64,000 bases of DNA from Cryobacterium sp. PH31-L1 (lineage in GTDB: Bacteria > Actinomycetota > Actinomycetes > Actinomycetales > Microbacteriaceae), in NCBI RefSeq assembly GCF_030063145.1, contig NZ_JASISM010000006.1, positions 186,001 through 250,000 on the forward strand, given 5' to 3'. Shown here piece by piece: positions 1 through 64,000 of the stretch; the stretch's first letter is position 1, and each line of letters opens with the position of its first letter. The notes beneath the pieces were generated by a model. The model ran no database searches. It was not told the origin of the DNA and saw only the letters and a program-made list of their open reading frames with translations. The position numbers were made by a program, and so were the translations under genes.

Positions 1-820
1 CGCCCTAGCATCGTCGATTGTCTTGGCTCTGCGACCGCGGCCAATACAGGCGCCGATCGTTGACCGTCGCGGTCTTCTCGCTGAGCTGAAGGCGACCCTT
101 CCCGATGCATTGCGTGAGCTCCAGCAGGGTGCCATTGCTCCCGTCGACCTTGCGCAAGCCGCCATCGGTCCGGGTATGGCCATTTTTTCTAAGTACTCAC
201 GGGTTATTGAGCCAGCCGGCGGCGACATGAGTGTTAGAGACGCGCTGCAGCAGATTAACATAGTCCTTGATGAGGTATTGTCGCAGCAAGAAGGCGACTT
301 CGATCGCGAGACGCGGTGGTGTCTCGCTTGGTTCGAGGGGCACGGCTTCGAGACCGGCAACTATGGCGAAGCCGAGACGCTCGCGAACGCGAAGAGCGCA
401 TCAGTTGCGGCACTCGCGCGGTCTGGAATACTCTCGAGCGGAGCTGGCAAGGTGCGTCTCTTCGCGCCCGCCGATTTGCCCGGCGACTATGACCCGACGA
501 CAGACGACCATGTGAGCCTGTGGGAAATTACCCTTCACCTGGCGCGCGCGCTCGGTGACCAGGGTGGTGGGCTCGCGGAGGCCGGGCGGATTCTGGCCCG
601 AGCCGAGGAACGCGGCTTCGATATGGCTCCGGCCCATGAGCTCGCTTACCGGCTTTTCGCGCTCACCGAGAAGAAGGGGCTCGTGCAGCCGGGCATCCTC
701 TTCAACGCCCTCGGTTCGTCGTGGCCCGAACTGCGCGCTGCGGCGAAGGCTGCGACGGACACTCAGCCCGCGCGCACCGTTGTGGGCACCTTCGATTTCG
801 ACACGCTCACCGCAGACTAG
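1..820 (+). CDS. DUF1156 DNA methylase, C-terminal part (5' end outside window)
   Basis: The reading frame is open from the left window edge (codon phase starts at base 2) to the TAG at 818-820, so only about the last 272 residues are present. The stretch LAQAAIGPGMAIFSKYSRV followed by a block around QEGDFDRETRWCLAWFE and YGEAETLA matches the C-terminal half of DUF1156 proteins (COG1743), which are predicted adenine-specific DNA methylases with a Zn-ribbon. The catalytic methylase motifs lie further upstream and are not visible. It is the first visible gene of a coupled operon and ends only 9 bp before the DUF499 ATPase, its usual genomic partner. Its inferred role is host DNA modification in a restriction-like defence system. 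The family call rests on recalled sequence similarity. Confidence 0.82.
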   Translation, partial: ALASSIVLALRPRPIQAPIVDRRGLLAELKATLPDALRELQQGAIAPVDLAQAAIGPGMAIFSKYSRVIEPAGGDMSVRDALQQINIVLDEVLSQQEGDFDRETRWCLAWFEGHGFETGNYGEAETLANAKSASVAALARSGILSSGAGKVRLFAPADLPGDYDPTTDDHVSLWEITLHLARALGDQGGGLAEAGRILARAEERGFDMAPAHELAYRLFALTEKKGLVQPGILFNALGSSWPELRAAAKAATDTQPARTVVGTFDFDTLTAD

Positions 821-829
821 GAACAGACC

Positions 830-3800
830 ATGGCGAAATCCAACACCGACCGCATCAGCGAAGCACTTGACCTGCTCGCCGAAGCGCTAGCACCCGTGAT
901 CGATCAGGTACTGCTTCCCCTTCTCCCTCCGGGAGAAGTCGATTGGACCGGACTGCTCGCGGCCAAAGACGAGATCGAGGGTAAATCCTACGAGCGCACC
1001 GACCCGCAGGTGCAACTGAGGGTCTTCACTGAACGGCTGGGAACCTTCGGGTTCCCCTTTGGCTCGGTGCTTTCCAGGGCTGAGCAGAACTTAGCCGGGG
1101 AGATGCGTGAGGTGCGCGCCAAGTGGGCCCACAAGAAACCCTTCAGCGCTGACGATGCCTATCGGGCTCTCGATACTTGTGAGCGGCTGCTACGCGCCAT
1201 TAATGCCCCGACGCAGGCCGACGGTGTGCGTCAGCTGCGCCTCGATGTGCAGCGCGCCGCCTACAGCGAAGAAACCCGCCGCGACACCCGCAACGCGTCG
1301 GCCATGCCGGCCCTCGCGGCAGCCGACCTTGTGCCATGGCGTGAAGTTCTGCGCCCGCACGTCGACATCGCCAGCGGCGACTTTGCGCGTGCCGAGTTCG
1401 CGGCCGACCTACACCAGGTCTCCAATGGCATTGGTACCCGCGACTACACCGACCCCGTCGAGTTCTTTGCGCGTACGTACCTCACCGACGGCTTGCGCAC
1501 CCTGCTCACTCTGTCTGCCCGCCGCCTCGCCGGTGACGGTAATGCTGCGCCCGTAATCAATTTGCAGACTACCTTCGGCGGGGGTAAGACCCACTCCATG
1601 CTCGCGGTCTGGCATCTGTTCAGTGGTAACGACCTCACGGCGTTTCCGCAGCATGTGCAGGGTTTATTGCACGATCAGCCCGCAGACCTCTTTCGCCGTC
1701 TGATCAAGCGCGTCGCCATTGTGGGTAATGAGCTTGCCCCAGGTCAATCCTGGGCAAAGCCCGATGGCACGGTGATCCATACCCTCTGGGGAGAACTGGC
1801 CTGGCAGCTCGGCGGTGTCGAAGGCTATGCGATGGTCGCCGATGCTGACCGCTCCGCCACGAACCCCGGTTCTGCCCTTCGGGACCTGATCGTTGCCTAC
1901 TCGCCTGCATTGATTCTCATCGACGAGTGGGTTGCTTACGCTCGCGGGCTGTATGGTCGCGATGACCTTCCCGGCGGGTCGTTCGAGACCCAGTTCACCT
2001 TTGCCCAACAGTTAACGGAGGTCGTGAAATCGGTCCCCGGCGCGCTGCTTCTCGTCTCTATCCCGGCCTCGGACATCCGCCGAGATAGCGACGAGCCAGC
2101 AGCCTCCGATCTCGAGGTTGGAGGCGCCAATGGGCGAGCCGCGCTTGAGCGCCTGCAGAATGTTGTCTCCCGCGTGGCCCAGAACTGGACCCCCGCGAGC
2201 TCGCAGGAATCGTTCGAGATCGTGCGCCGCCGGCTGTTCGTCGAACCCAACGCGGATGCCCGCCGCCGGATCGATGCCACCGCCCGCCAGTTCTCGGAGT
2301 TCTACCGCAAGCAGACCGGAGAGCTACCCGCCGAAACTCGCAGCCCTGAATACGAAGCACGGATCCGCGCGGCGTACCCGATCCACCCTGAGCTCTTCGA
2401 CCGGCTCTACGGTGACTGGTCTACATTGGAGCGGTTCCAGCGCACTCGTGGTGTACTGAGGCTGATGAGCGCCGTCGTTCACGCGTTGCATGTGGCAGAA
2501 GACGACTCCCCCCTAATCATGCCCGGGTCGATGCCGCTGGCATCGGCCGCGGTGCGCGACGAGGTGAGCTCTTACCTCGATGACGCGTGGAAGGCTATCA
2601 TCGAGACCGACATCGACGGCGAGAACGCTACCCCTGTGCACATCGACCGGGAACGGCCCCTGTTCGGCGCCCGAGCGCTCACCCGACGCATCTCCCGAAC
2701 CTTGTTTATGGGTTCAGCCGCGACCCTTGGTAGCACGCACAAGGGCATCGAGCGCCAGAAAGTCTTCCTCGGCGTCGCCATGCCCGGCGACACTATCGGT
2801 AACTTCGGCTCTGCTTTGCAGATGCTGGGGGACCGCTCCACCTACCTCTATGCGGAGGGGCAGCGCTACTGGTTCGACCGACAGCCCTCGCTCAACCGCA
2901 TGGCTGGGGAACGCGCCTCGGCAATGCATCCCGAGGACGTCTACGGGGAGGCGGTGCGCCGACTTCGGCTTGGCTCGCGCAGCACGCCGGAGTTCACCGA
3001 TATCGAGGTGGCCCCGTTGTCAACCTCCGACCTGGCCGAAGGAGAATCCTGCCGCTTGGTGATTGCCCACCCACTGCACACGCACAACGCCCGGGGCAAG
3101 GAGTCAACGGCGTGGAACTTCGCTCTGGATCTTGCCCGCAGTCGCGGGGGAGCGCCGCGTCAGAATGCGAACACTTTTGTTGTGCTCGCCGCCGACGAGG
3201 CCCGCTGGAGCGAGCTTAACGAAGCCATCCGCATCTTCCTTGCCTGGAAATACATCGCGGCCAGCGTGGGAGAGCTCGACCTGACGGCAAGTCAGGCTGA
3301 GCAGGCCCGCACTCGCTCCGATGAAGCCAACCGGGTCGTCGACCAGCGGGTGGCCGCCACCTGGATCTGGGCGCTGTACCCGGTGCAGCCTGACGGTGCT
3401 CAGCCTCTGTCGCTCGAGACCAAGAAAATCGAAAGCGGTGAGACGCGGCTGGCCACACGAACTGGAGAAAAGCTCGCCAAAGACGACGTGATCTTCACGC
3501 AGAGTTCCCCGCGCTCGATCGCCCTGGAACTCAGTATTCACCTGCGCACGCGGTGGAACGAAGGTCGAATCAGCGTGGGCGAGTTGTGGCAGTACCACGT
3601 GCGCTACCCGTACCTTGCGCGACTTAGGGACAAGGCCGTGTTGACCGACGCTGTTCAGTCGGTGATGACCGATCCAGGCTGGTCAGAAATGGGCTTCGCC
3701 CTCGCCTCTGGTTACGATGAAAATACTGGCGACTTCATTGACCTGCGCGTGCCCATCTACGAGTCGCAGGCACCGACGATCACTGACGATACGCTGCTCG

Positions 3801-4216
3801 TCGTCCCTTCTCTCGCTGAGGCTCAGCGGATTCGGGAAACGGGTAGGAAGCCAGAGCCGAAGGACTCGGGCGAGCCGGACGGCGCAGGCACGGATCCACA
3901 CCCAGGCGGAACCGCTGCCGGAGGAAACGAGCCGACCGGAACAAAATCGACTGGTTCGGGCGTCTCGGTCTCTGTTCCCAACGCGCGTTTCTCTGGCGTG
4001 GTGGAGCTGCGCACCTCGGAAAACCTCGCTCAGCAGTTGCGGGAAATTGCCGAGGAACTGCTGGTTCACGTGCAGAGCGCCGACCCGGACACTTTCGAGG
4101 TGCAGCTCACCATCAACGCAGGGCGACACCACGGTTTCGACATCGACACTGTTCGCACGGTCAGTGAAAATGGCCGAAATCTCGGGTTCGCCAAGAACCG
4201 GTTCGAGGAGCTGTAA
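830..4216 (+). CDS. DUF499 AAA+ family ATPase
   Basis: This 1128-residue protein belongs to the DUF499 (COG1483) large ATPases, which are almost always encoded next to DUF1156 methylases in defence islands. A Walker A motif, TFGGGKTH, has its lysine at about residue 253. A Walker B-like segment, LILIDEWVAYARG, lies near residues 361-373. The C-terminal third contains a low-complexity Gly/Pro/Thr-rich linker (about 1005-1045) before a final folded segment. The length is normal for the family. It starts 9 bp after the DUF1156 stop, and its TAA overlaps the ATG of the next gene (TAATG at 4214-4218), so translation is probably coupled. The biochemical role of DUF499 is not established; an ATP-driven partner for DNA recognition or modification is an inference. 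Confidence 0.85.
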   Translation: MAKSNTDRISEALDLLAEALAPVIDQVLLPLLPPGEVDWTGLLAAKDEIEGKSYERTDPQVQLRVFTERLGTFGFPFGSVLSRAEQNLAGEMREVRAKWAHKKPFSADDAYRALDTCERLLRAINAPTQADGVRQLRLDVQRAAYSEETRRDTRNASAMPALAAADLVPWREVLRPHVDIASGDFARAEFAADLHQVSNGIGTRDYTDPVEFFARTYLTDGLRTLLTLSARRLAGDGNAAPVINLQTTFGGGKTHSMLAVWHLFSGNDLTAFPQHVQGLLHDQPADLFRRLIKRVAIVGNELAPGQSWAKPDGTVIHTLWGELAWQLGGVEGYAMVADADRSATNPGSALRDLIVAYSPALILIDEWVAYARGLYGRDDLPGGSFETQFTFAQQLTEVVKSVPGALLLVSIPASDIRRDSDEPAASDLEVGGANGRAALERLQNVVSRVAQNWTPASSQESFEIVRRRLFVEPNADARRRIDATARQFSEFYRKQTGELPAETRSPEYEARIRAAYPIHPELFDRLYGDWSTLERFQRTRGVLRLMSAVVHALHVAEDDSPLIMPGSMPLASAAVRDEVSSYLDDAWKAIIETDIDGENATPVHIDRERPLFGARALTRRISRTLFMGSAATLGSTHKGIERQKVFLGVAMPGDTIGNFGSALQMLGDRSTYLYAEGQRYWFDRQPSLNRMAGERASAMHPEDVYGEAVRRLRLGSRSTPEFTDIEVAPLSTSDLAEGESCRLVIAHPLHTHNARGKESTAWNFALDLARSRGGAPRQNANTFVVLAADEARWSELNEAIRIFLAWKYIAASVGELDLTASQAEQARTRSDEANRVVDQRVAATWIWALYPVQPDGAQPLSLETKKIESGETRLATRTGEKLAKDDVIFTQSSPRSIALELSIHLRTRWNEGRISVGELWQYHVRYPYLARLRDKAVLTDAVQSVMTDPGWSEMGFALASGYDENTGDFIDLRVPIYESQAPTITDDTLLVVPSLAEAQRIRETGRKPEPKDSGEPDGAGTDPHPGGTAAGGNEPTGTKSTGSGVSVSVPNARFSGVVELRTSENLAQQLREIAEELLVHVQSADPDTFEVQLTINAGRHHGFDIDTVRTVSENGRNLGFAKNRFEEL

Positions 4217-5745
4217 TGACATCGGGTCCCCCGGTCGTTGTTGGGCGGCGTACGGTCGCACCCGATCCGTCCATTACGAGCGCAGTCGGCAGGCATCATA
4301 GCTTCGAAACGGCGATCGCTGACCTTGTCGACAACAGCGTGGATGCTGCGGCCACTCAAGTGCTGCTCCGGTTTCTCCAGTTGAATGGTGCGGTGACCGG
4401 GTTTCAGATTATTGATAACGGCCACGGAATGGACTCCGAAGCCCTCGATCAAGCGATGACCTTTGCCAAAAAGCGCGAGTATGGAGGCAAGGACCTCGGT
4501 CATTTCGGCATCGGGATGAAGGCTGCATCGTTGAGCCAAGCGGATATCCTGCGGGTCTATTCGCGTCGTGATGGAGCCCAGGCCGCCGGCAGGTCCATCC
4601 GCGCCGCAGCGCCGACCGAGGTCGAGGAGCTCGAGTACGCGGGGGTTGATTCCTACCTCGCTGCCTTCAAACTCGATTTCCCCTTGGCCACGGGCACTGT
4701 GGTCGAATGGGCGGAGCCGCGCACGTTTTTGACCGCCACCAACGAGGACGATCGTGCCCGCTGGCTCGATGAACGGATTGGGGCTATCAGGACCCATCTT
4801 GGCATCGTCTTTCACCGCATCCTTGAAGCGGAGAAACTGACCGTCACGATCGAGGTCTTCGATATCGTTCGTGGCCGACCGGGCGTTCCACGCACGGTCG
4901 AGCCAATCAACCCTTTTGCATATCGACAGGTTGGGCAGGGACCTTTCCCTGCCCAACTCACCATCACGATTGACCGTGCGACCGTGCGAGGCCGAGTGCA
5001 CCTCTGGCCCGCCGCACAGTCAGGCTTGCCCAGCTATCGCCTGAACGGGCGTCCGGGCAGCCTGGCCCAAGGCTTCTTCTTCTATCGCAACGATCGACTC
5101 TTGCAGATGGGCGGCTGGAATACGCTCACAGTCAATCGACCCGAACTCGAGTTTGCGCGGATCGAACTGGACATCGATGAAAGCGTCTCCGATCACATCG
5201 CCATCAATCCCGAGAAGGCTGGCCTAGAACTCGACTCCGATCTGAAGGCAGCCATTCTGGAGGCCATGGTGGGTCAGCAGGGGCAACGCTTTGCAGACTT
5301 CCTGGAAGTGGCAGAATCCACCCGCCACGAATCACGTCGGTACACTAAACGCGCCGTGACTCTGGTTGAGCCTTTCCGAGGGTTCAGCGCTGACATGCTC
5401 GACGCGTTCTCCGCCTCGGTTGAGTTCTCGGATCATGCGGCTGTCGACATCCGTTGGGAGGTGCAAGACAGCGAGGATCCCATTCGAGTCGATCTTGCTC
5501 AACGCTCGATCTGGCTCAACGCCCGCTATCGCGGCGTCATCGTGGGTCACGAGAGCGGTGACAACTACGACGCCCCGTTGGTGAAGACCCTGCTGCTCTT
5601 GGTCTTCTCTCGCTACTTCGAGGGGGACATGCTCGGCTCACGCGAAAAGGCGGAAATCGCGGCCTGGCAACAGCTCCTCACCGCGGCGCTCCGCGATGAG
5701 ATCGCAGCCCAGGCTCGACGAATGGGGAAGGTCAGCAATGAGTGA
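4216..5745 (+). CDS. GHKL (MutL/MORC-like) ATPase of a Z1-type system
   Basis: This 509-residue protein has a complete Bergerat ATP-binding fold at its N-terminus: an N-box with E31, D36 and N40 (ETAIADLVDNSVDA), a G1 box IIDNGHGM (residues 65-72) and a G2 box DLGHFGIGMKAAS (93-105). This class of prokaryotic GHKL ATPase was described as the relative of eukaryotic MORC proteins and is encoded beside Z1-type helicases and PD-(D/E)XK nucleases in predicted restriction-modification loci (Iyer, Abhiman and Aravind 2008). Here it lies exactly in that setting: DUF4420 and Z1 genes follow, each overlapping its neighbour. It may act as an ATP-gated clamp that couples target sensing to helicase or nuclease action; this is inference. 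The ATG overlaps the DUF499 stop. Confidence 0.87.
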   Translation: MTSGPPVVVGRRTVAPDPSITSAVGRHHSFETAIADLVDNSVDAAATQVLLRFLQLNGAVTGFQIIDNGHGMDSEALDQAMTFAKKREYGGKDLGHFGIGMKAASLSQADILRVYSRRDGAQAAGRSIRAAAPTEVEELEYAGVDSYLAAFKLDFPLATGTVVEWAEPRTFLTATNEDDRARWLDERIGAIRTHLGIVFHRILEAEKLTVTIEVFDIVRGRPGVPRTVEPINPFAYRQVGQGPFPAQLTITIDRATVRGRVHLWPAAQSGLPSYRLNGRPGSLAQGFFFYRNDRLLQMGGWNTLTVNRPELEFARIELDIDESVSDHIAINPEKAGLELDSDLKAAILEAMVGQQGQRFADFLEVAESTRHESRRYTKRAVTLVEPFRGFSADMLDAFSASVEFSDHAAVDIRWEVQDSEDPIRVDLAQRSIWLNARYRGVIVGHESGDNYDAPLVKTLLLLVFSRYFEGDMLGSREKAEIAAWQQLLTAALRDEIAAQARRMGKVSNE

Positions 5746-6733
5746 TCGTAGCGGAGGTGAGGACCTCCTTCACCTCTCGCCCGAGACAGTGGAAGCCTAT
5801 TTCACCGCGGGGGTGCAATCTGCATTTACGCTGGACGGACGGGTGAGCGCCCGTCTGGAAATCGACCCTCAACATGAGCAAATGCGCCTCCTTTGCCCGG
5901 CAGTCGGGAGTGACCCCGACGTGATTTCCTATGAACGGATCTCCTTCGATCGTGTCGGAATTCTTGGAGCGCCCGGAGAATGGTTCGAGCTAGTTGTCGA
6001 CGCCTCGGGGATGCACTACGAGGCCTACGTTTTACTGGAGTCCGTCGTTGATCAGCTGCGCGGCGGCGCATCCTTCCGCCATGCGGTGTCCGAATCCCTG
6101 TCGGGCCTCAAAGATCTTCTGGCTAGTCGCAAGCGGATGAGTGAAGCCGTGATCACCGGACTCGTCGGGGAGCTCCTACTGCTGCGCCACATCATCTCGG
6201 AACGTGGCGATGAGGCCGCCCTCGCGGCCTGGCTCGGTCCTCTTGCCGAGGAACATGACTTTGCCCTGGAAGAATTCGAGGCAGAGGTCAAGACCACCCA
6301 ATCCGAGGGGCGGATCCACCTGATCGGCTCCGAGACCCAACTTCTTCCGACTCCAGGCCGTCCGTTGTACCTCATTTCAGTACAACTCACAAGAGCCGGT
6401 GCCGCCGCAGACTCCTTTACCTTGCCCGAACTTATTGACGCGGTGCGCGCCTCCATCGATGTGAGTCGCCTACGTACCTTCGACAAGCACCTTGAATCTC
6501 TCGCTTGGCATCACGCGGATGCCGACCTGTACTCGGTTCGCTACCAGCAGCGTTCCGTGCCGCAGGCCTATCTGGTTGATGGCGAATTTCCAGCGCTCAC
6601 GACGCCACGGCTGAATGAGGTCGTGCCGCAACGCGCCCTTGTTAGTGGGGTCACCTACCGCGTCGACGTTTCCACGCTGCACCCTACTCAGCCCCCTGCG
6701 CCGCTTGCCACCTTCTGCGAGGACACCGAATGA
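5738..6733 (+). CDS. PD-(D/E)XK motif protein (DUF4420), predicted nuclease
   Basis: The protein has 331 residues from the ATG at 5738, which is preceded by a GGGGAAGG ribosome-binding site and lies inside the last codons of the GHKL gene (8-bp overlap). An in-frame ATG 42 bp upstream is less likely. The segment EFEAEVKTTQSEGRIHLIGSE carries the E183-x-K185 core of a PD-(D/E)XK restriction fold, preceded by acidic residues and followed by a predicted beta strand (YLISVQL). This is the arrangement of DUF4420 proteins, which occur between GHKL and Z1 genes. It is the best candidate for the nuclease of the operon. The start codon of the Z1 gene overlaps its TGA (ATGA at 6730-6733). Cleavage activity and specificity are not known from sequence. 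Confidence 0.82.
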   Translation: MSDRSGGEDLLHLSPETVEAYFTAGVQSAFTLDGRVSARLEIDPQHEQMRLLCPAVGSDPDVISYERISFDRVGILGAPGEWFELVVDASGMHYEAYVLLESVVDQLRGGASFRHAVSESLSGLKDLLASRKRMSEAVITGLVGELLLLRHIISERGDEAALAAWLGPLAEEHDFALEEFEAEVKTTQSEGRIHLIGSETQLLPTPGRPLYLISVQLTRAGAAADSFTLPELIDAVRASIDVSRLRTFDKHLESLAWHHADADLYSVRYQQRSVPQAYLVDGEFPALTTPRLNEVVPQRALVSGVTYRVDVSTLHPTQPPAPLATFCEDTE

Positions 6734-9700
6734 CAACGACCGAGATCCCCGCTGCGGTCAGTACTGCTATCCGTGGTGCGCTTCAGGGCATGAACCACAG
6801 CGGTCCGGAAGGCCTGCTCGACACGGTCAATCTGAAGCTCAAGCGATCGGGCGTGACCTTGAGTGAAACTGAACTTATCGACGCGATCGTCGCCACCGGC
6901 GTCAACGACCCGGCGCGAACTTCGACCCACATTGCGCTCGCCCGATGGGACGCCGAACCTGAGGCTGACTGGATCGATGGTACGCAAGCCGGAACCCTTC
7001 CACGCCGCACGCGAACCCTCGACCTGCTCGAACTCGGGGAGCAGAGTCGCCCCCGCTTGGACGAGGCATTTCCCCGGCTCGCGCAGCAAGACATCGTTAT
7101 TTCTGGTCCGTGGGATGCCTGGTACACCGCGCAACGCCGGCAGGAACATGACTTCTACTGGAAGGCCTACCGGGGAGTCCTCGAAGGCAAAGGGTGGGAC
7201 CCGACCGCCATCGCTGCCGTCGACGTCTCGACGACGAACATTATCAGCCGGCTCGCTGACCCTGCAGTGAAGAAGGCGTACCAGTCCAAGGGGCTCGTCG
7301 TCGGTTACGTACAGAGCGGGAAGACCGCCAACTTCACCGGCATAGTCGCGAAGGCCATCGATTCCGGCTACAGACTCATCATCGTGCTCACAGGCACGGT
7401 CGAACTTCTGCGGGCCCAGACGCAGCGCCGCCTCGACATGGAACTTATCGGCGAAGAGAACATCCTCGAAGGGCGCGATCCCAGCAACCCAGACTTGATC
7501 AAGGGCGTCGACTACGTCAGCACGGGTGACCAGGACTGGATCGACGGTAAATTTCTGCGTCACGGCGTTCCGATCATCGAACTTGACGACGTGCCACTCA
7601 TCAAGCGCCTGACAACCATGTCCGGCGACTACAAACTACTCAAAGCGGGAATTGACGCCATTGATTTTCGTCGGGCGGGCGCTCTCAAGGACCGGACAAA
7701 ACCCGTCAACGACCCCGTCAACCTGTACTCCAGTGATGTTCGCATTGCGGTCGTCAAGAAGAACCCTGCTGCCCTGAAGAAACTGCTTGCGGACCTGAAA
7801 GCGGCGCGTGCTGATCTCGGTGAGATCCCTACGCTGATCATCGACGATGAGGCAGACCAAGCATCGGTCAACACAATCAACCCCAATCGGCAGCACCTCG
7901 CCGAAGAGGACAAGAAGCGCACCGCTATCAACGGACTGATCAGCAAGATGCTTGAGCAGTTGAAGCGCGCCCAATACATCGGTTACACGGCCACGCCCTT
8001 CGCCAACGTTTTCATCACGCCTGATGATTCCAAGGACATCTTCCCCAAAGACTTCATTATCAGCCTCGAGCCCTCGCCCAGCTACATGGGCGGCAAGTCC
8101 TTTCACGACATTAATGGGCTCCCGTCGGACGAGGCGATCACAGCGACCAACTCGAACGAGAAAGCCTTCGTTCGCAACCTCCTCTGTGACGATGGTGAGG
8201 GAGAACTGCGTGAGATTCGCGATGCACTTGACGCATTCGTGCTTTCCGGTGCCATCAAGCTCTGGCGCCAGATAAAGGACCCCGCCTTGCGCTTTCGTCA
8301 TCACACCATGCTGGTGCACGAGTCTGTGAAACAGGATGAGCATTCCGAGCTGGCCAACAAGATCCGGTCGGTGTGGATGCATGCCGATTACTCCAGCCCA
8401 GCGGGACTCGATCGACTTGAGGAGCTTTTCCTCACAGACTTTTTGCCGGTGCACCAAGCCCGGGACACCTGGGGAACGGAAATGCCGGTCACTTTTGGTG
8501 ATCTCATGAGACCGATCGGCCGAGCAGTCGATTTGGTCACCGCCAGCGGAGACCCGGTGGTCGTGGTCAACGGATCGAAGGACAGCGACTACAAGGCCGT
8601 CGATTTCCAGAGGGGGCCGTACTGGCGCATTATGGTGGGCGGCGCCAAATTGAGTCGCGGGTTCACTGTCGAGGACCTCACTATCTCTTATTACCGGCGC
8701 AGGGCCGGCGCTGCCGACACACTCATGCAAATGGGTCGCTGGTTTGGCTACCGTCCGGGCTACAAAGACCTGGTCAGGCTTTACATCGCACGCGATGCCA
8801 AGGACACGCGAGGAAAGACCTATGACCTGTATGAGGCCTTCACCTCGATCATTGAGGACGAGGAGGCCTTCCGGGACCAACTCCGAAGCTTTGCCATACT
8901 CGACGAAGATGGCCGTCCGCAGGTCCTACCGATTGACGTGCCGCCGATGGTCTACCAGCAGCTGCCTTGGCTGAAGCCGACAGGGGCCAACAAGATGTAC
9001 AACGCCGTCCTCGACTTCGAAGGCGACGGTGGTAAGTTTAAAGAGTTCCTGCGCCAACCCGACCGCGGCAAAGGAGCGACAAACGAAGCACACTTCGCTG
9101 CAGTCCGCGACTGGGTAAGCGCCTTGGGAGAGCTCCAGACCTTCGAATACAAGGAAGGCCAACCGGCAAAGACGAAATCTTTTCAGGCTCGGGTCGCGAT
9201 CGTGCCGGCGCATGATCTGTATACGCAATTGAAGAAGTTTCAGTGGACGGTCAACTATTCGTTGGAACCGACACTTCGGTTCATGAAGAACGCTATCGAC
9301 AAGGGCGAACTGGTCGACTGGGCGGTCATGGTCCCCTATTTGGCGGACGCGCCGATTCGGAACGTTGACGGTATCGATGTTCCTCTCCTAACGCGTACCC
9401 GTCGGCAAGATCGTCCTGGCTTCACCGGCTTTTCATTCCGGCAGAGGTCCGCCATTATGCGCATGGCCGGCAGCCCGTATGAGCACGGCGGGCCGGCAGC
9501 AGACGCGCACCACACCCCGACCCGAGGGGCGCTGCTTCTGAACTTCTCGGCGGACCCCGATGAAAAGGATCCAAAGGGTCGCAAAGCCACGGATCCAGGT
9601 TGGGAAGGCCCCACTGAATCTCCCGATGTCGCAACAATCTTTGCGCTGGCCATGCCCTACATGAGCGCTCCGCGGGGACGGATGGGATTTCGAGTGCGCG

Positions 9701-9774
9701 ACGACTCCCAGCCGGACAAACCCATCCTCAATGAGGAGGATCTCAAGAAGCTCGGCATCACGGGCGACGAGTAA
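6730..9774 (+). CDS. Z1 domain superfamily II helicase-like protein
   Basis: This 1014-residue protein has the full signature of Z1 proteins: a Walker A motif GYVQSGKTAN (K198), the helicase motif II DDEAD at residues 372-376, motif III YIGYTATPFANVF, and the diagnostic Z1 segment GGAKLSRGFTVEDLTISYY followed by QMGRWFGYRPGY. Z1 proteins are helicases found with MORC-like GHKL ATPases and restriction nucleases in defence operons. It is probably the motor or translocase of the system. The gene overlaps the DUF4420 stop by 4 bp and is the last gene of the operon; the next gene is convergent. All motifs appear intact, so the system may be functional. Confidence 0.9.
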   Translation: MTTTEIPAAVSTAIRGALQGMNHSGPEGLLDTVNLKLKRSGVTLSETELIDAIVATGVNDPARTSTHIALARWDAEPEADWIDGTQAGTLPRRTRTLDLLELGEQSRPRLDEAFPRLAQQDIVISGPWDAWYTAQRRQEHDFYWKAYRGVLEGKGWDPTAIAAVDVSTTNIISRLADPAVKKAYQSKGLVVGYVQSGKTANFTGIVAKAIDSGYRLIIVLTGTVELLRAQTQRRLDMELIGEENILEGRDPSNPDLIKGVDYVSTGDQDWIDGKFLRHGVPIIELDDVPLIKRLTTMSGDYKLLKAGIDAIDFRRAGALKDRTKPVNDPVNLYSSDVRIAVVKKNPAALKKLLADLKAARADLGEIPTLIIDDEADQASVNTINPNRQHLAEEDKKRTAINGLISKMLEQLKRAQYIGYTATPFANVFITPDDSKDIFPKDFIISLEPSPSYMGGKSFHDINGLPSDEAITATNSNEKAFVRNLLCDDGEGELREIRDALDAFVLSGAIKLWRQIKDPALRFRHHTMLVHESVKQDEHSELANKIRSVWMHADYSSPAGLDRLEELFLTDFLPVHQARDTWGTEMPVTFGDLMRPIGRAVDLVTASGDPVVVVNGSKDSDYKAVDFQRGPYWRIMVGGAKLSRGFTVEDLTISYYRRRAGAADTLMQMGRWFGYRPGYKDLVRLYIARDAKDTRGKTYDLYEAFTSIIEDEEAFRDQLRSFAILDEDGRPQVLPIDVPPMVYQQLPWLKPTGANKMYNAVLDFEGDGGKFKEFLRQPDRGKGATNEAHFAAVRDWVSALGELQTFEYKEGQPAKTKSFQARVAIVPAHDLYTQLKKFQWTVNYSLEPTLRFMKNAIDKGELVDWAVMVPYLADAPIRNVDGIDVPLLTRTRRQDRPGFTGFSFRQRSAIMRMAGSPYEHGGPAADAHHTPTRGALLLNFSADPDEKDPKGRKATDPGWEGPTESPDVATIFALAMPYMSAPRGRMGFRVRDDSQPDKPILNEEDLKKLGITGDE

Positions 9775-9833
9775 GCCCAAATCAACGCCCCGCTATCATG
9801 GGTAGCCGGGGTCGGCTCTCTCCCGAGCGTAAT

Positions 9834-10355
9834 CTAACGAGCAGGCGGAGTGAGGCGACCTTCCCCGGTCGCCGAGGTGACGTCCATGAGTGCAATGGGA
9901 AGCGCCTCAGCAAATGTCAGGGCGGGGTACTGGGCGTGCGTGTGCCGATGCCATCGCGACGGGTGACGAGGTCGTCCGTCGATCATCCACGTGGCGAGGC
10001 CGCGGGCGTCCAGCTGCGCTTGCAGCCACTCGAGCTGATCGCGGAAGTGTTGCCGAGCAGGTCCCGACGGCTCGTGACAGCCGTACGCCAAGATCACGGC
10101 ATCTGCGGAAGCAAGAGCTTGGGTGAGGCTTGAACGCGCCGCGAGCCAGCCGTCGGGCTCGACCCCAGCGAGAGCGATCCCGTCCGTGCGGTACGTGGGG
10201 AGCGCGAAGACGTTCGCAATAGCCATGGACGAGTAGCCCAGCGTTTCCTGTGCGTGTTTCACTCGCTGGAGGGTGCGCATGCCATTGGTCGTCGGCGGGT
10301 TGGAGAGTACTGCGAGGAGAGTGCCCTTCCGGCTCGAAGGCTTCGCGATCGTCAT
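9834..10355 (-). CDS. DUF1643 domain-containing protein
   Basis: This 173-residue protein opens with LLAVLSNPPTTNG and continues with VANVFALPTYRTDG-like, ADAVILAYG and DGRPRHPSRW segments. These correspond to the conserved blocks of DUF1643 (an N-P-S/P opening, a middle N-x-F/A block, a WG/YG block and a C-terminal G-x-P-x-HP). The biochemical function of DUF1643 is not known; members are often small accessory genes in mobile regions. It is convergent with the Z1 gene, 59 bp away, so it is not part of that operon. No strong ribosome-binding site precedes the ATG at 10355, so the start is uncertain. Confidence 0.68.
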   Translation of the reverse strand: MTIAKPSSRKGTLLAVLSNPPTTNGMRTLQRVKHAQETLGYSSMAIANVFALPTYRTDGIALAGVEPDGWLAARSSLTQALASADAVILAYGCHEPSGPARQHFRDQLEWLQAQLDARGLATWMIDGRPRHPSRWHRHTHAQYPALTFAEALPIALMDVTSATGEGRLTPPAR

Positions 10356-10367
10356 CTTGAATCTAAT

Positions 10368-10598
10368 CTACCTGGACTTGCTTGGCAGAGAGGTCGACGC
10401 ATAGTGGCCGATGTGTTGCACGTCTGTATTGAATGGGTGGAACTGGCCATCAAACACGAACGAAACGTGGACAGCCTCATCAAGGGCCTCGCCGTGGGAA
10501 ACAATTTCGGCGGATGTCGACCACGAATCACTGCAAGTCAAACCCTCAACGTCCGTCGGCCGGTCGAAGCCGTCGAATCGGCAGCCCACGTTGCGCAA
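10368..10598 (-). CDS. possible small unknown protein upstream of DUF1643
   Basis: A 76-codon frame starting with TTG ends 12 bp before the DUF1643 start on the same strand. The translation (WSTSAEIVSHGEALDEAV, VSFVFDGQFHPFNTD) has the composition of a real protein, but no family is recognised and there is no clear ribosome-binding site. It could be the 3' part of a decayed gene. Nothing else convincing is seen between 10356 and 10840 on either strand. Confidence 0.28.
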   Translation of the reverse strand: MRNVGCRFDGFDRPTDVEGLTCSDSWSTSAEIVSHGEALDEAVHVSFVFDGQFHPFNTDVQHIGHYASTSLPSKSR

Positions 10599-10840
10599 GA
10601 TCTGAGCTTGTCCCCGCGCAATCCTTTATAGACGGATTGCCAAGGTTGGACAGGCGTAGCGCTGTTGCATTTATGGACCATCACTAACTTGAAGTCGACT
10701 GCCATCGTCGGTTTACCGCCGGGATGAGCGAAATGGGCCTGGCTGGATTGGCGAAGTCGTCGATGGGGACGACGATAGGGTTGTAAATCGACGTTGTTCA
10801 TTCCGGCCGCGCTGAATGGGGCGCATCGAGGTCAATATGA

Positions 10841-12637
10841 ATGCGTCATGTAGTTGGGGGGAATGTATTGCGAATAAAGACCTACAATCCGTACAAGTCA
10901 ATAGTCGAGACACCAATAGCCGATGAGCTGCCTGACTTCACCCTGATAACAGGGGCAAACGGATCCGGCAAGACGCATCTTCTTGAGTCCATGCGCGAGA
11001 TGGCGACTCAGTTCGACGGTGGTTACGGCGGCCGGATGCCTAGGATGCTGGGTACTGCCGACCTGCAGATCATGGATCACATTTTGGCATCGCCAGAGAC
11101 TCGAGAGCAGAAAGTAGATCAGCTGCGCGCTTCGGTCGCTGAGCAAAACAGTCGGACTCGTGGCACTGCCGATCACAGGCAGATGATGCAGAATTTCCTC
11201 GTTCAGAATGGAATTCTGAGCGCTGCAGCGTTATCTGCTGCAGAGCTGAATGCTGGCAAGCCGCTCGAGAACTGGACTGATTCTGACTTTGCAAGGTTCA
11301 CGCCCTTGGAGATCGGACGCAGGGACCATTTCTCAGTAATGGTTGCGGACGTCTTCTTCAACTATGTCTATTTGCACACACTGAATGGCTACAAACAATG
11401 GCGTTCAGCAGAGTTCGGTGACGACGTTGACTGGATCGAAGCTGATGACTTCTTACGGATGCACGGAACTCCACCGTGGGATCTGCTCAACCGAGTTCTC
11501 GAGGATGTTGGCCTCAACTACCAATACGAGACACCGGAGCCGTTAGTGATGCCACCCTACCCAGCACCACGACTCGTGGACATCGGTACCGGCCTAGACC
11601 TTCCACCGAGCGAGCTTTCCTCCGGTGAAAAGACGCTTCTCACGATTGCTCTCTCGATTTACTCGGTCAACAACCGAAAAAACGCCGTCGAGCCCCCTTC
11701 CGTTATTCTGCTCGACGAGCCGGATGCGACCCTGCATCCATCGATGGTGCGAAGTCTCCTGAAATTGGTGCGTGAGGAGATCGTTGGCAACCTCGCCGTT
11801 CCGGTAATTATGACAACCCACTCGCCGACGACCGTCGCCCTCGCCGAGGAAGATTCCATATTCGTCATGCAACGCACAGCATCTCCGCGCCTCCGGAAAG
11901 CCAGCAAAGATCAAGCGCTAAAATCCCTCCTCGTTGGCGTGCCTGCGCTGAGCGTGCGAGCGGAAAATCGTCGCACGGTAATAGTCGAGAGTCCGAACGA
12001 TGAGCGGGTCTACACGATGGCGGCCGCTCTCATTTCCCCCATGATCGGCAGTGAGCGTTCCCTTCAGTTCATGGCCGCCGGGAGCTCACTCCTACCAAAC
12101 GGTTGCGATGCAGTGGTCGACCTAGTAACTCGCCTGCGCGCAAATGGCAATGATCTGGTGTGGGGATTCGTCGACCGAGATGAACGCTCGCGGGAACCGG
12201 GCGCACACGTCTACTTCGACGCAGCGCGCCACTCCATCGAGAACTTGTTCTTAGACCCGCTCGCCGTGGGACTCCTTCTTCTTCGAGACGGGGAACCGCG
12301 AATGGTAGCCGCGCTGGGGTCGACAAACTACGTCAGCTTCGATAGGTCCCGCGCTGAGGCACTCGTGAGCTGGCTAACTGAAAAACTCGTGCAGAGCGGA
12401 GACGATCGGACACCCAGGTCCGTGTCCTATTCGGACAATTGCATCCTCGACATCGAGGCTTTCTGGCTCGACACTCGAGGTCATAATCTCTGTGACAGGT
12501 TGCTCACTGTCTTCCCCAGCCTGAAAGCGCATAAGGGCCGCCTACTGGATGACGTAGTTAAGTTTGTATGGGCGGAACATCGATGGGTCGTTCCACTCTC
12601 AACGGTGAACACGATGACACGCTTTCTTGAGGACTAG
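10841..12637 (+). CDS. AAA ATPase with C-terminal TOPRIM/DUF4435-like domain (OLD-like)
   Basis: This 598-residue protein has an SMC/ABC-type ATPase head: a Walker A motif TGANGSGKTHLLES (K44), the signature LSSGEKTLL, the Walker B motif VILLDEPDATLHP and an H-loop TTHSPTTVAL. After about residue 375 comes a second domain with VIVESPNDERVY, FVDRDE and HSIENLFLDP, matching the E, DxD and H-x-IEN pattern of DUF4435, a TOPRIM-like nuclease or RNase M5-like fold. Fusions of this kind resemble OLD-family and related anti-phage ATPases. The ATG at 10841 has a GAGG 9 bp upstream; a TTG at 10868 behind a GGGGGG run would give a more family-like N-terminus (RIKTYNPYKSI). It stands alone, without an obvious partner gene. 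Its codons are more AT-rich than those of its neighbours, suggesting acquisition. Confidence 0.8.
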   Translation: MRHVVGGNVLRIKTYNPYKSIVETPIADELPDFTLITGANGSGKTHLLESMREMATQFDGGYGGRMPRMLGTADLQIMDHILASPETREQKVDQLRASVAEQNSRTRGTADHRQMMQNFLVQNGILSAAALSAAELNAGKPLENWTDSDFARFTPLEIGRRDHFSVMVADVFFNYVYLHTLNGYKQWRSAEFGDDVDWIEADDFLRMHGTPPWDLLNRVLEDVGLNYQYETPEPLVMPPYPAPRLVDIGTGLDLPPSELSSGEKTLLTIALSIYSVNNRKNAVEPPSVILLDEPDATLHPSMVRSLLKLVREEIVGNLAVPVIMTTHSPTTVALAEEDSIFVMQRTASPRLRKASKDQALKSLLVGVPALSVRAENRRTVIVESPNDERVYTMAAALISPMIGSERSLQFMAAGSSLLPNGCDAVVDLVTRLRANGNDLVWGFVDRDERSREPGAHVYFDAARHSIENLFLDPLAVGLLLLRDGEPRMVAALGSTNYVSFDRSRAEALVSWLTEKLVQSGDDRTPRSVSYSDNCILDIEAFWLDTRGHNLCDRLLTVFPSLKAHKGRLLDDVVKFVWAEHRWVVPLSTVNTMTRFLED

Positions 12638-12670
12638 TACTGATCTTCGGCATCGAATCTGCCCCTCTGA

Positions 12671-12717
12671 CAGCCCAGCCCAGCCCAGCCCAGCCCAGCC
12701 CAGCTCCAGCGCTGGAG
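12671..12717. repeat. (CAGCC)6 tandem repeat followed by a 14-bp palindrome
   Basis: Six perfect copies of CAGCC occupy 12671-12700, directly followed by CTCCAGC-GCTGGAG, a perfect inverted repeat at 12704-12717. It lies 34 bp after the AAA-TOPRIM stop. The palindrome has no T-run after it, so it is not a clear intrinsic terminator. Confidence 0.9.
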
Positions 12718-12824
12718 CCAACACAGAGCTCAATCCCACGCCTCTTGCAGATCGAGGGGGACTAGGCATTATCGCTGCAGAAGTCACAGGGCATACCTGT
12801 TGTTGCGCACGGCGTTCTCGGTGC

Positions 12825-12888
12825 GGACTGATCGTCGAGGGCGGTGCGGTCATTGAGTCCCAGCTGCGGCCACTCATCCGCCGGGGCA
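12825..12888 (+). pseudogene. fragment of a MobF relaxase N-terminus
   Basis: The frame at 12825 reads GLIVEGGAVIESQLRPLI, which matches GLIVEGDQVTEAQLQLLI of the intact relaxase encoded from 15417 at 12 of 18 positions. The nucleotide sequences are also clearly alike over about 60 bp, and the upstream bases agree if one indel is allowed. Similarity then fades. The rest of 12638-12977 holds only the CAGCC repeat and no convincing gene. The fragment suggests that an older relaxase gene once lay here. Confidence 0.5.
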
Positions 12889-12977
12889 ATTTTTTAGAAT
12901 GGTTTGAGCGGGATGCCACGGTGCGTATGTCTGAGGTACTGGAACGAGGCGCGTGTCTTCTGCGCCGGGCCCCCGCC

Positions 12978-15017
12978 CTAGCCAGAAACGGTCATGAAGG
13001 TACCTTGCTCCTGCCGAGCATCCGCTGCCTGCGTGTTTTCGGAGGCGGTCGGCGCCGTCATGTCGGCGGCCGGCATGAGTACTGAAGGCAGCACCTTGCC
13101 ATGTCGTTGCCGCAGATAGTCGATGCTGGCCTCAGAGCTCGGGTCGTAGCCAAGAGCGTCCTTGACGAAAGTCATTCGATGGCGAGCGTCTTGGATAATT
13201 CGGGCCCAAGTGACTGCCCGGATTGTGATGTGGTGCCCCTCTTGCTCAAAGTCTTGATAGACATCGTCAGGCAAATTGCCCTGACCAAACTTGTGCTTTA
13301 TGCGGTCGTCGATCTTGTCTCCGACGATCCAAAACTCCCAGACGGTGTCAATGGCTGCGAATCTTGTGTCGGCTGCAACCGTCTGAGCGTAATTCTCGAT
13401 CTGGGCAAGTTGCTCTTGTCCAATTGAGATTGAAGGTCGCTTGAGCTCAATCACGATGTGCTCACGGTGATTACGAGATTGTTCAATGACTCGGCTGAGC
13501 ATCATGTCCACGACGACGATGCGCCCGTCTGCATCCATCACGGGCAAGTCGAGGTCGCCCGGTGCCAAGTCATGTCGTCCCAAAAGACCGGTATGGGCCT
13601 TTAGGGCTGTTCGCAGGGTGGTGTCGTCCGCAGTCAGCGCGTACTCCTCGCGAAATACCCAGGTTTCCTCGGCGAGGATACGGTGGAGCTGGCGGCGCTC
13701 AGTCACCAGCTTCTTTAGAACGGAGTCATTGATGATTTCCTCTAGCCCGGTGAGAAATTCTAGGCGCCCGACAACCTGACTTCCTACGCGTAGAAGCGCC
13801 CCCAGGGAAGTCTTCTTGATGAGGTCGCTGAGCTCGTCGGCCTCCTCAGCAGTCAGATTAAGGACTTCTTCCAAAATGTGACGAACGCTAGAGGGGCTCG
13901 TCTCCACAGCATTTTTCAAGAGCTCTAAGGACAGTTTGCGGGCTGCGAAGTCTGTCTTCTCAACTATGGGTGCAGCCGCAACGGCGACGATGTCAAAGAT
14001 TCCGCGGGCTGCCTCTTCCACCCGATTCTTCGGGGGCTCTCGAAATGGATATGAGTCCTCATCTCTCCACTGCCTGATCAGGCGGGCAGAACGCTCATCG
14101 TCCTTGGCGGCAAAGTGCTGCCGTAACGCGTCGCGAGATGCTTCAATCACCGACTTGACAGGCTCGGGAGCGCCATCTTCCAGAGCCAGCATGTCGACGT
14201 CATCGGCGAAGCCGGACCACTTGATATAAGCCGTGAAATTGTAGCCAGGAGCATGAATGCTGGGTTTCATGTCATGCAGCGAGTTCCCTGAAGCGTCGCA
14301 TAAGTAAAGGTGACGACGCATTGCGGACTTCCATTCGATCACGGTGACCGTTATCGCACCGTCTACTCCTTCGACCAGAAGTGGAATGTCAATCTGATCT
14401 TTCTTGAGCGCTTCCACGCTCAGCTGATGACCGCGCCAAGAGAGCTGGAGGCCGTACTGCTCGATCTGAAGCGCGAACGTTGGTAGCAAATCCTCGATGA
14501 CAGCATCGGATTGCACATACGACGCCCCGCGCGAAGTCAGGTTTGCGATTTCGACCGTGACGCCGGTTGAGGCATCGGGTGCGGGAGAGAGTTCAGATAC
14601 GCGAAATTGCTTGAGCTCAGCGCTGTTGGCCGTGATCGAAAATCGCACGCGTCCGTCGGCTGTACTGTCCGAAATACTTGTCCACCGAACCGAGTTGCCG
14701 ACGCCGAGCGCAGCCCAACGTCCCTCACCCTTTGCGCCGTGCAATGCCCGCCCACCTGGGCTCTGTTGCGTCAAGCGTTTCCATGAATGCCCGAGTGCCC
14801 CAAAAGTCTGCTTTCGGTCGTCGGGTGCGATGCCAGTACCATCGTCTGCGACAGTTAGTTTCTCGATCCCACCGAGGGCACCGAACTCCACTTCAAGAGC
14901 GATGGCGGTGGCATCCGCATCTATTGCATTCCAAATCAACTCAGCCAAGGCCACCTTTGGTGTCTTGGCTAGCGTCGCAAGGTGCGGTTGTTCGACCACA
15001 ACGTCTAAAGTTTCCAT
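12978..15017 (-). CDS. GHKL ATPase fused to a Shedu-like PD-(D/E)XK nuclease domain
   Basis: Starting at the ATG at 15017 the protein has 679 residues; an upstream in-frame start at 15119 adds 34 residues that do not look conserved. The N-terminus is a Bergerat-fold ATPase: AELIWNAIDADA (E26, N30, D33), VADDGTGI (56-63) and a Gly-rich lid ALHGAKGEGRWAALGVG. The C-terminal part contains VVDMMLSR and then REHIVIELKRPS (about 514-529), the D...E-x-K core of a PD-(D/E)XK nuclease in a Shedu/DUF4263-like context, followed by an AQIENYAQTV helix. This is a single-gene ATPase-nuclease and a likely defence protein. It is divergent from the relaxase gene and independent of the first GHKL operon. Confidence 0.8.
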   Translation of the reverse strand: METLDVVVEQPHLATLAKTPKVALAELIWNAIDADATAIALEVEFGALGGIEKLTVADDGTGIAPDDRKQTFGALGHSWKRLTQQSPGGRALHGAKGEGRWAALGVGNSVRWTSISDSTADGRVRFSITANSAELKQFRVSELSPAPDASTGVTVEIANLTSRGASYVQSDAVIEDLLPTFALQIEQYGLQLSWRGHQLSVEALKKDQIDIPLLVEGVDGAITVTVIEWKSAMRRHLYLCDASGNSLHDMKPSIHAPGYNFTAYIKWSGFADDVDMLALEDGAPEPVKSVIEASRDALRQHFAAKDDERSARLIRQWRDEDSYPFREPPKNRVEEAARGIFDIVAVAAAPIVEKTDFAARKLSLELLKNAVETSPSSVRHILEEVLNLTAEEADELSDLIKKTSLGALLRVGSQVVGRLEFLTGLEEIINDSVLKKLVTERRQLHRILAEETWVFREEYALTADDTTLRTALKAHTGLLGRHDLAPGDLDLPVMDADGRIVVVDMMLSRVIEQSRNHREHIVIELKRPSISIGQEQLAQIENYAQTVAADTRFAAIDTVWEFWIVGDKIDDRIKHKFGQGNLPDDVYQDFEQEGHHITIRAVTWARIIQDARHRMTFVKDALGYDPSSEASIDYLRQRHGKVLPSVLMPAADMTAPTASENTQAADARQEQGTFMTVSG

Positions 15018-15416
15018 GCGCCCAGCATGGCAGGGATCACCCGTTGCCTCGTCCAAAGCCGCGATACGCGCTGTCCGCTTGGTCACCCCCACATCGGGCA
15101 GCAGTCGGACCGGTCTCAAGCGTCCAGCGGTGGTCCGTGTCGAGGTCCTCGGCGCCTGCGGGCGTCCACACGTCAGGAGTCCGTGGCCACCGACCCCGGC
15201 ACCTGCATCACCCGCCTGCTTCGTTCCTGGTTCGTGCTCCCGAGGGTTGTCGCCTCCGGGTTGGGCTTGGCGTCCTCATACGGGCGGCGGCCTGAATCCG
15301 CTTGACCGAGACACTATTGGCCCCGCATCGCTTGGATTTCTGTGCCGCCGAAGCGTCCAAGCGGAGCCTTTTGAGGGTCGCGGCGCACCTTCGTCATGAT
15401 GACGGAGGTGGCTGCG
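15018..15416. other. divergent intergenic region between GHKL-nuclease and relaxase genes
   Basis: This 399-bp stretch is GC-rich and contains no recognisable gene in any frame. It must carry the promoters of both flanking genes. The only clear signal is GGAGGTGG at 15404-15411, the ribosome-binding site of the relaxase. An origin of transfer would be expected near a MobF gene, but no inverted repeat strong enough to name as oriT was seen. Confidence 0.6.
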
Positions 15417-18400
15417 ATGACGGTGTCGATGCGGGTGATGAGTGCCGGGGACGGCTACAAGTACCTGCTGCGCACCGTCGCCGCCAGCGACGGCGACCGC
15501 TCGATGTTGACTCCGCTCACCCGGTACTACACCGCGGAGGGCACACCGCCTGGCCGCTGGATGGGCGGCGGCCTTCCCGGGCTCGGCGGCGGCCTCATCG
15601 TCGAGGGCGATCAGGTCACCGAGGCGCAGCTGCAGCTGCTAATCGGGTTGGGGCGCGACCCGGTAACGGGCGAACCCCTCGGGCGCGCGTACCCGGTCTA
15701 TCGCTCTGCCGCCGACCGCGCCCTGGACCGGCCACCCGCCGACGGTGACGGCATCACCGAACGGGCTGCGGCATCCGCTGTGGAACAGCCGGACGAGAAG
15801 CGGCGGCGGGCAATTGCGGGGTATGACTTTACGTTTTCGATTCCGAAGTCGGCGAGCATCCTTTGGGGTGTGGGTGACGCGGCCACGAGGGAGCGCATCG
15901 TGGCGGCCCACCATGCGGCGGTGGCCGAGGTGCTGGCGTACATGGAGCGGGAGGTTGCGGCGACGCGCACCGGCACGACGGCGCAGGGCGGTGCGGTGGC
16001 GCAGGTCGATGTGACCGGGCTGATCGCGACGGCGTTTGATCATTTCGACAGCCGGGCCGGCGATCCGCACCTGCACACGCACGTCGTGATCAGCAACAAG
16101 GTGCAGACCGTGCTCGACGGCAAGTGGCGCTCGCTCGACGGCCGGCCGATGCACGAGGCCGTGGTGGCGCTCTCCGAACTACACGAGAGTCTGTTCGCTG
16201 ACGAGCTCACGCGATCGCTCGGCGTGCAGTGGGAAAGGCGGGAGCGGGGGCGAGATCGCCACCCGGCGTGGGCTCTGGCGTGCGTGCCGGAGGCGCTCGT
16301 TGCGGAGTTCTCGACGCGTGTTCGGCACATCGATGTCGAGACCGACCGGCTGATCGAGGAGTACGTGACCAGTCACGGGCGACGTCCGAGGCCGGTGACG
16401 ATCATGAAGCTGCGCGCGCAGGCCACGCTCGCCACACGGCCGGCGAAGCAGGTGCACTCGCTGGCGGATCTCACGGCGGCGTGGCGGGAACGTGCTTCAC
16501 GCGTGCTCAGGCACGAAATGTTGCCGGTCGCCAAGTCGTCGCCAGTGCTGCTGCGTGCCGAGGACTTACCGCGCGAGGCCGTGGATACGCTCGGGCTGAG
16601 CGTGATGACGGCCGTCAGCGAGAAGCGTGCCACCTGGCGGCACTGGAATCTCCAGGCCGAGGCCGCACGCCAAACGATGCCGTACCGGTTCGCGGCGGCA
16701 TCCGATCGGGTGGCCGTCGTCGGCCTCATAGTGGATGCTGCCGAGCGCGCGTCCCTGCGCCTCACGCCGCCAGAGCTCGCCGTGAGCCCTTTGGAGTTTC
16801 AACGGGAGGATAGGACGTCGGTATTTCGGCCGAAGCATTCCGAAGTGTTCACGTCGACGGAGTTGCTGGACGCGGAAGCTCGGCTGCTCGAGCGGGCTGC
16901 GCTTGTGACGGCGCCGCGAGTGGCGCTCGATACGGCCGCTGGTGCTCGGTTGCCGGGTGGTGGGCGGCTCGCCGACGACCAGATCGCGGCGCTCAGGTCC
17001 GTCGCTGGCTCGGGCCGCGTGATCGATGTATTGGTGGGGCCGGCCGGCGCGGGCAAGACGACAGCGATGAATTTGCTCCGGCGGGCTTGGGAGTCAGCGT
17101 ATGGAGCAGGATCAGTCGTCGGGCTCGCGCCGTCGGCTGCCGCCGCGACGGTGCTGGCGACGGATCTCGGCATTGCGACCGAGAACCTGGCGAAATGGTG
17201 GCAGACCCATGTCGACCAGGGCTCCTCGTTTCGGGCCGGGCAGCTCGTGATCATTGACGAGGCATCCCTAGCCGGCACGCTGCCGCTGGATCGGATCGCC
17301 GCGCTGGCGGCTTCAGTCGGCGCGAAGGTGCTGCTGGTCGGCGACTACGCGCAGCTGCAGTCGGTCGATGCAGGTGGTGCGTTCTCGCTGCTCGTGCACG
17401 ATCGAGCGGATGCGCCCGAACTCATCGACGTGCACCGCTTCGTGCACGAGTGGGAGAAGACCGCATCCCTTGGGCTGCGCCAGGGCAACCCCGACGTGAT
17501 CGACCGGTATGCCGCGCATGACCGTCTGCATGATGGCAGCACCGAGGAGATGGCGGATGCTGCCTACGAGGCGTGGCGTGTGGACATCCGCTCGGGAAAG
17601 TCGACCGTGCTGATCAGCGACTCGAATGAGGCCGTCGAAGCGCTGAACGTGCGAGCTCGCACCGAACTGATTCTGGAGGGTCGGGTCGACGCGCTGCGCG
17701 AAGTCGCCCTGCATGACGGAACCCGCGCCGCTGTCGGTGACACGGTCATCACCCGGAGGAACGACCGGCGGCTGTACGCGTCGCGTAGCTGGGTGCGCAA
17801 CGGCGACCGGTGGAACGTGATCGGCGTGCATCGGAATGGTTCGGTTGAGGTGCGGCGGCAGGGGCGACGGTGGGGGAGCACGGTGTTGCTGCCCGCGTCG
17901 TACGTCGCTCAGTATGTGGAGCTGGGCTACGCGGTCACCTCGCATCGGGCGCAGGGGATAACGACCGATACCGCGCACGTCGTTGTCGCGCCGAGCACGC
18001 CGCGCGAGAACCTGTACGTGGCGATGACGCGGGGTCGCGAGGCGAACACCGTCTACGTCGCCGTCGACCGGCCCAATGTTGCGCACGTGGGGCCGCGGCC
18101 AGGTGACGCTGCGGATGTGACGGCGCGCAGCATCCTCTATGGCATTCTGCAGCACGTCGGCGCCGAGCTGTCCGCACACGAGACTCTCGCGGCCGAGCAG
18201 GATGCCTGGGGATCGGTGGCGCAACTCGCGGCGGAGTACGAGACCCTCGCGGCGGCCGCGCAGCACGACCGATGGGCGGCGGTCGTGCGGGCGAGCGGTC
18301 TCTCGCCTTCGCAGGCTTTGGATGTGGTCCATTCGGATGCCTTCGGTCCGTTGACCGCGGAGCTGCGTCGAGCCGAGGCCCACTTCGTAAACGTTGCGAG

Positions 18401-18950
18401 CCTGCTGCCGCGCGTGGTCGCGGCCCGCGGGTTTGAGGATGCGCAGGATATTGCGGCGGTGCTGCGTGCCAGGGTCGCGGCGGTCGTCGCGCGAGATACC
18501 GGGGCAGGTCGCACGCGCCGGGTGCCTCGTCTTGTCGCCGGGCTGATCCCTCGTGCTATCGGTCCGATGGATGCTGCCATGCACCAGGCGTTGGCCGAGC
18601 GCGCCGACCTGATCGAGTCGCGTGCGGCCGCCGTGCTCGACCAGGCGTTGCTCGCGGGGGAACCGTGGACTCGAGCGCTCGGCTCCGCGCCGCGTGGATC
18701 GGCCGCCGCCAGGTGGCAGCAGAACGGATTCACTGTCGCGGCCTACCGAGACCGCTACTGCATCACCGGCGCTCTGCCGCTCGGTGCGGCACCGGAATCG
18801 ACGGCACAGAAGCTCGATGCTGCTCGGGCTCGTGCCGCGCTCGAGGCAGCACGGCGTCTGAAATCTGTTAATTCAGATGATTCACCCAGACGCACTGCGA
18901 GTGCGATAATTCCGGCCAGGGAATCAGCTGCAAACAAACTTTCAGTCTAA
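15417..18950 (+). CDS. MobF-family relaxase / TraA-like conjugative helicase
   Basis: This 1177-residue protein nicks DNA at an origin of transfer and unwinds it for conjugation. The N-terminal TrwC relaxase domain has the nucleophile region GDGYKYLLRT near residue 15 and the metal-binding triad H218, H220, H222 (DPHLHTHVV). The RecD-like helicase follows: Walker A VGPAGAGKTTAMN (K547), Walker B LVIIDEASLAG, VGDYAQLQSVDAGG, and the C-terminal motif YAVTSHRAQGITTDTAHVVV with MTRGREANTVYV. The start at 15417 is chosen because GGAGGTGG lies 6 bp upstream; an ATG 21 bp earlier is possible. It is a full-length gene. The presence of this gene shows that the island was or is part of a mobilisable or conjugative element. 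Confidence 0.92.
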   Translation: MTVSMRVMSAGDGYKYLLRTVAASDGDRSMLTPLTRYYTAEGTPPGRWMGGGLPGLGGGLIVEGDQVTEAQLQLLIGLGRDPVTGEPLGRAYPVYRSAADRALDRPPADGDGITERAAASAVEQPDEKRRRAIAGYDFTFSIPKSASILWGVGDAATRERIVAAHHAAVAEVLAYMEREVAATRTGTTAQGGAVAQVDVTGLIATAFDHFDSRAGDPHLHTHVVISNKVQTVLDGKWRSLDGRPMHEAVVALSELHESLFADELTRSLGVQWERRERGRDRHPAWALACVPEALVAEFSTRVRHIDVETDRLIEEYVTSHGRRPRPVTIMKLRAQATLATRPAKQVHSLADLTAAWRERASRVLRHEMLPVAKSSPVLLRAEDLPREAVDTLGLSVMTAVSEKRATWRHWNLQAEAARQTMPYRFAAASDRVAVVGLIVDAAERASLRLTPPELAVSPLEFQREDRTSVFRPKHSEVFTSTELLDAEARLLERAALVTAPRVALDTAAGARLPGGGRLADDQIAALRSVAGSGRVIDVLVGPAGAGKTTAMNLLRRAWESAYGAGSVVGLAPSAAAATVLATDLGIATENLAKWWQTHVDQGSSFRAGQLVIIDEASLAGTLPLDRIAALAASVGAKVLLVGDYAQLQSVDAGGAFSLLVHDRADAPELIDVHRFVHEWEKTASLGLRQGNPDVIDRYAAHDRLHDGSTEEMADAAYEAWRVDIRSGKSTVLISDSNEAVEALNVRARTELILEGRVDALREVALHDGTRAAVGDTVITRRNDRRLYASRSWVRNGDRWNVIGVHRNGSVEVRRQGRRWGSTVLLPASYVAQYVELGYAVTSHRAQGITTDTAHVVVAPSTPRENLYVAMTRGREANTVYVAVDRPNVAHVGPRPGDAADVTARSILYGILQHVGAELSAHETLAAEQDAWGSVAQLAAEYETLAAAAQHDRWAAVVRASGLSPSQALDVVHSDAFGPLTAELRRAEAHFVNVASLLPRVVAARGFEDAQDIAAVLRARVAAVVARDTGAGRTRRVPRLVAGLIPRAIGPMDAAMHQALAERADLIESRAAAVLDQALLAGEPWTRALGSAPRGSAAARWQQNGFTVAAYRDRYCITGALPLGAAPESTAQKLDAARARAALEAARRLKSVNSDDSPRRTASAIIPARESAANKLSV

Positions 18951-19322
18951 ATCGTATACGCCGATCGCGAAGGAGGCGGGATCACTTCGGCTGTTGTGAT
19001 CGCGCACCATTGCCCTGCGACTCTAGAAGTTTCGTGCGCCGTGTGAGAAAGTACGAAAACCATTTTGCTCCCAACCGAGAGATGTACTCAATGACTGAAT
19101 TTGCTTCGCTGTTGGAATTTCACCCAATGAAAAGGAGAGGGCTCCTCGCCATAGGTTGTGCAAGGTGGCATTCATTCGAACGCAGCCGACACGTTACTGA
19201 GGGATATTCAGCGTGACCAGGTGTCTCGGAACGGTCTCCAGACCTGCGGGTTCAAATCCTCTGCGAGCAGGTCAAGGCGGTAGTCATCCTCTGGAATCGG
19301 ATCGCGAGCAACCGGGAAATAA
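18951..19322. other. non-coding gap with a tRNA-3'-end-like fragment
   Basis: No convincing gene is seen here. At 19247-19270 the sequence GCGGGTTCAAATCCTCTGC resembles the T-arm of a tRNA (it shares GGTTCAAATCCT with the initiator tRNA at 33227), but the T-stem does not pair and no acceptor or anticodon stem is present. It may be a degenerate attachment-site remnant. Confidence 0.4.
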
Positions 19323-19898
19323 GTGGTGATTCGTTTGGCTTGGTTTGCCCTTTTGGCACCGCCTGCGGCCGCTGCCACGGTGGGACAACCTCTCATCGAC
19401 TTGGTTCAGATGATTGCCACTCCTTTAGCTGGAGTCATTGGGGTAATACTCGGTTCACTATTGACAGGCCGGCGTGCACGACTAAACGCTGAGTCCACTC
19501 AACGCTATGAACGAAAATCGAACGCATACCTGTCTGCAATCGAGCCCGCCTTCCAGCTGAGCGATAAAATGCGCGACGTCGTAATTCATACGCCGCGGGG
19601 CGGTGATGATCCTGAGAGCGACCGACTCGCAGGCGAGGCGTTTCTTGCGGTTGTCGAGATCCGCGGCCAACTCGATCGACACGTATTTGAGCTCAGGGTT
19701 ATCGGCTCCACAGCTGCGGTGAAAGCGTACGAGGCGCTCCGCGTTCGCACTGACGAGTACATGGCTGAGATAAAATTGCAGCTCGAAACTGATGGAATAT
19801 TTCGAGGACTTCCTGGTCGAAAGTATCTTGAGGACCTAGATATCCTCTGTAAAAACGTCTTGAGCGAAATGCGCAAGGACCTCGGCGTGACAGCCTAA
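19323..19898 (+). CDS. unknown small membrane-anchored protein
   Basis: This 191-residue protein has a GTG start. An N-terminal hydrophobic stretch WFALLAPPAAAATVG could be a signal peptide, and a second hydrophobic segment (about residues 34-49, ATPLAGVIGVILGSLLTG) is followed at once by basic residues RRAR, typical of an inner-membrane anchor with a cytoplasmic C-terminus. The remaining 140 residues are predicted mainly helical (KAYEALRVRTDEYMAEIK). No family was recognised. It lies between the relaxase gene and the mobilisation-associated membrane gene at 20244. Confidence 0.55.
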   Translation: MVIRLAWFALLAPPAAAATVGQPLIDLVQMIATPLAGVIGVILGSLLTGRRARLNAESTQRYERKSNAYLSAIEPAFQLSDKMRDVVIHTPRGGDDPESDRLAGEAFLAVVEIRGQLDRHVFELRVIGSTAAVKAYEALRVRTDEYMAEIKLQLETDGIFRGLPGRKYLEDLDILCKNVLSEMRKDLGVTA

Positions 19899-20035
19899 CC
19901 ATCCTGGCGATTCCGCGAGCTGGTCCCGACTGCCGTGACAAAATTGTGGTGCTCGAAACCCCGAGCCCGGAAGAAGTCCAACGCGGTGTCCATATCGGCG
20001 CACAGACGGATACGTGCACTCACCCGTTCTGCCAT
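19895..20035 (-). CDS. possible 46-residue protein or gene remnant
   Basis: A short frame from ATG 20035 to TAG 19895 reads with protein-like composition (IRLCADMDTALDFFRARGFEHHNF). It overlaps the end of the convergent upstream gene by 4 bp. No ribosome-binding site is obvious, and it may be the tail of a lost gene. The rest of 19899-20243 shows nothing else that can be supported. Confidence 0.25.
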   Translation of the reverse strand: MAERVSARIRLCADMDTALDFFRARGFEHHNFVTAVGTSSRNRQDG

Positions 20036-20243
20036 CCAGCAATTTTGTTGCGCAGGAGTGCGTGACCCATAGGGGACTGCGTGGGAGCATTCGTTGTGAA
20101 TTGGCGTGCGGAACTCTTTCTCTTGTGGGTATCCAGTCCTATAATTTTGGCAGGCAACCTCTATTACGCGCCGTCGCCCGTTGCGATGGTATGACTTTCA
20201 GTCCCTTCAGGTTCTTGTTGCCGAACATCTGAAAGGCCGCGCC

Positions 20244-20630
20244 ATGTTCGAACTCATCCTGGCCGCCACTGCCCGCAGCTACTTCTTCTTGCGCCGGTTC
20301 ATACCGACCGCCATCGTGATCGACGCGATCAATACGCGGCGCGGGCTGAAGTGGGGGGTGCCAGCGATGCTGCTCGCCGTTCCATATGCGCTTGCTGCTG
20401 TCTATTGCCGAGCCCAGATTGAAACCGGTGGTACGGGCTGGCTGAACCTGCTCGTATTGCTGTTTCTGTGGAACACACTCAAGTTTGTTTTGATCGGGCC
20501 CATCAGCCTGCTGAAGTTGATCGCGGTACGTGTTCGTGAAGCCGTGGCGCGCCGTCGCATGACGCGGGCGCTGATCGCCGACAGCGTCGAGCTTTTCGAC
20601 GAGCCGGTGCTCGTGTCGAGCCGCGGCTGA
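20244..20630 (+). CDS. small membrane protein of the mobilisation region
   Basis: The protein has 128 residues from the ATG at 20244, with GAAAGG 7 bp upstream. Two hydrophobic segments are visible, at about residues 34-49 (WGVPAMLLAVPYALAAVY) and 62-85 (GWLNLLVLLFLWNTLKFVLIGPISLL), followed by a basic tail (REAVARRRMTR). No enzymatic motif is present. Similar short membrane proteins are, from memory, common beside MobF relaxases in actinobacterial mobile elements; the function is unknown. A start at 20181 is possible but adds a non-conserved-looking leader. Confidence 0.62.
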   Translation: MFELILAATARSYFFLRRFIPTAIVIDAINTRRGLKWGVPAMLLAVPYALAAVYCRAQIETGGTGWLNLLVLLFLWNTLKFVLIGPISLLKLIAVRVREAVARRRMTRALIADSVELFDEPVLVSSRG

Positions 20631-20707
20631 CGCCACGTCACAGCCGGCGTACCTCCTGGTAGCGGCATGATTGGCTCACACACCGTCCGCGCACAGGAGG
20701 CTTCACT

Positions 20708-20974
20708 ATGACGATCCCGCAAGAGCAGTTCGACGACCTGCTCGGCCGCGCAGCGCTGGCTGCGCTGTTCTACTATCCGGAGGTTGCTGTCGACGATGAC
20801 GGTCGCAAACTGCAGAACGACATCGCCTACTGCCTGGAGCCCGTCGCCGGAATCGCAAACGAGGATGCCGAGCGGCTCCGCGTCGTGGTCGGGCGTGTGA
20901 TCACGAATCCGACCGCGCATCGCTCTGAACTGCTTGCTTTGGTCATCGAGCTGGCCCCGCCGCCTGCCGAGTAG
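20708..20974 (+). CDS. unknown acidic 88-residue protein
   Basis: A strong ribosome-binding site (AGGAGG at 20695-20700) precedes the ATG at 20708. The product is small, acidic and probably helical (EQFDDLLGRAALAALFYYPE, NEDAERLRVVVGRVI), with no recognised domain. It lies 77 bp after the membrane gene and 8 bp before the coiled-coil gene, so the three probably form one transcript. The function is unknown. Confidence 0.65.
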   Translation: MTIPQEQFDDLLGRAALAALFYYPEVAVDDDGRKLQNDIAYCLEPVAGIANEDAERLRVVVGRVITNPTAHRSELLALVIELAPPPAE

Positions 20975-20982
20975 CCGCGATC

Positions 20983-22209
20983 ATGAAGGACCCATCTGAG
21001 GAAGGTGCCGTGCTGCGGAAGGAGCTGGCGGAGCATCCGTCTCTTGATGAAGAGGCCGAGAAGCGGCGTCAGTATGTGGTGGCGAATCGTGACCGGATCC
21101 GCGAGCTCAATCGTCTTTGGCGGTCGGAACATCTCGACCGGGCCCGGGAGCTCAATCGAGACTCGATGCGTCGGGCCGTGGCTCGCCGGCACCGCGAGGC
21201 GGAGGTGCGGGCGCTGGGGAGGGAGCGGGCGAAACGCTGGCGGGTGGAGCATCCGGAGCGTAGGCGTGAGTACCAGCAGCGGTGGGTGGCGGAGAATCGC
21301 GAGAAGGTACGCGAGTATTTTACCCGCTACTACGAGGCCCACCGCGAGGAGGTGAACGCCCGGGCCGCGGCCAGGCGGGATGCTGACCCTGAGCGCACGA
21401 AGCAGATCACCCGGCAGTGGGCCGAGCGCAACAAGGAGCGCCGTGCCGAGCTGCAGCGCAACCGGCGCAGCGTCCCGGAGATCTACCAGGCCGAGCTAGA
21501 GGCCAACGCTTCCGCGCGTCGACTGAAGCGCAGCCTGAGTCGGGCAGGGCTCCCGCCGAAGCGCATTCACGTTTCGACCGCTGCGGAGCGCCGAGCCAAC
21601 GAGCGCGAGGCCGACGCGTATTTCAATGACCCGTCACGGCCCGAGCATCTGCGGCAGTTCACCGTGTTCGCCGAATCGCTCACCGAGCACATGCTCAAGA
21701 ACGGCGACCGGATGCGCGAATTCGCCGACGCCTACGTGTCATCCCGGGCGCGCGTTGGGTTGCCGTCGGTGTCGGTGGAGGACGTCGTCTACGCCCGCGC
21801 CGTCGAGATCGTCGCAGAGCGGATGCGCCGGGTCGACCTACTGACCGGACGCGACGTCGCCGCGGCCGTGCGGAGCACTAAGGCTGAGGCGCTTCGGGCG
21901 GAGCGGCAGGATCAGATGGATGTGCTTGTGAAGGCCATTGTGGTGCATTTTCACCAATACAGTGGGCGGTTGGTAGCCAAGGCAGAGATGGAGAACCGGG
22001 CGCGGGCACATCTGGGCGTGCCGCGGGTGCCGGCCGCGTCGTTGGTGGTGCAACTTGCGCTGCAGGAGGTCATCGAGCGCGTGCCCACGAGCAGGTTGAC
22101 CCAAGCGGATGCTCGGACCGCGGCCCGCATCGCGGGCCTGCACATAATGATCTCGCTCGAATCTCGCGACGTGGTCGACCAATCGGTTCATCGACGGGCG
22201 CTCTCGTAG
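20983..22209 (+). CDS. charged coiled-coil island protein, intact copy
   Basis: This 408-residue protein is very rich in Arg and Glu. Residues 1-165 contain repeated motifs of the type R-x-R-E-L-N-R / W-x-x-E-H-x-E-R-x-R-E-Y / W-x-E-x-N-R-E-K, spaced by about 20 residues, which predict long charged helices. Residues 190-300 form a more globular part (EADAYFNDPSRPEHLRQF, EDVVYARAVEIVAERMRRVD). No catalytic motif is recognised; nucleic-acid binding through the basic repeats is a guess. The gene follows the 88-residue protein by 8 bp. A truncated, frameshifted second copy lies at 28609-29463 and aligns with residues from about 126 to the end. Confidence 0.75.
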   Translation: MKDPSEEGAVLRKELAEHPSLDEEAEKRRQYVVANRDRIRELNRLWRSEHLDRARELNRDSMRRAVARRHREAEVRALGRERAKRWRVEHPERRREYQQRWVAENREKVREYFTRYYEAHREEVNARAAARRDADPERTKQITRQWAERNKERRAELQRNRRSVPEIYQAELEANASARRLKRSLSRAGLPPKRIHVSTAAERRANEREADAYFNDPSRPEHLRQFTVFAESLTEHMLKNGDRMREFADAYVSSRARVGLPSVSVEDVVYARAVEIVAERMRRVDLLTGRDVAAAVRSTKAEALRAERQDQMDVLVKAIVVHFHQYSGRLVAKAEMENRARAHLGVPRVPAASLVVQLALQEVIERVPTSRLTQADARTAARIAGLHIMISLESRDVVDQSVHRRALS

Positions 22210-22343
22210 TCGGTGGCGACGACGGCTGGACAGTGAAGGAAACATCATGTCGGATGACGCACGAATCACGGGACACACCGTGACCCGCACCCTGCACATC
22301 GAAGCCTCGCGCCAGCGTCTAGTTCCCATGCGATCATGGGCAG

Positions 22344-23591
22344 ATGGAGTTTCCACCTATCGGCTGGACAAATAAGAGCGTTTGTCTTGACCACATTGAG
22401 GACGAATATCTCAGGGCACGTCTGGCGCCGGATGTCGCAGAACACGTCTGTTCGTTTTGCCCGCGAACGTCTACCAATGGCGCAGCGGCCATTGCCGTTA
22501 ATCTTGAACACTTGGCGGCAGTAGTTGCCGAGGTCGCTGTACGGTTTTACGAGGACGCGGTCAACGCACCTTTCATGGACGGAGAGATATCTGTTCAGGA
22601 CTTCGACACTCTCGAGGTCGTTTACAACATGCTTGACGATTCCCTACCGGCTTCACTTCTGGACTCAATAGTCAAGTCAGTCGCCGAACTGATTCACGAG
22701 CCACAAATCTGGATAAGGCTCGATAACGTTTCCTACGTGGAGTTCGGCTGGTCGAGCTTCGCCGACACCGTCAAGCACACCTCACGGCTCGTTCTTGCCC
22801 CTCGGTCTGGTCACGCTCAGGAACCCACACCGCCTGAGGATCTGTACACATTCCTAACGGCGCTTTCGGGGATCGTCAATGAGACGACGGGTCTAGTGCA
22901 AGTGCTAGAAGCCGGAGCGCGTATTTATAGAGCCCGAATTGAACGCGACGCTGGGGCATTGGAGAGGGAAGTCCAGGAGGATCCAGCCAAGAAGCTTGGC
23001 CCAGCTCCCCAGGGGAGCGCAGCTGCGGGCCGAATGAATGCGCAGGGCATTTCACTTTTCTATGCCGCGATGGAGGAAGAGACCGCTTGTGCCGAGGTGG
23101 TCGCGCACAGCGCATACAACGAAGCAGTAGTGGGGGAGTTCACGGTCCAACAGCCATTGCGCATCTTCGACCTGACGCGGGTACCAGTGCGGCCGAGTAT
23201 TTTCGATGAGAGTGCCGGTCCGATATATCCGTTCATCGCGTTCTTTGACCTCTTCCGTGATGCCATCACGCAGCCAGTCATCCTCGACGGTAAGCACCCA
23301 GTCGATTACGCGCCAACTCAGGTCGTCACGGAGTTTCTGCGGTGGGGCACGCAAGCGAAGCTGGACGGCATTGCATGGGAGTCCCGCGTAGTACCTGACG
23401 GCAAGAACATCGTACTGTTCTACGGTCCTGACACGCCGATGCGTTCAACTAAGGAACCGGACAAGGAAGAGTCCGAGCTTTGGAGGCTCACATTCGGGGC
23501 CGCGGCGGAGCCTATATTCATTATCGACCCTTCCTCGATACGTCGGTATGAGGCCGAACGGACGGTTTCAGTGCGTAAGTCGCGGTGGTGA
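22344..23591 (+). CDS. HEPN/RES N-terminal domain plus RES domain protein, toxin-like
   Basis: This 415-residue protein has an N-terminal domain with CSFC near residue 40 and a helical region, similar to the HEPN/RES N-terminal domain. From about residue 190 it has a RES domain: RIYRARIERDAG supplies the first Arg, GRMNAQGISLFYAAMEEETACAEV supplies the conserved Gly-Arg-hydrophobic-Glu block, and a Ser-containing C-terminal part follows. RES toxins (for example MbcT and ParT) act on NAD+ or transfer ADP-ribose, usually with an Xre-type antitoxin. Only 134 bp separate it from the upstream gene and no antitoxin gene is visible on either side, so it may be a long orphan RES protein in a defence setting. 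Confidence 0.75.
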   Translation: MEFPPIGWTNKSVCLDHIEDEYLRARLAPDVAEHVCSFCPRTSTNGAAAIAVNLEHLAAVVAEVAVRFYEDAVNAPFMDGEISVQDFDTLEVVYNMLDDSLPASLLDSIVKSVAELIHEPQIWIRLDNVSYVEFGWSSFADTVKHTSRLVLAPRSGHAQEPTPPEDLYTFLTALSGIVNETTGLVQVLEAGARIYRARIERDAGALEREVQEDPAKKLGPAPQGSAAAGRMNAQGISLFYAAMEEETACAEVVAHSAYNEAVVGEFTVQQPLRIFDLTRVPVRPSIFDESAGPIYPFIAFFDLFRDAITQPVILDGKHPVDYAPTQVVTEFLRWGTQAKLDGIAWESRVVPDGKNIVLFYGPDTPMRSTKEPDKEESELWRLTFGAAAEPIFIIDPSSIRRYEAERTVSVRKSRW

Positions 23592-23695
23592 ACGGATCGC
23601 AAATGCCGCCTTCGGTCTCCTCTCCGACTGCTCTAACTCTTAAAACCCGAACGCAACGAGATCGCTGAGGAGTGGGCTGAGCGAGACAGGGCATC

Positions 23696-24034
23696 ATGTG
23701 GCGTCGCGTGCGGACGCTGGGAGGGTGCTGCAGTGGGGGGGGTTTGTCCAGCCTGAAATCCCTAGTTCGTCACGACTCCTTGCCGCCTCAAGCCTTCAGG
23801 CTCCTTCAAGGGAATATCAATGCAGTGGAGAGTGGTGGCAACGAAGTCGATCCAGCCGCAGAAGCCGAAGCAGACATCCTTGAGGAGCAATCCGCGGCCC
23901 GGACTCTCGCGGAGCTAACCGGACTGCCAGGCATCTACGCGTTTCCTACGGGTGGCATCTCGAGAGCTTGGTGGATCCCGATCGAGGAAACACTCTTATC
24001 AATGTCGGCCGGATCGCCGGCGTTGCCTCTCGAA
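23696..24034 (+). CDS. possible gene fragment truncated by an IS21 remnant
   Basis: The frame from 23696 reads with protein-like composition (DPAAEAEADILEEQSAARTLAELTGLPGIYAF) until about 24034, after which it runs antisense through istA remains. The LTGLPGIYAF segment is weakly like the start of GIY-YIG/T5orf172 proteins, but the catalytic remainder is absent. The start codon is uncertain. It is best read as the 5' part of a gene cut by the insertion; the 23592-23695 gap before it is empty. Confidence 0.3.
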
Positions 24035-24530
24035 TACGAGGACACCATCACCAGCACCGGCGGTGACCCCGTCTGGCCCGCGCCCAACGGGATACCGGCG
24101 GGAACCACAAGTCGCACTGGGTTTGATCCCCGGCGGCGAACGTGAGCCGGTCGGCCGGGTCCGCTAGCGCATACTCCGGCCTCAACCGGGCCACGCTCTC
24201 CCGAAATCAGGTGATCGACCCCGTCCACGCCGACCGCTCGGCCAAAACCGTCGCCGGCATCCGCGCGTCCTGCGACGACAACTCCCGAATCCGCGGCTCC
24301 AGATTCCGCATTCCCGACGATCGGTCGATGCCCTCATACTTGGGCGGTTTCTCCGACCTGATCGCTTTCGCGATCGTGTTCCGCGCGAGGCCCAACCGCC
24401 GGGCAATCTCGCGCTGGACAATCCATCACTCAAATGAAAACGCCGAACCAAAGCCCACTCTTCCACCGTAAGCACCCATCAATCGTGATCGGGTGGCTCA
24501 GTTTTCACCGTCGTTTTTGGCTCACATCCT
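24035..24530 (-). mobile_element. IS21-family remnant: left end and 5' part of istA
   Basis: On the minus strand, from the start at 24475, the protein opens MLTVEEWALVRRFHLSDGLS. After a one-base deletion it continues as ARRLGLARNTIAKAIRSEKPPKYEG and PATVLAERSAWTGSIT, where a TGA replaces the expected Trp. It then reads RLRPEYALADPADR and AAGDQTQCDLW (the first catalytic Asp region), and after another shift ends near GSPPVLVMVSSYSR. This is the N-terminal half of an IstA transposase. Bases 24483-24530 (GTGGCTCAGTTTTCACCGTCG and GTTTTTGGCTCA) look like the left terminal region. The copy is non-functional and truncated at its 3' side. Confidence 0.8.
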
Positions 24531-24711
24531 AACCGTCGTCGACGATGGGAGGGAGAAACGCGGGAGGGTCAATTCCTCGGGCTTTCCAACGGGATCCGGT
24601 GCGTGTCCTAAACGGGCCGGCGAGCAATGCGGCGTTTGATCCGACTCGTCCATGGCCCCACTGAGGGGGACGTTGCATCGACCCAGCAAACGCGTCCCCT
24701 AACATTCGAAC

Positions 24712-27700
24712 ATGTCGCCGAACGTGTTCCCCATTGAACCAATAGCCAAAGATCTGAAGCTGCGGTGGTTGACTCCCCAGTACAAGGAAGATCAGCACGG
24801 GGTTTACCGGACCGCGTTGCTCAGTGCCCTCTCCAAGACCGACGGTGCAGCTCCAAGAAACATCGCAGTGACAGGGCCCTACGGCAGTGGGAAGAGTAGC
24901 ATTCTCCGCAGAATTGCCGAGGATCTTCCAGATCAAACCGTGAGCATTTCCTTATCCAGCCTTGGTGGCAACGAGCCCAGCACCTTGGGCGATGGCGAGA
25001 AAGCCGAAGCGTCCTCACCCAAAGTAACGAAGTTCATCCAAAAGGAGATAGTCAAGCAACTCCTGTACAGCCAAACCCCGGAAAAGATGAGGGGATCCCG
25101 CTATCACCGGGCCACAGCGTTCAACCCCTTGGACGCGATAGTTTGGGCGTTAGTCGGAGCGCTCTCTGGCGGCTTTCTGGCCTTCTTCGCCGGGGGAGAC
25201 CAACGATTCGAGCAATTACTCCCCAACGGTTGGGATGAGCTACGTCCTATCGTCTGGGTGACGGGGATTGTCTTGCTGGGCGTCATCCTCTACATGGCTC
25301 AATCCTGGACGCACGGCCGGTTCCACCTGGAAAAACTCAGTGCAGGACCGGCCTCGATGACCCTCACTGACAAGTCGGCCTACTACTTCGACGAGTTCCT
25401 CGATGACATCGTCTTCTACTTCCGACGCACACGCAAAAACATCGTGATCTTGGAAGATCTCGATCGATTCGACAACGCTCACATTTTCGACACTCTGCGT
25501 GAATTGAACACAATCCTGAATACTGCCGGTGGCCCCAAAACCCCGCCCATTCGTTTCGTCTACGCAATCAAGGACAGCATGTTCGAACAGATCGTGACCG
25601 AGGAAGAGCCGGCGCGGAGCGTCGAGCCGGGTACCAGCAGAACCAAGTTCTTCGAACTAGTCATTCCGATCGTCCCATTTATTTCTCACCGCACAGCACT
25701 CGACTTGATCGAGCCCCAGATGGAGCGCTCCTTGCCTGCAGTCGGGAGTGCTGTCGTGCGACTCGTGGCCAAGCACGTCACGGACATGCGGCTGATCAAG
25801 AACATCGGCAATGAGTACGACATCTTCAGCCAGATGGTTTTTCGGCTTGACGGAATCAAGAACCTAAGAGCTGACTCTCTCTTCGCCATGATCGTCTACA
25901 AGAATCACCACCTCGGTGACTTTGAGAAGATTACGTCTGGCACGAGCAATCTGGACAAGGTTTACAGGCTGATGCGAGAGACGGTCGAACGAAACCTTGG
26001 CCACATTGACGATGAGATCGCGAAACGCTACCGAGAACAGAACCAGCTCGAACTGGCAAGCGAACGCAGCAAGGACCTTGCGACGAGGTTGATGGAGTTC
26101 TTCGACTTTGACAACAGCCACATCAATTCCATCGAGGTCGACGGAACGGTTTTCTCCCCGGAAGAGTGGACGACTGCGCAATTCTGGCGCAGCGTCGGCG
26201 CGGCAGAGACGCTGCTCCTCACCTCGACCACTCAGGGGCGCCGCTTCCGCCGAGCCCGAACCGACTTGGAGAGCCTTCTCGGAACGAAAATTAGCATCTC
26301 TGGGTGGATTGCGGGCGAGACCGATCGTCTCACTAGTGAGATTGAACTTTTAACTGACCGCAAGAGCACCCTCCGCCGCGCGACTCTGGCAGAGCTTCTC
26401 GCGGACACTGACCTAGTCACCGATCCAAAGACCGGGAATGACCTGAACGATTCGATGGCGGAGAAGATAGAAACCCCGCTGTTCGCGAACGCCGTGATCG
26501 CCGTCCTCGGCTCACCTCTCGCCACGGAGCTTGTCCGGTTCGGCTTCATCGACCGCAACTTCGGGCTTTACGCGGCGAGATACTACGGCCGCAACGTCAG
26601 CGCCAATGCCATGACATACATCATCAAGGTCGTCCAGCCGAGAAGCCACGATTACATCTACGCCTTCGACAACCCAACCGACATCGACCAGCTGGAGATT
26701 GCTGCCGGCCACGACCTCCTCAACGAGCAAGCAATCTACAACGTCGAGATTTTCGATCACCTACTCCGAGTTCGGCCACATTCGCTCGACCGTGCGTTAC
26801 AACGTCTCAGCAAGCCCTCAGATGTTGAGGTCGAGTTCCTAGACCAGTACCTGAAATACGGCGCGGCGCCCGACCTGCTCATATCCAGACTCGCGGGCAC
26901 GTGGACAGACATCTTTCAGTTCCTCAACAGCTTCGACGGCATCAGCGAAGCGGATACCAATCGGCTATTGTCGGCGGCGCTGTCCGGTGCGCGCGATCAG
27001 GTCGGCTTCTACACGATTGACCGGGCGGCTGCGCAGCGGATCGAAGGCTCCGTCGCGGAACTAACTGCCTTCACCACCACTGCGGTGCGGTCAAGCGCGA
27101 CACAACTCGGCTCTGTGGCGTCGAAGCTAGGCTTGAAAATCCCCGATCTTCAACCCGTCTCACCCCCGCTAAGGGGGGAGCTCATCGCTCGCAATGCATT
27201 CGACATCAACTGGAACAACCTCCTCGCGCTCGCGTCAGGCGGTTCTGCATCTCTCGATCGGTTGCGCGACTCTGTCCCGCAGCCGACCTATGAGTACCTC
27301 ATCATTCACCTGCGGACCTATCTACAGGCTCTCGATGTCGACCACCCAACGGTGGGCGCGGCAGAAGCGTTCGACAGCGTGGTTTCCGATCTCGCCGGAG
27401 CCGATCTGGGGACCGTCACGGACTTCGCTATGCGGGCAGTCCCGGATGCGGTGACCCGCGACCTGCTTCAAGTGAATGTTGCGGTTTGGCCTGCCCTCGC
27501 CAGGGCTGGTCGGGTGGCTCCTACTCTCAACAACATTCACCAGTACATCATCGAATCAGGGACTCAAGGAGTTGACTCCGAACTGGGCCGATTCTTGGAG
27601 ACTCAGGCAAAGATCGTAAACGTTGGCGAGATCGAGGACGCCAATATGGCACGTGGGGTCACCCGAGACATCATCGAGAGCGCCTTCCTCACGGATGGAA

Positions 27701-28368
27701 CCAAAATCAGACTCATCGAGGATCTCGTGGCTGATCTTCCGCTCGCGACGGCGGAAATCAGTCCGCAGCCCGGTGAACTATTCGGCGCGCTGATAGAGGC
27801 TGAACTACTGATCGATGATGAGAACGCTTTTGTCGCCCTACGGGCCGAACCGTGGGAAGCCCGACGAGCGGTCGTCAACGCATCCATACAGTTCCCCACG
27901 TACGTCGCCAACATCGCGCTGACCGACGAGGAGCTACGAGAGATCGCAACCGACCTGACGGTGTCGGCGGAAGCGCGGGAGGCGGTGCTGCGACAGCTCG
28001 GGCATTATTCCGACAGGCTTACCACCGAGATTATGGTCGGTTTTGCTCAATTCGCTTTCGCGAACAGAGTCGCCGTGGCTGGGTCCGACATCGAACTGAT
28101 GCTGCTGCATCATGTCCCGCCGCGCCCGATCGTGAAGCTGATGGTCGACCACCTCGATGATCTGCCGGCCGCCGAGTTGCTGACTGTTCTCCAGAAGCTC
28201 GGCAATGAGTACGCCCGCGTGCCTGGCCGCCAACGTCAGGCGACCCTGCCCGATGACGATGCGCACAAGGCGTTGCTGCAGCGCCTGCAAAGTGTCGGAC
28301 TGGTCGGCAAATGTATGCCGGACAAACAACCCGGCTACGTCAGGGTCTTCATTAAATACGGGGCGTAA
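24712..28368 (+). CDS. YobI-family P-loop NTPase
   Basis: This 1218-residue protein opens with LTPQYKEDQHGVYRTALLSAL, the typical YobI start, then a Walker A motif TGPYGSGKSS (K61). Two transmembrane segments follow (about 143-163 and 180-201), then a Walker B motif NIVILEDLDRFDN (about 243-255), as in membrane-anchored KAP-like NTPases. The long C-terminal half has helical repeats of the type seen in sensor or scaffold domains. YobI-type NTPases are frequent in defence islands, but a defined mechanism is not known. No partner gene is adjacent. No clear ribosome-binding site precedes the ATG, so a leaderless or later start is possible. Together with the debris downstream it lies between two IS21 ends. 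Confidence 0.82.
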   Translation: MSPNVFPIEPIAKDLKLRWLTPQYKEDQHGVYRTALLSALSKTDGAAPRNIAVTGPYGSGKSSILRRIAEDLPDQTVSISLSSLGGNEPSTLGDGEKAEASSPKVTKFIQKEIVKQLLYSQTPEKMRGSRYHRATAFNPLDAIVWALVGALSGGFLAFFAGGDQRFEQLLPNGWDELRPIVWVTGIVLLGVILYMAQSWTHGRFHLEKLSAGPASMTLTDKSAYYFDEFLDDIVFYFRRTRKNIVILEDLDRFDNAHIFDTLRELNTILNTAGGPKTPPIRFVYAIKDSMFEQIVTEEEPARSVEPGTSRTKFFELVIPIVPFISHRTALDLIEPQMERSLPAVGSAVVRLVAKHVTDMRLIKNIGNEYDIFSQMVFRLDGIKNLRADSLFAMIVYKNHHLGDFEKITSGTSNLDKVYRLMRETVERNLGHIDDEIAKRYREQNQLELASERSKDLATRLMEFFDFDNSHINSIEVDGTVFSPEEWTTAQFWRSVGAAETLLLTSTTQGRRFRRARTDLESLLGTKISISGWIAGETDRLTSEIELLTDRKSTLRRATLAELLADTDLVTDPKTGNDLNDSMAEKIETPLFANAVIAVLGSPLATELVRFGFIDRNFGLYAARYYGRNVSANAMTYIIKVVQPRSHDYIYAFDNPTDIDQLEIAAGHDLLNEQAIYNVEIFDHLLRVRPHSLDRALQRLSKPSDVEVEFLDQYLKYGAAPDLLISRLAGTWTDIFQFLNSFDGISEADTNRLLSAALSGARDQVGFYTIDRAAAQRIEGSVAELTAFTTTAVRSSATQLGSVASKLGLKIPDLQPVSPPLRGELIARNAFDINWNNLLALASGGSASLDRLRDSVPQPTYEYLIIHLRTYLQALDVDHPTVGAAEAFDSVVSDLAGADLGTVTDFAMRAVPDAVTRDLLQVNVAVWPALARAGRVAPTLNNIHQYIIESGTQGVDSELGRFLETQAKIVNVGEIEDANMARGVTRDIIESAFLTDGTKIRLIEDLVADLPLATAEISPQPGELFGALIEAELLIDDENAFVALRAEPWEARRAVVNASIQFPTYVANIALTDEELREIATDLTVSAEAREAVLRQLGHYSDRLTTEIMVGFAQFAFANRVAVAGSDIELMLLHHVPPRPIVKLMVDHLDDLPAAELLTVLQKLGNEYARVPGRQRQATLPDDDAHKALLQRLQSVGLVGKCMPDKQPGYVRVFIKYGA

Positions 28369-28608
28369 GCCCGTCCCAAACGTCCTCCGCACGACACTCG
28401 GGCGCGGATTCACAGCCCTATGAAGGGAGACAGTTTTCTCGGCCAAGGACAATCCGCCTCGTCTCGTGCTCGCCGCATAAAGGAGACAGGGCGAAAGGCT
28501 CAAACCGAGGGAGACACCCGTCGTTCCCGGTAGAAGTAATAGTGATCCGCCATGCGTACGTGCGGGAGCAAGAGGACACCGGCATATCAGGCATTCACGC
28601 GGATTCCA

Positions 28609-29463
28609 CCGCCCGGGCTGCGGCCAGGCGGGATGCGGACCCCGAGCGCACGAAGCAGATCACACGGCAGTGGGCCGAGCGCAACAAGGAGCGCCGGGCA
28701 GAGCTGCAGCGCAACCGGCGCAGGGACCCGGGAGTCTACCAGTCTGAGTTGGAGGCCAACGCTGCCGCCAGACGTGTCAAGCGCAGCCTGAGTCGGGCCG
28801 GGCTCCCGCCGAAACTTTTGCACGCGACGACTGCGGCTGAGCGTCGGGCCAATGAGCGCGAGGCCGACGCGTATTTCAACGACCCGTCGCGGCCCGAGCA
28901 TCTGCGGCAGTTCACGGTGTTCGTCGAATCGCTGACCGAGCACATGCTCAAGAACGGTGCCCGCATGCGTGAGTTCGCCGAGGCCTATGTGTCGTCACGG
29001 GATCGCGTCGGTCTCCCGCCGGTGGCGGTGGATGACGTCGTGTATGCGCGAGCCGTCGAGATCGTCGCAGAGCGGATGCGCCGGGTCGACCTGCTGACCA
29101 GCCGCGACGTCGCGGCGGCCGTGCGGAGCACGAAGGCCGCGGTCGGGCGTGAGGAGCAACGGCGGCAGTTTGAGAATTTCATGAAGATGGTCGTGACCGA
29201 TGTGGGCCGCAATCGAGAGCGGTATCACTCCGACGCAGAATTTGAGAATAGAGCGAGGGCGAACCGCGGATTGACCCGTGCGCCCATTGAGTCGCTAATC
29301 GTGCGGCTCGCCTTGCAGAACGTCGTCCAGCGTGTGCCTCGGATATGCTCACGGCCGACGACGCTCGGGAGGCTGCCCGCATCGCTAAGCTTTACGTTGC
29401 AACGTCGTCCCACAAGGCAAAGGCGCCGGTCGACGATCGGATTCACCGACGGTCGTTCGGGTA
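28609..29463 (+). pseudogene. decayed second copy of the coiled-coil island gene
   Basis: From 28609 the translation matches the protein encoded at 20983-22209 from about residue 126 onwards with very high identity (for example EREADAYFNDPSRPEHLRQF and AVEIVAERMRRVDLL are identical). The first 125 codons are missing. Near 29340 the frame shifts: the original frame runs on into unrelated sequence, while the +1 frame restores the expected end DDAREAARIAKLYVAT...IHRRSFG with a TAA at 29461-29463. It is a truncated and frameshifted paralogue. The preceding stretch 28369-28608 holds no other gene. Confidence 0.85.
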
Positions 29464-29526
29464 AGTACTGTGGGCTTTGCACGTGCATTCACAGGAAAAG
29501 AAGCGGAATGAAACACGGGAGAGTTC

Positions 29527-29731
29527 ACTTCGGCATCTCCGAGTCCTGCCTGGCAAACTGGTTATAGAAAGCCGACGTCGAAGAATGCGTCAAGGCCGGC
29601 ATGACCGAAAAGGAATCCGCCGAGCTCCGCGATGCGAAGAAACAAATCCGGCTGCTCGAACAGGAAGCCGAGGTCATGCGCCGCGGTGTCGCCTATCGAT
29701 CCCGGGACGTCAACCCAATCGCACTTCGATA
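29527..29731 (+). mobile_element. IS3-family orfA remnant
   Basis: The frame at 29527 reads FGISESCLANWL, stop, KADVEECVKAG, ESAELRDAKKQIRLLEQEAEVMRR and ends DVNPIALR. This is the C-terminal half of an IS3 OrfA (helix-turn-helix plus leucine zipper) with a nonsense codon at the WLKKAD position. The N-terminus and orfB are gone. The following bases to 29990 contain no supported gene. Confidence 0.78.
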
Positions 29732-29990
29732 GGCTCGGGGGAATGGCTCACATTTGATTATGTGTTGCGACGATGGCGAGAAAGCGCCCAGCTCCTCATG
29801 CCCCGTGACATGCAGTCAAGGAAGACGCCGTTGCGTCCCCGCATGGAATCATGAGCGCGAGGGCTTACTCGTGAGGATGGTGCAGGCATGGGGGGCTCGT
29901 AGAATGAGCCGGTAGGTCAGGATATTGACTGGCCCTACCGCCGAAGGTATCGACTAGTGCAACGGATTTGAAAGTAATTGGGGACATTAC

Positions 29991-30695
29991 GTGAACGATT
30001 CTGCAAATAGGTCACGAATTCGAACTGTGCCCGAGAGCTCTGGGAAACCTCGCCAGGCCGGTGTCGTGACGTCACATGAGCGGCCGATTCGTCGCGGCGA
30101 GAGGATCCGCCTTCGTTGCATGGCCTGGATTGCTCAGAAGGTTAAGGGCTCAGGGCCAATCTCGCCAGCAGAATCCGCGACGGCTCTCATCGAAGGAGCC
30201 CAAATCTCCAGTTCCGAAGAAGAGAATTCCGGATTGCAGTCTGCTCGTTTGGAGCTCGCACTGTGGCAGGAAGGCTACCTTGAACGACGGAGCTCACAGT
30301 ATGACAGTGCGATTGGCAACATTCTGGTGGTCGCTGGACTTGTCTCGGCGGCCTCGGCGGCAGTTCTCGCTCTTCAGCCAGACTTGTCAAGCAGCGCTTG
30401 GTGGCTGATCGTCGCTTCCGGGTCATCCGTCCTTGCTTCCATAATTCTTCTCGCTCCAAGTCTGGTCAAATCCAAGAACGATGAGAACGGCACTGGCTGG
30501 TCTTCCTCCGTGACGGTTGCCGATCCGGTCAAGCGGCATATCATCGTGGTCGATGCAAGGGCAGGCGCTCTCGCGGGATATATGCGCTACCGCATGGGGC
30601 TTGTCTACACGGGTTTCGCATTGGCAATCCTCGGAGGTGGTTCCCTCATTCTCTACTTGATAATTGACGTTGCACTGCCCTTGATTTTCCACTGA
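29991..30695 (+). CDS. unknown three-helix membrane protein
   Basis: This 234-residue protein has a GTG start. After a hydrophilic N-terminal 110 residues, three transmembrane segments are visible: IGNILVVAGLVSAASAAVLAL (about 107-127), WWLIVASGSSVLASIILLAPS (about 136-156) and YTGFALAILGGGSLILYLII (about 206-226). The layout, with a cytosolic part before paired helices and a final helix, resembles membrane effectors such as PycTM or SLATT proteins of nucleotide-signalling defence, but no cyclase or CD-NTase gene is nearby and the match is only topological. AT-rich codon use fits acquired DNA. A later start at the Met before AWIAQK (about residue 44) is possible. Confidence 0.6.
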   Translation: MNDSANRSRIRTVPESSGKPRQAGVVTSHERPIRRGERIRLRCMAWIAQKVKGSGPISPAESATALIEGAQISSSEEENSGLQSARLELALWQEGYLERRSSQYDSAIGNILVVAGLVSAASAAVLALQPDLSSSAWWLIVASGSSVLASIILLAPSLVKSKNDENGTGWSSSVTVADPVKRHIIVVDARAGALAGYMRYRMGLVYTGFALAILGGGSLILYLIIDVALPLIFH

Positions 30696-31517
30696 TATGC
30701 GTGTCTACAAAGCCGCCACTGATCTACCGAGGTGGGCGTGTGCTTCCGAATCGCAGTGTGTAGCGATAGCCAGTGAGACGGTGCTGGCCGACGGGCTGAA
30801 GCAGCCCCCGGAACCCATCCGGGGCCTTGCGCCTCGACGCCGGGTGCGGTGGGCTTGAACATTTGGTCTTCATTGCACGGTTCACAAGAAATCTTCTGAA
30901 TGGACGTCCGACGGGTGGAATCAGCCAGCGGCACCTCCGCCTTAGGCTGTTGTTGGGTGCGCTGCACTCTTGACGACATTCGTGCCATATTTTAGAATTT
31001 TGGCCATGATCAAACTCGGCACGGCGGCGGGTCGCGGTGGTCGTTCGTCGGGAGATTTGACGCACGCACGTTTATTCAACGTTTATTGCTTCGAAACGGG
31101 CCGAAATGGGTCGAGAAATTTCGAGAGAACGGAGGCGCCTAAACCGAAGAACTCCTAGTCAGGTCCAGATTATTCGAGGTTTTGACAGCTGCCCAAAGGG
31201 CTCAATCAGCATCCGGGCGCAAACCGTCGGTCCCGGGTTCAAATCCCTAGCCCCTTAATGAAAACATCCATCTGCTCATTAAAGCGCTCGTACCGGTGCA
31301 GAGCGACGACAAACGCTGATCGAAAATCTTGGTCGGTTCCGCTGCCGCGCACCGTCCGCTGCCGCGCCCTGGCGCCCCGCGACTCTTTGCCCTGACAACT
31401 GACCGCATCGTTGCGCTGTGGATTGATACGTCGCTCCGATTTTGTCCGACTGCAGGTGATGATTGCTGGATTCACCGACGGCAGGAGTAACTACTCTTCT
31501 GTGCGCGACAGCCTTGC
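30696..31517. other. gene-poor stretch with a tRNA-3'-end-like fragment
   Basis: No frame here has the composition or length of a real gene. At 31233-31255 the sequence CCCGGGTTCAAATCCCTAGCCCC resembles a tRNA T-arm and acceptor 3' strand, but the T-stem does not close properly and no tRNA body precedes it. It may be an old attachment site or tRNA relic. Confidence 0.45.
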
Positions 31518-32141
31518 CTACGGCCGCCAACCCTCAGCCCGCAGCAGAACGACGAGTTCCAGGCCAAAATCAGTGATCCCGTCGGAACGGCGGGGATCGC
31601 TAGAAATGACTATGGTGCTCGGTGTCGCTTTGCCGGTTCCGGTTCGGACCAGTGCGGCTCTGGTAGGTGCGGGCAACTCTTGCCAGATAGCGCTCGTGCC
31701 GGCTCCAGGCAAATGTGTCGGCGAAAGCGTGAGCGTATCCCATTCATCGGAGAGGAGTGAGAGAGCTCTCACATGTCGTACGTCGAGCTCAGACAAAGTA
31801 TCTACGATCAGCTCACTTGCGTCGATCCGATCCGGATTTAACGACGCATCGCTGACGGCATTCGCCAAAACGCGTCGCTTGGAATCCAAACTCGTTTTGA
31901 TCGCGGTCTCAACGGCCTCTACGAAGATGCACTCAAGCCTCGCGTCAGTCTTGAGCCGTTCCAAGAAGTCACGCTCGTTTTGGGAGCGCGAGATCCGCTC
32001 TAGGAATTCCGCTGCTTTCGCGGCGCGACGTGCCCGGATATCGCTGATGATCACCTCCAGAGGCCCCCCGACAAAGGGGACGGAAGTCACGACCGCCTTG
32101 GCTATGGTTTCGATCCATCCAGGGGCGCCATTTTCAGTCAT
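31518..32141 (-). CDS. unknown cytosolic protein, 207 residues
   Basis: An AAGGTG ribosome-binding site lies 5 bp before the ATG at 32141. The N-terminus has a mildly hydrophobic, glycine-containing helix (IAKAVVTSVPFVGGPLEVII), then a long charged helical region (ARRAAKAAEFLERISRSQNERDFLERLKTD) and a C-terminal part with alternating strands (TIVISSDPRR, FGLELVVLLRAEGW). No family or motif was recognised. The VPFVGGP helix recalls the amphipathic starts of some membrane-associated defence proteins, but that is weak. It stands alone between debris regions. Confidence 0.6.
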   Translation of the reverse strand: MTENGAPGWIETIAKAVVTSVPFVGGPLEVIISDIRARRAAKAAEFLERISRSQNERDFLERLKTDARLECIFVEAVETAIKTSLDSKRRVLANAVSDASLNPDRIDASELIVDTLSELDVRHVRALSLLSDEWDTLTLSPTHLPGAGTSAIWQELPAPTRAALVRTGTGKATPSTIVISSDPRRSDGITDFGLELVVLLRAEGWRP

Positions 32142-32260
32142 AACTTCACCTTACTGATGAACGAAAATGCGCAGCGTGATACGTGTGTTTCAGGACGCGC
32201 GATCGTTGGGCGGGTGTTGGTTGCGTTGGCCCGATATGAGTCGGCGTGAACATCTGCCAG

Positions 32261-32290
32261 CAGAAGCAGAAGCAGAAGCAGAAGCAGAAG
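32261..32290. repeat. (CAGAAG)5 tandem repeat
   Basis: Five perfect copies of the hexamer CAGAAG, followed by CACAAG. The region 32142-32454 contains no supported gene, although one short plus-strand frame would read the repeat as alternating Ala-Glu. Confidence 0.9.
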
Positions 32291-32454
32291 CACAAGTTGC
32301 TGGGATGCGAACGGTGAACGCGCTTGTGCAGCGCGAAGTGGACAACGGTATCGGCGACCCATCCCGACTTCTTGCGAATATCGGCACGTTCCATGATGCC
32401 TAGAGACGGGCGCGGAGCCAAGGCTGAGACACAGCGGATGCCGGCTGTCAAGGG

Positions 32455-32790
32455 CCATGCCCACTGGTGGCCACTGGAAATGCCCGCTGGTGGCCAACAG
32501 ATCTGCCCAGCAGAGATCGGCGGCGTTGGCCATGCGCGGGGCGAGTGTTAGTTCATTGGCGTCACGCCCTGCCCGGCGAGGGCCTGAGTGAGGCGGATCG
32601 ATTCGCCCGACGTCTGACAGGCGTGAGCGTGGTGGAGTAGCCGGCCGACGGTCGCTGTCGCGAGGGTCTTGGGCATGAGCTCGTCGAACCCGGAAGGGTG
32701 CAAATTTGACGAGACGGCGATGGATCGCTTTTGATAGGCGGCGTCGACGAGGCGATAGAGCCCCCCGGCCGCGTCATGTCGCATCCCCAC
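32455..32790 (-). mobile_element. IS21-family remnant: 3' end of istB and right end
   Basis: On the minus strand the last ~78 codons of an IstB helper ATPase are present (32548-32784): LYRLVDAAYQKRSIAVSSNL, HPSGFDELMPKTLATATVGR, LLHHAHACQTSGESIRL and the end GQGVTPMN. The Walker motifs and the istA gene are missing. At 32461-32496 the sequence CCACTGGTGGCCACTGG followed by CCCGCTGGTGGCCA carries the repeated terminal motif expected at the right end of an IS21 element. The remnant points in the same direction as the istA remnant at 24035-24530. Confidence 0.82.
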
Positions 32791-33226
32791 GATTGCCATT
32801 CCCAACGAACGACAGGCTAGCAGTGCACGTAAGGCGCGCTGTATACCCCGTTTGGGCCGGACGAGCTTGTACTGCGGGTCCTTCTTTGGGCGCGTGACGA
32901 CCTTGAGGATTGCGATGTTCGCGTAAAATCGCGATCGACGTCTTGCCGAGAGCGAGGCAAGGCAAAGTGTCGCTGCAATCGCTCCGGCCAAGAGTGGACC
33001 CTTCCCCCTCCAGTTGCGTGACAATCGCGGGCGAAGATCGTTCCTCTAGCGAGACTTGAAAGGTCGGCGAAAACTCGGCGCGATAGCGTCCCAAACGGGA
33101 TCGAGCTGGGTCGAGGTGTACCGAAGAGTGAGCTAAACTAAAATCACCAACGCAAACAGCTGGATCGAGGAAACCCGATCTGACTAGGCTTTTTTCGAAG
33201 AATGACCGCATAGAAACGGTCAGCGG
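32791..33226. other. gene-free border between island debris and initiator tRNA
   Basis: No convincing gene is seen on either strand. The stretch marks the transition from IS debris to the conserved tRNA and core genes. A promoter for the tRNA must lie at its right end; GAAAACTCGG and TAAACTAAAATC near 33068-33147 are AT-richer bases, but no clear -35/-10 pair can be named. Confidence 0.5.
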
Positions 33227-33300
33227 CGCGGGGTGGAGCAGTTCGGTAGCTCGCTGGGCTCATAACCCAGAGGTCGTAGGTTCAAATCCTGCCCCCGCAA
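33227..33300 (+). tRNA. initiator tRNA-fMet (CAT)
   Basis: The cloverleaf folds fully: the acceptor CGCGGGG pairs with CCCCGCA leaving the C1:A72 mismatch diagnostic of bacterial initiator tRNA. The D-arm is GAGC-AGTTCGGTA-GCTC, the anticodon arm CTGGG-CTCATAA-CCCAG with the three G:C pairs typical of initiators, and the T-arm GTAGG-TTCAAAT-CCTGC. The discriminator is A at 33300, followed by CAG, so CCA is not encoded. It forms the right boundary of the accessory island. Confidence 0.97.
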
Positions 33301-33305
33301 CAGAT

Positions 33306-33337
33306 GCCCCCGGAACCCTTGGTTCCGGGGGCTTTTT
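33306..33337 (+). terminator. intrinsic terminator of the initiator tRNA
   Basis: GCCCCCGGAAC (33306-33316) pairs perfectly with GTTCCGGGGGC (33322-33332) and is followed at once by TTTTT. It lies 5 bp after the tRNA. Confidence 0.93.
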
Positions 33338-33381
33338 CGTGCATGCAGTTCGTGCCCGCGGGGTGCCGTAGCGTTGTCGTC

Positions 33382-34091
33382 ATGAGCAATGACGCGACCA
33401 TGTCGATCGATACCGAGCTGGACGATGCGCGGGCAGCCACCACGTTGTGGCCGACTTTCTCGACACCCTCTCCGATGTCGATCTCGACGGCGAGTCGCTG
33501 CTCCCCGGCTGGACCCGGCGCCACGTCGTGGCGCACCTGGCCCAGAATGCTCTCGCCGTCGGCCGCCTCGTAAACTGGGCGGCGACCGGTGTCGAGAACC
33601 CGATGTACGAGTCGCGTGAGGTGCGCGACCGCGATATTGCGGAGACCGCGCTTCTGGCCCCGAATTCGCTGCGCGCGCTGTTCCACAGCGAAGCCGCAAC
33701 CCTCACGAGCGCCTGGCTGGCCCTGCCCGCGGCGAGCTGGTCGGCCAAGGTGCGCGGCGGGCAGGGTCGCGTGGTGCCGGCATCCGCTACGCTCTGGATG
33801 CGCACCCGCGAACTCTGGGTGCACGGCGTCGACCTCAACGTCGGCGCGGGGTTCGATGCCCTTCCCGAGCGGATGCTGCGGCGCACGTTGGGTGACGTGG
33901 CCGGGTCCTGGCCGGCGAGCAGCATCCGTTTAGTCGTTGCTGCACCATACGCGACAACCATTGGCGATGACGATGCTGCGAGCGTTGTCTCCGGGAGCCT
34001 CGCCGACCTCACTGGCTGGGCGACCGGGCGAACGACCCGGGGCATTTCCTGCGGTGAGTCACCGGTTCCGGCGGCTCCGCGCTGGCTCTGA
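33382..34091 (+). CDS. maleylpyruvate isomerase family mycothiol-dependent enzyme, frameshifted
   Basis: The main frame contains LLPGWTRRHVVAHLAQNA, the metal-binding His motif of the mycothiol-dependent (MDMPI/DinB) fold, and RELWVHGVDLNVG in the middle, over about 210 residues. The expected N-terminal helix lies in another frame: ATG at 33382 reads MSNDATMSIDTELDDARAATTL and meets the main frame (ADFLDTLSD) only if one base is added near 33446. Known family members have the two parts joined, so the gene has a one-base deletion there or the sequence has an error. Without correction, translation would have to begin at a GTG at 33447 with no ribosome-binding site and lack the first helix. The function is thiol-dependent isomerisation or transfer; the substrate is unknown. 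Confidence 0.75.
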
Positions 34092-34108
34092 AAAAACTTA
34101 TTGTGAAT

Positions 34109-34120
34109 ATGTCATGACAT
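34109..34120. promoter_or_regulatory. operator of the inositol GntR regulator, iolC promoter
   Basis: Perfect 12-bp palindrome ATGTCATGACAT, 77 bp before iolC. The core TGTCATGACA recurs before the regulator gene (46206-46215), and a variant TGTCAAGACA precedes iolG (40452-40461). The shared sequence and gene context support binding by the GntR protein encoded at 45404-46168. Confidence 0.75.
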
Positions 34121-34196
34121 TAAACGTAATGGGCGCTACTGTGGAGGAACGGCGACAGGCCGACCACTCCTAGCTCAGAAAGTTGCTCATCGGAGT

Positions 34197-35159
34197 ATGA
34201 CGACAACACCGCGAACCCCGCACGATGTGCTGACCATTGGTCGCGTCAGCGTAGACATCTATCCGCTGCAAGATGGCGTCGGCCTCGAAGATGTCTCGAC
34301 CTTCGGCAAGTACCTCGGTGGCAGCGCCACCAACGTTGCGGTCGCCGCTGCGCGCCACGGTCTGAACTCGGCCGTGATCACCCGCACGGGCAACGACCCT
34401 TTCGGCAACTACGTGCACCAGGAACTGGTGCGCCTCGGTGTCAGCGACGAATTCGTCTCGGGGGTCCCAGACCTCAACACGCCCGTCGTGTTCTGCGAGA
34501 TCTTTCCGCCCGACGACTTTCCGCTCTACTTCTATCGGGCTCCCAAAGCCCCCGACCTCGTCATCAACGGCGACGAACTCGACCTCGAGGCCATTGCGAA
34601 CGCGCGCATCTACTGGGCGACCGTGACCGGTCTGAGCGACGAGCCCAGCCGATCCGCACACTTCGCGGCCTGGCGCGCCCGCGGCCGCAGCCCGCTGACG
34701 ATTCTCGACCTCGACTACCGCCCCATGTTCTGGGCCTCGCCCGACGAGGCGAGCGCCCAGGTGGCACTTGCCCTCGACCAGGTGACCGTCGCCGTCGGCA
34801 ACAAGGAGGAGTGCGAGATCGCCGTCGGCGAGACCGAGCCTTCACGTGCCGCCGATGCCCTGCTGGAACGCGGCGTGGAACTGGCCATCGTAAAGCAAGG
34901 CCCCAAGGGCGTGCTCGCGAAGACCCGCACCGATACCGTCGAGGTGCCCCCATACTTCGTCGATGTCGTGGACGGGCTCGGCGCCGGCGACAGCTTCGGC
35001 GGGGCACTCTGCTACGGACTGCTGCAGGACTGGCCGCTGCGCCGTATTCTGCAATTCGCCAACGTGGCCGGCGCCATTGTGGCCGGCCGCCGTGAATGCT
35101 CGACGGCCATGCCCACCACGAGCGAGGTCGAGCAGATTCTGGCCGGTGTGAGCGCATGA
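34197..35159 (+). CDS. iolC: 5-dehydro-2-deoxygluconokinase
   Basis: This 320-residue PfkB-family sugar kinase has an N-terminal substrate region (RVSVDIYPLQDGVGLEDV, FGKYLGGSATNVAVAAARHG) and the C-terminal PfkB signature DGLGAGDSFGGALCYGLL with the catalytic Asp. It phosphorylates 2-deoxy-5-keto-D-gluconate in myo-inositol breakdown. The TGA overlaps the ATG of the next gene (ATGA at 35156-35159). It is the first gene of an operon with a GntR-type operator in its promoter. The identification as IolC rather than another PfkB kinase rests strongly on the iol neighbours. Confidence 0.9.
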   Translation: MTTTPRTPHDVLTIGRVSVDIYPLQDGVGLEDVSTFGKYLGGSATNVAVAAARHGLNSAVITRTGNDPFGNYVHQELVRLGVSDEFVSGVPDLNTPVVFCEIFPPDDFPLYFYRAPKAPDLVINGDELDLEAIANARIYWATVTGLSDEPSRSAHFAAWRARGRSPLTILDLDYRPMFWASPDEASAQVALALDQVTVAVGNKEECEIAVGETEPSRAADALLERGVELAIVKQGPKGVLAKTRTDTVEVPPYFVDVVDGLGAGDSFGGALCYGLLQDWPLRRILQFANVAGAIVAGRRECSTAMPTTSEVEQILAGVSA

Positions 35160-36037
35160 CCACGCTGGACTTCGATGCGCTGCGCGATGCCCGCGCGCAA
35201 CACCCCGAGCGGATCGGCGAGATCCTCGCCAGCCGTACCCGGCGGGAGCTGATTCGCGATGACGGTCGACTGTTCATCGTCGCCGCCGACCACCGCGCTC
35301 GCGGCGCCCTCGGCGTGCGCAACGACGCCACCGCCATGGCCAACCGCTACGACCTGCTCGAAAGCCTGGCCGCCGCACTCTGTCGCCCCGGCGTGGACGG
35401 CGTGCTGGGTACCCCCGACATCATCGACGACCTCGCCCTGCTCGGACTGCTCGACGACAAGATCGTCGTGGGGTCGATGAACCGCGGCGGGCTCTGGGGT
35501 TCCTCGTTCGAGATGGATGACCGCTACACGGCTTACGACGTCGACCGCATCAAGCGCGACCGACTGGACTTCGCCAAGAACCTCGTGCGCATCAACCTCG
35601 AAGACGCCGGATCGCTGGCCACCCTCGAGGCGACAGCGCTGGCCGTGAGCGAGGCCGCCGCGGCCGGTCTGCCGATCATGCTGGAACCGTTCATGAGCAG
35701 CTGGGTCAACGGTCGGGTCAAAAACGATCTCACAACGGATGCCGTGATCCTCTCGATCGCGATCGCGGAAGGTCTCGGAAACTCCAGCGCCTATTCCTGG
35801 CTCAAGCTCCCCGTCGTGCCCGATATGGACCGCGTCATGGCCGCGACCACCCTGCCGACCCTGCTGCTGGGTGGTGACCCGGTTGGCGATCAGACCGAAA
35901 CGTTCGAATCCTGGCGTCACGCCCTCGAGCTTCCCGGAGTGCGCGGACTCGTCGTCGGCCGCAGCCTGCTGTACCCGCACGACGGCAATGTCGAGTCAGC
36001 CATCGACACCGCCGCTGCCCTCGTGCACGGCGCCTGA
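35156..36037 (+). CDS. Cgl0159-family (beta/alpha)8 protein, candidate inositol-pathway aldolase
   Basis: This 293-residue TIM-barrel protein starts at the ATG overlapping the iolC stop. It carries FIVAADHRARGALGV near the N-terminus, LVRINLEDAGSLATLEATA in the middle, PIMLEPFMSSWVNG, and WLKLPVVPDMDRVM with a conserved Lys that could form a Schiff base, as in class I aldolases. Proteins of this family are encoded in inositol clusters of actinobacteria. No class II IolJ aldolase is present in the cluster, so this gene is the natural candidate for splitting 2-deoxy-5-keto-gluconate 6-phosphate. The exact reaction is inferred. Confidence 0.8.
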   Translation: MTTLDFDALRDARAQHPERIGEILASRTRRELIRDDGRLFIVAADHRARGALGVRNDATAMANRYDLLESLAAALCRPGVDGVLGTPDIIDDLALLGLLDDKIVVGSMNRGGLWGSSFEMDDRYTAYDVDRIKRDRLDFAKNLVRINLEDAGSLATLEATALAVSEAAAAGLPIMLEPFMSSWVNGRVKNDLTTDAVILSIAIAEGLGNSSAYSWLKLPVVPDMDRVMAATTLPTLLLGGDPVGDQTETFESWRHALELPGVRGLVVGRSLLYPHDGNVESAIDTAAALVHGA

Positions 36038-36072
36038 AACTTTCATCCACTCGAAGTAGAAAGAAGATCACC

Positions 36073-37584
36073 ATGCCCGCAAACACCACGGATCTGGCCC
36101 TCGTCGCGCACTGGATTGACGGAAAAGAGCAGGCGGGAATGTCCGGCCGAACCGCGCCGGTCTACGACCCCGCGCTCGGCACTGTCAGCAAGAACGTGCC
36201 GCTGGCCAACCAGGCCGAGATCGCGGCTGCCATTGCGAGCGCCAAGGCAGCCTTCCCGGCCTGGCGCGACCTGTCGATCGCCAAGCGCCAGCAGATCCTG
36301 TTCAGCTTTCGGGAGCTGCTGAACGCCCGAAAGGGCGAGATGGCCGAGATCATCACGAGTGAACACGGCAAGGTTCTCTCCGATGCCCTCGGCGAGATCT
36401 CCCGCGGCCAGGAGGTCGTGGAATTCGCCACCGGCATTCCGCACCTGCTCAAGGGTGACTACTCCGAAAACGTGTCCACCGGCGTGGATGTCTATTCGAC
36501 CCGCCAGGCGCTCGGCGTCGTTGCCGTGATCAGCCCGTTCAACTTTCCGGCCATGGTGCCGATGTGGTTCTTCCCGCTGGCCCTCGCGGCCGGCAACTCC
36601 GTCATCCTGAAGCCGAGTGAGAAAGACCCGAGCGCTGCCATCTGGATGGCGAAGCTGCTCAAGGAAGCCGGCCTTCCCGACGGCGTATTCACCGTGCTGC
36701 AGGGCGACAAGGAATCCGTCGACGGCCTGCTCGAGCACCCCGACGTGAAGCCCATCTCCTTCGTGGGCTCCACCCCCATCGCCCAGTACGTCTACGAAAC
36801 CGGCACCCGCAACGGCAAGCGCGTGCAGGCCCTCGGCGGCGCCAAGAACCACATGCTCGTGCTGCCCGACGCTGACCTCGACCTGGTCGCCGACTCCGCC
36901 ATCAACGCGGGCTTCGGCAGCGCGGGGGAGCGCTGCATGGCCATCAGCGTGGTCGTCGCGGTCGAACCCGTCGCCGACGCCCTGATCGAGAAGATCGTCA
37001 GCCGGATGAAGACCCTCACCGTGGGCGATGGCCGCAGATCCTGCGACATGGGACCGCTGGTCACCGAGGTGCACCGCGACAAGGTTGCGAGCTACATCGA
37101 GATCGCCGCGCAGGACGGCGCCGCCATCGTCGTCGACGGCCGCGGCATCGAAGTTGACGGAGACCCGAACGGATTCTGGCTCGGCCCGACCCTGATTGAC
37201 GCCCTGCCGGTGACCTCCAAGGCCTACACGGAGGAGATCTTCGGACCGGTACTGCCGGTGGTGCGCGTGGCAAGCTACGACGAGGGCGTTGACCTGATCA
37301 ACTCCGGGGCATTCGGCAACGGAACCGCCATCTTCACCAATGACGGCGGCGCCGCCCGGCGTTTTCAGAACGAGATCGAGGTGGGTATGATCGGCATCAA
37401 CGTTCCCATTCCCGTGCCCGTGTCGTACTTTTCCTTCGGCGGCTGGAAGAACTCGCTCTTCGGCGACACCAAGGCCCACGGCGTCGAGGGCGTGCACTTC
37501 TTCACCCGCGGCAAAGCTATCACCAGCCGCTGGCTCGACCCGAGCCACGGCGGCATTAACCTCGGCTTCCCGCAGAACGCCTAG
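36073..37584 (+). CDS. mmsA: CoA-acylating methylmalonate-semialdehyde dehydrogenase
   Basis: This 503-residue aldehyde dehydrogenase has the NAD-binding block VVAVISPFNFPAMVPMWFFP, the FVGSTPIAQYVYETG Rossmann segment and the catalytic cysteine in GSAGERCMAIS. The PMWFFPLALAAGN and C-terminal GVHFFTRGKAITSRW segments are typical of MmsA/IolA rather than other ALDHs. It converts malonate semialdehyde (and methylmalonate semialdehyde) to acetyl-CoA or propionyl-CoA, the last step of inositol catabolism. AGAAAGAAG lies before the ATG, 35 bp after the previous gene. Confidence 0.93.
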   Translation: MPANTTDLALVAHWIDGKEQAGMSGRTAPVYDPALGTVSKNVPLANQAEIAAAIASAKAAFPAWRDLSIAKRQQILFSFRELLNARKGEMAEIITSEHGKVLSDALGEISRGQEVVEFATGIPHLLKGDYSENVSTGVDVYSTRQALGVVAVISPFNFPAMVPMWFFPLALAAGNSVILKPSEKDPSAAIWMAKLLKEAGLPDGVFTVLQGDKESVDGLLEHPDVKPISFVGSTPIAQYVYETGTRNGKRVQALGGAKNHMLVLPDADLDLVADSAINAGFGSAGERCMAISVVVAVEPVADALIEKIVSRMKTLTVGDGRRSCDMGPLVTEVHRDKVASYIEIAAQDGAAIVVDGRGIEVDGDPNGFWLGPTLIDALPVTSKAYTEEIFGPVLPVVRVASYDEGVDLINSGAFGNGTAIFTNDGGAARRFQNEIEVGMIGINVPIPVPVSYFSFGGWKNSLFGDTKAHGVEGVHFFTRGKAITSRWLDPSHGGINLGFPQNA

Positions 37585-37592
37585 GCCACGCC

Positions 37593-38498
37593 ATGACAAC
37601 GCCGTCCGCTGACTGGTTCTATGCCCAGGGGTCCCTGGAGCGTGACGGTTGGGAGTCGGTCGTCGACCGAACCATTAGCGGATGGCGCTACACCGGCATT
37701 CGCGTCGCAGCCCTGGCAGCGGGCGACACCGTCTCGCTGAACGCCGAGGCGGTCGAACGCATCGTGGTGCCCCTCGCCGGGTCGTTCACGGTGCGGTACA
37801 CCCTCGCGGGGGAGACCGAGGAGCGCGTGCAGGCGCTCGCGGGTCGGGCATCCGTTTTTCACGGCCCCACCGACACCCTTTACCTACCCACCGGTGCCGT
37901 CGTTTCGATCGACGGCGCCGGCCGGGTGGCCGTGGCCGAAGCGCCGACCGACCGGGAACTGCCGGTGGCCTATATTCCGCAAGCGGATGTGCCGATCGAG
38001 TTGCGCGGAGCCGGCCGGTCGAGCCGGCAGGTGCACAACTTCGGCACGCCGGCCAGCCTCGCGGCCGACCGGTTGATCGTGTGCGAGGTGATCACCCCGG
38101 CCGAGAACTGGTCGAGTTACCCGCCGCACAAGCACGACGAATATACAGCCGGCGTCGAGTCGCAGCTTGAGGAGATCTACTACTTCGAGAGCGCCGTCAC
38201 CCGCGGCCAGAGCGCGCCGGAGACGGCGAACCCGTTCGGCCTCATGCGCACGTATTCATCCGAGGCCGGCGACATCGACATCATGGCGGAGGTGCACACG
38301 GGCGACGTGGCCCTCGTGCCCTTCGGCTGGCATGGCCCCTGCGTTGCGGCTCCCGGCTACGACCTCTACTACCTCAACGTGATGGCCGGGCCGGATCCCG
38401 ACCGCTCATGGCGCATCAGCGACGATCCGGCGCACGGTTGGATTCGCGATACCTGGGTCGGCCAGGCGTTCGATTCCCGGCTTCCCTACACGGCATAA
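37593..38498 (+). CDS. iolB: 5-deoxy-glucuronate isomerase
   Basis: This 301-residue double-cupin protein has the metal-binding residues in NWSSYPPHKHDE, the Glu of LEEIYYF and the second His in VPFGWHGPC, followed by YYLNVMAGPDP, all conserved in IolB. It converts 5-deoxy-D-glucuronate to 2-deoxy-5-keto-D-gluconate. It begins 8 bp after mmsA and ends 25 bp before iolD, inside the same operon. Confidence 0.94.
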   Translation: MTTPSADWFYAQGSLERDGWESVVDRTISGWRYTGIRVAALAAGDTVSLNAEAVERIVVPLAGSFTVRYTLAGETEERVQALAGRASVFHGPTDTLYLPTGAVVSIDGAGRVAVAEAPTDRELPVAYIPQADVPIELRGAGRSSRQVHNFGTPASLAADRLIVCEVITPAENWSSYPPHKHDEYTAGVESQLEEIYYFESAVTRGQSAPETANPFGLMRTYSSEAGDIDIMAEVHTGDVALVPFGWHGPCVAAPGYDLYYLNVMAGPDPDRSWRISDDPAHGWIRDTWVGQAFDSRLPYTA

Positions 38499-38523
38499 CT
38501 TTTCCCCGAAAGGACACAACGTA

Positions 38524-40425
38524 GTGACTACTCGTCGCATGACAGTCAGCCAGGCCCTCATCGAGTTCCTCGCCCACCAGTTCACGGTCGACGGCGCCGT
38601 GCGCGAGCGCACCATCGCGGGCACCTTCGGCATCTTCGGTCACGGAAACGTCGCCGGCATCGGTCAGGCTCTCAAGCAGCTCTCGCTTGAGGACCCGACG
38701 CTCATGCCGTATCACCAGGCGCGCAACGAGCAGGGAATGGTGCACGAATCGGTGGCTTTCGCACGGATGCGGCGGCGTCGGTCGACCTTTGCCTGCACCG
38801 CCTCGGTCGGGCCCGGTGCCACCAACATGCTCACCGGTGCCGCCCTCGCCACAATCAACCGCCTGCCCGTGCTCCTGCTTCCCTCTGACACCTTCGCCAC
38901 CCGGGTGGCCGACCCGGTGCTGCAGCAGTTGGAACTGCCCAACGACGCCAGCATCAGCGTGAACGATGCCTTCAAGCCGCTGTCGCGCTTCTTCGACAGG
39001 GTGCAGCGCCCCGAACAGCTCTTCTCTGCTGCCATCGGCGCGATGCGGGTGCTCACGGACCCGGTTGAAACCGGCGCGGTGACCCTGTGTCTTCCCGAAG
39101 ATGTCCAGGCGCAAGCGCTCGATGTGCCGTTGGAGTTCCTGGCCGATCGTGAGTGGCACATCCGTCGCCCCCGGCCGGATCGGGGCGTTATCGACAAGGT
39201 GGTGCGCGCCATCCGTGAGGCAAAGCGGCCCCTGATAGTCGCGGGCGGCGGCGTCATCTACTCCGACGCTGCCGCTGAGCTCGCCGCCTTGGTTGAACTG
39301 ACCGGCATTCCGGTGGGCACGTCGCAGGCCGGTGTCGGATCGCTGCTGTGGGACCACCCGCAAAGCCTCGGCGCCGTGGGCGCTACCGGAACGACCGCGG
39401 CCAACCGAATCGCCCGGAACGCTGACCTGATCATCGGAATCGGCACTCGATACAGTGACTTCACGACCGGCAGTCGCACCACGTTCCAGCACCCGGGCGT
39501 GCGCTTCATCAACATCAACGTGGCATCCTTCGACGCGATCAAGCATGGCGCAGCCATCGCGGTGGTAGCGGATGCCCGTGAGGCCCTGTTGGAACTGACC
39601 GAGGGTCTTGAGCGGTACCAGGTCGATGCTGAATTCGCCGAACGCATCCGTTTGGAGAAGGCGGAGTGGAACGCGGTTGTCGACGCGGCCATCGCCCCGA
39701 GCGGTCGGCCGTTGCCAGCCCAGTCGGAGATTATCGGTGCCGTGCAGCAGGCCTCTGACCCGCGCGACGTGGTCGTCTGCGCCGCCGGTTCACTGCCCGG
39801 AGACCTGCACAAGCTCTGGCGGGTGCGCGACGAACTGGGTTACCACGTTGAATATGGCTTCTCCTGCATGGGCTACGAGATTGCCGGAGGCATCGGCGTG
39901 CGCCGGGCTGCCCCCGACCGCGACTCGATCGTCATGGTCGGCGACGGCTCCTATCTCATGATGCACACGGAGATCGTGTCGGCCGTGGCTGAGGGGCTCA
40001 AATTCATCATCGTGCTGGTGCAAAATCACGGCTACGCCTCCATCGGGCATCTGAGCGACACGGTGGGCTCACAGCGGTATGGCACGCAGTATCGTTTTCA
40101 AGACAAGGCTCACAATAACTTTGAAACGGATGCGACGCTGCCGATCGACCTTGCAGCCAACGCGGCAAGTCTGGGGATAGCCGTGATCAGGGTGGAGCCC
40201 GGGGTGAACGTCATCGCCGACCTGGCTGCGGCCGTGGCCACGGCGAAAGCGTCCAGCACGGCCACCCTGATTCACATCAACAGCGATCCCCTGCTGTTTT
40301 CACCCGATACGGAGAGCTGGTGGGACGTTCCGGTGGCCGAAGTATCGGACCTCGAGAGCACGACGCAGGCGCGGATTGACTACGTGGCGCAGCGTGAAAA
40401 TCAGCGCCCGTACTTAGGCGCCTAA
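38524..40425 (+). CDS. iolD: 3D-(3,5/4)-trihydroxycyclohexane-1,2-dione hydrolase
   Basis: This 633-residue ThDP-dependent enzyme of the acetolactate synthase type has a GTG start preceded by GAAAGGA. The N-terminal catalytic-Glu domain reads ARNEQGMVHESVAFARM, the central domain shows VAGGGVIYSDAAAEL, and the C-terminal ThDP/Mg motif begins VGDGSYLMMHTEI and ends LVQNHGYASIG. It opens the ring of trihydroxycyclohexane-dione to give 5-deoxy-glucuronate. It is the last gene of the first iol unit. The length agrees with IolD. Confidence 0.94.
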   Translation: MTTRRMTVSQALIEFLAHQFTVDGAVRERTIAGTFGIFGHGNVAGIGQALKQLSLEDPTLMPYHQARNEQGMVHESVAFARMRRRRSTFACTASVGPGATNMLTGAALATINRLPVLLLPSDTFATRVADPVLQQLELPNDASISVNDAFKPLSRFFDRVQRPEQLFSAAIGAMRVLTDPVETGAVTLCLPEDVQAQALDVPLEFLADREWHIRRPRPDRGVIDKVVRAIREAKRPLIVAGGGVIYSDAAAELAALVELTGIPVGTSQAGVGSLLWDHPQSLGAVGATGTTAANRIARNADLIIGIGTRYSDFTTGSRTTFQHPGVRFININVASFDAIKHGAAIAVVADAREALLELTEGLERYQVDAEFAERIRLEKAEWNAVVDAAIAPSGRPLPAQSEIIGAVQQASDPRDVVVCAAGSLPGDLHKLWRVRDELGYHVEYGFSCMGYEIAGGIGVRRAAPDRDSIVMVGDGSYLMMHTEIVSAVAEGLKFIIVLVQNHGYASIGHLSDTVGSQRYGTQYRFQDKAHNNFETDATLPIDLAANAASLGIAVIRVEPGVNVIADLAAAVATAKASSTATLIHINSDPLLFSPDTESWWDVPVAEVSDLESTTQARIDYVAQRENQRPYLGA

Positions 40426-40451
40426 CCTGCGTCAGAATAAATTTGTCAGTA

Positions 40452-40461
40452 TGTCAAGACA
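40452..40461. promoter_or_regulatory. variant operator before iolG
   Basis: TGTCAAGACA has the same TGTC-N2-GACA half-sites as the operators at 34109 and 46206. It lies just upstream of a possible -35 (TTGACG, 40467-40472), with TATACC at 40488-40493 as a poor -10. iolG starts 90 bp downstream. Confidence 0.55.
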
Positions 40462-40550
40462 AACTCTTGACGACTGGTTATCAACCCTATACCCTGGTCA
40501 AAAGCAACAACATCAGGACATTAAAACAAACTCAATGTGGAGGCAATAAA

Positions 40551-41549
40551 GTGCGATTCGTAGTTTTGGGTGCCGGCAGGATCGGGCTCTCTCACGTCGG
40601 CACGCTGAAGGCGCAGGCCGGCGTCACCGACCTCCTGATCGCTGATCTCGATCCGGCCCGCGCTGCGGCCGCGGCAGCTTCGGTTGGCTCCGCGTCTGCC
40701 ACCATCGACGAGGCCTTCGCCTCGAAGCCGGACGGCATCGTGATTGCCGCACCGACCTCGGCCCACGCCGAGCTCATTGTGCGGGCCGTGCGAGCGGGTA
40801 TCCCGACCTTCTGCGAGAAACCCCTCGCCGAGAACCTCAGCTCGAGCATCGCGCTCGTCGAAGAGGTCGAGCGTCACGACGTTCCCGTACAGATCGGGTT
40901 CCAGCGCCGCTTCGACGCTGGCTACACGGAGGCCAAGCGGGCGCTGGAGAACGGTGAGATCGGCGAACTGCGCCGCCTGCACGTGCTGACCTTCGATCCG
41001 ACGCCGCCTCCGGCCGAGTACATTCCGACCAGCGGGGGAATCTACCGCGACTGCCACATCCATGACTTCGACATTCTGCGTTGGGTCACCGGCCGCGAGG
41101 TGGCTACGGTCTTCGCTACCGGTGCGAACCGTGGAGCGTCCTTCTTCGGCGAGGCCGGCGACGTGGACGAATCCGCAGCCCTGCTCACCCTCGATGACGG
41201 AACCCTGGTCACCGTTCAGGGTTCGCGTTACAACGGCGCCGGCTACGACGTGCGCATGGAACTGGCCGGAAGCCTCGGGAACCGGTCCGTTGGACTCGAC
41301 GATCGCGTTCCGCTGACCAGTGCCGAACCGGGCGTCAGCTTTCCCACCGAGTCTGCCTGGCCCAATTTCCAGGAGCGGTTCGCTCCTGCCTACGCTGCGG
41401 AACTGGCCCGATTCGTCACCGTCGCTGCCGGCGAGACCGTGAGCCCGTGCACTCCTCGGGACGCCCTCGAAGCGCTCTACATAGCCGAGGCCGCCGAGCT
41501 GTCCCGTGCCGAGGGACGCCCCGTGCGCCTCGACGAAGTCAAGCGGTGA
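40551..41549 (+). CDS. iolG: inositol 2-dehydrogenase
   Basis: The protein has 332 residues from the GTG at 40551, chosen because GGAGG lies 8 bp upstream; an ATG at 40443 would add a leader overlapping the operator. The N-terminal Rossmann fold is VVLGAGRIGLSHVGTL, the nicotinamide region is FCEKPLAEN, and the catalytic segment is GGIYRDCHIHDFDILRWV with the Lys-Asp-His arrangement of the Gfo/Idh/MocA family. It oxidises myo-inositol to 2-keto-myo-inositol. The stop overlaps the start of iolE (GTGA). A scyllo-inositol or related dehydrogenase remains possible within this family. Confidence 0.86.
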   Translation: MRFVVLGAGRIGLSHVGTLKAQAGVTDLLIADLDPARAAAAAASVGSASATIDEAFASKPDGIVIAAPTSAHAELIVRAVRAGIPTFCEKPLAENLSSSIALVEEVERHDVPVQIGFQRRFDAGYTEAKRALENGEIGELRRLHVLTFDPTPPPAEYIPTSGGIYRDCHIHDFDILRWVTGREVATVFATGANRGASFFGEAGDVDESAALLTLDDGTLVTVQGSRYNGAGYDVRMELAGSLGNRSVGLDDRVPLTSAEPGVSFPTESAWPNFQERFAPAYAAELARFVTVAAGETVSPCTPRDALEALYIAEAAELSRAEGRPVRLDEVKR

Positions 41550-42439
41550 CCGTGGCCGAGATGAGTCTGCTGAGCCGCATTGCTGCCGCACCCATTTCCT
41601 GGGGCGTCTGCGAGGTTCCCGGTTGGGGGTTTCAGCTCACACCCGAGCGTGTGCTCGGTGAGATGCGCGAGTTGGGCGTCGTGGCCACCGAGTTCGGTCC
41701 CGAAGGTTTCCTGCCGGTGAGTCCGAGCGATAAAGCTGCGATCTTGGCGGATGCCGGGCTGAAAGCCGTCGGAGGATTCGTGCCGATTGTGCTTCATGAC
41801 GCCGGCAGCGACCCCGTTCCGGTAATCGAAGCCGAACTCGACTCGTTTCTGGCAGCCGGGGCTTCCCGGCTCGTTCTCTCAGCCGACACCGGCCAGGTCG
41901 GCTACGACTCCCGCCCGACGCTGAGCGAGCCGGAGTGGAAAACGCTCCTGACCAACCTCGACCGCCTGGTGCAGACGGCGGCCGCGCGGGGCGTGGTGGC
42001 ATCCATCCACCCCCATGTCGGAACGATGATCGAATCGAGCGCTGATGTCGAGCGCGTGCTGAGCGGTTCCAGGATCGGGCTCTGCCTCGACACCGGACAT
42101 CTGTTGATCGGGGGTACCGACCCGGTCGCACTGGCCAACAACAACGCCGCTCGGATCACCCACGTGCACCTCAAAGACGTGCGCCGCGATCTGGCCGAGA
42201 AGGTGCAGCGCAAGGAGCTCAGCTACACCGACGGTGTGGGTCTGGGCATGTACACCCCGCTCGGTACCGGCGATATCGACATTGCAACGATCGTTCGGTC
42301 TCTGGAAGCAGCGGGCTATGCGGGCTATTACGTGCTCGAGCAGGACACGATCCTGACCGAGAACCCGGCAGAGGGCCAGGGCCCATTCGCGGATGTGCGC
42401 ACCAGCATCGACTTCATCGCCGGTTTGGCGACTCCCTAA
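41546..42439 (+). CDS. iolE: inosose dehydratase-like TIM-barrel protein
   Basis: The protein has about 297 residues from the GTG at 41546, which overlaps the iolG TGA; the Met of AEMSLLSRI (41561) is an alternative start. Segments APISWGVCEVPGWGFQL, EFGPEGFLP, SIHPHVGTMIES, LCLDTGHLLIGGTDPV and ITHVHLKDVR are the metal-binding and substrate loops of IolE within the AP-endonuclease-2-like TIM barrels. It dehydrates 2-keto-myo-inositol to the trihydroxycyclohexane-dione used by IolD. Confidence 0.88.
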   Translation: MTVAEMSLLSRIAAAPISWGVCEVPGWGFQLTPERVLGEMRELGVVATEFGPEGFLPVSPSDKAAILADAGLKAVGGFVPIVLHDAGSDPVPVIEAELDSFLAAGASRLVLSADTGQVGYDSRPTLSEPEWKTLLTNLDRLVQTAAARGVVASIHPHVGTMIESSADVERVLSGSRIGLCLDTGHLLIGGTDPVALANNNAARITHVHLKDVRRDLAEKVQRKELSYTDGVGLGMYTPLGTGDIDIATIVRSLEAAGYAGYYVLEQDTILTENPAEGQGPFADVRTSIDFIAGLATP

Positions 42440-42519
42440 GACTCTTCACGACCGACAGCACCATCCGCACCACACACGGCACCGCCTCAGTCACAATGTA
42501 TCCAATGGAGGATCCACTC

Positions 42520-43491
42520 ATGAAGCTCAAATCTCGCTGGATGGCGGCGCTCGTCGTCCTGCCGCTCGCCCTCACCGGTTGCACGTCCACCACGAACACG
42601 GCAGCCACCACCGACGCTGCGGCCTCGGGCGACCAGGTCACGATCGCAGTCGTAACCCATGGCTCCCCGGGAGATACCTTCTGGGACGTCGTCAAAAGCG
42701 GCGCCGAGCAGGCCGGCAAGGATCTCGGTGCCACTGTCACCTACCAGGGTGATGGCGACCCGGTGAAACAGAGCCAGCTCATCGACGCCGCCGTTGCGAC
42801 CCATCCCGACGGACTGATCGTCTCGATGGCCAACCCGGACGGAGTCAAGAACGCCATCGAAAAGGCCGTTGCCGCCGGCATCCCGGTGATCACGATCAAC
42901 TCCGGCCTCGAGCAGTCCAAGGCATTCGGTGCTCAGACCCACGTCGGCCAGAGTGAGTTCATCGCTGGTCAGGGTGCGGGAGAGCAGCTGGCGAACGCTG
43001 GTGTCAGCAACGTCATCTGCGTCATTCATGAGGCTGGCAACAGCGGACTGGAAGAACGTTGCAAGGGAGCGGCCGACACCCTCGGAGGCACGGTCACCAA
43101 CGTTCAGGTCGACGTCGCGAACGTCGCCGACGCCCAGAACACGATCAAGAGCAGCCTGCTCGCCGACCCGTCCATCGATGGCGTGCTCACCCTGAACCCC
43201 GGCATTGCTGTAGCGGCCAGCCAGGCGATCGAAGAAGCCGCCAGTTCGGCGAAACTCGCGACCTTCGACGTGTCCTCCGACGTCACCCAGCTGATCCTCG
43301 ACGGCAAGATCCTGTTCGCCGTCGACCAGCAGCCCTACTCCCAGGGCTACCTGCCCGTGACCTTCCTCACCCTCCAGGCTCGCAACGGCGATGTCGTCGG
43401 TGGCGGCCTGCCCGTGTACTCCGGCCCCGGCTTCGTCACCAAGGACAACGCGGAGCAGGTCGCGAAGTTCGCGAAGAATGGAACGCGATGA
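42520..43491 (+). CDS. sugar ABC transporter substrate-binding lipoprotein
   Basis: The protein has 323 residues from the ATG at 42520, with GGAGG 7 bp upstream. The signal peptide MKLKSRWMAALVVLPLALTGC ends in a clear lipobox (LTGC), so the protein is a lipid-anchored binding protein. The mature part is a periplasmic-binding-protein-4 type (VTHGSPGDTFWDVVKSGAEQ, DGVLTLNPGIAVAASQAIEE), as in ribose and inositol importers. It is followed without gap by the permease and ATPase genes. The location directly after iolE and inside the operator-flanked locus points to myo-inositol (or another inositol) as substrate. Confidence 0.87.
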   Translation: MKLKSRWMAALVVLPLALTGCTSTTNTAATTDAAASGDQVTIAVVTHGSPGDTFWDVVKSGAEQAGKDLGATVTYQGDGDPVKQSQLIDAAVATHPDGLIVSMANPDGVKNAIEKAVAAGIPVITINSGLEQSKAFGAQTHVGQSEFIAGQGAGEQLANAGVSNVICVIHEAGNSGLEERCKGAADTLGGTVTNVQVDVANVADAQNTIKSSLLADPSIDGVLTLNPGIAVAASQAIEEAASSAKLATFDVSSDVTQLILDGKILFAVDQQPYSQGYLPVTFLTLQARNGDVVGGGLPVYSGPGFVTKDNAEQVAKFAKNGTR

Positions 43492-44528
43492 CCACCACCG
43501 CACCCGCGGTGACCGATGAAAGGATCAAGCCAGCCGGTCTGATCATAACGCTGCTGCGTCGACCCGAGGTCGGCGCGGCGGTGGCCGCCCTCGCCATCTT
43601 CATCTTCTTCTCGGTCTCGACGACGGCGTTTCTGACGCCGGCCGGTGTGGCCACCTGGCTCTACTCGGCATCACTGTTCGGCATCATGGCCGTCGCCGTG
43701 GCCCTGCTCATGATCGGCGGGGAGTTCGACCTCTCCGCCGGGGCCATGGTCGGTACAACCGGACTCATCGTCGGAATCGTCACGACCGAGTGGGGCGTCA
43801 ACATCTGGCTCGCCCTCGTGATCGCCCTGGCGATTGCACTGGCAATCGGTGCGGCGAACGCCTTCGTGGTCATGAAGACCGGGCTGCCGAGCTTCATCGT
43901 CACCCTCGCCACCTTCTTCATTCTGCAGGGGGTGAACCTGGCGGTCACCAAGATCATCACCGGTACGGTGTCCATTCAGGGCATGAGTGCCGTGCCCGGC
44001 TTCGATGCCGTCAAGGTCTTCTTCGGTTCCTCGTTCGCACTGTTTGGCATGGACGTGAAAATCTCCATCGTCTGGTGGATCGCCATAACCGCACTGGCCA
44101 CCTGGATTCTGCTTCGGACCCGCTCGGGAAACTGGATCTTCGCGGTCGGCGGGCAGATCACCAGCTCGCGCCAGGTGGGCGTGCCGGTCATGAAGGTCAA
44201 AATGGGCCTGTTCATGACCACCGCTGGCGCTGGCTGGCTCGTCGGCATGCTTCAGCTGTTCGACGTGTCAACGGTGCAGGCCACGACCGGCATCGGACAG
44301 GAGTTCATCTACATCATCTGCGCTGTCGTCGGCGGATGTCTGCTGACCGGCGGCTACGGATCGGCAATCGGTGCCGCTCTGGGCGCCCTGATCTACGGCA
44401 TGACCTTGCAGGGAATCGTGTTCGCGCAGTGGGACAACAACTGGCTCAAAGCGTTCCTCGGTGGCATGCTGCTGCTGGCCGTGCTCGTCAACCTTTATGT
44501 ACGCCGCCAGGCAGGAGTTCGCTCATGA
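43488..44528 (+). CDS. sugar ABC transporter permease (RbsC type)
   Basis: The protein has 346 residues from the ATG overlapping the stop of the binding protein. About nine to ten hydrophobic segments are visible, including [25 protein letters not shown], the conserved motif of ribose-type permeases, and [38 protein letters not shown]. It forms the membrane channel of the predicted inositol importer. Its TGA overlaps the ATPase ATG. Confidence 0.9.
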
Positions 44529-45322
44529 CAGACGCACAGGCATCCGCAGCCCCGCCCATTCTTGAAGTTCGGGACATCGGCAAGACCTATGGTTCCATTC
44601 TGGCGCTGCAGGGTGTGTCGGCCTCGGTCGGTGTCGGTGAGGTCCTCTGCGTTCTGGGGGACAACGGTGCCGGCAAATCCACGTTCATCAAGATTCTGTC
44701 CGGGGCCCACGCGCACACCCACGGCAAGCTCCTCGCTTACGGGGTCGAGCGCACCTTCGGCAGCCCGCGTGAAGCCCTGGATCTGGGCATCGCGACGGTC
44801 TATCAGGACCTGGCCGTCGTTCCGCTGATGCCGGTCTGGCGCAACTTCTTTCTCGGCTCCGAGCTGACCCGCGGGTTCGGCCCGTTCAGGCAGCTGGACG
44901 TCAAGGGGATGCGCCGGATAACCAAGGAAGAGCTGGCCAAGATGGGCATCGACCTGCGCGACGTGGACCAGCCCATCGGTACCCTGTCGGGTGGTGAGCG
45001 CCAGTCGGTGGCCATCGCCCGAGCCGTGTACTTTGGCGCGAAGGTCGTTATCCTCGACGAGCCGACCTCGGCTCTGGGCGTCAAGCAGGCCGGCGTTGTG
45101 CTGAAATACATCGCCCAGGCGCGCGATCGTGGTCTCGGCGTGGTCTTCATCACGCACAACCCGCACCACGCCTATCCCGTCGGCGACCGGTTTCTGCTGC
45201 TCAAACGCGGAACCAGCCTGGGGGACTTCAAGAAGAGCGAGATCACGATTGAAGAGATGACCAAGCTTATGGCCGGGGGAGCAGAGCTCGACGCTCTGGC
45301 GCACGAGCTCGCTCGCGCCTGA
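44525..45322 (+). CDS. sugar ABC transporter ATP-binding protein, single domain
   Basis: This 265-residue protein has Walker [15 protein letters not shown]-loop YQDLAVVP, signature [14 protein letters not shown] and Walker [16 protein letters not shown], with an H-loop [12 protein letters not shown]. Ribose-type importers usually use an RbsA with two fused nucleotide-binding domains; here only one is encoded, so it must act as a homodimer. It ends 15 bp before the bidirectional terminator. Confidence 0.9.
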
Positions 45323-45337
45323 CTGTCCGGCGCAGGA

Positions 45338-45382
45338 AAAAGTCTGGCCGTCCGCCCCCTCGGGGCAGGCGGCCAGACTTTT
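45338..45382. terminator. bidirectional intrinsic terminator
   Basis: AAAAGTCTGGCC (45338-45349) pairs with GGCCAGACTTTT (45371-45382), with further pairing of GCCCC and GGGGC inside. The A- and T-runs at both sides let it serve the ABC operon on the plus strand and the regulator gene on the minus strand. Confidence 0.9.
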
Positions 45383-45403
45383 GTAGTGGTCTTGGCAGGA
45401 TTG

Positions 45404-46168
45404 CTACTTTTCGACCAGAGTCACTTCGAAGGAGTAGAGGTCTGGGCGGTAGCAGTGCTGCCCGAACTCGACGGCACGGCCCGAATTGTCGAAGGCCGTG
45501 CGGTCCATCGTGAGCAGTGCCGAGTTCTTCTCGATCTCCAGTAGGGCTGACTCGTCGGCGGTGGACTTGCGGGCGCCGATGTGCTGGCGGGCCACCCGCA
45601 TCGTCACGCCGCGTGAACGCAGCACCTGGTACAGGCCGTGGGCGACGAGTTCATTGGGTTCGATGCCGATGAACTCCGCGGGAAGCCAGTTCTCCATGAC
45701 GGCTACCGGCACGTCGTCCGCGAGTCGAACGCGACGAATGTGCAGGGTCGGGCTGTCTTCCTGCACCCCGAGGCGTTCGGCGGTCTTGGCATCCGCTCCC
45801 TGGGTTTCCAAGGTGAGCAGGTGGGTGGACGGCACTTTGTGCGTGTTGGTGAGGTCGTCGTAGAGGCTGGTCAGTTCGACTTTGCGGGTGACCTGGCCGT
45901 GCACGACCTGGGTACCGATGCCGCGGCGACGCACGAGCAGACCCTTGTCGACGATTTCCTGGATGGCGCGGCGCACGGTGGGCCGACTGAGGCCCAGTCG
46001 CTGGCCGAGCGCGACCTCGTTCTCGAGCCGTGACCCGGCGGGCAGTTCACCGCTCAGGATGGCCTTTTCGATGCGCTGTGAAACCTGAAAGTACAGGGGA
46101 ATCGGCCCGGATCGTTGCAAATCCATGAACATTCCCATAGGGAGGACGTTTTCTTCCTGCGCGCTCAC
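45404..46168 (-). CDS. GntR/HutC-family regulator of the inositol locus
   Basis: Starting at the GTG at 46168 (AGGTG a few bases upstream) the protein has 254 residues; Met codons at 46138-46126 or a TTG at 46186 are alternatives. It has an N-terminal winged helix of the GntR type (PLYFQVSQRIEKAILSGELP, LSRPTVRRAIQEIVDKGLLV) and a C-terminal UTRA effector domain (DSPTLHIRRVRLADDVPVAV, VEFGQHCYRPDLYSFEV), as in HutC-subfamily regulators. It is convergent with the ABC operon across the terminator. A copy of the palindrome found before iolC lies 38 bp upstream of its start, so it probably controls the iol genes and itself; an inositol-derived ligand is inferred. Confidence 0.88.
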   Translation of the reverse strand: MSAQEENVLPMGMFMDLQRSGPIPLYFQVSQRIEKAILSGELPAGSRLENEVALGQRLGLSRPTVRRAIQEIVDKGLLVRRRGIGTQVVHGQVTRKVELTSLYDDLTNTHKVPSTHLLTLETQGADAKTAERLGVQEDSPTLHIRRVRLADDVPVAVMENWLPAEFIGIEPNELVAHGLYQVLRSRGVTMRVARQHIGARKSTADESALLEIEKNSALLTMDRTAFDNSGRAVEFGQHCYRPDLYSFEVTLVEK

Positions 46169-46205
46169 CTGACACCTCACTGACAAGCCAAGAGCTTTGG
46201 CTAGT

Positions 46206-46215
46206 TGTCATGACA
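46206..46215. promoter_or_regulatory. autoregulatory operator before the GntR gene
   Basis: TGTCATGACA, a perfect palindrome identical in its core to that in the iolC promoter, 38 bp upstream of the regulator start on the minus strand. Confidence 0.75.
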
Positions 46216-46249
46216 TTATCAGGTCATAGCGACGTATGTCAGGGTCCGG

Positions 46250-47392
46250 TCAAGCACCGAGGCTGGCGACCGCTGAAATCGAGCCGCGAACGGATGCCGC
46301 CGCCTCTTCCGCCTCCGCCGCGCTCGTGCCAGCGCCCAGCGTGAAACGGACCGCGGTTAACGCCACGTCGCCCGCGAAGCCCATGGCGGTGAGAACGTGC
46401 GAGGGCTCGCTGCTGCCGGCCGCGCAGGCGGACCCACTCGAACAGACAATGCCGCGCTGTTCGAGCTCGAGCAACACAGCCTCGCCGCTCGTGCCCGGGA
46501 ATACGAACGACGCCGTGCCCGGCAGGCGTTCCGTGGGATGGCCGGTGAGCCGGGCGGAGGGGGTATCGCGCAGCACGGTGCTGATGAACTCGTCGCGAAG
46601 AGTGCTGGTGCGGGCGGCGGCTTCGGCGCGGTCCGCGACGGCGAGCCGCAGCGCGACGGCGAGGGCGACCGCTCCGGCGACGTTCTCGGTGCCGCTGCGT
46701 TTGCCGCGCTCCTGGCCGCCACCGTGCAGCAGCGGTTCAATCGCCAGGCGACCGCGTAGAAACACCGCGCCGATGCCGGGGGGAGCGCCGAGTTTATGGC
46801 CGGAGAGACTCAGTGCGTCCACGCCGAGTCCGGTCACGTTGAGGTCGAGCCAACCGCCGGCCTGCACGGCGTCGGTGTGAAAGGGCACACCCTGCGCGTG
46901 GGCCACTGCAGCCAGCTCCTTGAGAGGCTGCACGGTACCGACCTCGTTGTTGGCGTAGTGCACCGAGACCAGGGTCGTGTCGGGGCGGAGCGTGCGGGCC
47001 AGGTCGGCGGGGTCGACGCGGCCCGCGGCATCTACTGGCAGCAGCGTGATTTCGAAACCGTGCAGCCGCCGCAGGTAGTCGCAGGAGTCGAGCACGGCCT
47101 CGTGCTCGATCGGGGTGGTCACCACGTGGCGGCCGCGCGGGTTGCCGAGGGCAATCCCCTTGATCGCGAGATTGCCGCCTTCGGTGCCGCCGCTCGTGAA
47201 CACGACCTCGCCGGGCCGGCAGCCCAGCGAGCGGGCGATGCTGCGGCGCGCGTCCAGCAGCGCGGCAGCGGCCGCCTCACCGACCTGGTGGTGGCTCGAC
47301 GGGTTGCCGAAACCGCTTGTGAGATGCGGCCACATGGCCTCGAGGGCCTCTCGGCGCACCGGGGTCGTCGCGGCGTTATCCAGGTAAATCAT
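46250..47392 (-). CDS. cysteine desulfurase (NifS-like) of the NAD operon
   Basis: This 380-residue PLP enzyme begins with IYLDNAATTPVRREALEAMW, carries FTSGGTEGGNLAIKG, the PLP lysine in LSLSGHKLGAPPG and the catalytic cysteine loop GIVCSSGSACAAGS. It transfers cysteine sulfur for Fe-S cluster assembly. Its position 3 bp after nadC suggests that it serves the [4Fe-4S] cluster of NadA, as the NifS-like protein of Bacillus nad loci does. It is the last gene of the operon. Confidence 0.9.
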   Translation of the reverse strand: MIYLDNAATTPVRREALEAMWPHLTSGFGNPSSHHQVGEAAAAALLDARRSIARSLGCRPGEVVFTSGGTEGGNLAIKGIALGNPRGRHVVTTPIEHEAVLDSCDYLRRLHGFEITLLPVDAAGRVDPADLARTLRPDTTLVSVHYANNEVGTVQPLKELAAVAHAQGVPFHTDAVQAGGWLDLNVTGLGVDALSLSGHKLGAPPGIGAVFLRGRLAIEPLLHGGGQERGKRSGTENVAGAVALAVALRLAVADRAEAAARTSTLRDEFISTVLRDTPSARLTGHPTERLPGTASFVFPGTSGEAVLLELEQRGIVCSSGSACAAGSSEPSHVLTAMGFAGDVALTAVRFTLGAGTSAAEAEEAAASVRGSISAVASLGA

Positions 47393-47395
47393 GGG

Positions 47396-48274
47396 TCAGA
47401 GAGCAAACCCAGCCGGCGTGTTCACCCGAATGGCCACGTCGAGGCCGAGGTCGAGCGAGTGCACGCTGTGCGTGAGCGCTCCGACCGAGATGACATCGAC
47501 GCCGGATTCCGCAATGTCACGCACGGTCTCCAGCGACACGCCGCCACTGGCCTCGACGATGGCGCGACCGGCGACCTGCGTGACACCGGTACGCAGGTCC
47601 TCCGGGCTGAAGTTGTCGAGCATGATCGTGTCGATGCCGGCCACCAATACGTCTTCGATCTGGTCGAGGCGGTCGACTTCCACCTCGAAGTGGGTGGTGT
47701 GCGAAAGCTTTGCGCGCACCTCGCGCAGCGCTTCGGTGAGACCGAGCGGCCCGGCGGCGAGGATAGCGAGGTGGTTGTCCTTGGCCATCACCGTGTCGGA
47801 CAGGCTGAACCGGTGGTTGTGGCCGCCGCCATCTCGCACGGCCGCGCGTTCCACTGCGCGGAGGCCCGGCGTGGTCTTGCGGGTGTCGACAATGCGAGCC
47901 GTGGTGCCGGCCGTCTCGGCGACGTACCGGGCGGTCAGCGTGGCGATTCCGCTCATCCGCTGCACGAAGTTGAGACCGATACGTTCAGCCTGCAGGATAC
48001 CCCGGGCCGGGCCGGTCACCTCGGCCAGTGTTTCGCCCTGGGAGAAGCGGTCACCGTCGGCGACGAAGTGGCGCACCTCGATACGGGGGTCGGTGAGGGC
48101 GAAAGCGGCGGCGAACACGGCACTGCCGCTGTACACGCCGGGCTCGCGGGCTTCGAGCCTGGCAGTCGCGACGGCATCCTCGGGGATGAGCACGGCCGAA
48201 GTGAGGTCGCCCCAGGGAGCGTCTTCGTCGAGAGCGGCCTGCACGACAACGTTGATGGAGTGATTGCTCAGCAT
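47396..48274 (-). CDS. nadC: nicotinate-nucleotide pyrophosphorylase (quinolinate phosphoribosyltransferase)
   Basis: The protein has 292 residues from the ATG at 48274, overlapping the nadB end by 7 bp. The motifs NFVQRMSGIATLTARYV, IVDTRKTTPGLRAVER, VRDGGGHNHRFSLSD and FEVEVDRLDQ with MLDNFSP form the QPRTase active site (KTTPGLR and GGHNHR binding quinolinate and PRPP). It makes nicotinate mononucleotide from quinolinate. Confidence 0.94.
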   Translation of the reverse strand: MLSNHSINVVVQAALDEDAPWGDLTSAVLIPEDAVATARLEAREPGVYSGSAVFAAAFALTDPRIEVRHFVADGDRFSQGETLAEVTGPARGILQAERIGLNFVQRMSGIATLTARYVAETAGTTARIVDTRKTTPGLRAVERAAVRDGGGHNHRFSLSDTVMAKDNHLAILAAGPLGLTEALREVRAKLSHTTHFEVEVDRLDQIEDVLVAGIDTIMLDNFSPEDLRTGVTQVAGRAIVEASGGVSLETVRDIAESGVDVISVGALTHSVHSLDLGLDVAIRVNTPAGFAL

Positions 48275-49929
48275 GCGATGGCCTCCTGGGCCGGAACGAG
48301 TTCGAGTGATTGCGGGCGTGGCTGGGAGCTGCGTGCTTGCGAGACTGAGCGGGCCAATTCGGGCCGGGTCTCGGCGAAGTCTGAGCGGTAGTGTGCGCCG
48401 CGCGATTCCTCGCGCGCGAGGGCTGCGGTCACGAGCAGGCGGGCGAGGTCGAGCAGGTTGCGGTCTTCGAGGGCGGCGACCGCGGTGCTGGCGGGGTCGG
48501 GGGCTGTCCACTCGGCAAGGTTGGCGGCGGCTGCGGCCAGGCCCGCGCCGGAGCGGTGTACTCCGGCGTAGTCCCAGAGGAGTTGCTGGAGTGTTCGGCG
48601 GTCGACCAGAGTTGCCGGATCGGCTGACGACGATCCTGTGGCGGTCTCGACCAGCTCGACCAACGCGTAGGAGAGATCTGCCGAGCGAGTCGCCTGGTCG
48701 AAATGGTGTGAGAAGGGAGAGACCGGCGAGCGGGCGTGACCTTCCGTGCGCGTGGGCCAGGGCTGGTCGAGGGCCCGCACCGAACGGTCGGCGAAGACGG
48801 CGGCCTCCAGCAACGAGTTGGAGGCAAGCCGGTTAGCGCCGTGCGCACCGGTTCGGGCGACCTCGCCGACGGCGAACAGGCCGGGCAGGGTGGTGCGAGC
48901 CCAGGCATCCGTTTCGACACCGCCCATCCAGTAGTGCGCGGCCGGGGCCACCGGAATTGCTTCGACCGCCCAGTCCAGGCCGGCGGCACGGCAGGCGGCC
49001 GTGATGGTGGGGAATCGGGTTTCGAGCTTTTCACGGCCAAGGCCGGTGGCGTCGAGCAGCACCGGGGCGCCGCCCTGCCATTCCATCTGGCGGGCGATGG
49101 CCCGGGCGACGACGTCGCGTGGGGCGAGTTCGGCGTCGGGGTGCTCGGCCAGCATGAAGCGCTCGCCGAGCTGATTTCTGAGCACGGCGCCCTCACCGCG
49201 CACTGCTTCCGAGACGAGCGGCGTGCCCGGCACGGCGAGGGCGGTCGGGTGAAACTGGTAGAACTCCAGATCAGTAACGGATGCCCCGGCCCGCCACGCC
49301 GCCGCCACACCGTCGCCGGTGGCGACCGGCGGGTTGGTGGTGTGCGTGTAGAGGGCGCCGGCACCGCCCGTGGCGAGAATCACAGCGTCGGCTTCGAGTG
49401 AGCGCTGCACGCCGTCGGGGTCGAATATCCGTGCGCCGCTCACCGCGCCGCTGTCTTCGACCAGTAGGTCGACCAGCATGGTGTGTTCCCGTACCTCGAT
49501 CGCCGCCCGGCGCCGCACGGTCGCGACGAGCGCAGCCTCAACGGCAGCGCCGGTGGCGTCGCCGCCGGCGTGCACGACCCGGGAGCGCGAGTGGGCAGCT
49601 TCGAGTCCGCGCGCCACCCCGGATTCGTCCCGGTCGAAGTCCACGCCGAACCGGATGAGGTCGCGCACCCGCGCCGGGCCCTCCTCGCAGAGCACCCGCA
49701 CCGCGCCCGGGTCGCACAGTCCGGCACCGGCGCGCAGCGTGTCGAGCACGTGCGCGTCGACCGAGTCGTCACGAAACAGGGCAGCGGCGATGCCGCCCTG
49801 CGCGTACCGGGTGTTACTTTCCGGCAGTACGGATTTGGTGACGAGCACCACGCGGTGCCCGGCATCTGTTGCCCGCACCGCGGCCAGCAGGCCGCCGAGT
49901 CCGCTGCCGATAACGAGAACGGATGACAT
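48268..49929 (-). CDS. nadB: L-aspartate oxidase
   Basis: The protein has 553 residues from the ATG at 49929, which overlaps the nadA stop. The FAD-binding motif is VLVIGSGLGGLLAAVRA; RYAQGGIAAAL and the catalytic-region segments EFYQFHPTAL, SEAVRGEGAVL and AAHYWMGGVETD match NadB. It oxidises aspartate to iminoaspartate for quinolinate synthesis. Much longer frames starting upstream run inside nadA and are not used. Confidence 0.94.
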   Translation of the reverse strand: MSSVLVIGSGLGGLLAAVRATDAGHRVVLVTKSVLPESNTRYAQGGIAAALFRDDSVDAHVLDTLRAGAGLCDPGAVRVLCEEGPARVRDLIRFGVDFDRDESGVARGLEAAHSRSRVVHAGGDATGAAVEAALVATVRRRAAIEVREHTMLVDLLVEDSGAVSGARIFDPDGVQRSLEADAVILATGGAGALYTHTTNPPVATGDGVAAAWRAGASVTDLEFYQFHPTALAVPGTPLVSEAVRGEGAVLRNQLGERFMLAEHPDAELAPRDVVARAIARQMEWQGGAPVLLDATGLGREKLETRFPTITAACRAAGLDWAVEAIPVAPAAHYWMGGVETDAWARTTLPGLFAVGEVARTGAHGANRLASNSLLEAAVFADRSVRALDQPWPTRTEGHARSPVSPFSHHFDQATRSADLSYALVELVETATGSSSADPATLVDRRTLQQLLWDYAGVHRSGAGLAAAAANLAEWTAPDPASTAVAALEDRNLLDLARLLVTAALAREESRGAHYRSDFAETRPELARSVSQARSSQPRPQSLELVPAQEAIAC

Positions 49930-51239
49930 CAGGCGCCGACCAGAACCGGCGGCCGGGACGCCAGCATCCGCTCGAGGGCAACTCGGGCGTGACTGGCGAC
50001 ATCGGCAGAGACCGTGATCTGATTGAGCACCTGCGACGGCGCCTCGCCGCCGCCAACGAGGGCTTCGAGCACCCAGGCCAGGTAGCCGGCGTGGATGCGA
50101 TACATGGTCGAGCAGGGGCAGATCACCGGGTCGAGGCAGAAAATCTCGTGTTCGGGGTGCTGGGCGGCGAGCCGGTTCACGAGGTTGATCTCGGTGCCGA
50201 TGGCAAAGGTCGAGCCGGCCGGGGCCGCGGCGATGGCTTTCGCGATGAAGTCGGTGGATCCGGCCGAGTCGGCGGCGTCGACGACCGCCATCGGGCATTC
50301 CGGGTGCACCAAGACCCGCACGCCGGGGTGTTCGGCGCGGGCGGCGTCGATCTGCGGCACGGTGAAGCGGCGGTGTACGCTGCAGAATCCGTGCCAGAGC
50401 ACGACCTGGGCGTCCTCAAGCGCATCGGCAGTGTTGCCGCCGAGCGGTTTGGTCGGGTTCCACATCGGCATCTGCTCCAGGGGCACGCCCATAGCCTTGG
50501 CGGTGTTGCGGCCGAGGTGCTGGTCGGGGAAGAACAAAACGCGTCGGCCGCGCTCGAACGCCCACTCCAGCACGGCCTTGGCGTTCGACGAGGTGCACAC
50601 GATGCCGCCGTGCTCGCCGCAGAAGCCCTTGAGCGCGGCGGAGGAATTCATGTAGGTGACCGGAATCACCGGAACCCGGCCGGAGGCATCCGTCTCGGTG
50701 CCGTAGAGCTCTTCGAGCTGTTCCCAGCATTCGGTGACCGAGTCGATGTCGGCCATGTCGGCCATCGAGCAGCCGGCGGCCAGGTTCGGCAGAATGACGG
50801 CCTGGTCGGGGCCGGAGAGCAGGTCGGCGGTTTCAGCCATGAAGTGCACGCCGCAGAACACGATCGCGGCCGCGTCGGGGCGGCTCTGCGTGGCCTGGGC
50901 CAGCTGAAAGCTGTCGCCCACGAAATCGGCGTGCCGCAGTACCTCATCGCGCTGGTAGAAGTGGCCCAGAATCACGACCGAGTCACCGAGCACGTTCTTG
51001 GCCTCGACGATGCGGGCACTGAGCTCTTCGGCCGAGGCCGTACGGTAGCGCTCCGGCAGGGCGCCCTGACGGGGAGATCCGGCTGGAATCACGTCGCCCA
51101 TCGACGAGCCGGGGCCGTAACCGGGGGTGCCGGCGTCGAATTCCCACGGCGAGGTCGCCAGATCGGGACTGCACGTGCTGCCGGCGGCTTTGCCGGTGCC
51201 GATGAGACGAATTGTGGTCTCGACCGAGGGAATAGTCAT
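49929..51239 (-). CDS. nadA: quinolinate synthase A
   Basis: This 436-residue protein has VILGHFYQRDEVLRHADFVGDS near the N-terminus and three cysteine sites for a [4Fe-4S] cluster: GCSMADMA, WHGFCSVH and DPVICPCSTM. The VHPECPMAVV segment is also typical. It condenses iminoaspartate with dihydroxyacetone phosphate to quinolinate. It follows the NrtR gene by 38 bp and overlaps nadB by one base. An extra ~60-residue N-terminal extension relative to short NadA forms is usual in actinobacteria. Confidence 0.94.
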   Translation of the reverse strand: MTIPSVETTIRLIGTGKAAGSTCSPDLATSPWEFDAGTPGYGPGSSMGDVIPAGSPRQGALPERYRTASAEELSARIVEAKNVLGDSVVILGHFYQRDEVLRHADFVGDSFQLAQATQSRPDAAAIVFCGVHFMAETADLLSGPDQAVILPNLAAGCSMADMADIDSVTECWEQLEELYGTETDASGRVPVIPVTYMNSSAALKGFCGEHGGIVCTSSNAKAVLEWAFERGRRVLFFPDQHLGRNTAKAMGVPLEQMPMWNPTKPLGGNTADALEDAQVVLWHGFCSVHRRFTVPQIDAARAEHPGVRVLVHPECPMAVVDAADSAGSTDFIAKAIAAAPAGSTFAIGTEINLVNRLAAQHPEHEIFCLDPVICPCSTMYRIHAGYLAWVLEALVGGGEAPSQVLNQITVSADVASHARVALERMLASRPPVLVGA

Positions 51240-51277
51240 GGTCGTGCTCCTTGAGAATGAAGAGGGGTGAGGGGGAG

Positions 51278-51997
51278 TTAGCGGGTCGGTCCCGGCGGGT
51301 CGTGCTCGTTGGCCCGATCGTCGTAGCGGTAGAGCCGCGCGGGTCGGTGGCGCGCACCCGCCACGTGCTGATCGGTGCTGATCAGGGTGCCGCTCGACTC
51401 CATCGAGCGACGAAAGTTGGCCGGGTCGAGCGCCTTCTGCAGCACGGCCTCGTGCACGTCGCGCAACTGGGCGAGGGTGAACGTGTCACCGAGAAAGGCG
51501 TGCGCAATGCGGGCGTATTCGACTTTGGTGCGCAGCCGCCAGAGGGCGTATTCCACGATGCGGTTGTGGTCGAACGCCAACGGCGGCAACTGGTCGGCGG
51601 CAAACCAGCGCACGTTCTCCCCAACGGATGCTCGCTCCGCTACCTCCGAACGCACCAGCGCCCAGTACACGACCGAGACCACGCGAAGGCCGGGGGAGCG
51701 GTCGATATCGCCGAACGTGTACAACTGCTCCAGGTAGCGCGGGGACAGGTCCGTGGTTTCGCGCAGGGTACGGCCGGCGGCGGCGGCGAGCTCTTCGTCG
51801 GCCGGCAGCCATCCGCCGGGCAACGCCCAGAGATTCCGGTGCGGGTCGCGGGTACGACGCACGAGCGGCAGCCAGAGCGTCTTCAGGCCCGACTCGTCGT
51901 CGGTGCGCAGGGCGAAGATCACGGTCGAAACCGCCACGGTCGCCTGAGCGCTGCCGCGTTCGAGCGGACTCTGCTCGGTCAGGTGGTGCTCCAGCAC
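51278..51997 (-). CDS. nrtR: NrtR-type NUDIX transcriptional regulator of NAD synthesis
   Basis: This 239-residue protein has a GTG start. The N-terminal NUDIX-like domain is visible (WALPGGWLPADEELAAAAGRTLRETTDL), with changes in the Nudix box that fit a sensor rather than a hydrolase. The C-terminal part (YARIAHAFLGDTFTLAQLRDVHEAVL and KALDPANFRRSMESSGTL) is the winged helix typical of NrtR. NrtR proteins sense ADP-ribose and repress NAD genes. It is the first gene of the nadA-nadB-nadC-desulfurase operon, and a 13-bp palindrome lies 53 bp upstream. Confidence 0.88.
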   Translation of the reverse strand: MLEHHLTEQSPLERGSAQATVAVSTVIFALRTDDESGLKTLWLPLVRRTRDPHRNLWALPGGWLPADEELAAAAGRTLRETTDLSPRYLEQLYTFGDIDRSPGLRVVSVVYWALVRSEVAERASVGENVRWFAADQLPPLAFDHNRIVEYALWRLRTKVEYARIAHAFLGDTFTLAQLRDVHEAVLQKALDPANFRRSMESSGTLISTDQHVAGARHRPARLYRYDDRANEHDPPGPTR

Positions 51998-52049
51998 GGG
52001 GATCCAGTCGTAAAGGTCGGTGTGACTTTAACTGCTGGATCCATCATAT

Positions 52050-52062
52050 AGTCAAATTGACT
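52050..52062. promoter_or_regulatory. candidate NrtR operator
   Basis: AGTCAA-A-TTGACT, a perfect 13-bp inverted repeat, 53 bp upstream of nrtR in an AT-rich island of otherwise GC-rich DNA. Its position in the only promoter region of the operon suggests autoregulation by NrtR. Confidence 0.6.
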
Positions 52063-52085
52063 CAAACACCCGAAATGTTTCAGAT

Positions 52086-52850
52086 TCAGGCTCCGCGTGC
52101 GGCCGCGGCGGCCTCCCGCGCGCCGGACCGGCTGATGCCCATTCCGGTCACGCCCCACAGAGTGACCCGGGCCATCGCCTCGATGGCGATGCGTGGACTC
52201 ATCTTCGACGAGCCGCGCACCCGCTCGACGAAGGTGATCGGCACCTCGACGACGCGCAGGTTGGCACGCACCGCGTGCAGCAGCATCTCAATCTGAAAGC
52301 AATAGCCGAGGCTGTCGACGCTCGAGAGGTCCATGCGCTCGAGCGCCCTGGCCGAGTACACCCGGTAACCGCCGGTGGCGTCGCGCTGCGGTAGCCGCAG
52401 CAGCAGACGGGAATACCAGGAGCCGCCGCGGGAGAGTGCGCGCCGGTGCCACGGCCAATTCTCGATGGCCCCGCCCGGAACCCAGCGTGAGCCCATCACG
52501 ACATCGGCCGTGACGGCGGCATCGAGCAGTGTGGCGAGCTGCTCCGGCAGGTGGGAGCCATCCGCGTCGAGCTGCACCAACCGGGTATAGCCGCGGCCGA
52601 GGCCCCAGCCGAAGCCATCGAGGTACGCCGCGCCGAGACCGGTCTTCTCAGTGCGGTGCAGCACGTGAACGCTGGAATCCCGCGCCGCGATCGCGTCGGC
52701 GAGGGTGCCGGTGCCGTCGGGCGAATCGTCGTCGACGACCAAAATGTGTACCTCGGGCACACTGGAGCGCAGTCGATCCACGATCGAGGCGATGTTTTCG
52801 GCCTCGTTGTAGGTCGGCACGAGTACCAGCGTGGTGGAGTTGGTTGGCAC
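52086..52850 (-). CDS. polyprenol monophosphomannose synthase (GT2)
   Basis: This 254-residue family 2 glycosyltransferase has LVLVPTYNEAENI, VVDDDSPDGTG, LGAAYLDGFGWGL, the metal-binding QLDADGSHLP and DATGGYRVYSARAL, followed by FVERVRGSSKMS, all characteristic of bacterial Ppm1/DPM1 proteins. It makes polyprenyl-phosphate mannose, the donor for membrane mannosyltransferases. No transmembrane segment is present. It lies 4 bp after a GT-C membrane glycosyltransferase gene on the same strand, which could use the lipid donor. Confidence 0.9.
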   Translation of the reverse strand: MPTNSTTLVLVPTYNEAENIASIVDRLRSSVPEVHILVVDDDSPDGTGTLADAIAARDSSVHVLHRTEKTGLGAAYLDGFGWGLGRGYTRLVQLDADGSHLPEQLATLLDAAVTADVVMGSRWVPGGAIENWPWHRRALSRGGSWYSRLLLRLPQRDATGGYRVYSARALERMDLSSVDSLGYCFQIEMLLHAVRANLRVVEVPITFVERVRGSSKMSPRIAIEAMARVTLWGVTGMGISRSGAREAAAAARGA

Positions 52851-52854
52851 GACG

Positions 52855-54402
52855 TTACCTCGTCATTTCGATGATGCGGGTGCGGTTGACCAGTGTCGTC
52901 TGGGCGACGCGGAAACCCTGGATTTGAAGCGTGTGGACATCCGTTTCTTTCCGCGAATCTGCACTCCCCGAGTATTGCAGCAGCCACACCGTGTCGAGGT
53001 TCGCTACGGCCGGCAGCACGTCGATCAGTGGTGCGACCTCGTCCCACAGCCAGGTCGTGTCATCGTACGGGCGGGTCAGGGTCACGTCGCGCAGTCCGGC
53101 GAAGGCGTCGGGGTAGAGATGCATCGCCAGCCGGGGCAGGCGTGACGGGCGCACGCTCTGGTCGAAGACCACGCCGTCGCCCGGCGTTGCCCGGGCGGCG
53201 ATGATGTCGGCTGCCTGGCGCCAGTCGCTGCCCTCATTCTTGCCGAAGTCACCGCGCTGCACCGCATAGGCGGGCACGATCACGGCCACGAGGGCCAGGA
53301 CGCTCGCGACGCGCAACCAATTGCTGGCCAGTGCCGCCAGGCCCACGGCGATCACAATGCCCACCGCCGGGGCGCAGAGCGAGAGGTAGCGCAGTGAATA
53401 CATCGGCGCGATCAGGTGCGTGCCGATGAGCAGAGTCGCGCTCGGCACCAGCATCCAGGCCAGAAAAATCGTGAGTCCGGCGCGGCCCGGCCGGCCGGCC
53501 GGCCGGCGGGTGCCTGGGCGGCGCAGGAATACCGCGACCATGGCCACGATAATGAGCGACCAGGCCATGATCGCCACCGGAATGGTGTCGAACCACTGCA
53601 TCACGGCCGCTTCGCTCACGCTGACCTGGGGGCGTCGGCCGATGAATGCGATTTGTTCCCGCTGCGCCGAGCCCGCCAGCGCAATCGGAGCGGCCAGCAG
53701 CAGCCCGATCGCGCTCGCGCCGACCCAGAAGAAAACGCTCTGCCACAGCGGATGCCGGCGGCCCAGAACGAGGACCGCCACCGCGTGTACCGGCAGTAGC
53801 AGCGCCAGGAACAGGAAGACATAGATGCCGAGCGCGAGCAGCAGGGAATAGCAACCCCAGAGCAGGAGCTGCCGGAGCCGACTCCCGGAGCTGCTTCGCA
53901 CAGCGTGCACGAGAAGCACGGTCAGCCATACCCCGATAGCCGTGGCGATGGCGGTGGATCTCGCCTCGGAGCCCATATAGGTCACCCGCGGAATGATCGC
54001 AAAGACCAGTCCGCCGGCGATGGCAGTCCGAGGCCCCATGAAGAATCGCGCCAGAACGACCGTTCCCGCCGCCGCGACGCCGATCGCGATCGCGCTCGGC
54101 AGCCTGGTGGCGAGCTCGGATGCACCGAACAGGTCGATCCAGCCGTGCAGAAAGACGTAGTACAGGCCGTGCACGGCATCGACGTTCTCGAGCATGCCGA
54201 ACAGCGAGGGGAACGATCGTTCGGCCGACATGACGCTGGCCGCCTCATCACCCCAATACGATGGCTTCCAGGACCAGGCGAACGACACCAAGAAGGCCAC
54301 GAGGCCCACGAGACCGGCCGACCAGACCGGTGAAAGCCGTCGCCACCGGCGTCGTTCGGGCACCATGGGGGCCACGAGGTGGGGTGCGATAACAGAGGTC
54401 AC
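52855..54402 (-). CDS. GT39/GT-C family membrane glycosyltransferase
   Basis: This 515-residue protein has a first membrane helix (VGLVAFLVSFAWSW) followed by the extracytoplasmic DE pair in YWGDEAASVMSAERSF, the metal or donor-binding motif of GT-C enzymes, then around ten further hydrophobic segments and a soluble C-terminal domain of about 120 residues. It probably transfers a sugar from polyprenyl phosphate, most simply mannose from the product of the adjacent gene, to a protein or glycolipid outside the membrane. The acceptor is unknown. The start lies 142 bp from the divergent nitrilase-family gene. Confidence 0.82.
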   Translation of the reverse strand: MTSVIAPHLVAPMVPERRRWRRLSPVWSAGLVGLVAFLVSFAWSWKPSYWGDEAASVMSAERSFPSLFGMLENVDAVHGLYYVFLHGWIDLFGASELATRLPSAIAIGVAAAGTVVLARFFMGPRTAIAGGLVFAIIPRVTYMGSEARSTAIATAIGVWLTVLLVHAVRSSSGSRLRQLLLWGCYSLLLALGIYVFLFLALLLPVHAVAVLVLGRRHPLWQSVFFWVGASAIGLLLAAPIALAGSAQREQIAFIGRRPQVSVSEAAVMQWFDTIPVAIMAWSLIIVAMVAVFLRRPGTRRPAGRPGRAGLTIFLAWMLVPSATLLIGTHLIAPMYSLRYLSLCAPAVGIVIAVGLAALASNWLRVASVLALVAVIVPAYAVQRGDFGKNEGSDWRQAADIIAARATPGDGVVFDQSVRPSRLPRLAMHLYPDAFAGLRDVTLTRPYDDTTWLWDEVAPLIDVLPAVANLDTVWLLQYSGSADSRKETDVHTLQIQGFRVAQTTLVNRTRIIEMTR

Positions 54403-54543
54403 CCCATGAATCTACCCAGCAAAAGTTAACGGGAGCCTTCGAAAACCCCTCAGTTGCCTGCGAAGACCAAACCTTTCGCGGGTCGGCCCCGGTATCGGCA
54501 TCGTGATCGGCGTCCTGATCGAGCGGCCAGCTAGGCTTTCGCC

Positions 54544-55389
54544 ATGACTCCAGGCGCCGCAACGTATGAATCCGCAACGATCGATTCCGACGCGGTCGGC
54601 GTTGCCGTTGCCCAGTTCGCCCCGGGGCCAGATCGGGCGCTCAACCTCGCCACGATGCGGCAGCTGGCCGAAACGGCTGCCGGTCGTGGCGCGCGGCTCG
54701 TCGTTTTTCCCGAGTACTCGGCATTCTTCGAACCGAAACTCGGTCCGTCGTTCGTGTCGGCCGCGGAACCGCTCGACGGAGAATTCGTGGCCGCACTGGC
54801 CGCGCTCGCCGCCGAACTCGGCATCCACGTCGTGGCCGGCATGCTCGAAACGACCGTGGACCCGGCCCGGTTCTCGAACACCCTCGTCGCTCTCGATAAC
54901 ACCGGGCACCGCGTGGCGACCTACCGCAAGCTGCACCTGTACGACGCCTTCGGCGACCGCGAATCGGAGTGGGTGTTGCCTGGCACCGTGACCGACCCCG
55001 AGACCTTCGACGTCGGTGGCCTGCGGGTGGGGCTGCAGACCTGCTACGACATCCGCTTTCCCGAGGTCACGCGTCGTCTGGTCGACGCGGGAGTCACCCT
55101 CGTGCTCGTGCCGTCCGAGTGGGTGCGCGGCCCCCTCAAGGAACACCACTGGCGCACGCTGCTGACGGCCCGGGCGCTGGAGAACACCGTTTTTGTGGCC
55201 GCCGCCGATCACGCCCCGCCGATCGGCGTTGGTAGCAGCCTCATCATCGACCCGATGGGCGTTGCGCTGGCCAGCCTCGGCGAGGTAGCGGATGTCGCCG
55301 TCGCGTTCCTCACACCGGCCAGAGTGACCGCCGTGCGCGCGATAAACCCGGCCCTCGCGCTCCGACGGTTCACCGTCGTGCCGCGCTGA
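54544..55389 (+). CDS. carbon-nitrogen hydrolase (nitrilase family)
   Basis: This 281-residue protein has the Glu-Lys-Cys triad of the nitrilase superfamily: E in VVFPEYSAFF, K in TYRKLHLYDAFG and C in LQTCYDIRFPE. EHHWRTLLTARALENTVFVAAAD follows, as in omega-amidase and Nit-type proteins. It hydrolyses an amide, perhaps of a keto-acid amide or a damaged cofactor, but the substrate is not given by neighbours. A TAGGCT box only 5 bp before the ATG suggests a possible leaderless transcript. Confidence 0.87.
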   Translation: MTPGAATYESATIDSDAVGVAVAQFAPGPDRALNLATMRQLAETAAGRGARLVVFPEYSAFFEPKLGPSFVSAAEPLDGEFVAALAALAAELGIHVVAGMLETTVDPARFSNTLVALDNTGHRVATYRKLHLYDAFGDRESEWVLPGTVTDPETFDVGGLRVGLQTCYDIRFPEVTRRLVDAGVTLVLVPSEWVRGPLKEHHWRTLLTARALENTVFVAAADHAPPIGVGSSLIIDPMGVALASLGEVADVAVAFLTPARVTAVRAINPALALRRFTVVPR

Positions 55390-55402
55390 GCGGCACCGAG
55401 AA

Positions 55403-55795
55403 TCAGCGTTCGGTGACGCTGGCCTTGGTCGCGCGGGTCTGGGCGGCCGCTCGAATGCCGATGGCCGGTTCCACCTTGGGGCTGGCATTGGCGTCAACGG
55501 CGGCGCCTTCTTCTGCGGTCACCACTAGCCCCTGCGAGCTGTTGGCTGAGCGGGTGAGCTGGGCGACCCAGTTCGGGTTGATGCTCGGTGCGTGCCCGCC
55601 GGCAAACTTGAAATAGAGCGGAATGGCCGGGTGCAGCCAGGCTGAGCTCCGGCCGTCTCCGACGACGGCGGCATCACGCCACGACAACAGAAAACTTTCG
55701 CCGCGGCGCAGCTTTTGAATGATCACGAGCTGCAGGTGTGCCAGCATGCGATCTTCGAATTCCACGACGACACGGTCGTACGTGAGAGAACCCAT
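55403..55795 (-). CDS. DUF7882 family small protein
   Basis: The protein has 130 residues from the ATG at 55795, preceded by GGAAG. The pattern MGSLTYDRVVVEFEDRMLAHLQ, KLRRGESFLLSWRD, DGRSSAWLHPAIPLYFKF and NPNWVAQLTRSANSSQGL is shared by a family common in Microbacteriaceae and sometimes mislabelled as a DNA ligase. The function is unknown; no catalytic motif is present. The tail (about residues 100-130) is low-complexity. It is convergent with the nitrilase gene, 13 bp away. Confidence 0.75.
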   Translation of the reverse strand: MGSLTYDRVVVEFEDRMLAHLQLVIIQKLRRGESFLLSWRDAAVVGDGRSSAWLHPAIPLYFKFAGGHAPSINPNWVAQLTRSANSSQGLVVTAEEGAAVDANASPKVEPAIGIRAAAQTRATKASVTER

Positions 55796-55937
55796 GATTG
55801 CCACTTCCATTTCGCTGCGATCGGATGCGCTCGCTAAGAGCCGGGAGCCGGAACGAATGAAAGCGAAGTATGCACTTTGGTGGGGAACCGGGTACTGCTA
55901 CCCACTGTCCTCCGTTTGGGGGGCAAACGCAAGGTTT

Positions 55938-57035
55938 TCAGAAAGTGCCCAGCTGACTCGAAGTCGAAACGATCGGGAGTGGGGACGCGAATTCGAGCCG
56001 GAGCAGCACCTCGAGCGGGCGCTCGACCTGACCGAAATGTCCGGCGCTGCCAATCGTGCTGATCACGCATTGCGGCACAACTGAACGGAGCTTTCCGTCG
56101 TCCTGGGCCGTGACGAACACGTCCCGGTCGCCGTGCACGGAGCGCACCGGGCAGCTGATCTGCGCCCAGTGCGCGGCGGTATCGTAGGCGCCGGCACGGG
56201 TCGCTGCCAGCACGAAACCGGCCGGCCGTACCTCGGTGCCGAGGGCGGCGACCACGCTGGCATCGACGGCCTGACCGTAGCGAAACAGCGGAGAGACCAG
56301 GGAACGCAGCAGGCCGAGGCGCATGACCGCCCGTACCAGACTGCGGCCAAGCGGGCCGGCGAGCTGCAGCATCCGCATGGTCTGGAACAGGGCCGAGAAG
56401 GCGGGCAGCGGAAAGAACCGGCGAAGCGGGTGACGAACACTGTCCTGGATCGAGAACGAGGTCGCCGAGACCAGGCCGACGGATGCCGTGGCGCGCGTTT
56501 CGCTCGCCGCCAGCGCCAGTGCGATGAACCCGCCCATGGAATGACCCACAACGTTCCAGCGTTCGTAGCCGAGGGAGCGCGCCAAGTCGGCGACCAGCTC
56601 AGCCATCGATTCGACGCCGAGCGTCGAATGGTCGGCCGGCAGTGGTGAGTCACCCCACCCCGGCAGGTCGGGGATGATGAGATCGGTCAGGTCGCGGGCG
56701 GTCGCATCGGCGGCCTGCAATAGGGGAGTCCAGGTGGTCCATGACCCGGCGGCGCCGTGCAGCAGGATGGTCGCGGTCGTGCTCGCGCTGCGGCGTCCGT
56801 GCCGAACCGTGACGGTGCCGCCCTTGAGCCGCATGGAGCTCGTGGTCAGGCCAAAGTGGCGGGCATCCGAATCGAGCGGGAACGGGCTGTAGCCGAGCAC
56901 GGTGGCCGGTGGTGCCGGTTTTGGCCGGGCGGGAACGTGGGGGCTGGGGCGTGGTCCGGGCTTCGGTGAGTCCAGGGCGCCGAGCGGTGCCGCGGCGTGG
57001 TTTCGGATCGCTGGTCGGGACATCAAGATGCTCAT
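55938..57035 (-). CDS. alpha/beta hydrolase
   Basis: This 365-residue protein has the nucleophile elbow GHSMGGF, an oxyanion region ILLHGAAGSW, a likely acid in VHGDRDVFV and the terminal His in GSAGHFGQVERP. The triad is therefore complete. The first ~45 residues are proline-rich and probably disordered (SPKPGPRPSPHVPARP), longer than in most relatives, so a later start is possible. The substrate is unknown. Confidence 0.85.
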   Translation of the reverse strand: MSILMSRPAIRNHAAAPLGALDSPKPGPRPSPHVPARPKPAPPATVLGYSPFPLDSDARHFGLTTSSMRLKGGTVTVRHGRRSASTTATILLHGAAGSWTTWTPLLQAADATARDLTDLIIPDLPGWGDSPLPADHSTLGVESMAELVADLARSLGYERWNVVGHSMGGFIALALAASETRATASVGLVSATSFSIQDSVRHPLRRFFPLPAFSALFQTMRMLQLAGPLGRSLVRAVMRLGLLRSLVSPLFRYGQAVDASVVAALGTEVRPAGFVLAATRAGAYDTAAHWAQISCPVRSVHGDRDVFVTAQDDGKLRSVVPQCVISTIGSAGHFGQVERPLEVLLRLEFASPLPIVSTSSQLGTF

Positions 57036-57231
57036 GTCAGTAGTTCGGTGCCGCAGACCAACCGGATTGCCCGCCTGGCCTTCTCGCTAACCGCGGCCGT
57101 CCAGCCAATTGACAGGCAGGAATATCGCGCGCCTGCAGCCCGTTGCCGACTACGGGTACCCAGGATCTGCCTGGTACCCCCCAACGAACGTGTCCGGTCT
57201 GACCGACCGGCTGATTGTGAAAGAAGTGCCC

Positions 57232-58305
57232 GTGAATCTCTTTTCTCCGCTGAACCTGGGCGACCTCGAACTCCCCAACCGTCTCGTCATGGCGCCGCTG
57301 ACCCGCATCCGCTCCGGCCAGTCCGGTGTGCCCGGCGACCTGGTTGCCCTGCACTACACGCAGCGCGCCTCGCTCGGCCTGATCGTGAGTGAGGGCACCT
57401 ACCCGAGCCACGCCGGCCAGGGCTTCCCCGGCCAGCCCGGGCTGGTCGAGCCGGAGCAGCTGGCGGGCTGGAAAGCGGTCACCGACTCGGTGCATGCCGC
57501 CGGCGGTCGCATCGTCGCCCAGGTCATGCACGCCGGTCGAGTCACCCACGAGGCCACAAACGGCGGCTTCCCCGTCGTCGCGCCGAGTGCGATTGCCATC
57601 AACGGCAGTACCCGCACCTACGACGGCAAGCAGGCATACCCGGTACCGCACGCGCTCACGACCGAGGAATTGCCCGGCATCATCGCCGAGTTCGTGCTCG
57701 CCTCGCAGAACGCCATCGCGGCCGGATTCGACGGCGTCGAACTGCACGGCGCCAACGGTTACCTACTGCACGAGTTCCTGTCTCCCGCCTCCAACGTGCG
57801 AGACGACGATTTCGGCGGCTCGCCTGAACGACGCGCCGGGTTCGTTATCGATGTCGCTACCGCTGTTGCCGCGGCGATCGGCGCCGACAAGGTGGGCCTC
57901 CGCATCTCACCGGAACACAATATCCAGGATGCCCTCGAAACGCATGCCGCCGACCTCGCGGCCACTTATGGTGCCCTCGTCGACGGTCTGGCTCCGCTCG
58001 GCCTGGCCTACCTCAGCGTGCTGCACGCCGACCCGCGCGGAGAATTCGTGCAGAACCTGCGTATCCGCTTCGGCGGCGTGTTCCTGATCAACAGCGGATT
58101 CGGTGCCATCACCGCTCGCGACGAGGCAATCGCCCTCGTGAGCGACGGCGTCGCCGACGCCGTGGTCGTGGGGCGCGCCGCCATTGCGAACCCAGACCTG
58201 CTTCGCCGCTGGCGCGATGACCTGCCGGTGAACGAGCCCAACCCGCTCACCTACTACGCCGATGGTGCCGAGGGCTACACCGACTACCCCGCTCTAGCCT
58301 CGTAA
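57232..58305 (+). CDS. Old Yellow Enzyme-type flavin oxidoreductase / alkene reductase
   Basis: The protein has 357 residues from a GTG at 57232; a start at 57109 would add an unlikely leader. FSPLNLGDLELPNRLVMAPLTR, the substrate-binding motif GVELHGANGYLLHEFLSP (His/Asn pair in the HGAN segment), NVRDDDFGGSPERRAGF and the FMN phosphate loop VVVGRAAIANPDL are all typical of the OYE family. It reduces activated alkenes with NAD(P)H and FMN. It is divergent from the alpha/beta hydrolase gene across about 200 bp. Confidence 0.9.
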   Translation: MNLFSPLNLGDLELPNRLVMAPLTRIRSGQSGVPGDLVALHYTQRASLGLIVSEGTYPSHAGQGFPGQPGLVEPEQLAGWKAVTDSVHAAGGRIVAQVMHAGRVTHEATNGGFPVVAPSAIAINGSTRTYDGKQAYPVPHALTTEELPGIIAEFVLASQNAIAAGFDGVELHGANGYLLHEFLSPASNVRDDDFGGSPERRAGFVIDVATAVAAAIGADKVGLRISPEHNIQDALETHAADLAATYGALVDGLAPLGLAYLSVLHADPRGEFVQNLRIRFGGVFLINSGFGAITARDEAIALVSDGVADAVVVGRAAIANPDLLRRWRDDLPVNEPNPLTYYADGAEGYTDYPALAS

Positions 58306-58332
58306 CCCCGCGTCACCCCCCTCACGCGCTGG

Positions 58333-58428
58333 GTGCATAACTCCTGCAATTCGTGCGCCGTCAGCGAAAGTTCCGCGTCATTGCGGCGTTCAGAATCCGC
58401 TGTCGCAGAATTTGCAGGAGTTATGCAC
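58333..58428. repeat. 96-bp imperfect palindrome overlapping a gene end
   Basis: The outer arms are perfect: TGCATAACTCCTGCAA (58334-58349) and its reverse complement TTGCAGGAGTTATGCA (58412-58427). With one or two shifts the pairing extends through CGTGCG and CGCAG, and the inner part can also pair (CAGCGAAAGTTCCGCG with CGGCGTTCAGAATCCGCTG). The right arm contains the TAA of the minus-strand aminotransferase. It may act as terminator for that gene and the convergent OYE gene, or be a dispersed REP-like element. Confidence 0.85.
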
Positions 58429-59650
58429 GGGAGAGTGCCGCCAGCTGGGCCGAGGCCTGCTCGAGCAGGGGCTCCTTCTTGCAGTAGGCGAAACGCACCA
58501 GGGGCGCGTACTCGGCTCGGTTGGCGGGGGAACAGAACGCGGCTATCGGCACCGCGACGACCCCGGCAAGCCCGGGCAGCTTTCGGCACAGCTCAGCGCC
58601 ATCGGTGAAGCCGAGCGGTGTCGCATCCGCCACGATGAAATACGAGCCCTGCGGCACACTGATCTCAAACCCCGCCGCCCGCAGCCCGGTCGCCAGCACA
58701 TCACGTTTGGCCTTCATATCGGCGGCGATTCCGGCGAAGTAGGCATCGGGCAGGTCGAGCCCCACGGCGATCGCCGGCTGGAACGGTGCCGCGTTCACGT
58801 AGGTGAGAAACTGCTTGACCGCGAGAATCGCCGTGACGATGGCGGCCGGCGCACTCAGCCAGCCCACCTTCCAGCCGGTCAGGCTGAACGTCTTGCCGCT
58901 CGAGGAGATGGTGACCGTGCGTTCCCACGCTCCCGGCAGGGTCGCGATCGGGATGTGCGGCGCGCCAAAGGTCAGGTGTTCGTAGACCTCATCGGTGACG
59001 ATGATGGCGTTGTGCTGGTGGGCGAGCTCCACGATCAGCTCGAGGGTTTCGCGGGGAAAGACCGCTCCGGTGGGATTGTGCGGATCGTTCACGACGATCA
59101 GTCGGGTGCGGTCGGTGACCGCGGCCCGCAGCGCGTCCAGGTCCGGCTGAAAATCGGGCGCACGCAACGGCACGGTGCGATGGATGCCTCCGCCCAGGCC
59201 GATCAGACCGCCATACGCGTCGTAAAAGGGCTCGAAGGTGACGACCTCGTCACCGGGCTCGATCAGTGCCAGAATCGTCGCGGCGAGAGCCTCGGTCGCT
59301 CCCGCAGTCACCAGGATTTCGCTGCCCGCGTCGAGAGTCAGTCCGTAGAACCGCTGCTGGTGCCGGGCGATCGCCTCGAGCAGAATCGGCTGGCCTCGGC
59401 CCGGCGGGTACTGGTTGACTCCGTCGCTGATCGCCTGGCGCGCCGCCTCGAGCACCACGGCCGGCCCGTCCTCATCAGGAAAGCCCTGTCCGAGGTTGAT
59501 CGCACCGGTGCGCGCTGCGAGAGCGCTCATCTCGGCGAAGATGCTCGCCGCAACGCTGCCGTCCGCGGCGAGTAGTCCGGCACCTCTGGCCGTGCGTTGC
59601 CAGGCGCCAGAAATGGTCAGGGCGGGTTCGGCCCGTGATGAATGCTGCAT
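58421..59650 (-). CDS. PLP-dependent class I/II aminotransferase
   Basis: The protein has 409 residues from the ATG at 59650; an upstream start at 59692 is less likely. INLGQGFPDEDGP, QYPPGRGQPILLEAIARHQ, VTAGATEALAATILAL, VVNDPHNPTGAVF, ITDEVYEHL-like and the PLP lysine in SSSGKTFSLTGWKVGW are conserved. The pattern agrees best with DapC-like N-succinyldiaminopimelate or kynurenine/methionine-type aminotransferases. The substrate is not given by neighbours. Its stop lies within the 96-bp palindrome. Confidence 0.87.
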   Translation of the reverse strand: MQHSSRAEPALTISGAWQRTARGAGLLAADGSVAASIFAEMSALAARTGAINLGQGFPDEDGPAVVLEAARQAISDGVNQYPPGRGQPILLEAIARHQQRFYGLTLDAGSEILVTAGATEALAATILALIEPGDEVVTFEPFYDAYGGLIGLGGGIHRTVPLRAPDFQPDLDALRAAVTDRTRLIVVNDPHNPTGAVFPRETLELIVELAHQHNAIIVTDEVYEHLTFGAPHIPIATLPGAWERTVTISSSGKTFSLTGWKVGWLSAPAAIVTAILAVKQFLTYVNAAPFQPAIAVGLDLPDAYFAGIAADMKAKRDVLATGLRAAGFEISVPQGSYFIVADATPLGFTDGAELCRKLPGLAGVVAVPIAAFCSPANRAEYAPLVRFAYCKKEPLLEQASAQLAALSRA

Positions 59651-59767
59651 GGTTTCCAAACTATCGCCCCGGCAACGTCTCGGCTTGATCATTGAATGCT
59701 CTCAGTGTGTACATATCGAACGTTCAGGTTTGGGCGCAAAGCTGGCAACGCTTGGAAGGAGCACCCG

Positions 59768-61468
59768 ATGACTGACAACACCAATGATTCCGGCACCACC
59801 CCTGACAGGTCCGATGATGCCGCAGCTTTTGCCGTGAACGATTCCGGCGAGGCTACCCCGCCCATCGCACCACCGATGGTGCCGCCGACCGACGCGCCGG
59901 CCGCGCCTTCCGCACCGACCGCGCCGTCGACCAACGCCGTGCCCGCCGTGCCGGTCGTTGCCGCACCGAGCCAGCCGGCAGCATCCGTTTCACCGGAGCC
60001 CGTCGTGAACGCATCCGCCGAGACCCATCCTGCAGACAACAACCCCGCCGAAACCTATCCCGCTGCCAACCCAACGGTTGCCTACCCCACAGATTCGTAC
60101 CCCACGGATGCCTTCGGTCGCCCGATTGAAACCCCGACAGCGTCGTCCTCCGCCTACGCCCCGAACGCAGCACCCCAGGCCTATGCGACAGCAGACTCCT
60201 ACCCGACGGACGCCTATACCGGCCAGCCCTTCGCCGCCAAGTCCAAGGAACCCGGTCGCCGCAAGGGTAGTGTCGCGCTGATCGCCGCCCTCGCCATCGG
60301 TGCCCTCGTTGGCGGTTCGTCCGGTGCCGGCATTACCGCACTCATGATAAGCGGCCAAAACAACGGTGTACCGGTTAGCCAGGCCTCCGGCCCGAGCAAC
60401 GTCGTGGTGAACAACACCAAGAGCGTCAACCAGATCACCGCCGTCGCGGCCAAGGCCTCGCCGAGCGTCGTGACGATCGACGTTTCCAGCAACTCAGCCG
60501 GCGGAACCGGCTCCGGCGTCATTCTCACCGACGACGGCTACGTGCTCACCAACACCCACGTGGTCACCCTCGACGGCGCAGCCTCCGATGTGAAAATCGA
60601 GGTGAAGAGCAACGACGGCAAGCTCTACGCTGCGACTCTGGTCGGCACCGACCCCATCTCCGACCTCGCTGTGATCAAACTGACTGACGCGAGTGGTCTC
60701 AGTCCCATTGCCTGGGGCGATTCCTCCGAGCTCAACGTCGGTGACAGCGCCATCGCCATCGGCGCCCCGCTCGGCCTCTCCGGGACCGTCACCGACGGCA
60801 TCGTCAGCGCTCTGAATCGCAGCATCACCGTCGCGAGCTCGGCCGCCCCCACTTCGCCAGACACCACAACGCCCAACGAAGGCCAAAACCAGAACCCGTT
60901 CTTCTTCGACTTTCCGAACCAGGACGGCACCCAGTCGCAGGGCTCGCAGGCCGCCACCGCCAGCATCGCGCTCCCGGTGATTCAAACGGATGCCGCCATC
61001 AACCCCGGCAACTCCGGCGGCGCGCTGCTCAACGGCAGCGGTGAACTGATCGGCATCAACGTGGCCATAGCGAGCGCCGGCAGCACTACCTCCTCGTCGG
61101 CCGCCGGCAGCATCGGCGTCGGGTTCTCCATCCCGTCGAACTTCGCCAAGCGCATCTCCGACGAGATCATCGCCAACGGAACGGCCACCCACGGCCTGCT
61201 CGGTGCGAGCGTGAAGGACGCGTCCAGTTCGACCAGCAGCACGGTTGGTGCGCTGATCAGCGAGGTCACCTCCGGTGGCGCCGCTGCCAAGGCCGGTCTG
61301 ACCGCCGACGACGTCATCACCAACTTCAACGGTGTGCCGATCACGGACTCGATCGACCTCACCGCGCAGGTGCGGGTGCTCCCGGCCGGCGGCAGCGCCG
61401 ATCTCACCTACGTCCGGGACGGCAAGTCGATCACTGTCTCGGTCACTGTCGGCGAGCTCTCCAGCTAA
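59768..61468 (+). CDS. HtrA/DegP-like membrane serine protease with PDZ domain
   Basis: The protein has 566 residues from the ATG at 59768, with GGAAGGAG upstream. Residues 1-155 form a long disordered Pro/Ala/Thr-rich cytoplasmic region (with repeated Y-P-T-D motifs); a transmembrane helix follows (VALIAALAIGALVGGSSGAG). The trypsin-like domain has His in TNTHVV, Asp in SDLAVIKL and Ser in NPGNSGGALLN, so the triad is complete. A C-terminal PDZ domain (GLLGASVKDAS, GGAAAKAGLTADDVITNFNG) ends the protein. It is expected to degrade misfolded envelope proteins outside the membrane. Confidence 0.93.
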   Translation: MTDNTNDSGTTPDRSDDAAAFAVNDSGEATPPIAPPMVPPTDAPAAPSAPTAPSTNAVPAVPVVAAPSQPAASVSPEPVVNASAETHPADNNPAETYPAANPTVAYPTDSYPTDAFGRPIETPTASSSAYAPNAAPQAYATADSYPTDAYTGQPFAAKSKEPGRRKGSVALIAALAIGALVGGSSGAGITALMISGQNNGVPVSQASGPSNVVVNNTKSVNQITAVAAKASPSVVTIDVSSNSAGGTGSGVILTDDGYVLTNTHVVTLDGAASDVKIEVKSNDGKLYAATLVGTDPISDLAVIKLTDASGLSPIAWGDSSELNVGDSAIAIGAPLGLSGTVTDGIVSALNRSITVASSAAPTSPDTTTPNEGQNQNPFFFDFPNQDGTQSQGSQAATASIALPVIQTDAAINPGNSGGALLNGSGELIGINVAIASAGSTTSSSAAGSIGVGFSIPSNFAKRISDEIIANGTATHGLLGASVKDASSSTSSTVGALISEVTSGGAAAKAGLTADDVITNFNGVPITDSIDLTAQVRVLPAGGSADLTYVRDGKSITVSVTVGELSS

Positions 61469-61493
61469 CCGCTCGCTTCTGTTCCTTCCCACA

Positions 61494-61533
61494 ATCGCGT
61501 CGCCGGCTGGTCCGGCGGCGCGATCTGTTTTTG
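61494..61533 (+). terminator. intrinsic terminator after the HtrA gene
   Basis: ATCGCGTCGCCGG (61494-61506) pairs with CCGGCGGCGCGAT (61512-61524) with one wobble, followed by CTGTTTTTG. Confidence 0.88.
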
Positions 61534-61625
61534 TCAGCATGTGCGTTCGGCGCGCGGTGCGTGGCAAATTCGTGGGCTGGTAGGCTCGATCGTCCTACCC
61601 AATAACCGGAAAGCTGGCCAGCCAG

Positions 61626-62669
61626 GTGCACCAACGTGGTACGGGTTTTCTTCCCGGGGTGTCGTACGTGATGCCCGTTCTCAACGAGGCGACGCACGTG
61701 CGAGCCGCCGTTGAGAGTCTGTTGGCTCAGGACTATCAGGGACCGTTCGAGGTCACCCTGGCCCTCGGCCCGAGCATCGATGGTACGACCGAACTGGTCG
61801 AGGAAATGGCCGCCGTTGACGCGCGCATTCGGGTAGTAGCCAACGAGGTCGGGTCGACTCCGGCGGGCTTGAATATCGCCATCCGTGCCTCCCAGTACGC
61901 GGTGGTCATCCGCGTCGACGCGCACTCCGTACTGCCTCCTGAGTACGCCCGCATCGCCGTGGAGACCCTCGAACGCACCGGAGCAGACAACGTCGGCGGC
62001 ATCATGGATGCCCGCGGCATCAGTGCTTTCGAGCGCGCAGTGGCCCGCGCTTACGGCACCCGGATCGGCCTCGGCGGCACACCGCATCACGTTGGTGGGG
62101 CGGAAGCCGCCGCCGAAACCGTGTACCTCGGCTGCTTTCGCACCGAGAGCATCCTGAACGTCGGCCTGTTCGACGAGGACGTCAAGCGCGGCCAGGACTG
62201 GGACCTGAACCGACGCCTCCGCGAAGCAGGCGGCACGGTCTGGTTCACCCCGAAACTGCGCGTGCTCTATCGGCCGCGGCCGACCCTGGCCCAGCTGGCC
62301 CGGCAGATGCTCTCGACCGGGCTTTGGCGCGGTGAGCTGGCCAGGCGGTATCCGGGGGCCAACGGCATCCGCTATTTCGTGCCGCCGGCCATGGTGCTGG
62401 GAGTGGCACTCGGACTGCTCCTGGGCATCGGCGGCGTGGTGCAGACAGTCTTCGGTGCGGCGCCGTGGCTGCTGCTGGGCCTGATCGTTCCCGCCGGGTA
62501 TCTGCTCATCGTGGTCGCTGCGACGCTTGCAGCGGCCCGGCCGGACGGATTTCGTGCGTCCCTCAATTTTCTCGTAGTCTTGCCCTGCATTCACTTCTGC
62601 TGGGGGATCGGGTTCGTGCTCGGATACCTGAAACTCACCAGCAATATCACGGCACACACGGGAAGGTGA
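61626..62669 (+). CDS. family 2 glycosyltransferase, membrane-associated
   Basis: This 347-residue protein has a GTG start. VSYVMPVLNEATHVRAAVESLLAQDY, LGPSIDGTTEL, VIRVDAHSVLPPEY and the acceptor-side GQDWDLNRRLREAG are typical of processive or ExoA-like GT2 enzymes. Two to three hydrophobic segments near the C-terminus (MVLGVALGLLLGIGGVV, APWLLLGLIVPAGYLLIVVAATL) anchor it. It lies 4 bp before a CDP-alcohol phosphatidyltransferase gene and probably acts in synthesis of an envelope glycolipid or polymer. Confidence 0.86.
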   Translation: MHQRGTGFLPGVSYVMPVLNEATHVRAAVESLLAQDYQGPFEVTLALGPSIDGTTELVEEMAAVDARIRVVANEVGSTPAGLNIAIRASQYAVVIRVDAHSVLPPEYARIAVETLERTGADNVGGIMDARGISAFERAVARAYGTRIGLGGTPHHVGGAEAAAETVYLGCFRTESILNVGLFDEDVKRGQDWDLNRRLREAGGTVWFTPKLRVLYRPRPTLAQLARQMLSTGLWRGELARRYPGANGIRYFVPPAMVLGVALGLLLGIGGVVQTVFGAAPWLLLGLIVPAGYLLIVVAATLAAARPDGFRASLNFLVVLPCIHFCWGIGFVLGYLKLTSNITAHTGR

Positions 62670-62673
62670 GCGG

Positions 62674-63498
62674 ATGACCAGTTCGCCGAATATCGCCCGC
62701 GACCCGGCGGCCAGGCCGGAGTCGATCGCACAGCTGCGCGCCGTCGCCCAGCCGCCGGAGGTGCGCCTGCGCGCCAACGCTGAGCATTGGACGGCGAGCC
62801 TGTACCTGCGCGACCTGTCGCCGTACCTCACCTGGATGCTGCTGAAGACGCGCATCTCGGCCAACGGTGTGACCGCGCTCATGATCCTGGCCGGCTGGTC
62901 GACCGCGGCAGCCCTCCTGATCCCCGGAATCTGGGGGGCGGTACTCGCTCTCGCGCTCAGCCAGGTGCAGATGCTCATCGACTGCTGCGACGGCGAGGTG
63001 GCGAGGTGGCGCGGTACCTCCTCGCCCGCCGGAGTGTTCCTCGACAAAGTCGGGCATTATTCCACCGAGTCGCTCATTCCCATCGCGCTTGGCATTCGGG
63101 CGGCCGCCTACCCGTTCGAATCGCCCGAAGACTTTCTCTGGACCAGCCTGGCGCTGCTGCTCGCCCTGATCATCGTCCTGAACAAGGCGCTCAACGACAT
63201 GGTGCATGTCGCCCGCGCCAATGCCGGCCTGACCAAGCTCGCCGATACCCACGGTGAGAAGACGCCCACCTCGAGCCTGATCGCCCGGGTGCGCCGGCTC
63301 GCCCGCTTCGTGCCGTTCCACCGGCTGTACCACTCGGTCGAACTGACCATGGTGATCTTCGCCGCGGCCGTGATCGGGCTGTTCCTCGGGCAGCCGCTCG
63401 TGGACCGGGCCGTGCTCATCGTGCTGGTACCGCTCGCGTTCCTCTCGCTCATCGGCCATTTCGTGGCCATCATGGCGTCCAAGCGTGTCCGTTCTTAA
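62674..63498 (+). CDS. CDP-alcohol phosphatidyltransferase family protein
   Basis: This 274-residue protein has five to six membrane segments. The CDP-alcohol motif is DCCDGEVARWRG then SPAG-VFL-D-KVG-H: the usual spacing D-x2-D-G-x2-A-R-x8-G-x3-D-x3-D is kept, but the final Asp, the proposed general base, is His. This variant may mark a subfamily with its own acceptor, for example an inositol-phosphate-type or sugar-phosphate alcohol. The gene sits between two glycosyltransferases and overlaps the next by 14 bp. Confidence 0.85.
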   Translation: MTSSPNIARDPAARPESIAQLRAVAQPPEVRLRANAEHWTASLYLRDLSPYLTWMLLKTRISANGVTALMILAGWSTAAALLIPGIWGAVLALALSQVQMLIDCCDGEVARWRGTSSPAGVFLDKVGHYSTESLIPIALGIRAAAYPFESPEDFLWTSLALLLALIIVLNKALNDMVHVARANAGLTKLADTHGEKTPTSSLIARVRRLARFVPFHRLYHSVELTMVIFAAAVIGLFLGQPLVDRAVLIVLVPLAFLSLIGHFVAIMASKRVRS

Positions 63499-64000
63499 CG
63501 ACTCCGTCCCGACGGTCGGCGTCGTCGTACTCACGCAGGGAACCCGGCCGGTCGACCTCGACCGGGGCATCCGCTCGGTGCTGGCGCAGCAGGGAGTGAC
63601 GCTCGATGTGGTCTGTGTCGGCAACGGCTGGCAGCCGACCGAGCTGCCGGCCGGCGTGCAGACGCTCGGACTCCCCACCAACCTCGGCATTCCGGCCGGC
63701 CGCAACCGCGGGGTATCGCACGTCACCGGCGAGTATCTGTTTTTTCTCGACGACGATGCGAGCATTCCCGACCCGAATTTTCTGATCGCGGCGATCGGCA
63801 AGCTGCGCTCCGACCCGACGATCGGGCTGCTGCAGCCCCGTGTCGAAGACCCGGCCGGAATCGAATCGCCGCGTCGGTGGATTCCCCGCATCCGCAAGGG
63901 TGAAGCGACCACACCCGGACCGGTGTTCTCGGTCTGGGAGGGGGCCGTACTGCTGCCGCGCGCGGTTTTCGACGCGACCGGCGGCTGGGCCGAACCGTTT
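63485..64000 (+). CDS. family 2 glycosyltransferase, 5' part (cut by window end)
   Basis: From a GTG at 63485, which overlaps the end of the previous gene by 14 bp, the frame stays open to the window edge (172 codons). It reads VGVVVLTQGTRPVDLDRGIRS, then TNLGIPAGRNRGV, and the DxD region GEYLFFLDDDASIPDPNFL, followed by VWEGAVLLPRAVFDATGG. These are the nucleotide-binding and acceptor segments of rhamnosyl- or galactofuranosyl-type GT2 enzymes. The exact start is uncertain. Confidence 0.87.
   Translation, partial: MSVLNDSVPTVGVVVLTQGTRPVDLDRGIRSVLAQQGVTLDVVCVGNGWQPTELPAGVQTLGLPTNLGIPAGRNRGVSHVTGEYLFFLDDDASIPDPNFLIAAIGKLRSDPTIGLLQPRVEDPAGIESPRRWIPRIRKGEATTPGPVFSVWEGAVLLPRAVFDATGGWAEPF

What the first reader, a model, noticed from the sequence alone, without database searches (positions are those of the whole stretch)
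1..9774. Hybrid operon joining the DUF1156-DUF499 pair with a GHKL-DUF4420-Z1 module
The five genes are separated by 9 bp or less and four junctions are overlaps or near-overlaps, so they form one transcription unit. DUF1156-DUF499 is known as one defence pair, and GHKL-nuclease-Z1 as another (MORC-like restriction loci). Here the methylase of the first seems to replace the C5 methylase usually expected with the second. All ATPase and nuclease motifs are intact. If this combination recurs in other genomes, it would be a distinct restriction-like system in which DUF499 links modification to a clamp-helicase-nuclease effector.
Basis: partly seen in the sequence, partly recalled or inferred. Interest (0 to 1): 0.78.

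Follow-up and report, generated by a model that had tools for sequence, protein, structure and literature searches.

The report
Restriction operon with swapped cutting module
In this actinobacterium and in seven other genomes, the predicted DNA-marking half of one known bacterial immune system sits directly in front of the predicted DNA-cutting half of another, and the two halves likely work together as a single anti-virus system.

The parts
1..820 (+). 3' part of hmaB (DUF1156 DNA methylase; full gene 949 aa, G000:C30:183971-186820)
   Evidence: motifs DPFAGGGT and DPPY
830..4216 (+). hmaC: Swt1-type HEPN domain fused to a DUF499 AAA+ ATPase, 1128 aa
   Evidence: R96-x4-H101 and GGGKT invariant in 64 aligned homologues; model, fold match
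4216..5745 (+). MORC-type GHKL ATPase, 509 aa (MzaB-like)
   Evidence: best solved relatives MORC2; model
5738..6733 (+). DUF4420 PD-(D/E)XK predicted nuclease, 331 aa (MzaD-like)
   Evidence: E143, D172, EVK 181-183 (numbering of a 329-aa reading that starts two codons later)
6730..9774 (+). [not shown]
   Evidence: Walker A, DDEAD, TAT and DTLMQMGRWFGYR

Best explanation
[not shown]
For: Same order in 8 genomes. HmaA profile: no match above 17 bits in 4.7-16 kb upstream of hmaB in the seven other hybrids and none in the own genome. 36 HmaC loci: HmaA or trio, never both. HmaC tree: one change separates 28 hybrid from 29 canonical rows, support 100; the same with 8 against 20 rows. Trio trees reject one origin, so the pairing with this HmaC clade arose, or was renewed, at least twice in the same order. 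HmaC's only PDB fold match with E under 0.001 is a BrxC-BrxB fusion with the effector PglZ. GHKL is nearest to MORC2. Motifs kept.
Confidence: 0.6

Rival explanations
1. Two separate defences share a promoter: an Hma system that lost HmaA beside a MORC/MZA-type restriction system, with no functional contact.
Against: Overlapping genes, the same order in 8 genomes, the one-branch split of HmaC by effector and at least two joinings.
Confidence: 0.15
2. [not shown]
For: HEPN R-x4-H is invariant in 64 aligned HmaC of this subfamily. C5 methylase near 7 of 8 hybrids. PMC12839542 proposes HEPN as a suicide effector (section 29).
Against: The window has no C5 partner nearby yet keeps all five genes and motifs. 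Most other HmaC carry the same HEPN motif (R in 45 and H in 50 of 58), so it is not special to this pairing.
Confidence: 0.15
3. HmaB replaced the C5 methylase of a MORC-type restriction system.
For: The window's locus has no C5 methylase or Vsr gene in 64 kb plus 13 kb upstream, and the genome has no Vsr.
Against: Seven of eight hybrids keep a C5 methylase within about 5 kb.
Confidence: 0.1

Closest known systems
Hma (PADLOC) = Type-1 DUF499-centred BREX-related (BR) system (PMC8565338, PMC12839542)
   Same: HmaB and HEPN-fused HmaC, neighbouring, with full-length model matches
MORC operons of the third type (PMC2292703) and MZA (PADLOC/NCBIfam models)
   Same: GHKL, RE-fold protein and SFII helicase with the DThhQXuRhFG motif (DTLMQMGRWFG here); in seven hybrids a C5 methylase is nearby
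   Different: Adds HmaB and HmaC; Mza models match far below their cut-offs; no C5 methylase near the window's operon; no AIPR protein or sigma factor among the neighbours scanned
Type I / II candidate system of PMC9523054 (2022)
   Different: Cannot tell: type I's three additional genes are not named in the text held; they may include GHKL, HmaB and HmaC
BREX
   Same: HmaC model's one PDB match with E under 0.001 is the BrxC-BrxB fusion with PglZ, 9zn5
   Different: No PglZ or other Brx protein named in the family scans of the operon and its scanned neighbours

Membership tests
Hma / Type-1 BR | N6-type methylase HmaB with DUF1156 | tested here: met
   methylation itself not tested
Hma / Type-1 BR | DUF499 ATPase HmaC (often HEPN-fused) | tested here: met
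Hma / Type-1 BR | SNF2 helicase(-nuclease) HmaA | tested here: not met
   none in the own genome nor upstream of the seven other hybrids
MORC operon, third type (PMC2292703) | GHKL ATPase of the MORC kind | tested here: met
   profile's best solved relative MORC2, 5.7e-9
MORC operon, third type (PMC2292703) | SFII helicase with DThhQXuRhFG and RE-fold protein with E-D-ExK | tested here: met
   DTLMQMGRWFG; GE, D, EVK
MZA (NCBIfam equivalogs) | MzaB, MzaC, MzaD above the curated cut-off | tested here: not met
   100.5 of 850, 274 of 1500, 61 of 420 bits
MZA | mzaA sigma factor and AIPR protein | tested here: inconclusive
   not seen among neighbours scanned; a GHKL-sigma70 fusion lies beside the Agromyces allii hybrid
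[not shown]
   C5 methylase absent at the window, present near 7 other hybrids; other genes of type I unknown to me
BREX | Protection against phage and self-marking by methylation | not testable with these tools
   needs experiments

The most novel reading that the evidence does not exclude
This is a fourth effector class of DUF499-centred BREX-related systems: HmaC is a plug-board that chooses the cutting machine, and one HmaC clade has been wired, more than once, to a MORC clamp-nuclease-motor trio instead of an SNF2 helicase-nuclease, while methylases are exchanged freely. The part of HmaC after its ATPase core (about residues 641-1120), where the two effector classes differ most, would be the socket.
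Probability: 0.45. Interest if true: 0.75.

Novelty: new variant of a known kind. Interest (0 to 1): 0.6.

Why it matters
How recognition and modification hand over to cutting in BREX and its relatives is open. Here nature appears to have exchanged the whole cutting machine behind the same methylase-ATPase pair, and of the five proteins only HmaC has a tree that follows the exchange. That makes the handover testable by swapping HmaC between an HmaA-type and a trio-type system. It also ties a MORC-type ATPase to an adenine-type methylase in bacteria, which bears on how eukaryotic MORC proteins came to respond to DNA marks.

Tried and rejected

Row choices: all trees are 'quick'. In one search I kept the 44-odd trio-only loci that had DUF4420 or were picked for spread, 20 of 73 trio-only loci (17 for DUF4420). 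In one search I used 20 of 29 canonical rows, leaving out two long branches (L127, L174) and seven near-duplicates or partial rows; with 25 canonical rows gave the same picture for HmaB (3 changes, at least 2 forced). One search leaves out 3 fetched loci with partial or distant HmaC (L128-L130) and counts 2 plasmid loci; of its 29 HmaA loci, 26 score 746 bits or more and three are weak or cut by the stretch's end (L116 292, L120 228, L187 163 bits). I fetched context for 17 of 33 places and 20 of 40. The group widened by L008, L009, L010 and L067 was named after seeing the tree; for DUF4420 only L008 could be added and the test is weak (p 0.043).

Full report

What is exchanged. In 36 full HmaC loci whose neighbourhood I fetched, 29 had HmaA and no trio, 2 had the trio and no HmaA, none had both, and 5 showed neither, three of them on contigs under 6.5 kb. 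Three of the 29 HmaA matches are weak or cut off. The seven other hybrids show no HmaA in 4.7-16 kb upstream of hmaB, where canonical loci mostly have it. So the trio stands in for HmaA, though placed after HmaC.

How it likely works. HmaC's predicted structure (mean pLDDT 86) has one PDB match with E under 0.001, the BrxC-BrxB fusion bound to PglZ (E 2.3e-6, TM 0.29). The GHKL profile's best solved relatives are MORC2, MORC4 and MORC3, then PMS1, SMCHD1, topoisomerase VI and MutL; its model matches SMCHD1, HSP90, MORC3 and MutL. PMC2292703 (passages) proposed that in such operons the MORC protein links cleavage site and recognition site while the helicase unwinds. PMC3710099 (passages) proposed DNA looping for HEPN-DUF499. 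PMC12839542 (abstract; sections 13, 28, 29, 30, 33; part 1 of 35; [quoted passage not shown] From these I infer: HmaB marks self, HmaC loads on unmarked DNA and recruits clamp, motor and nuclease. The GHKL family has Asp where MutL has Glu (Glu recalled), so ATP turnover needs checking.

Limits. All hybrids found are Actinomycetota. Phylum-sample loci (25, short flanks) and viral contigs (36) gave none. Counts come from samples and capped lists, not a census.

Noticed in passing
window 10841-12637 (+): OLD/AAA_21-type ATPase, best PADLOC match ATPase-Toprim_I-B (81 bits), downstream of the operon.
   Followed up: no
window 12978-15119 (-): A second GHKL protein with a weak HSDR_N-like C-terminal match, nearest to the BbrUII/HgiDII restriction family but far below cut-off.
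   Followed up: no
window 15396-18950 (+); L002:4289-7563: TrwC relaxase, and upstream Prim-Pol and ParB-type genes: the operon probably rides on a mobile element.
   Followed up: partly
window 22344-23591 and 24712-28368 (+): A HEPN/RES protein and a YobI-like ATPase: further defence-like genes.
   Followed up: no
L252:6158-10807 (Agromyces allii): 1549-aa fusion of a GHKL domain with sigma-70 regions 1.2 to 4 between hmaB and the C5 methylase.
   Followed up: partly
[not shown]
   Followed up: partly
L100-L106: Proteins in one family (f16) that match only HmaC residues about 680-1007, without its ATPase.
   Followed up: no
[not shown]
   Followed up: partly
hmaB: PMC8565338 calls HmaB an m5C methyltransferase, PADLOC's model and PMC12839542 an adenine methylase; the DPPY motif fits the latter.
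   Followed up: partly
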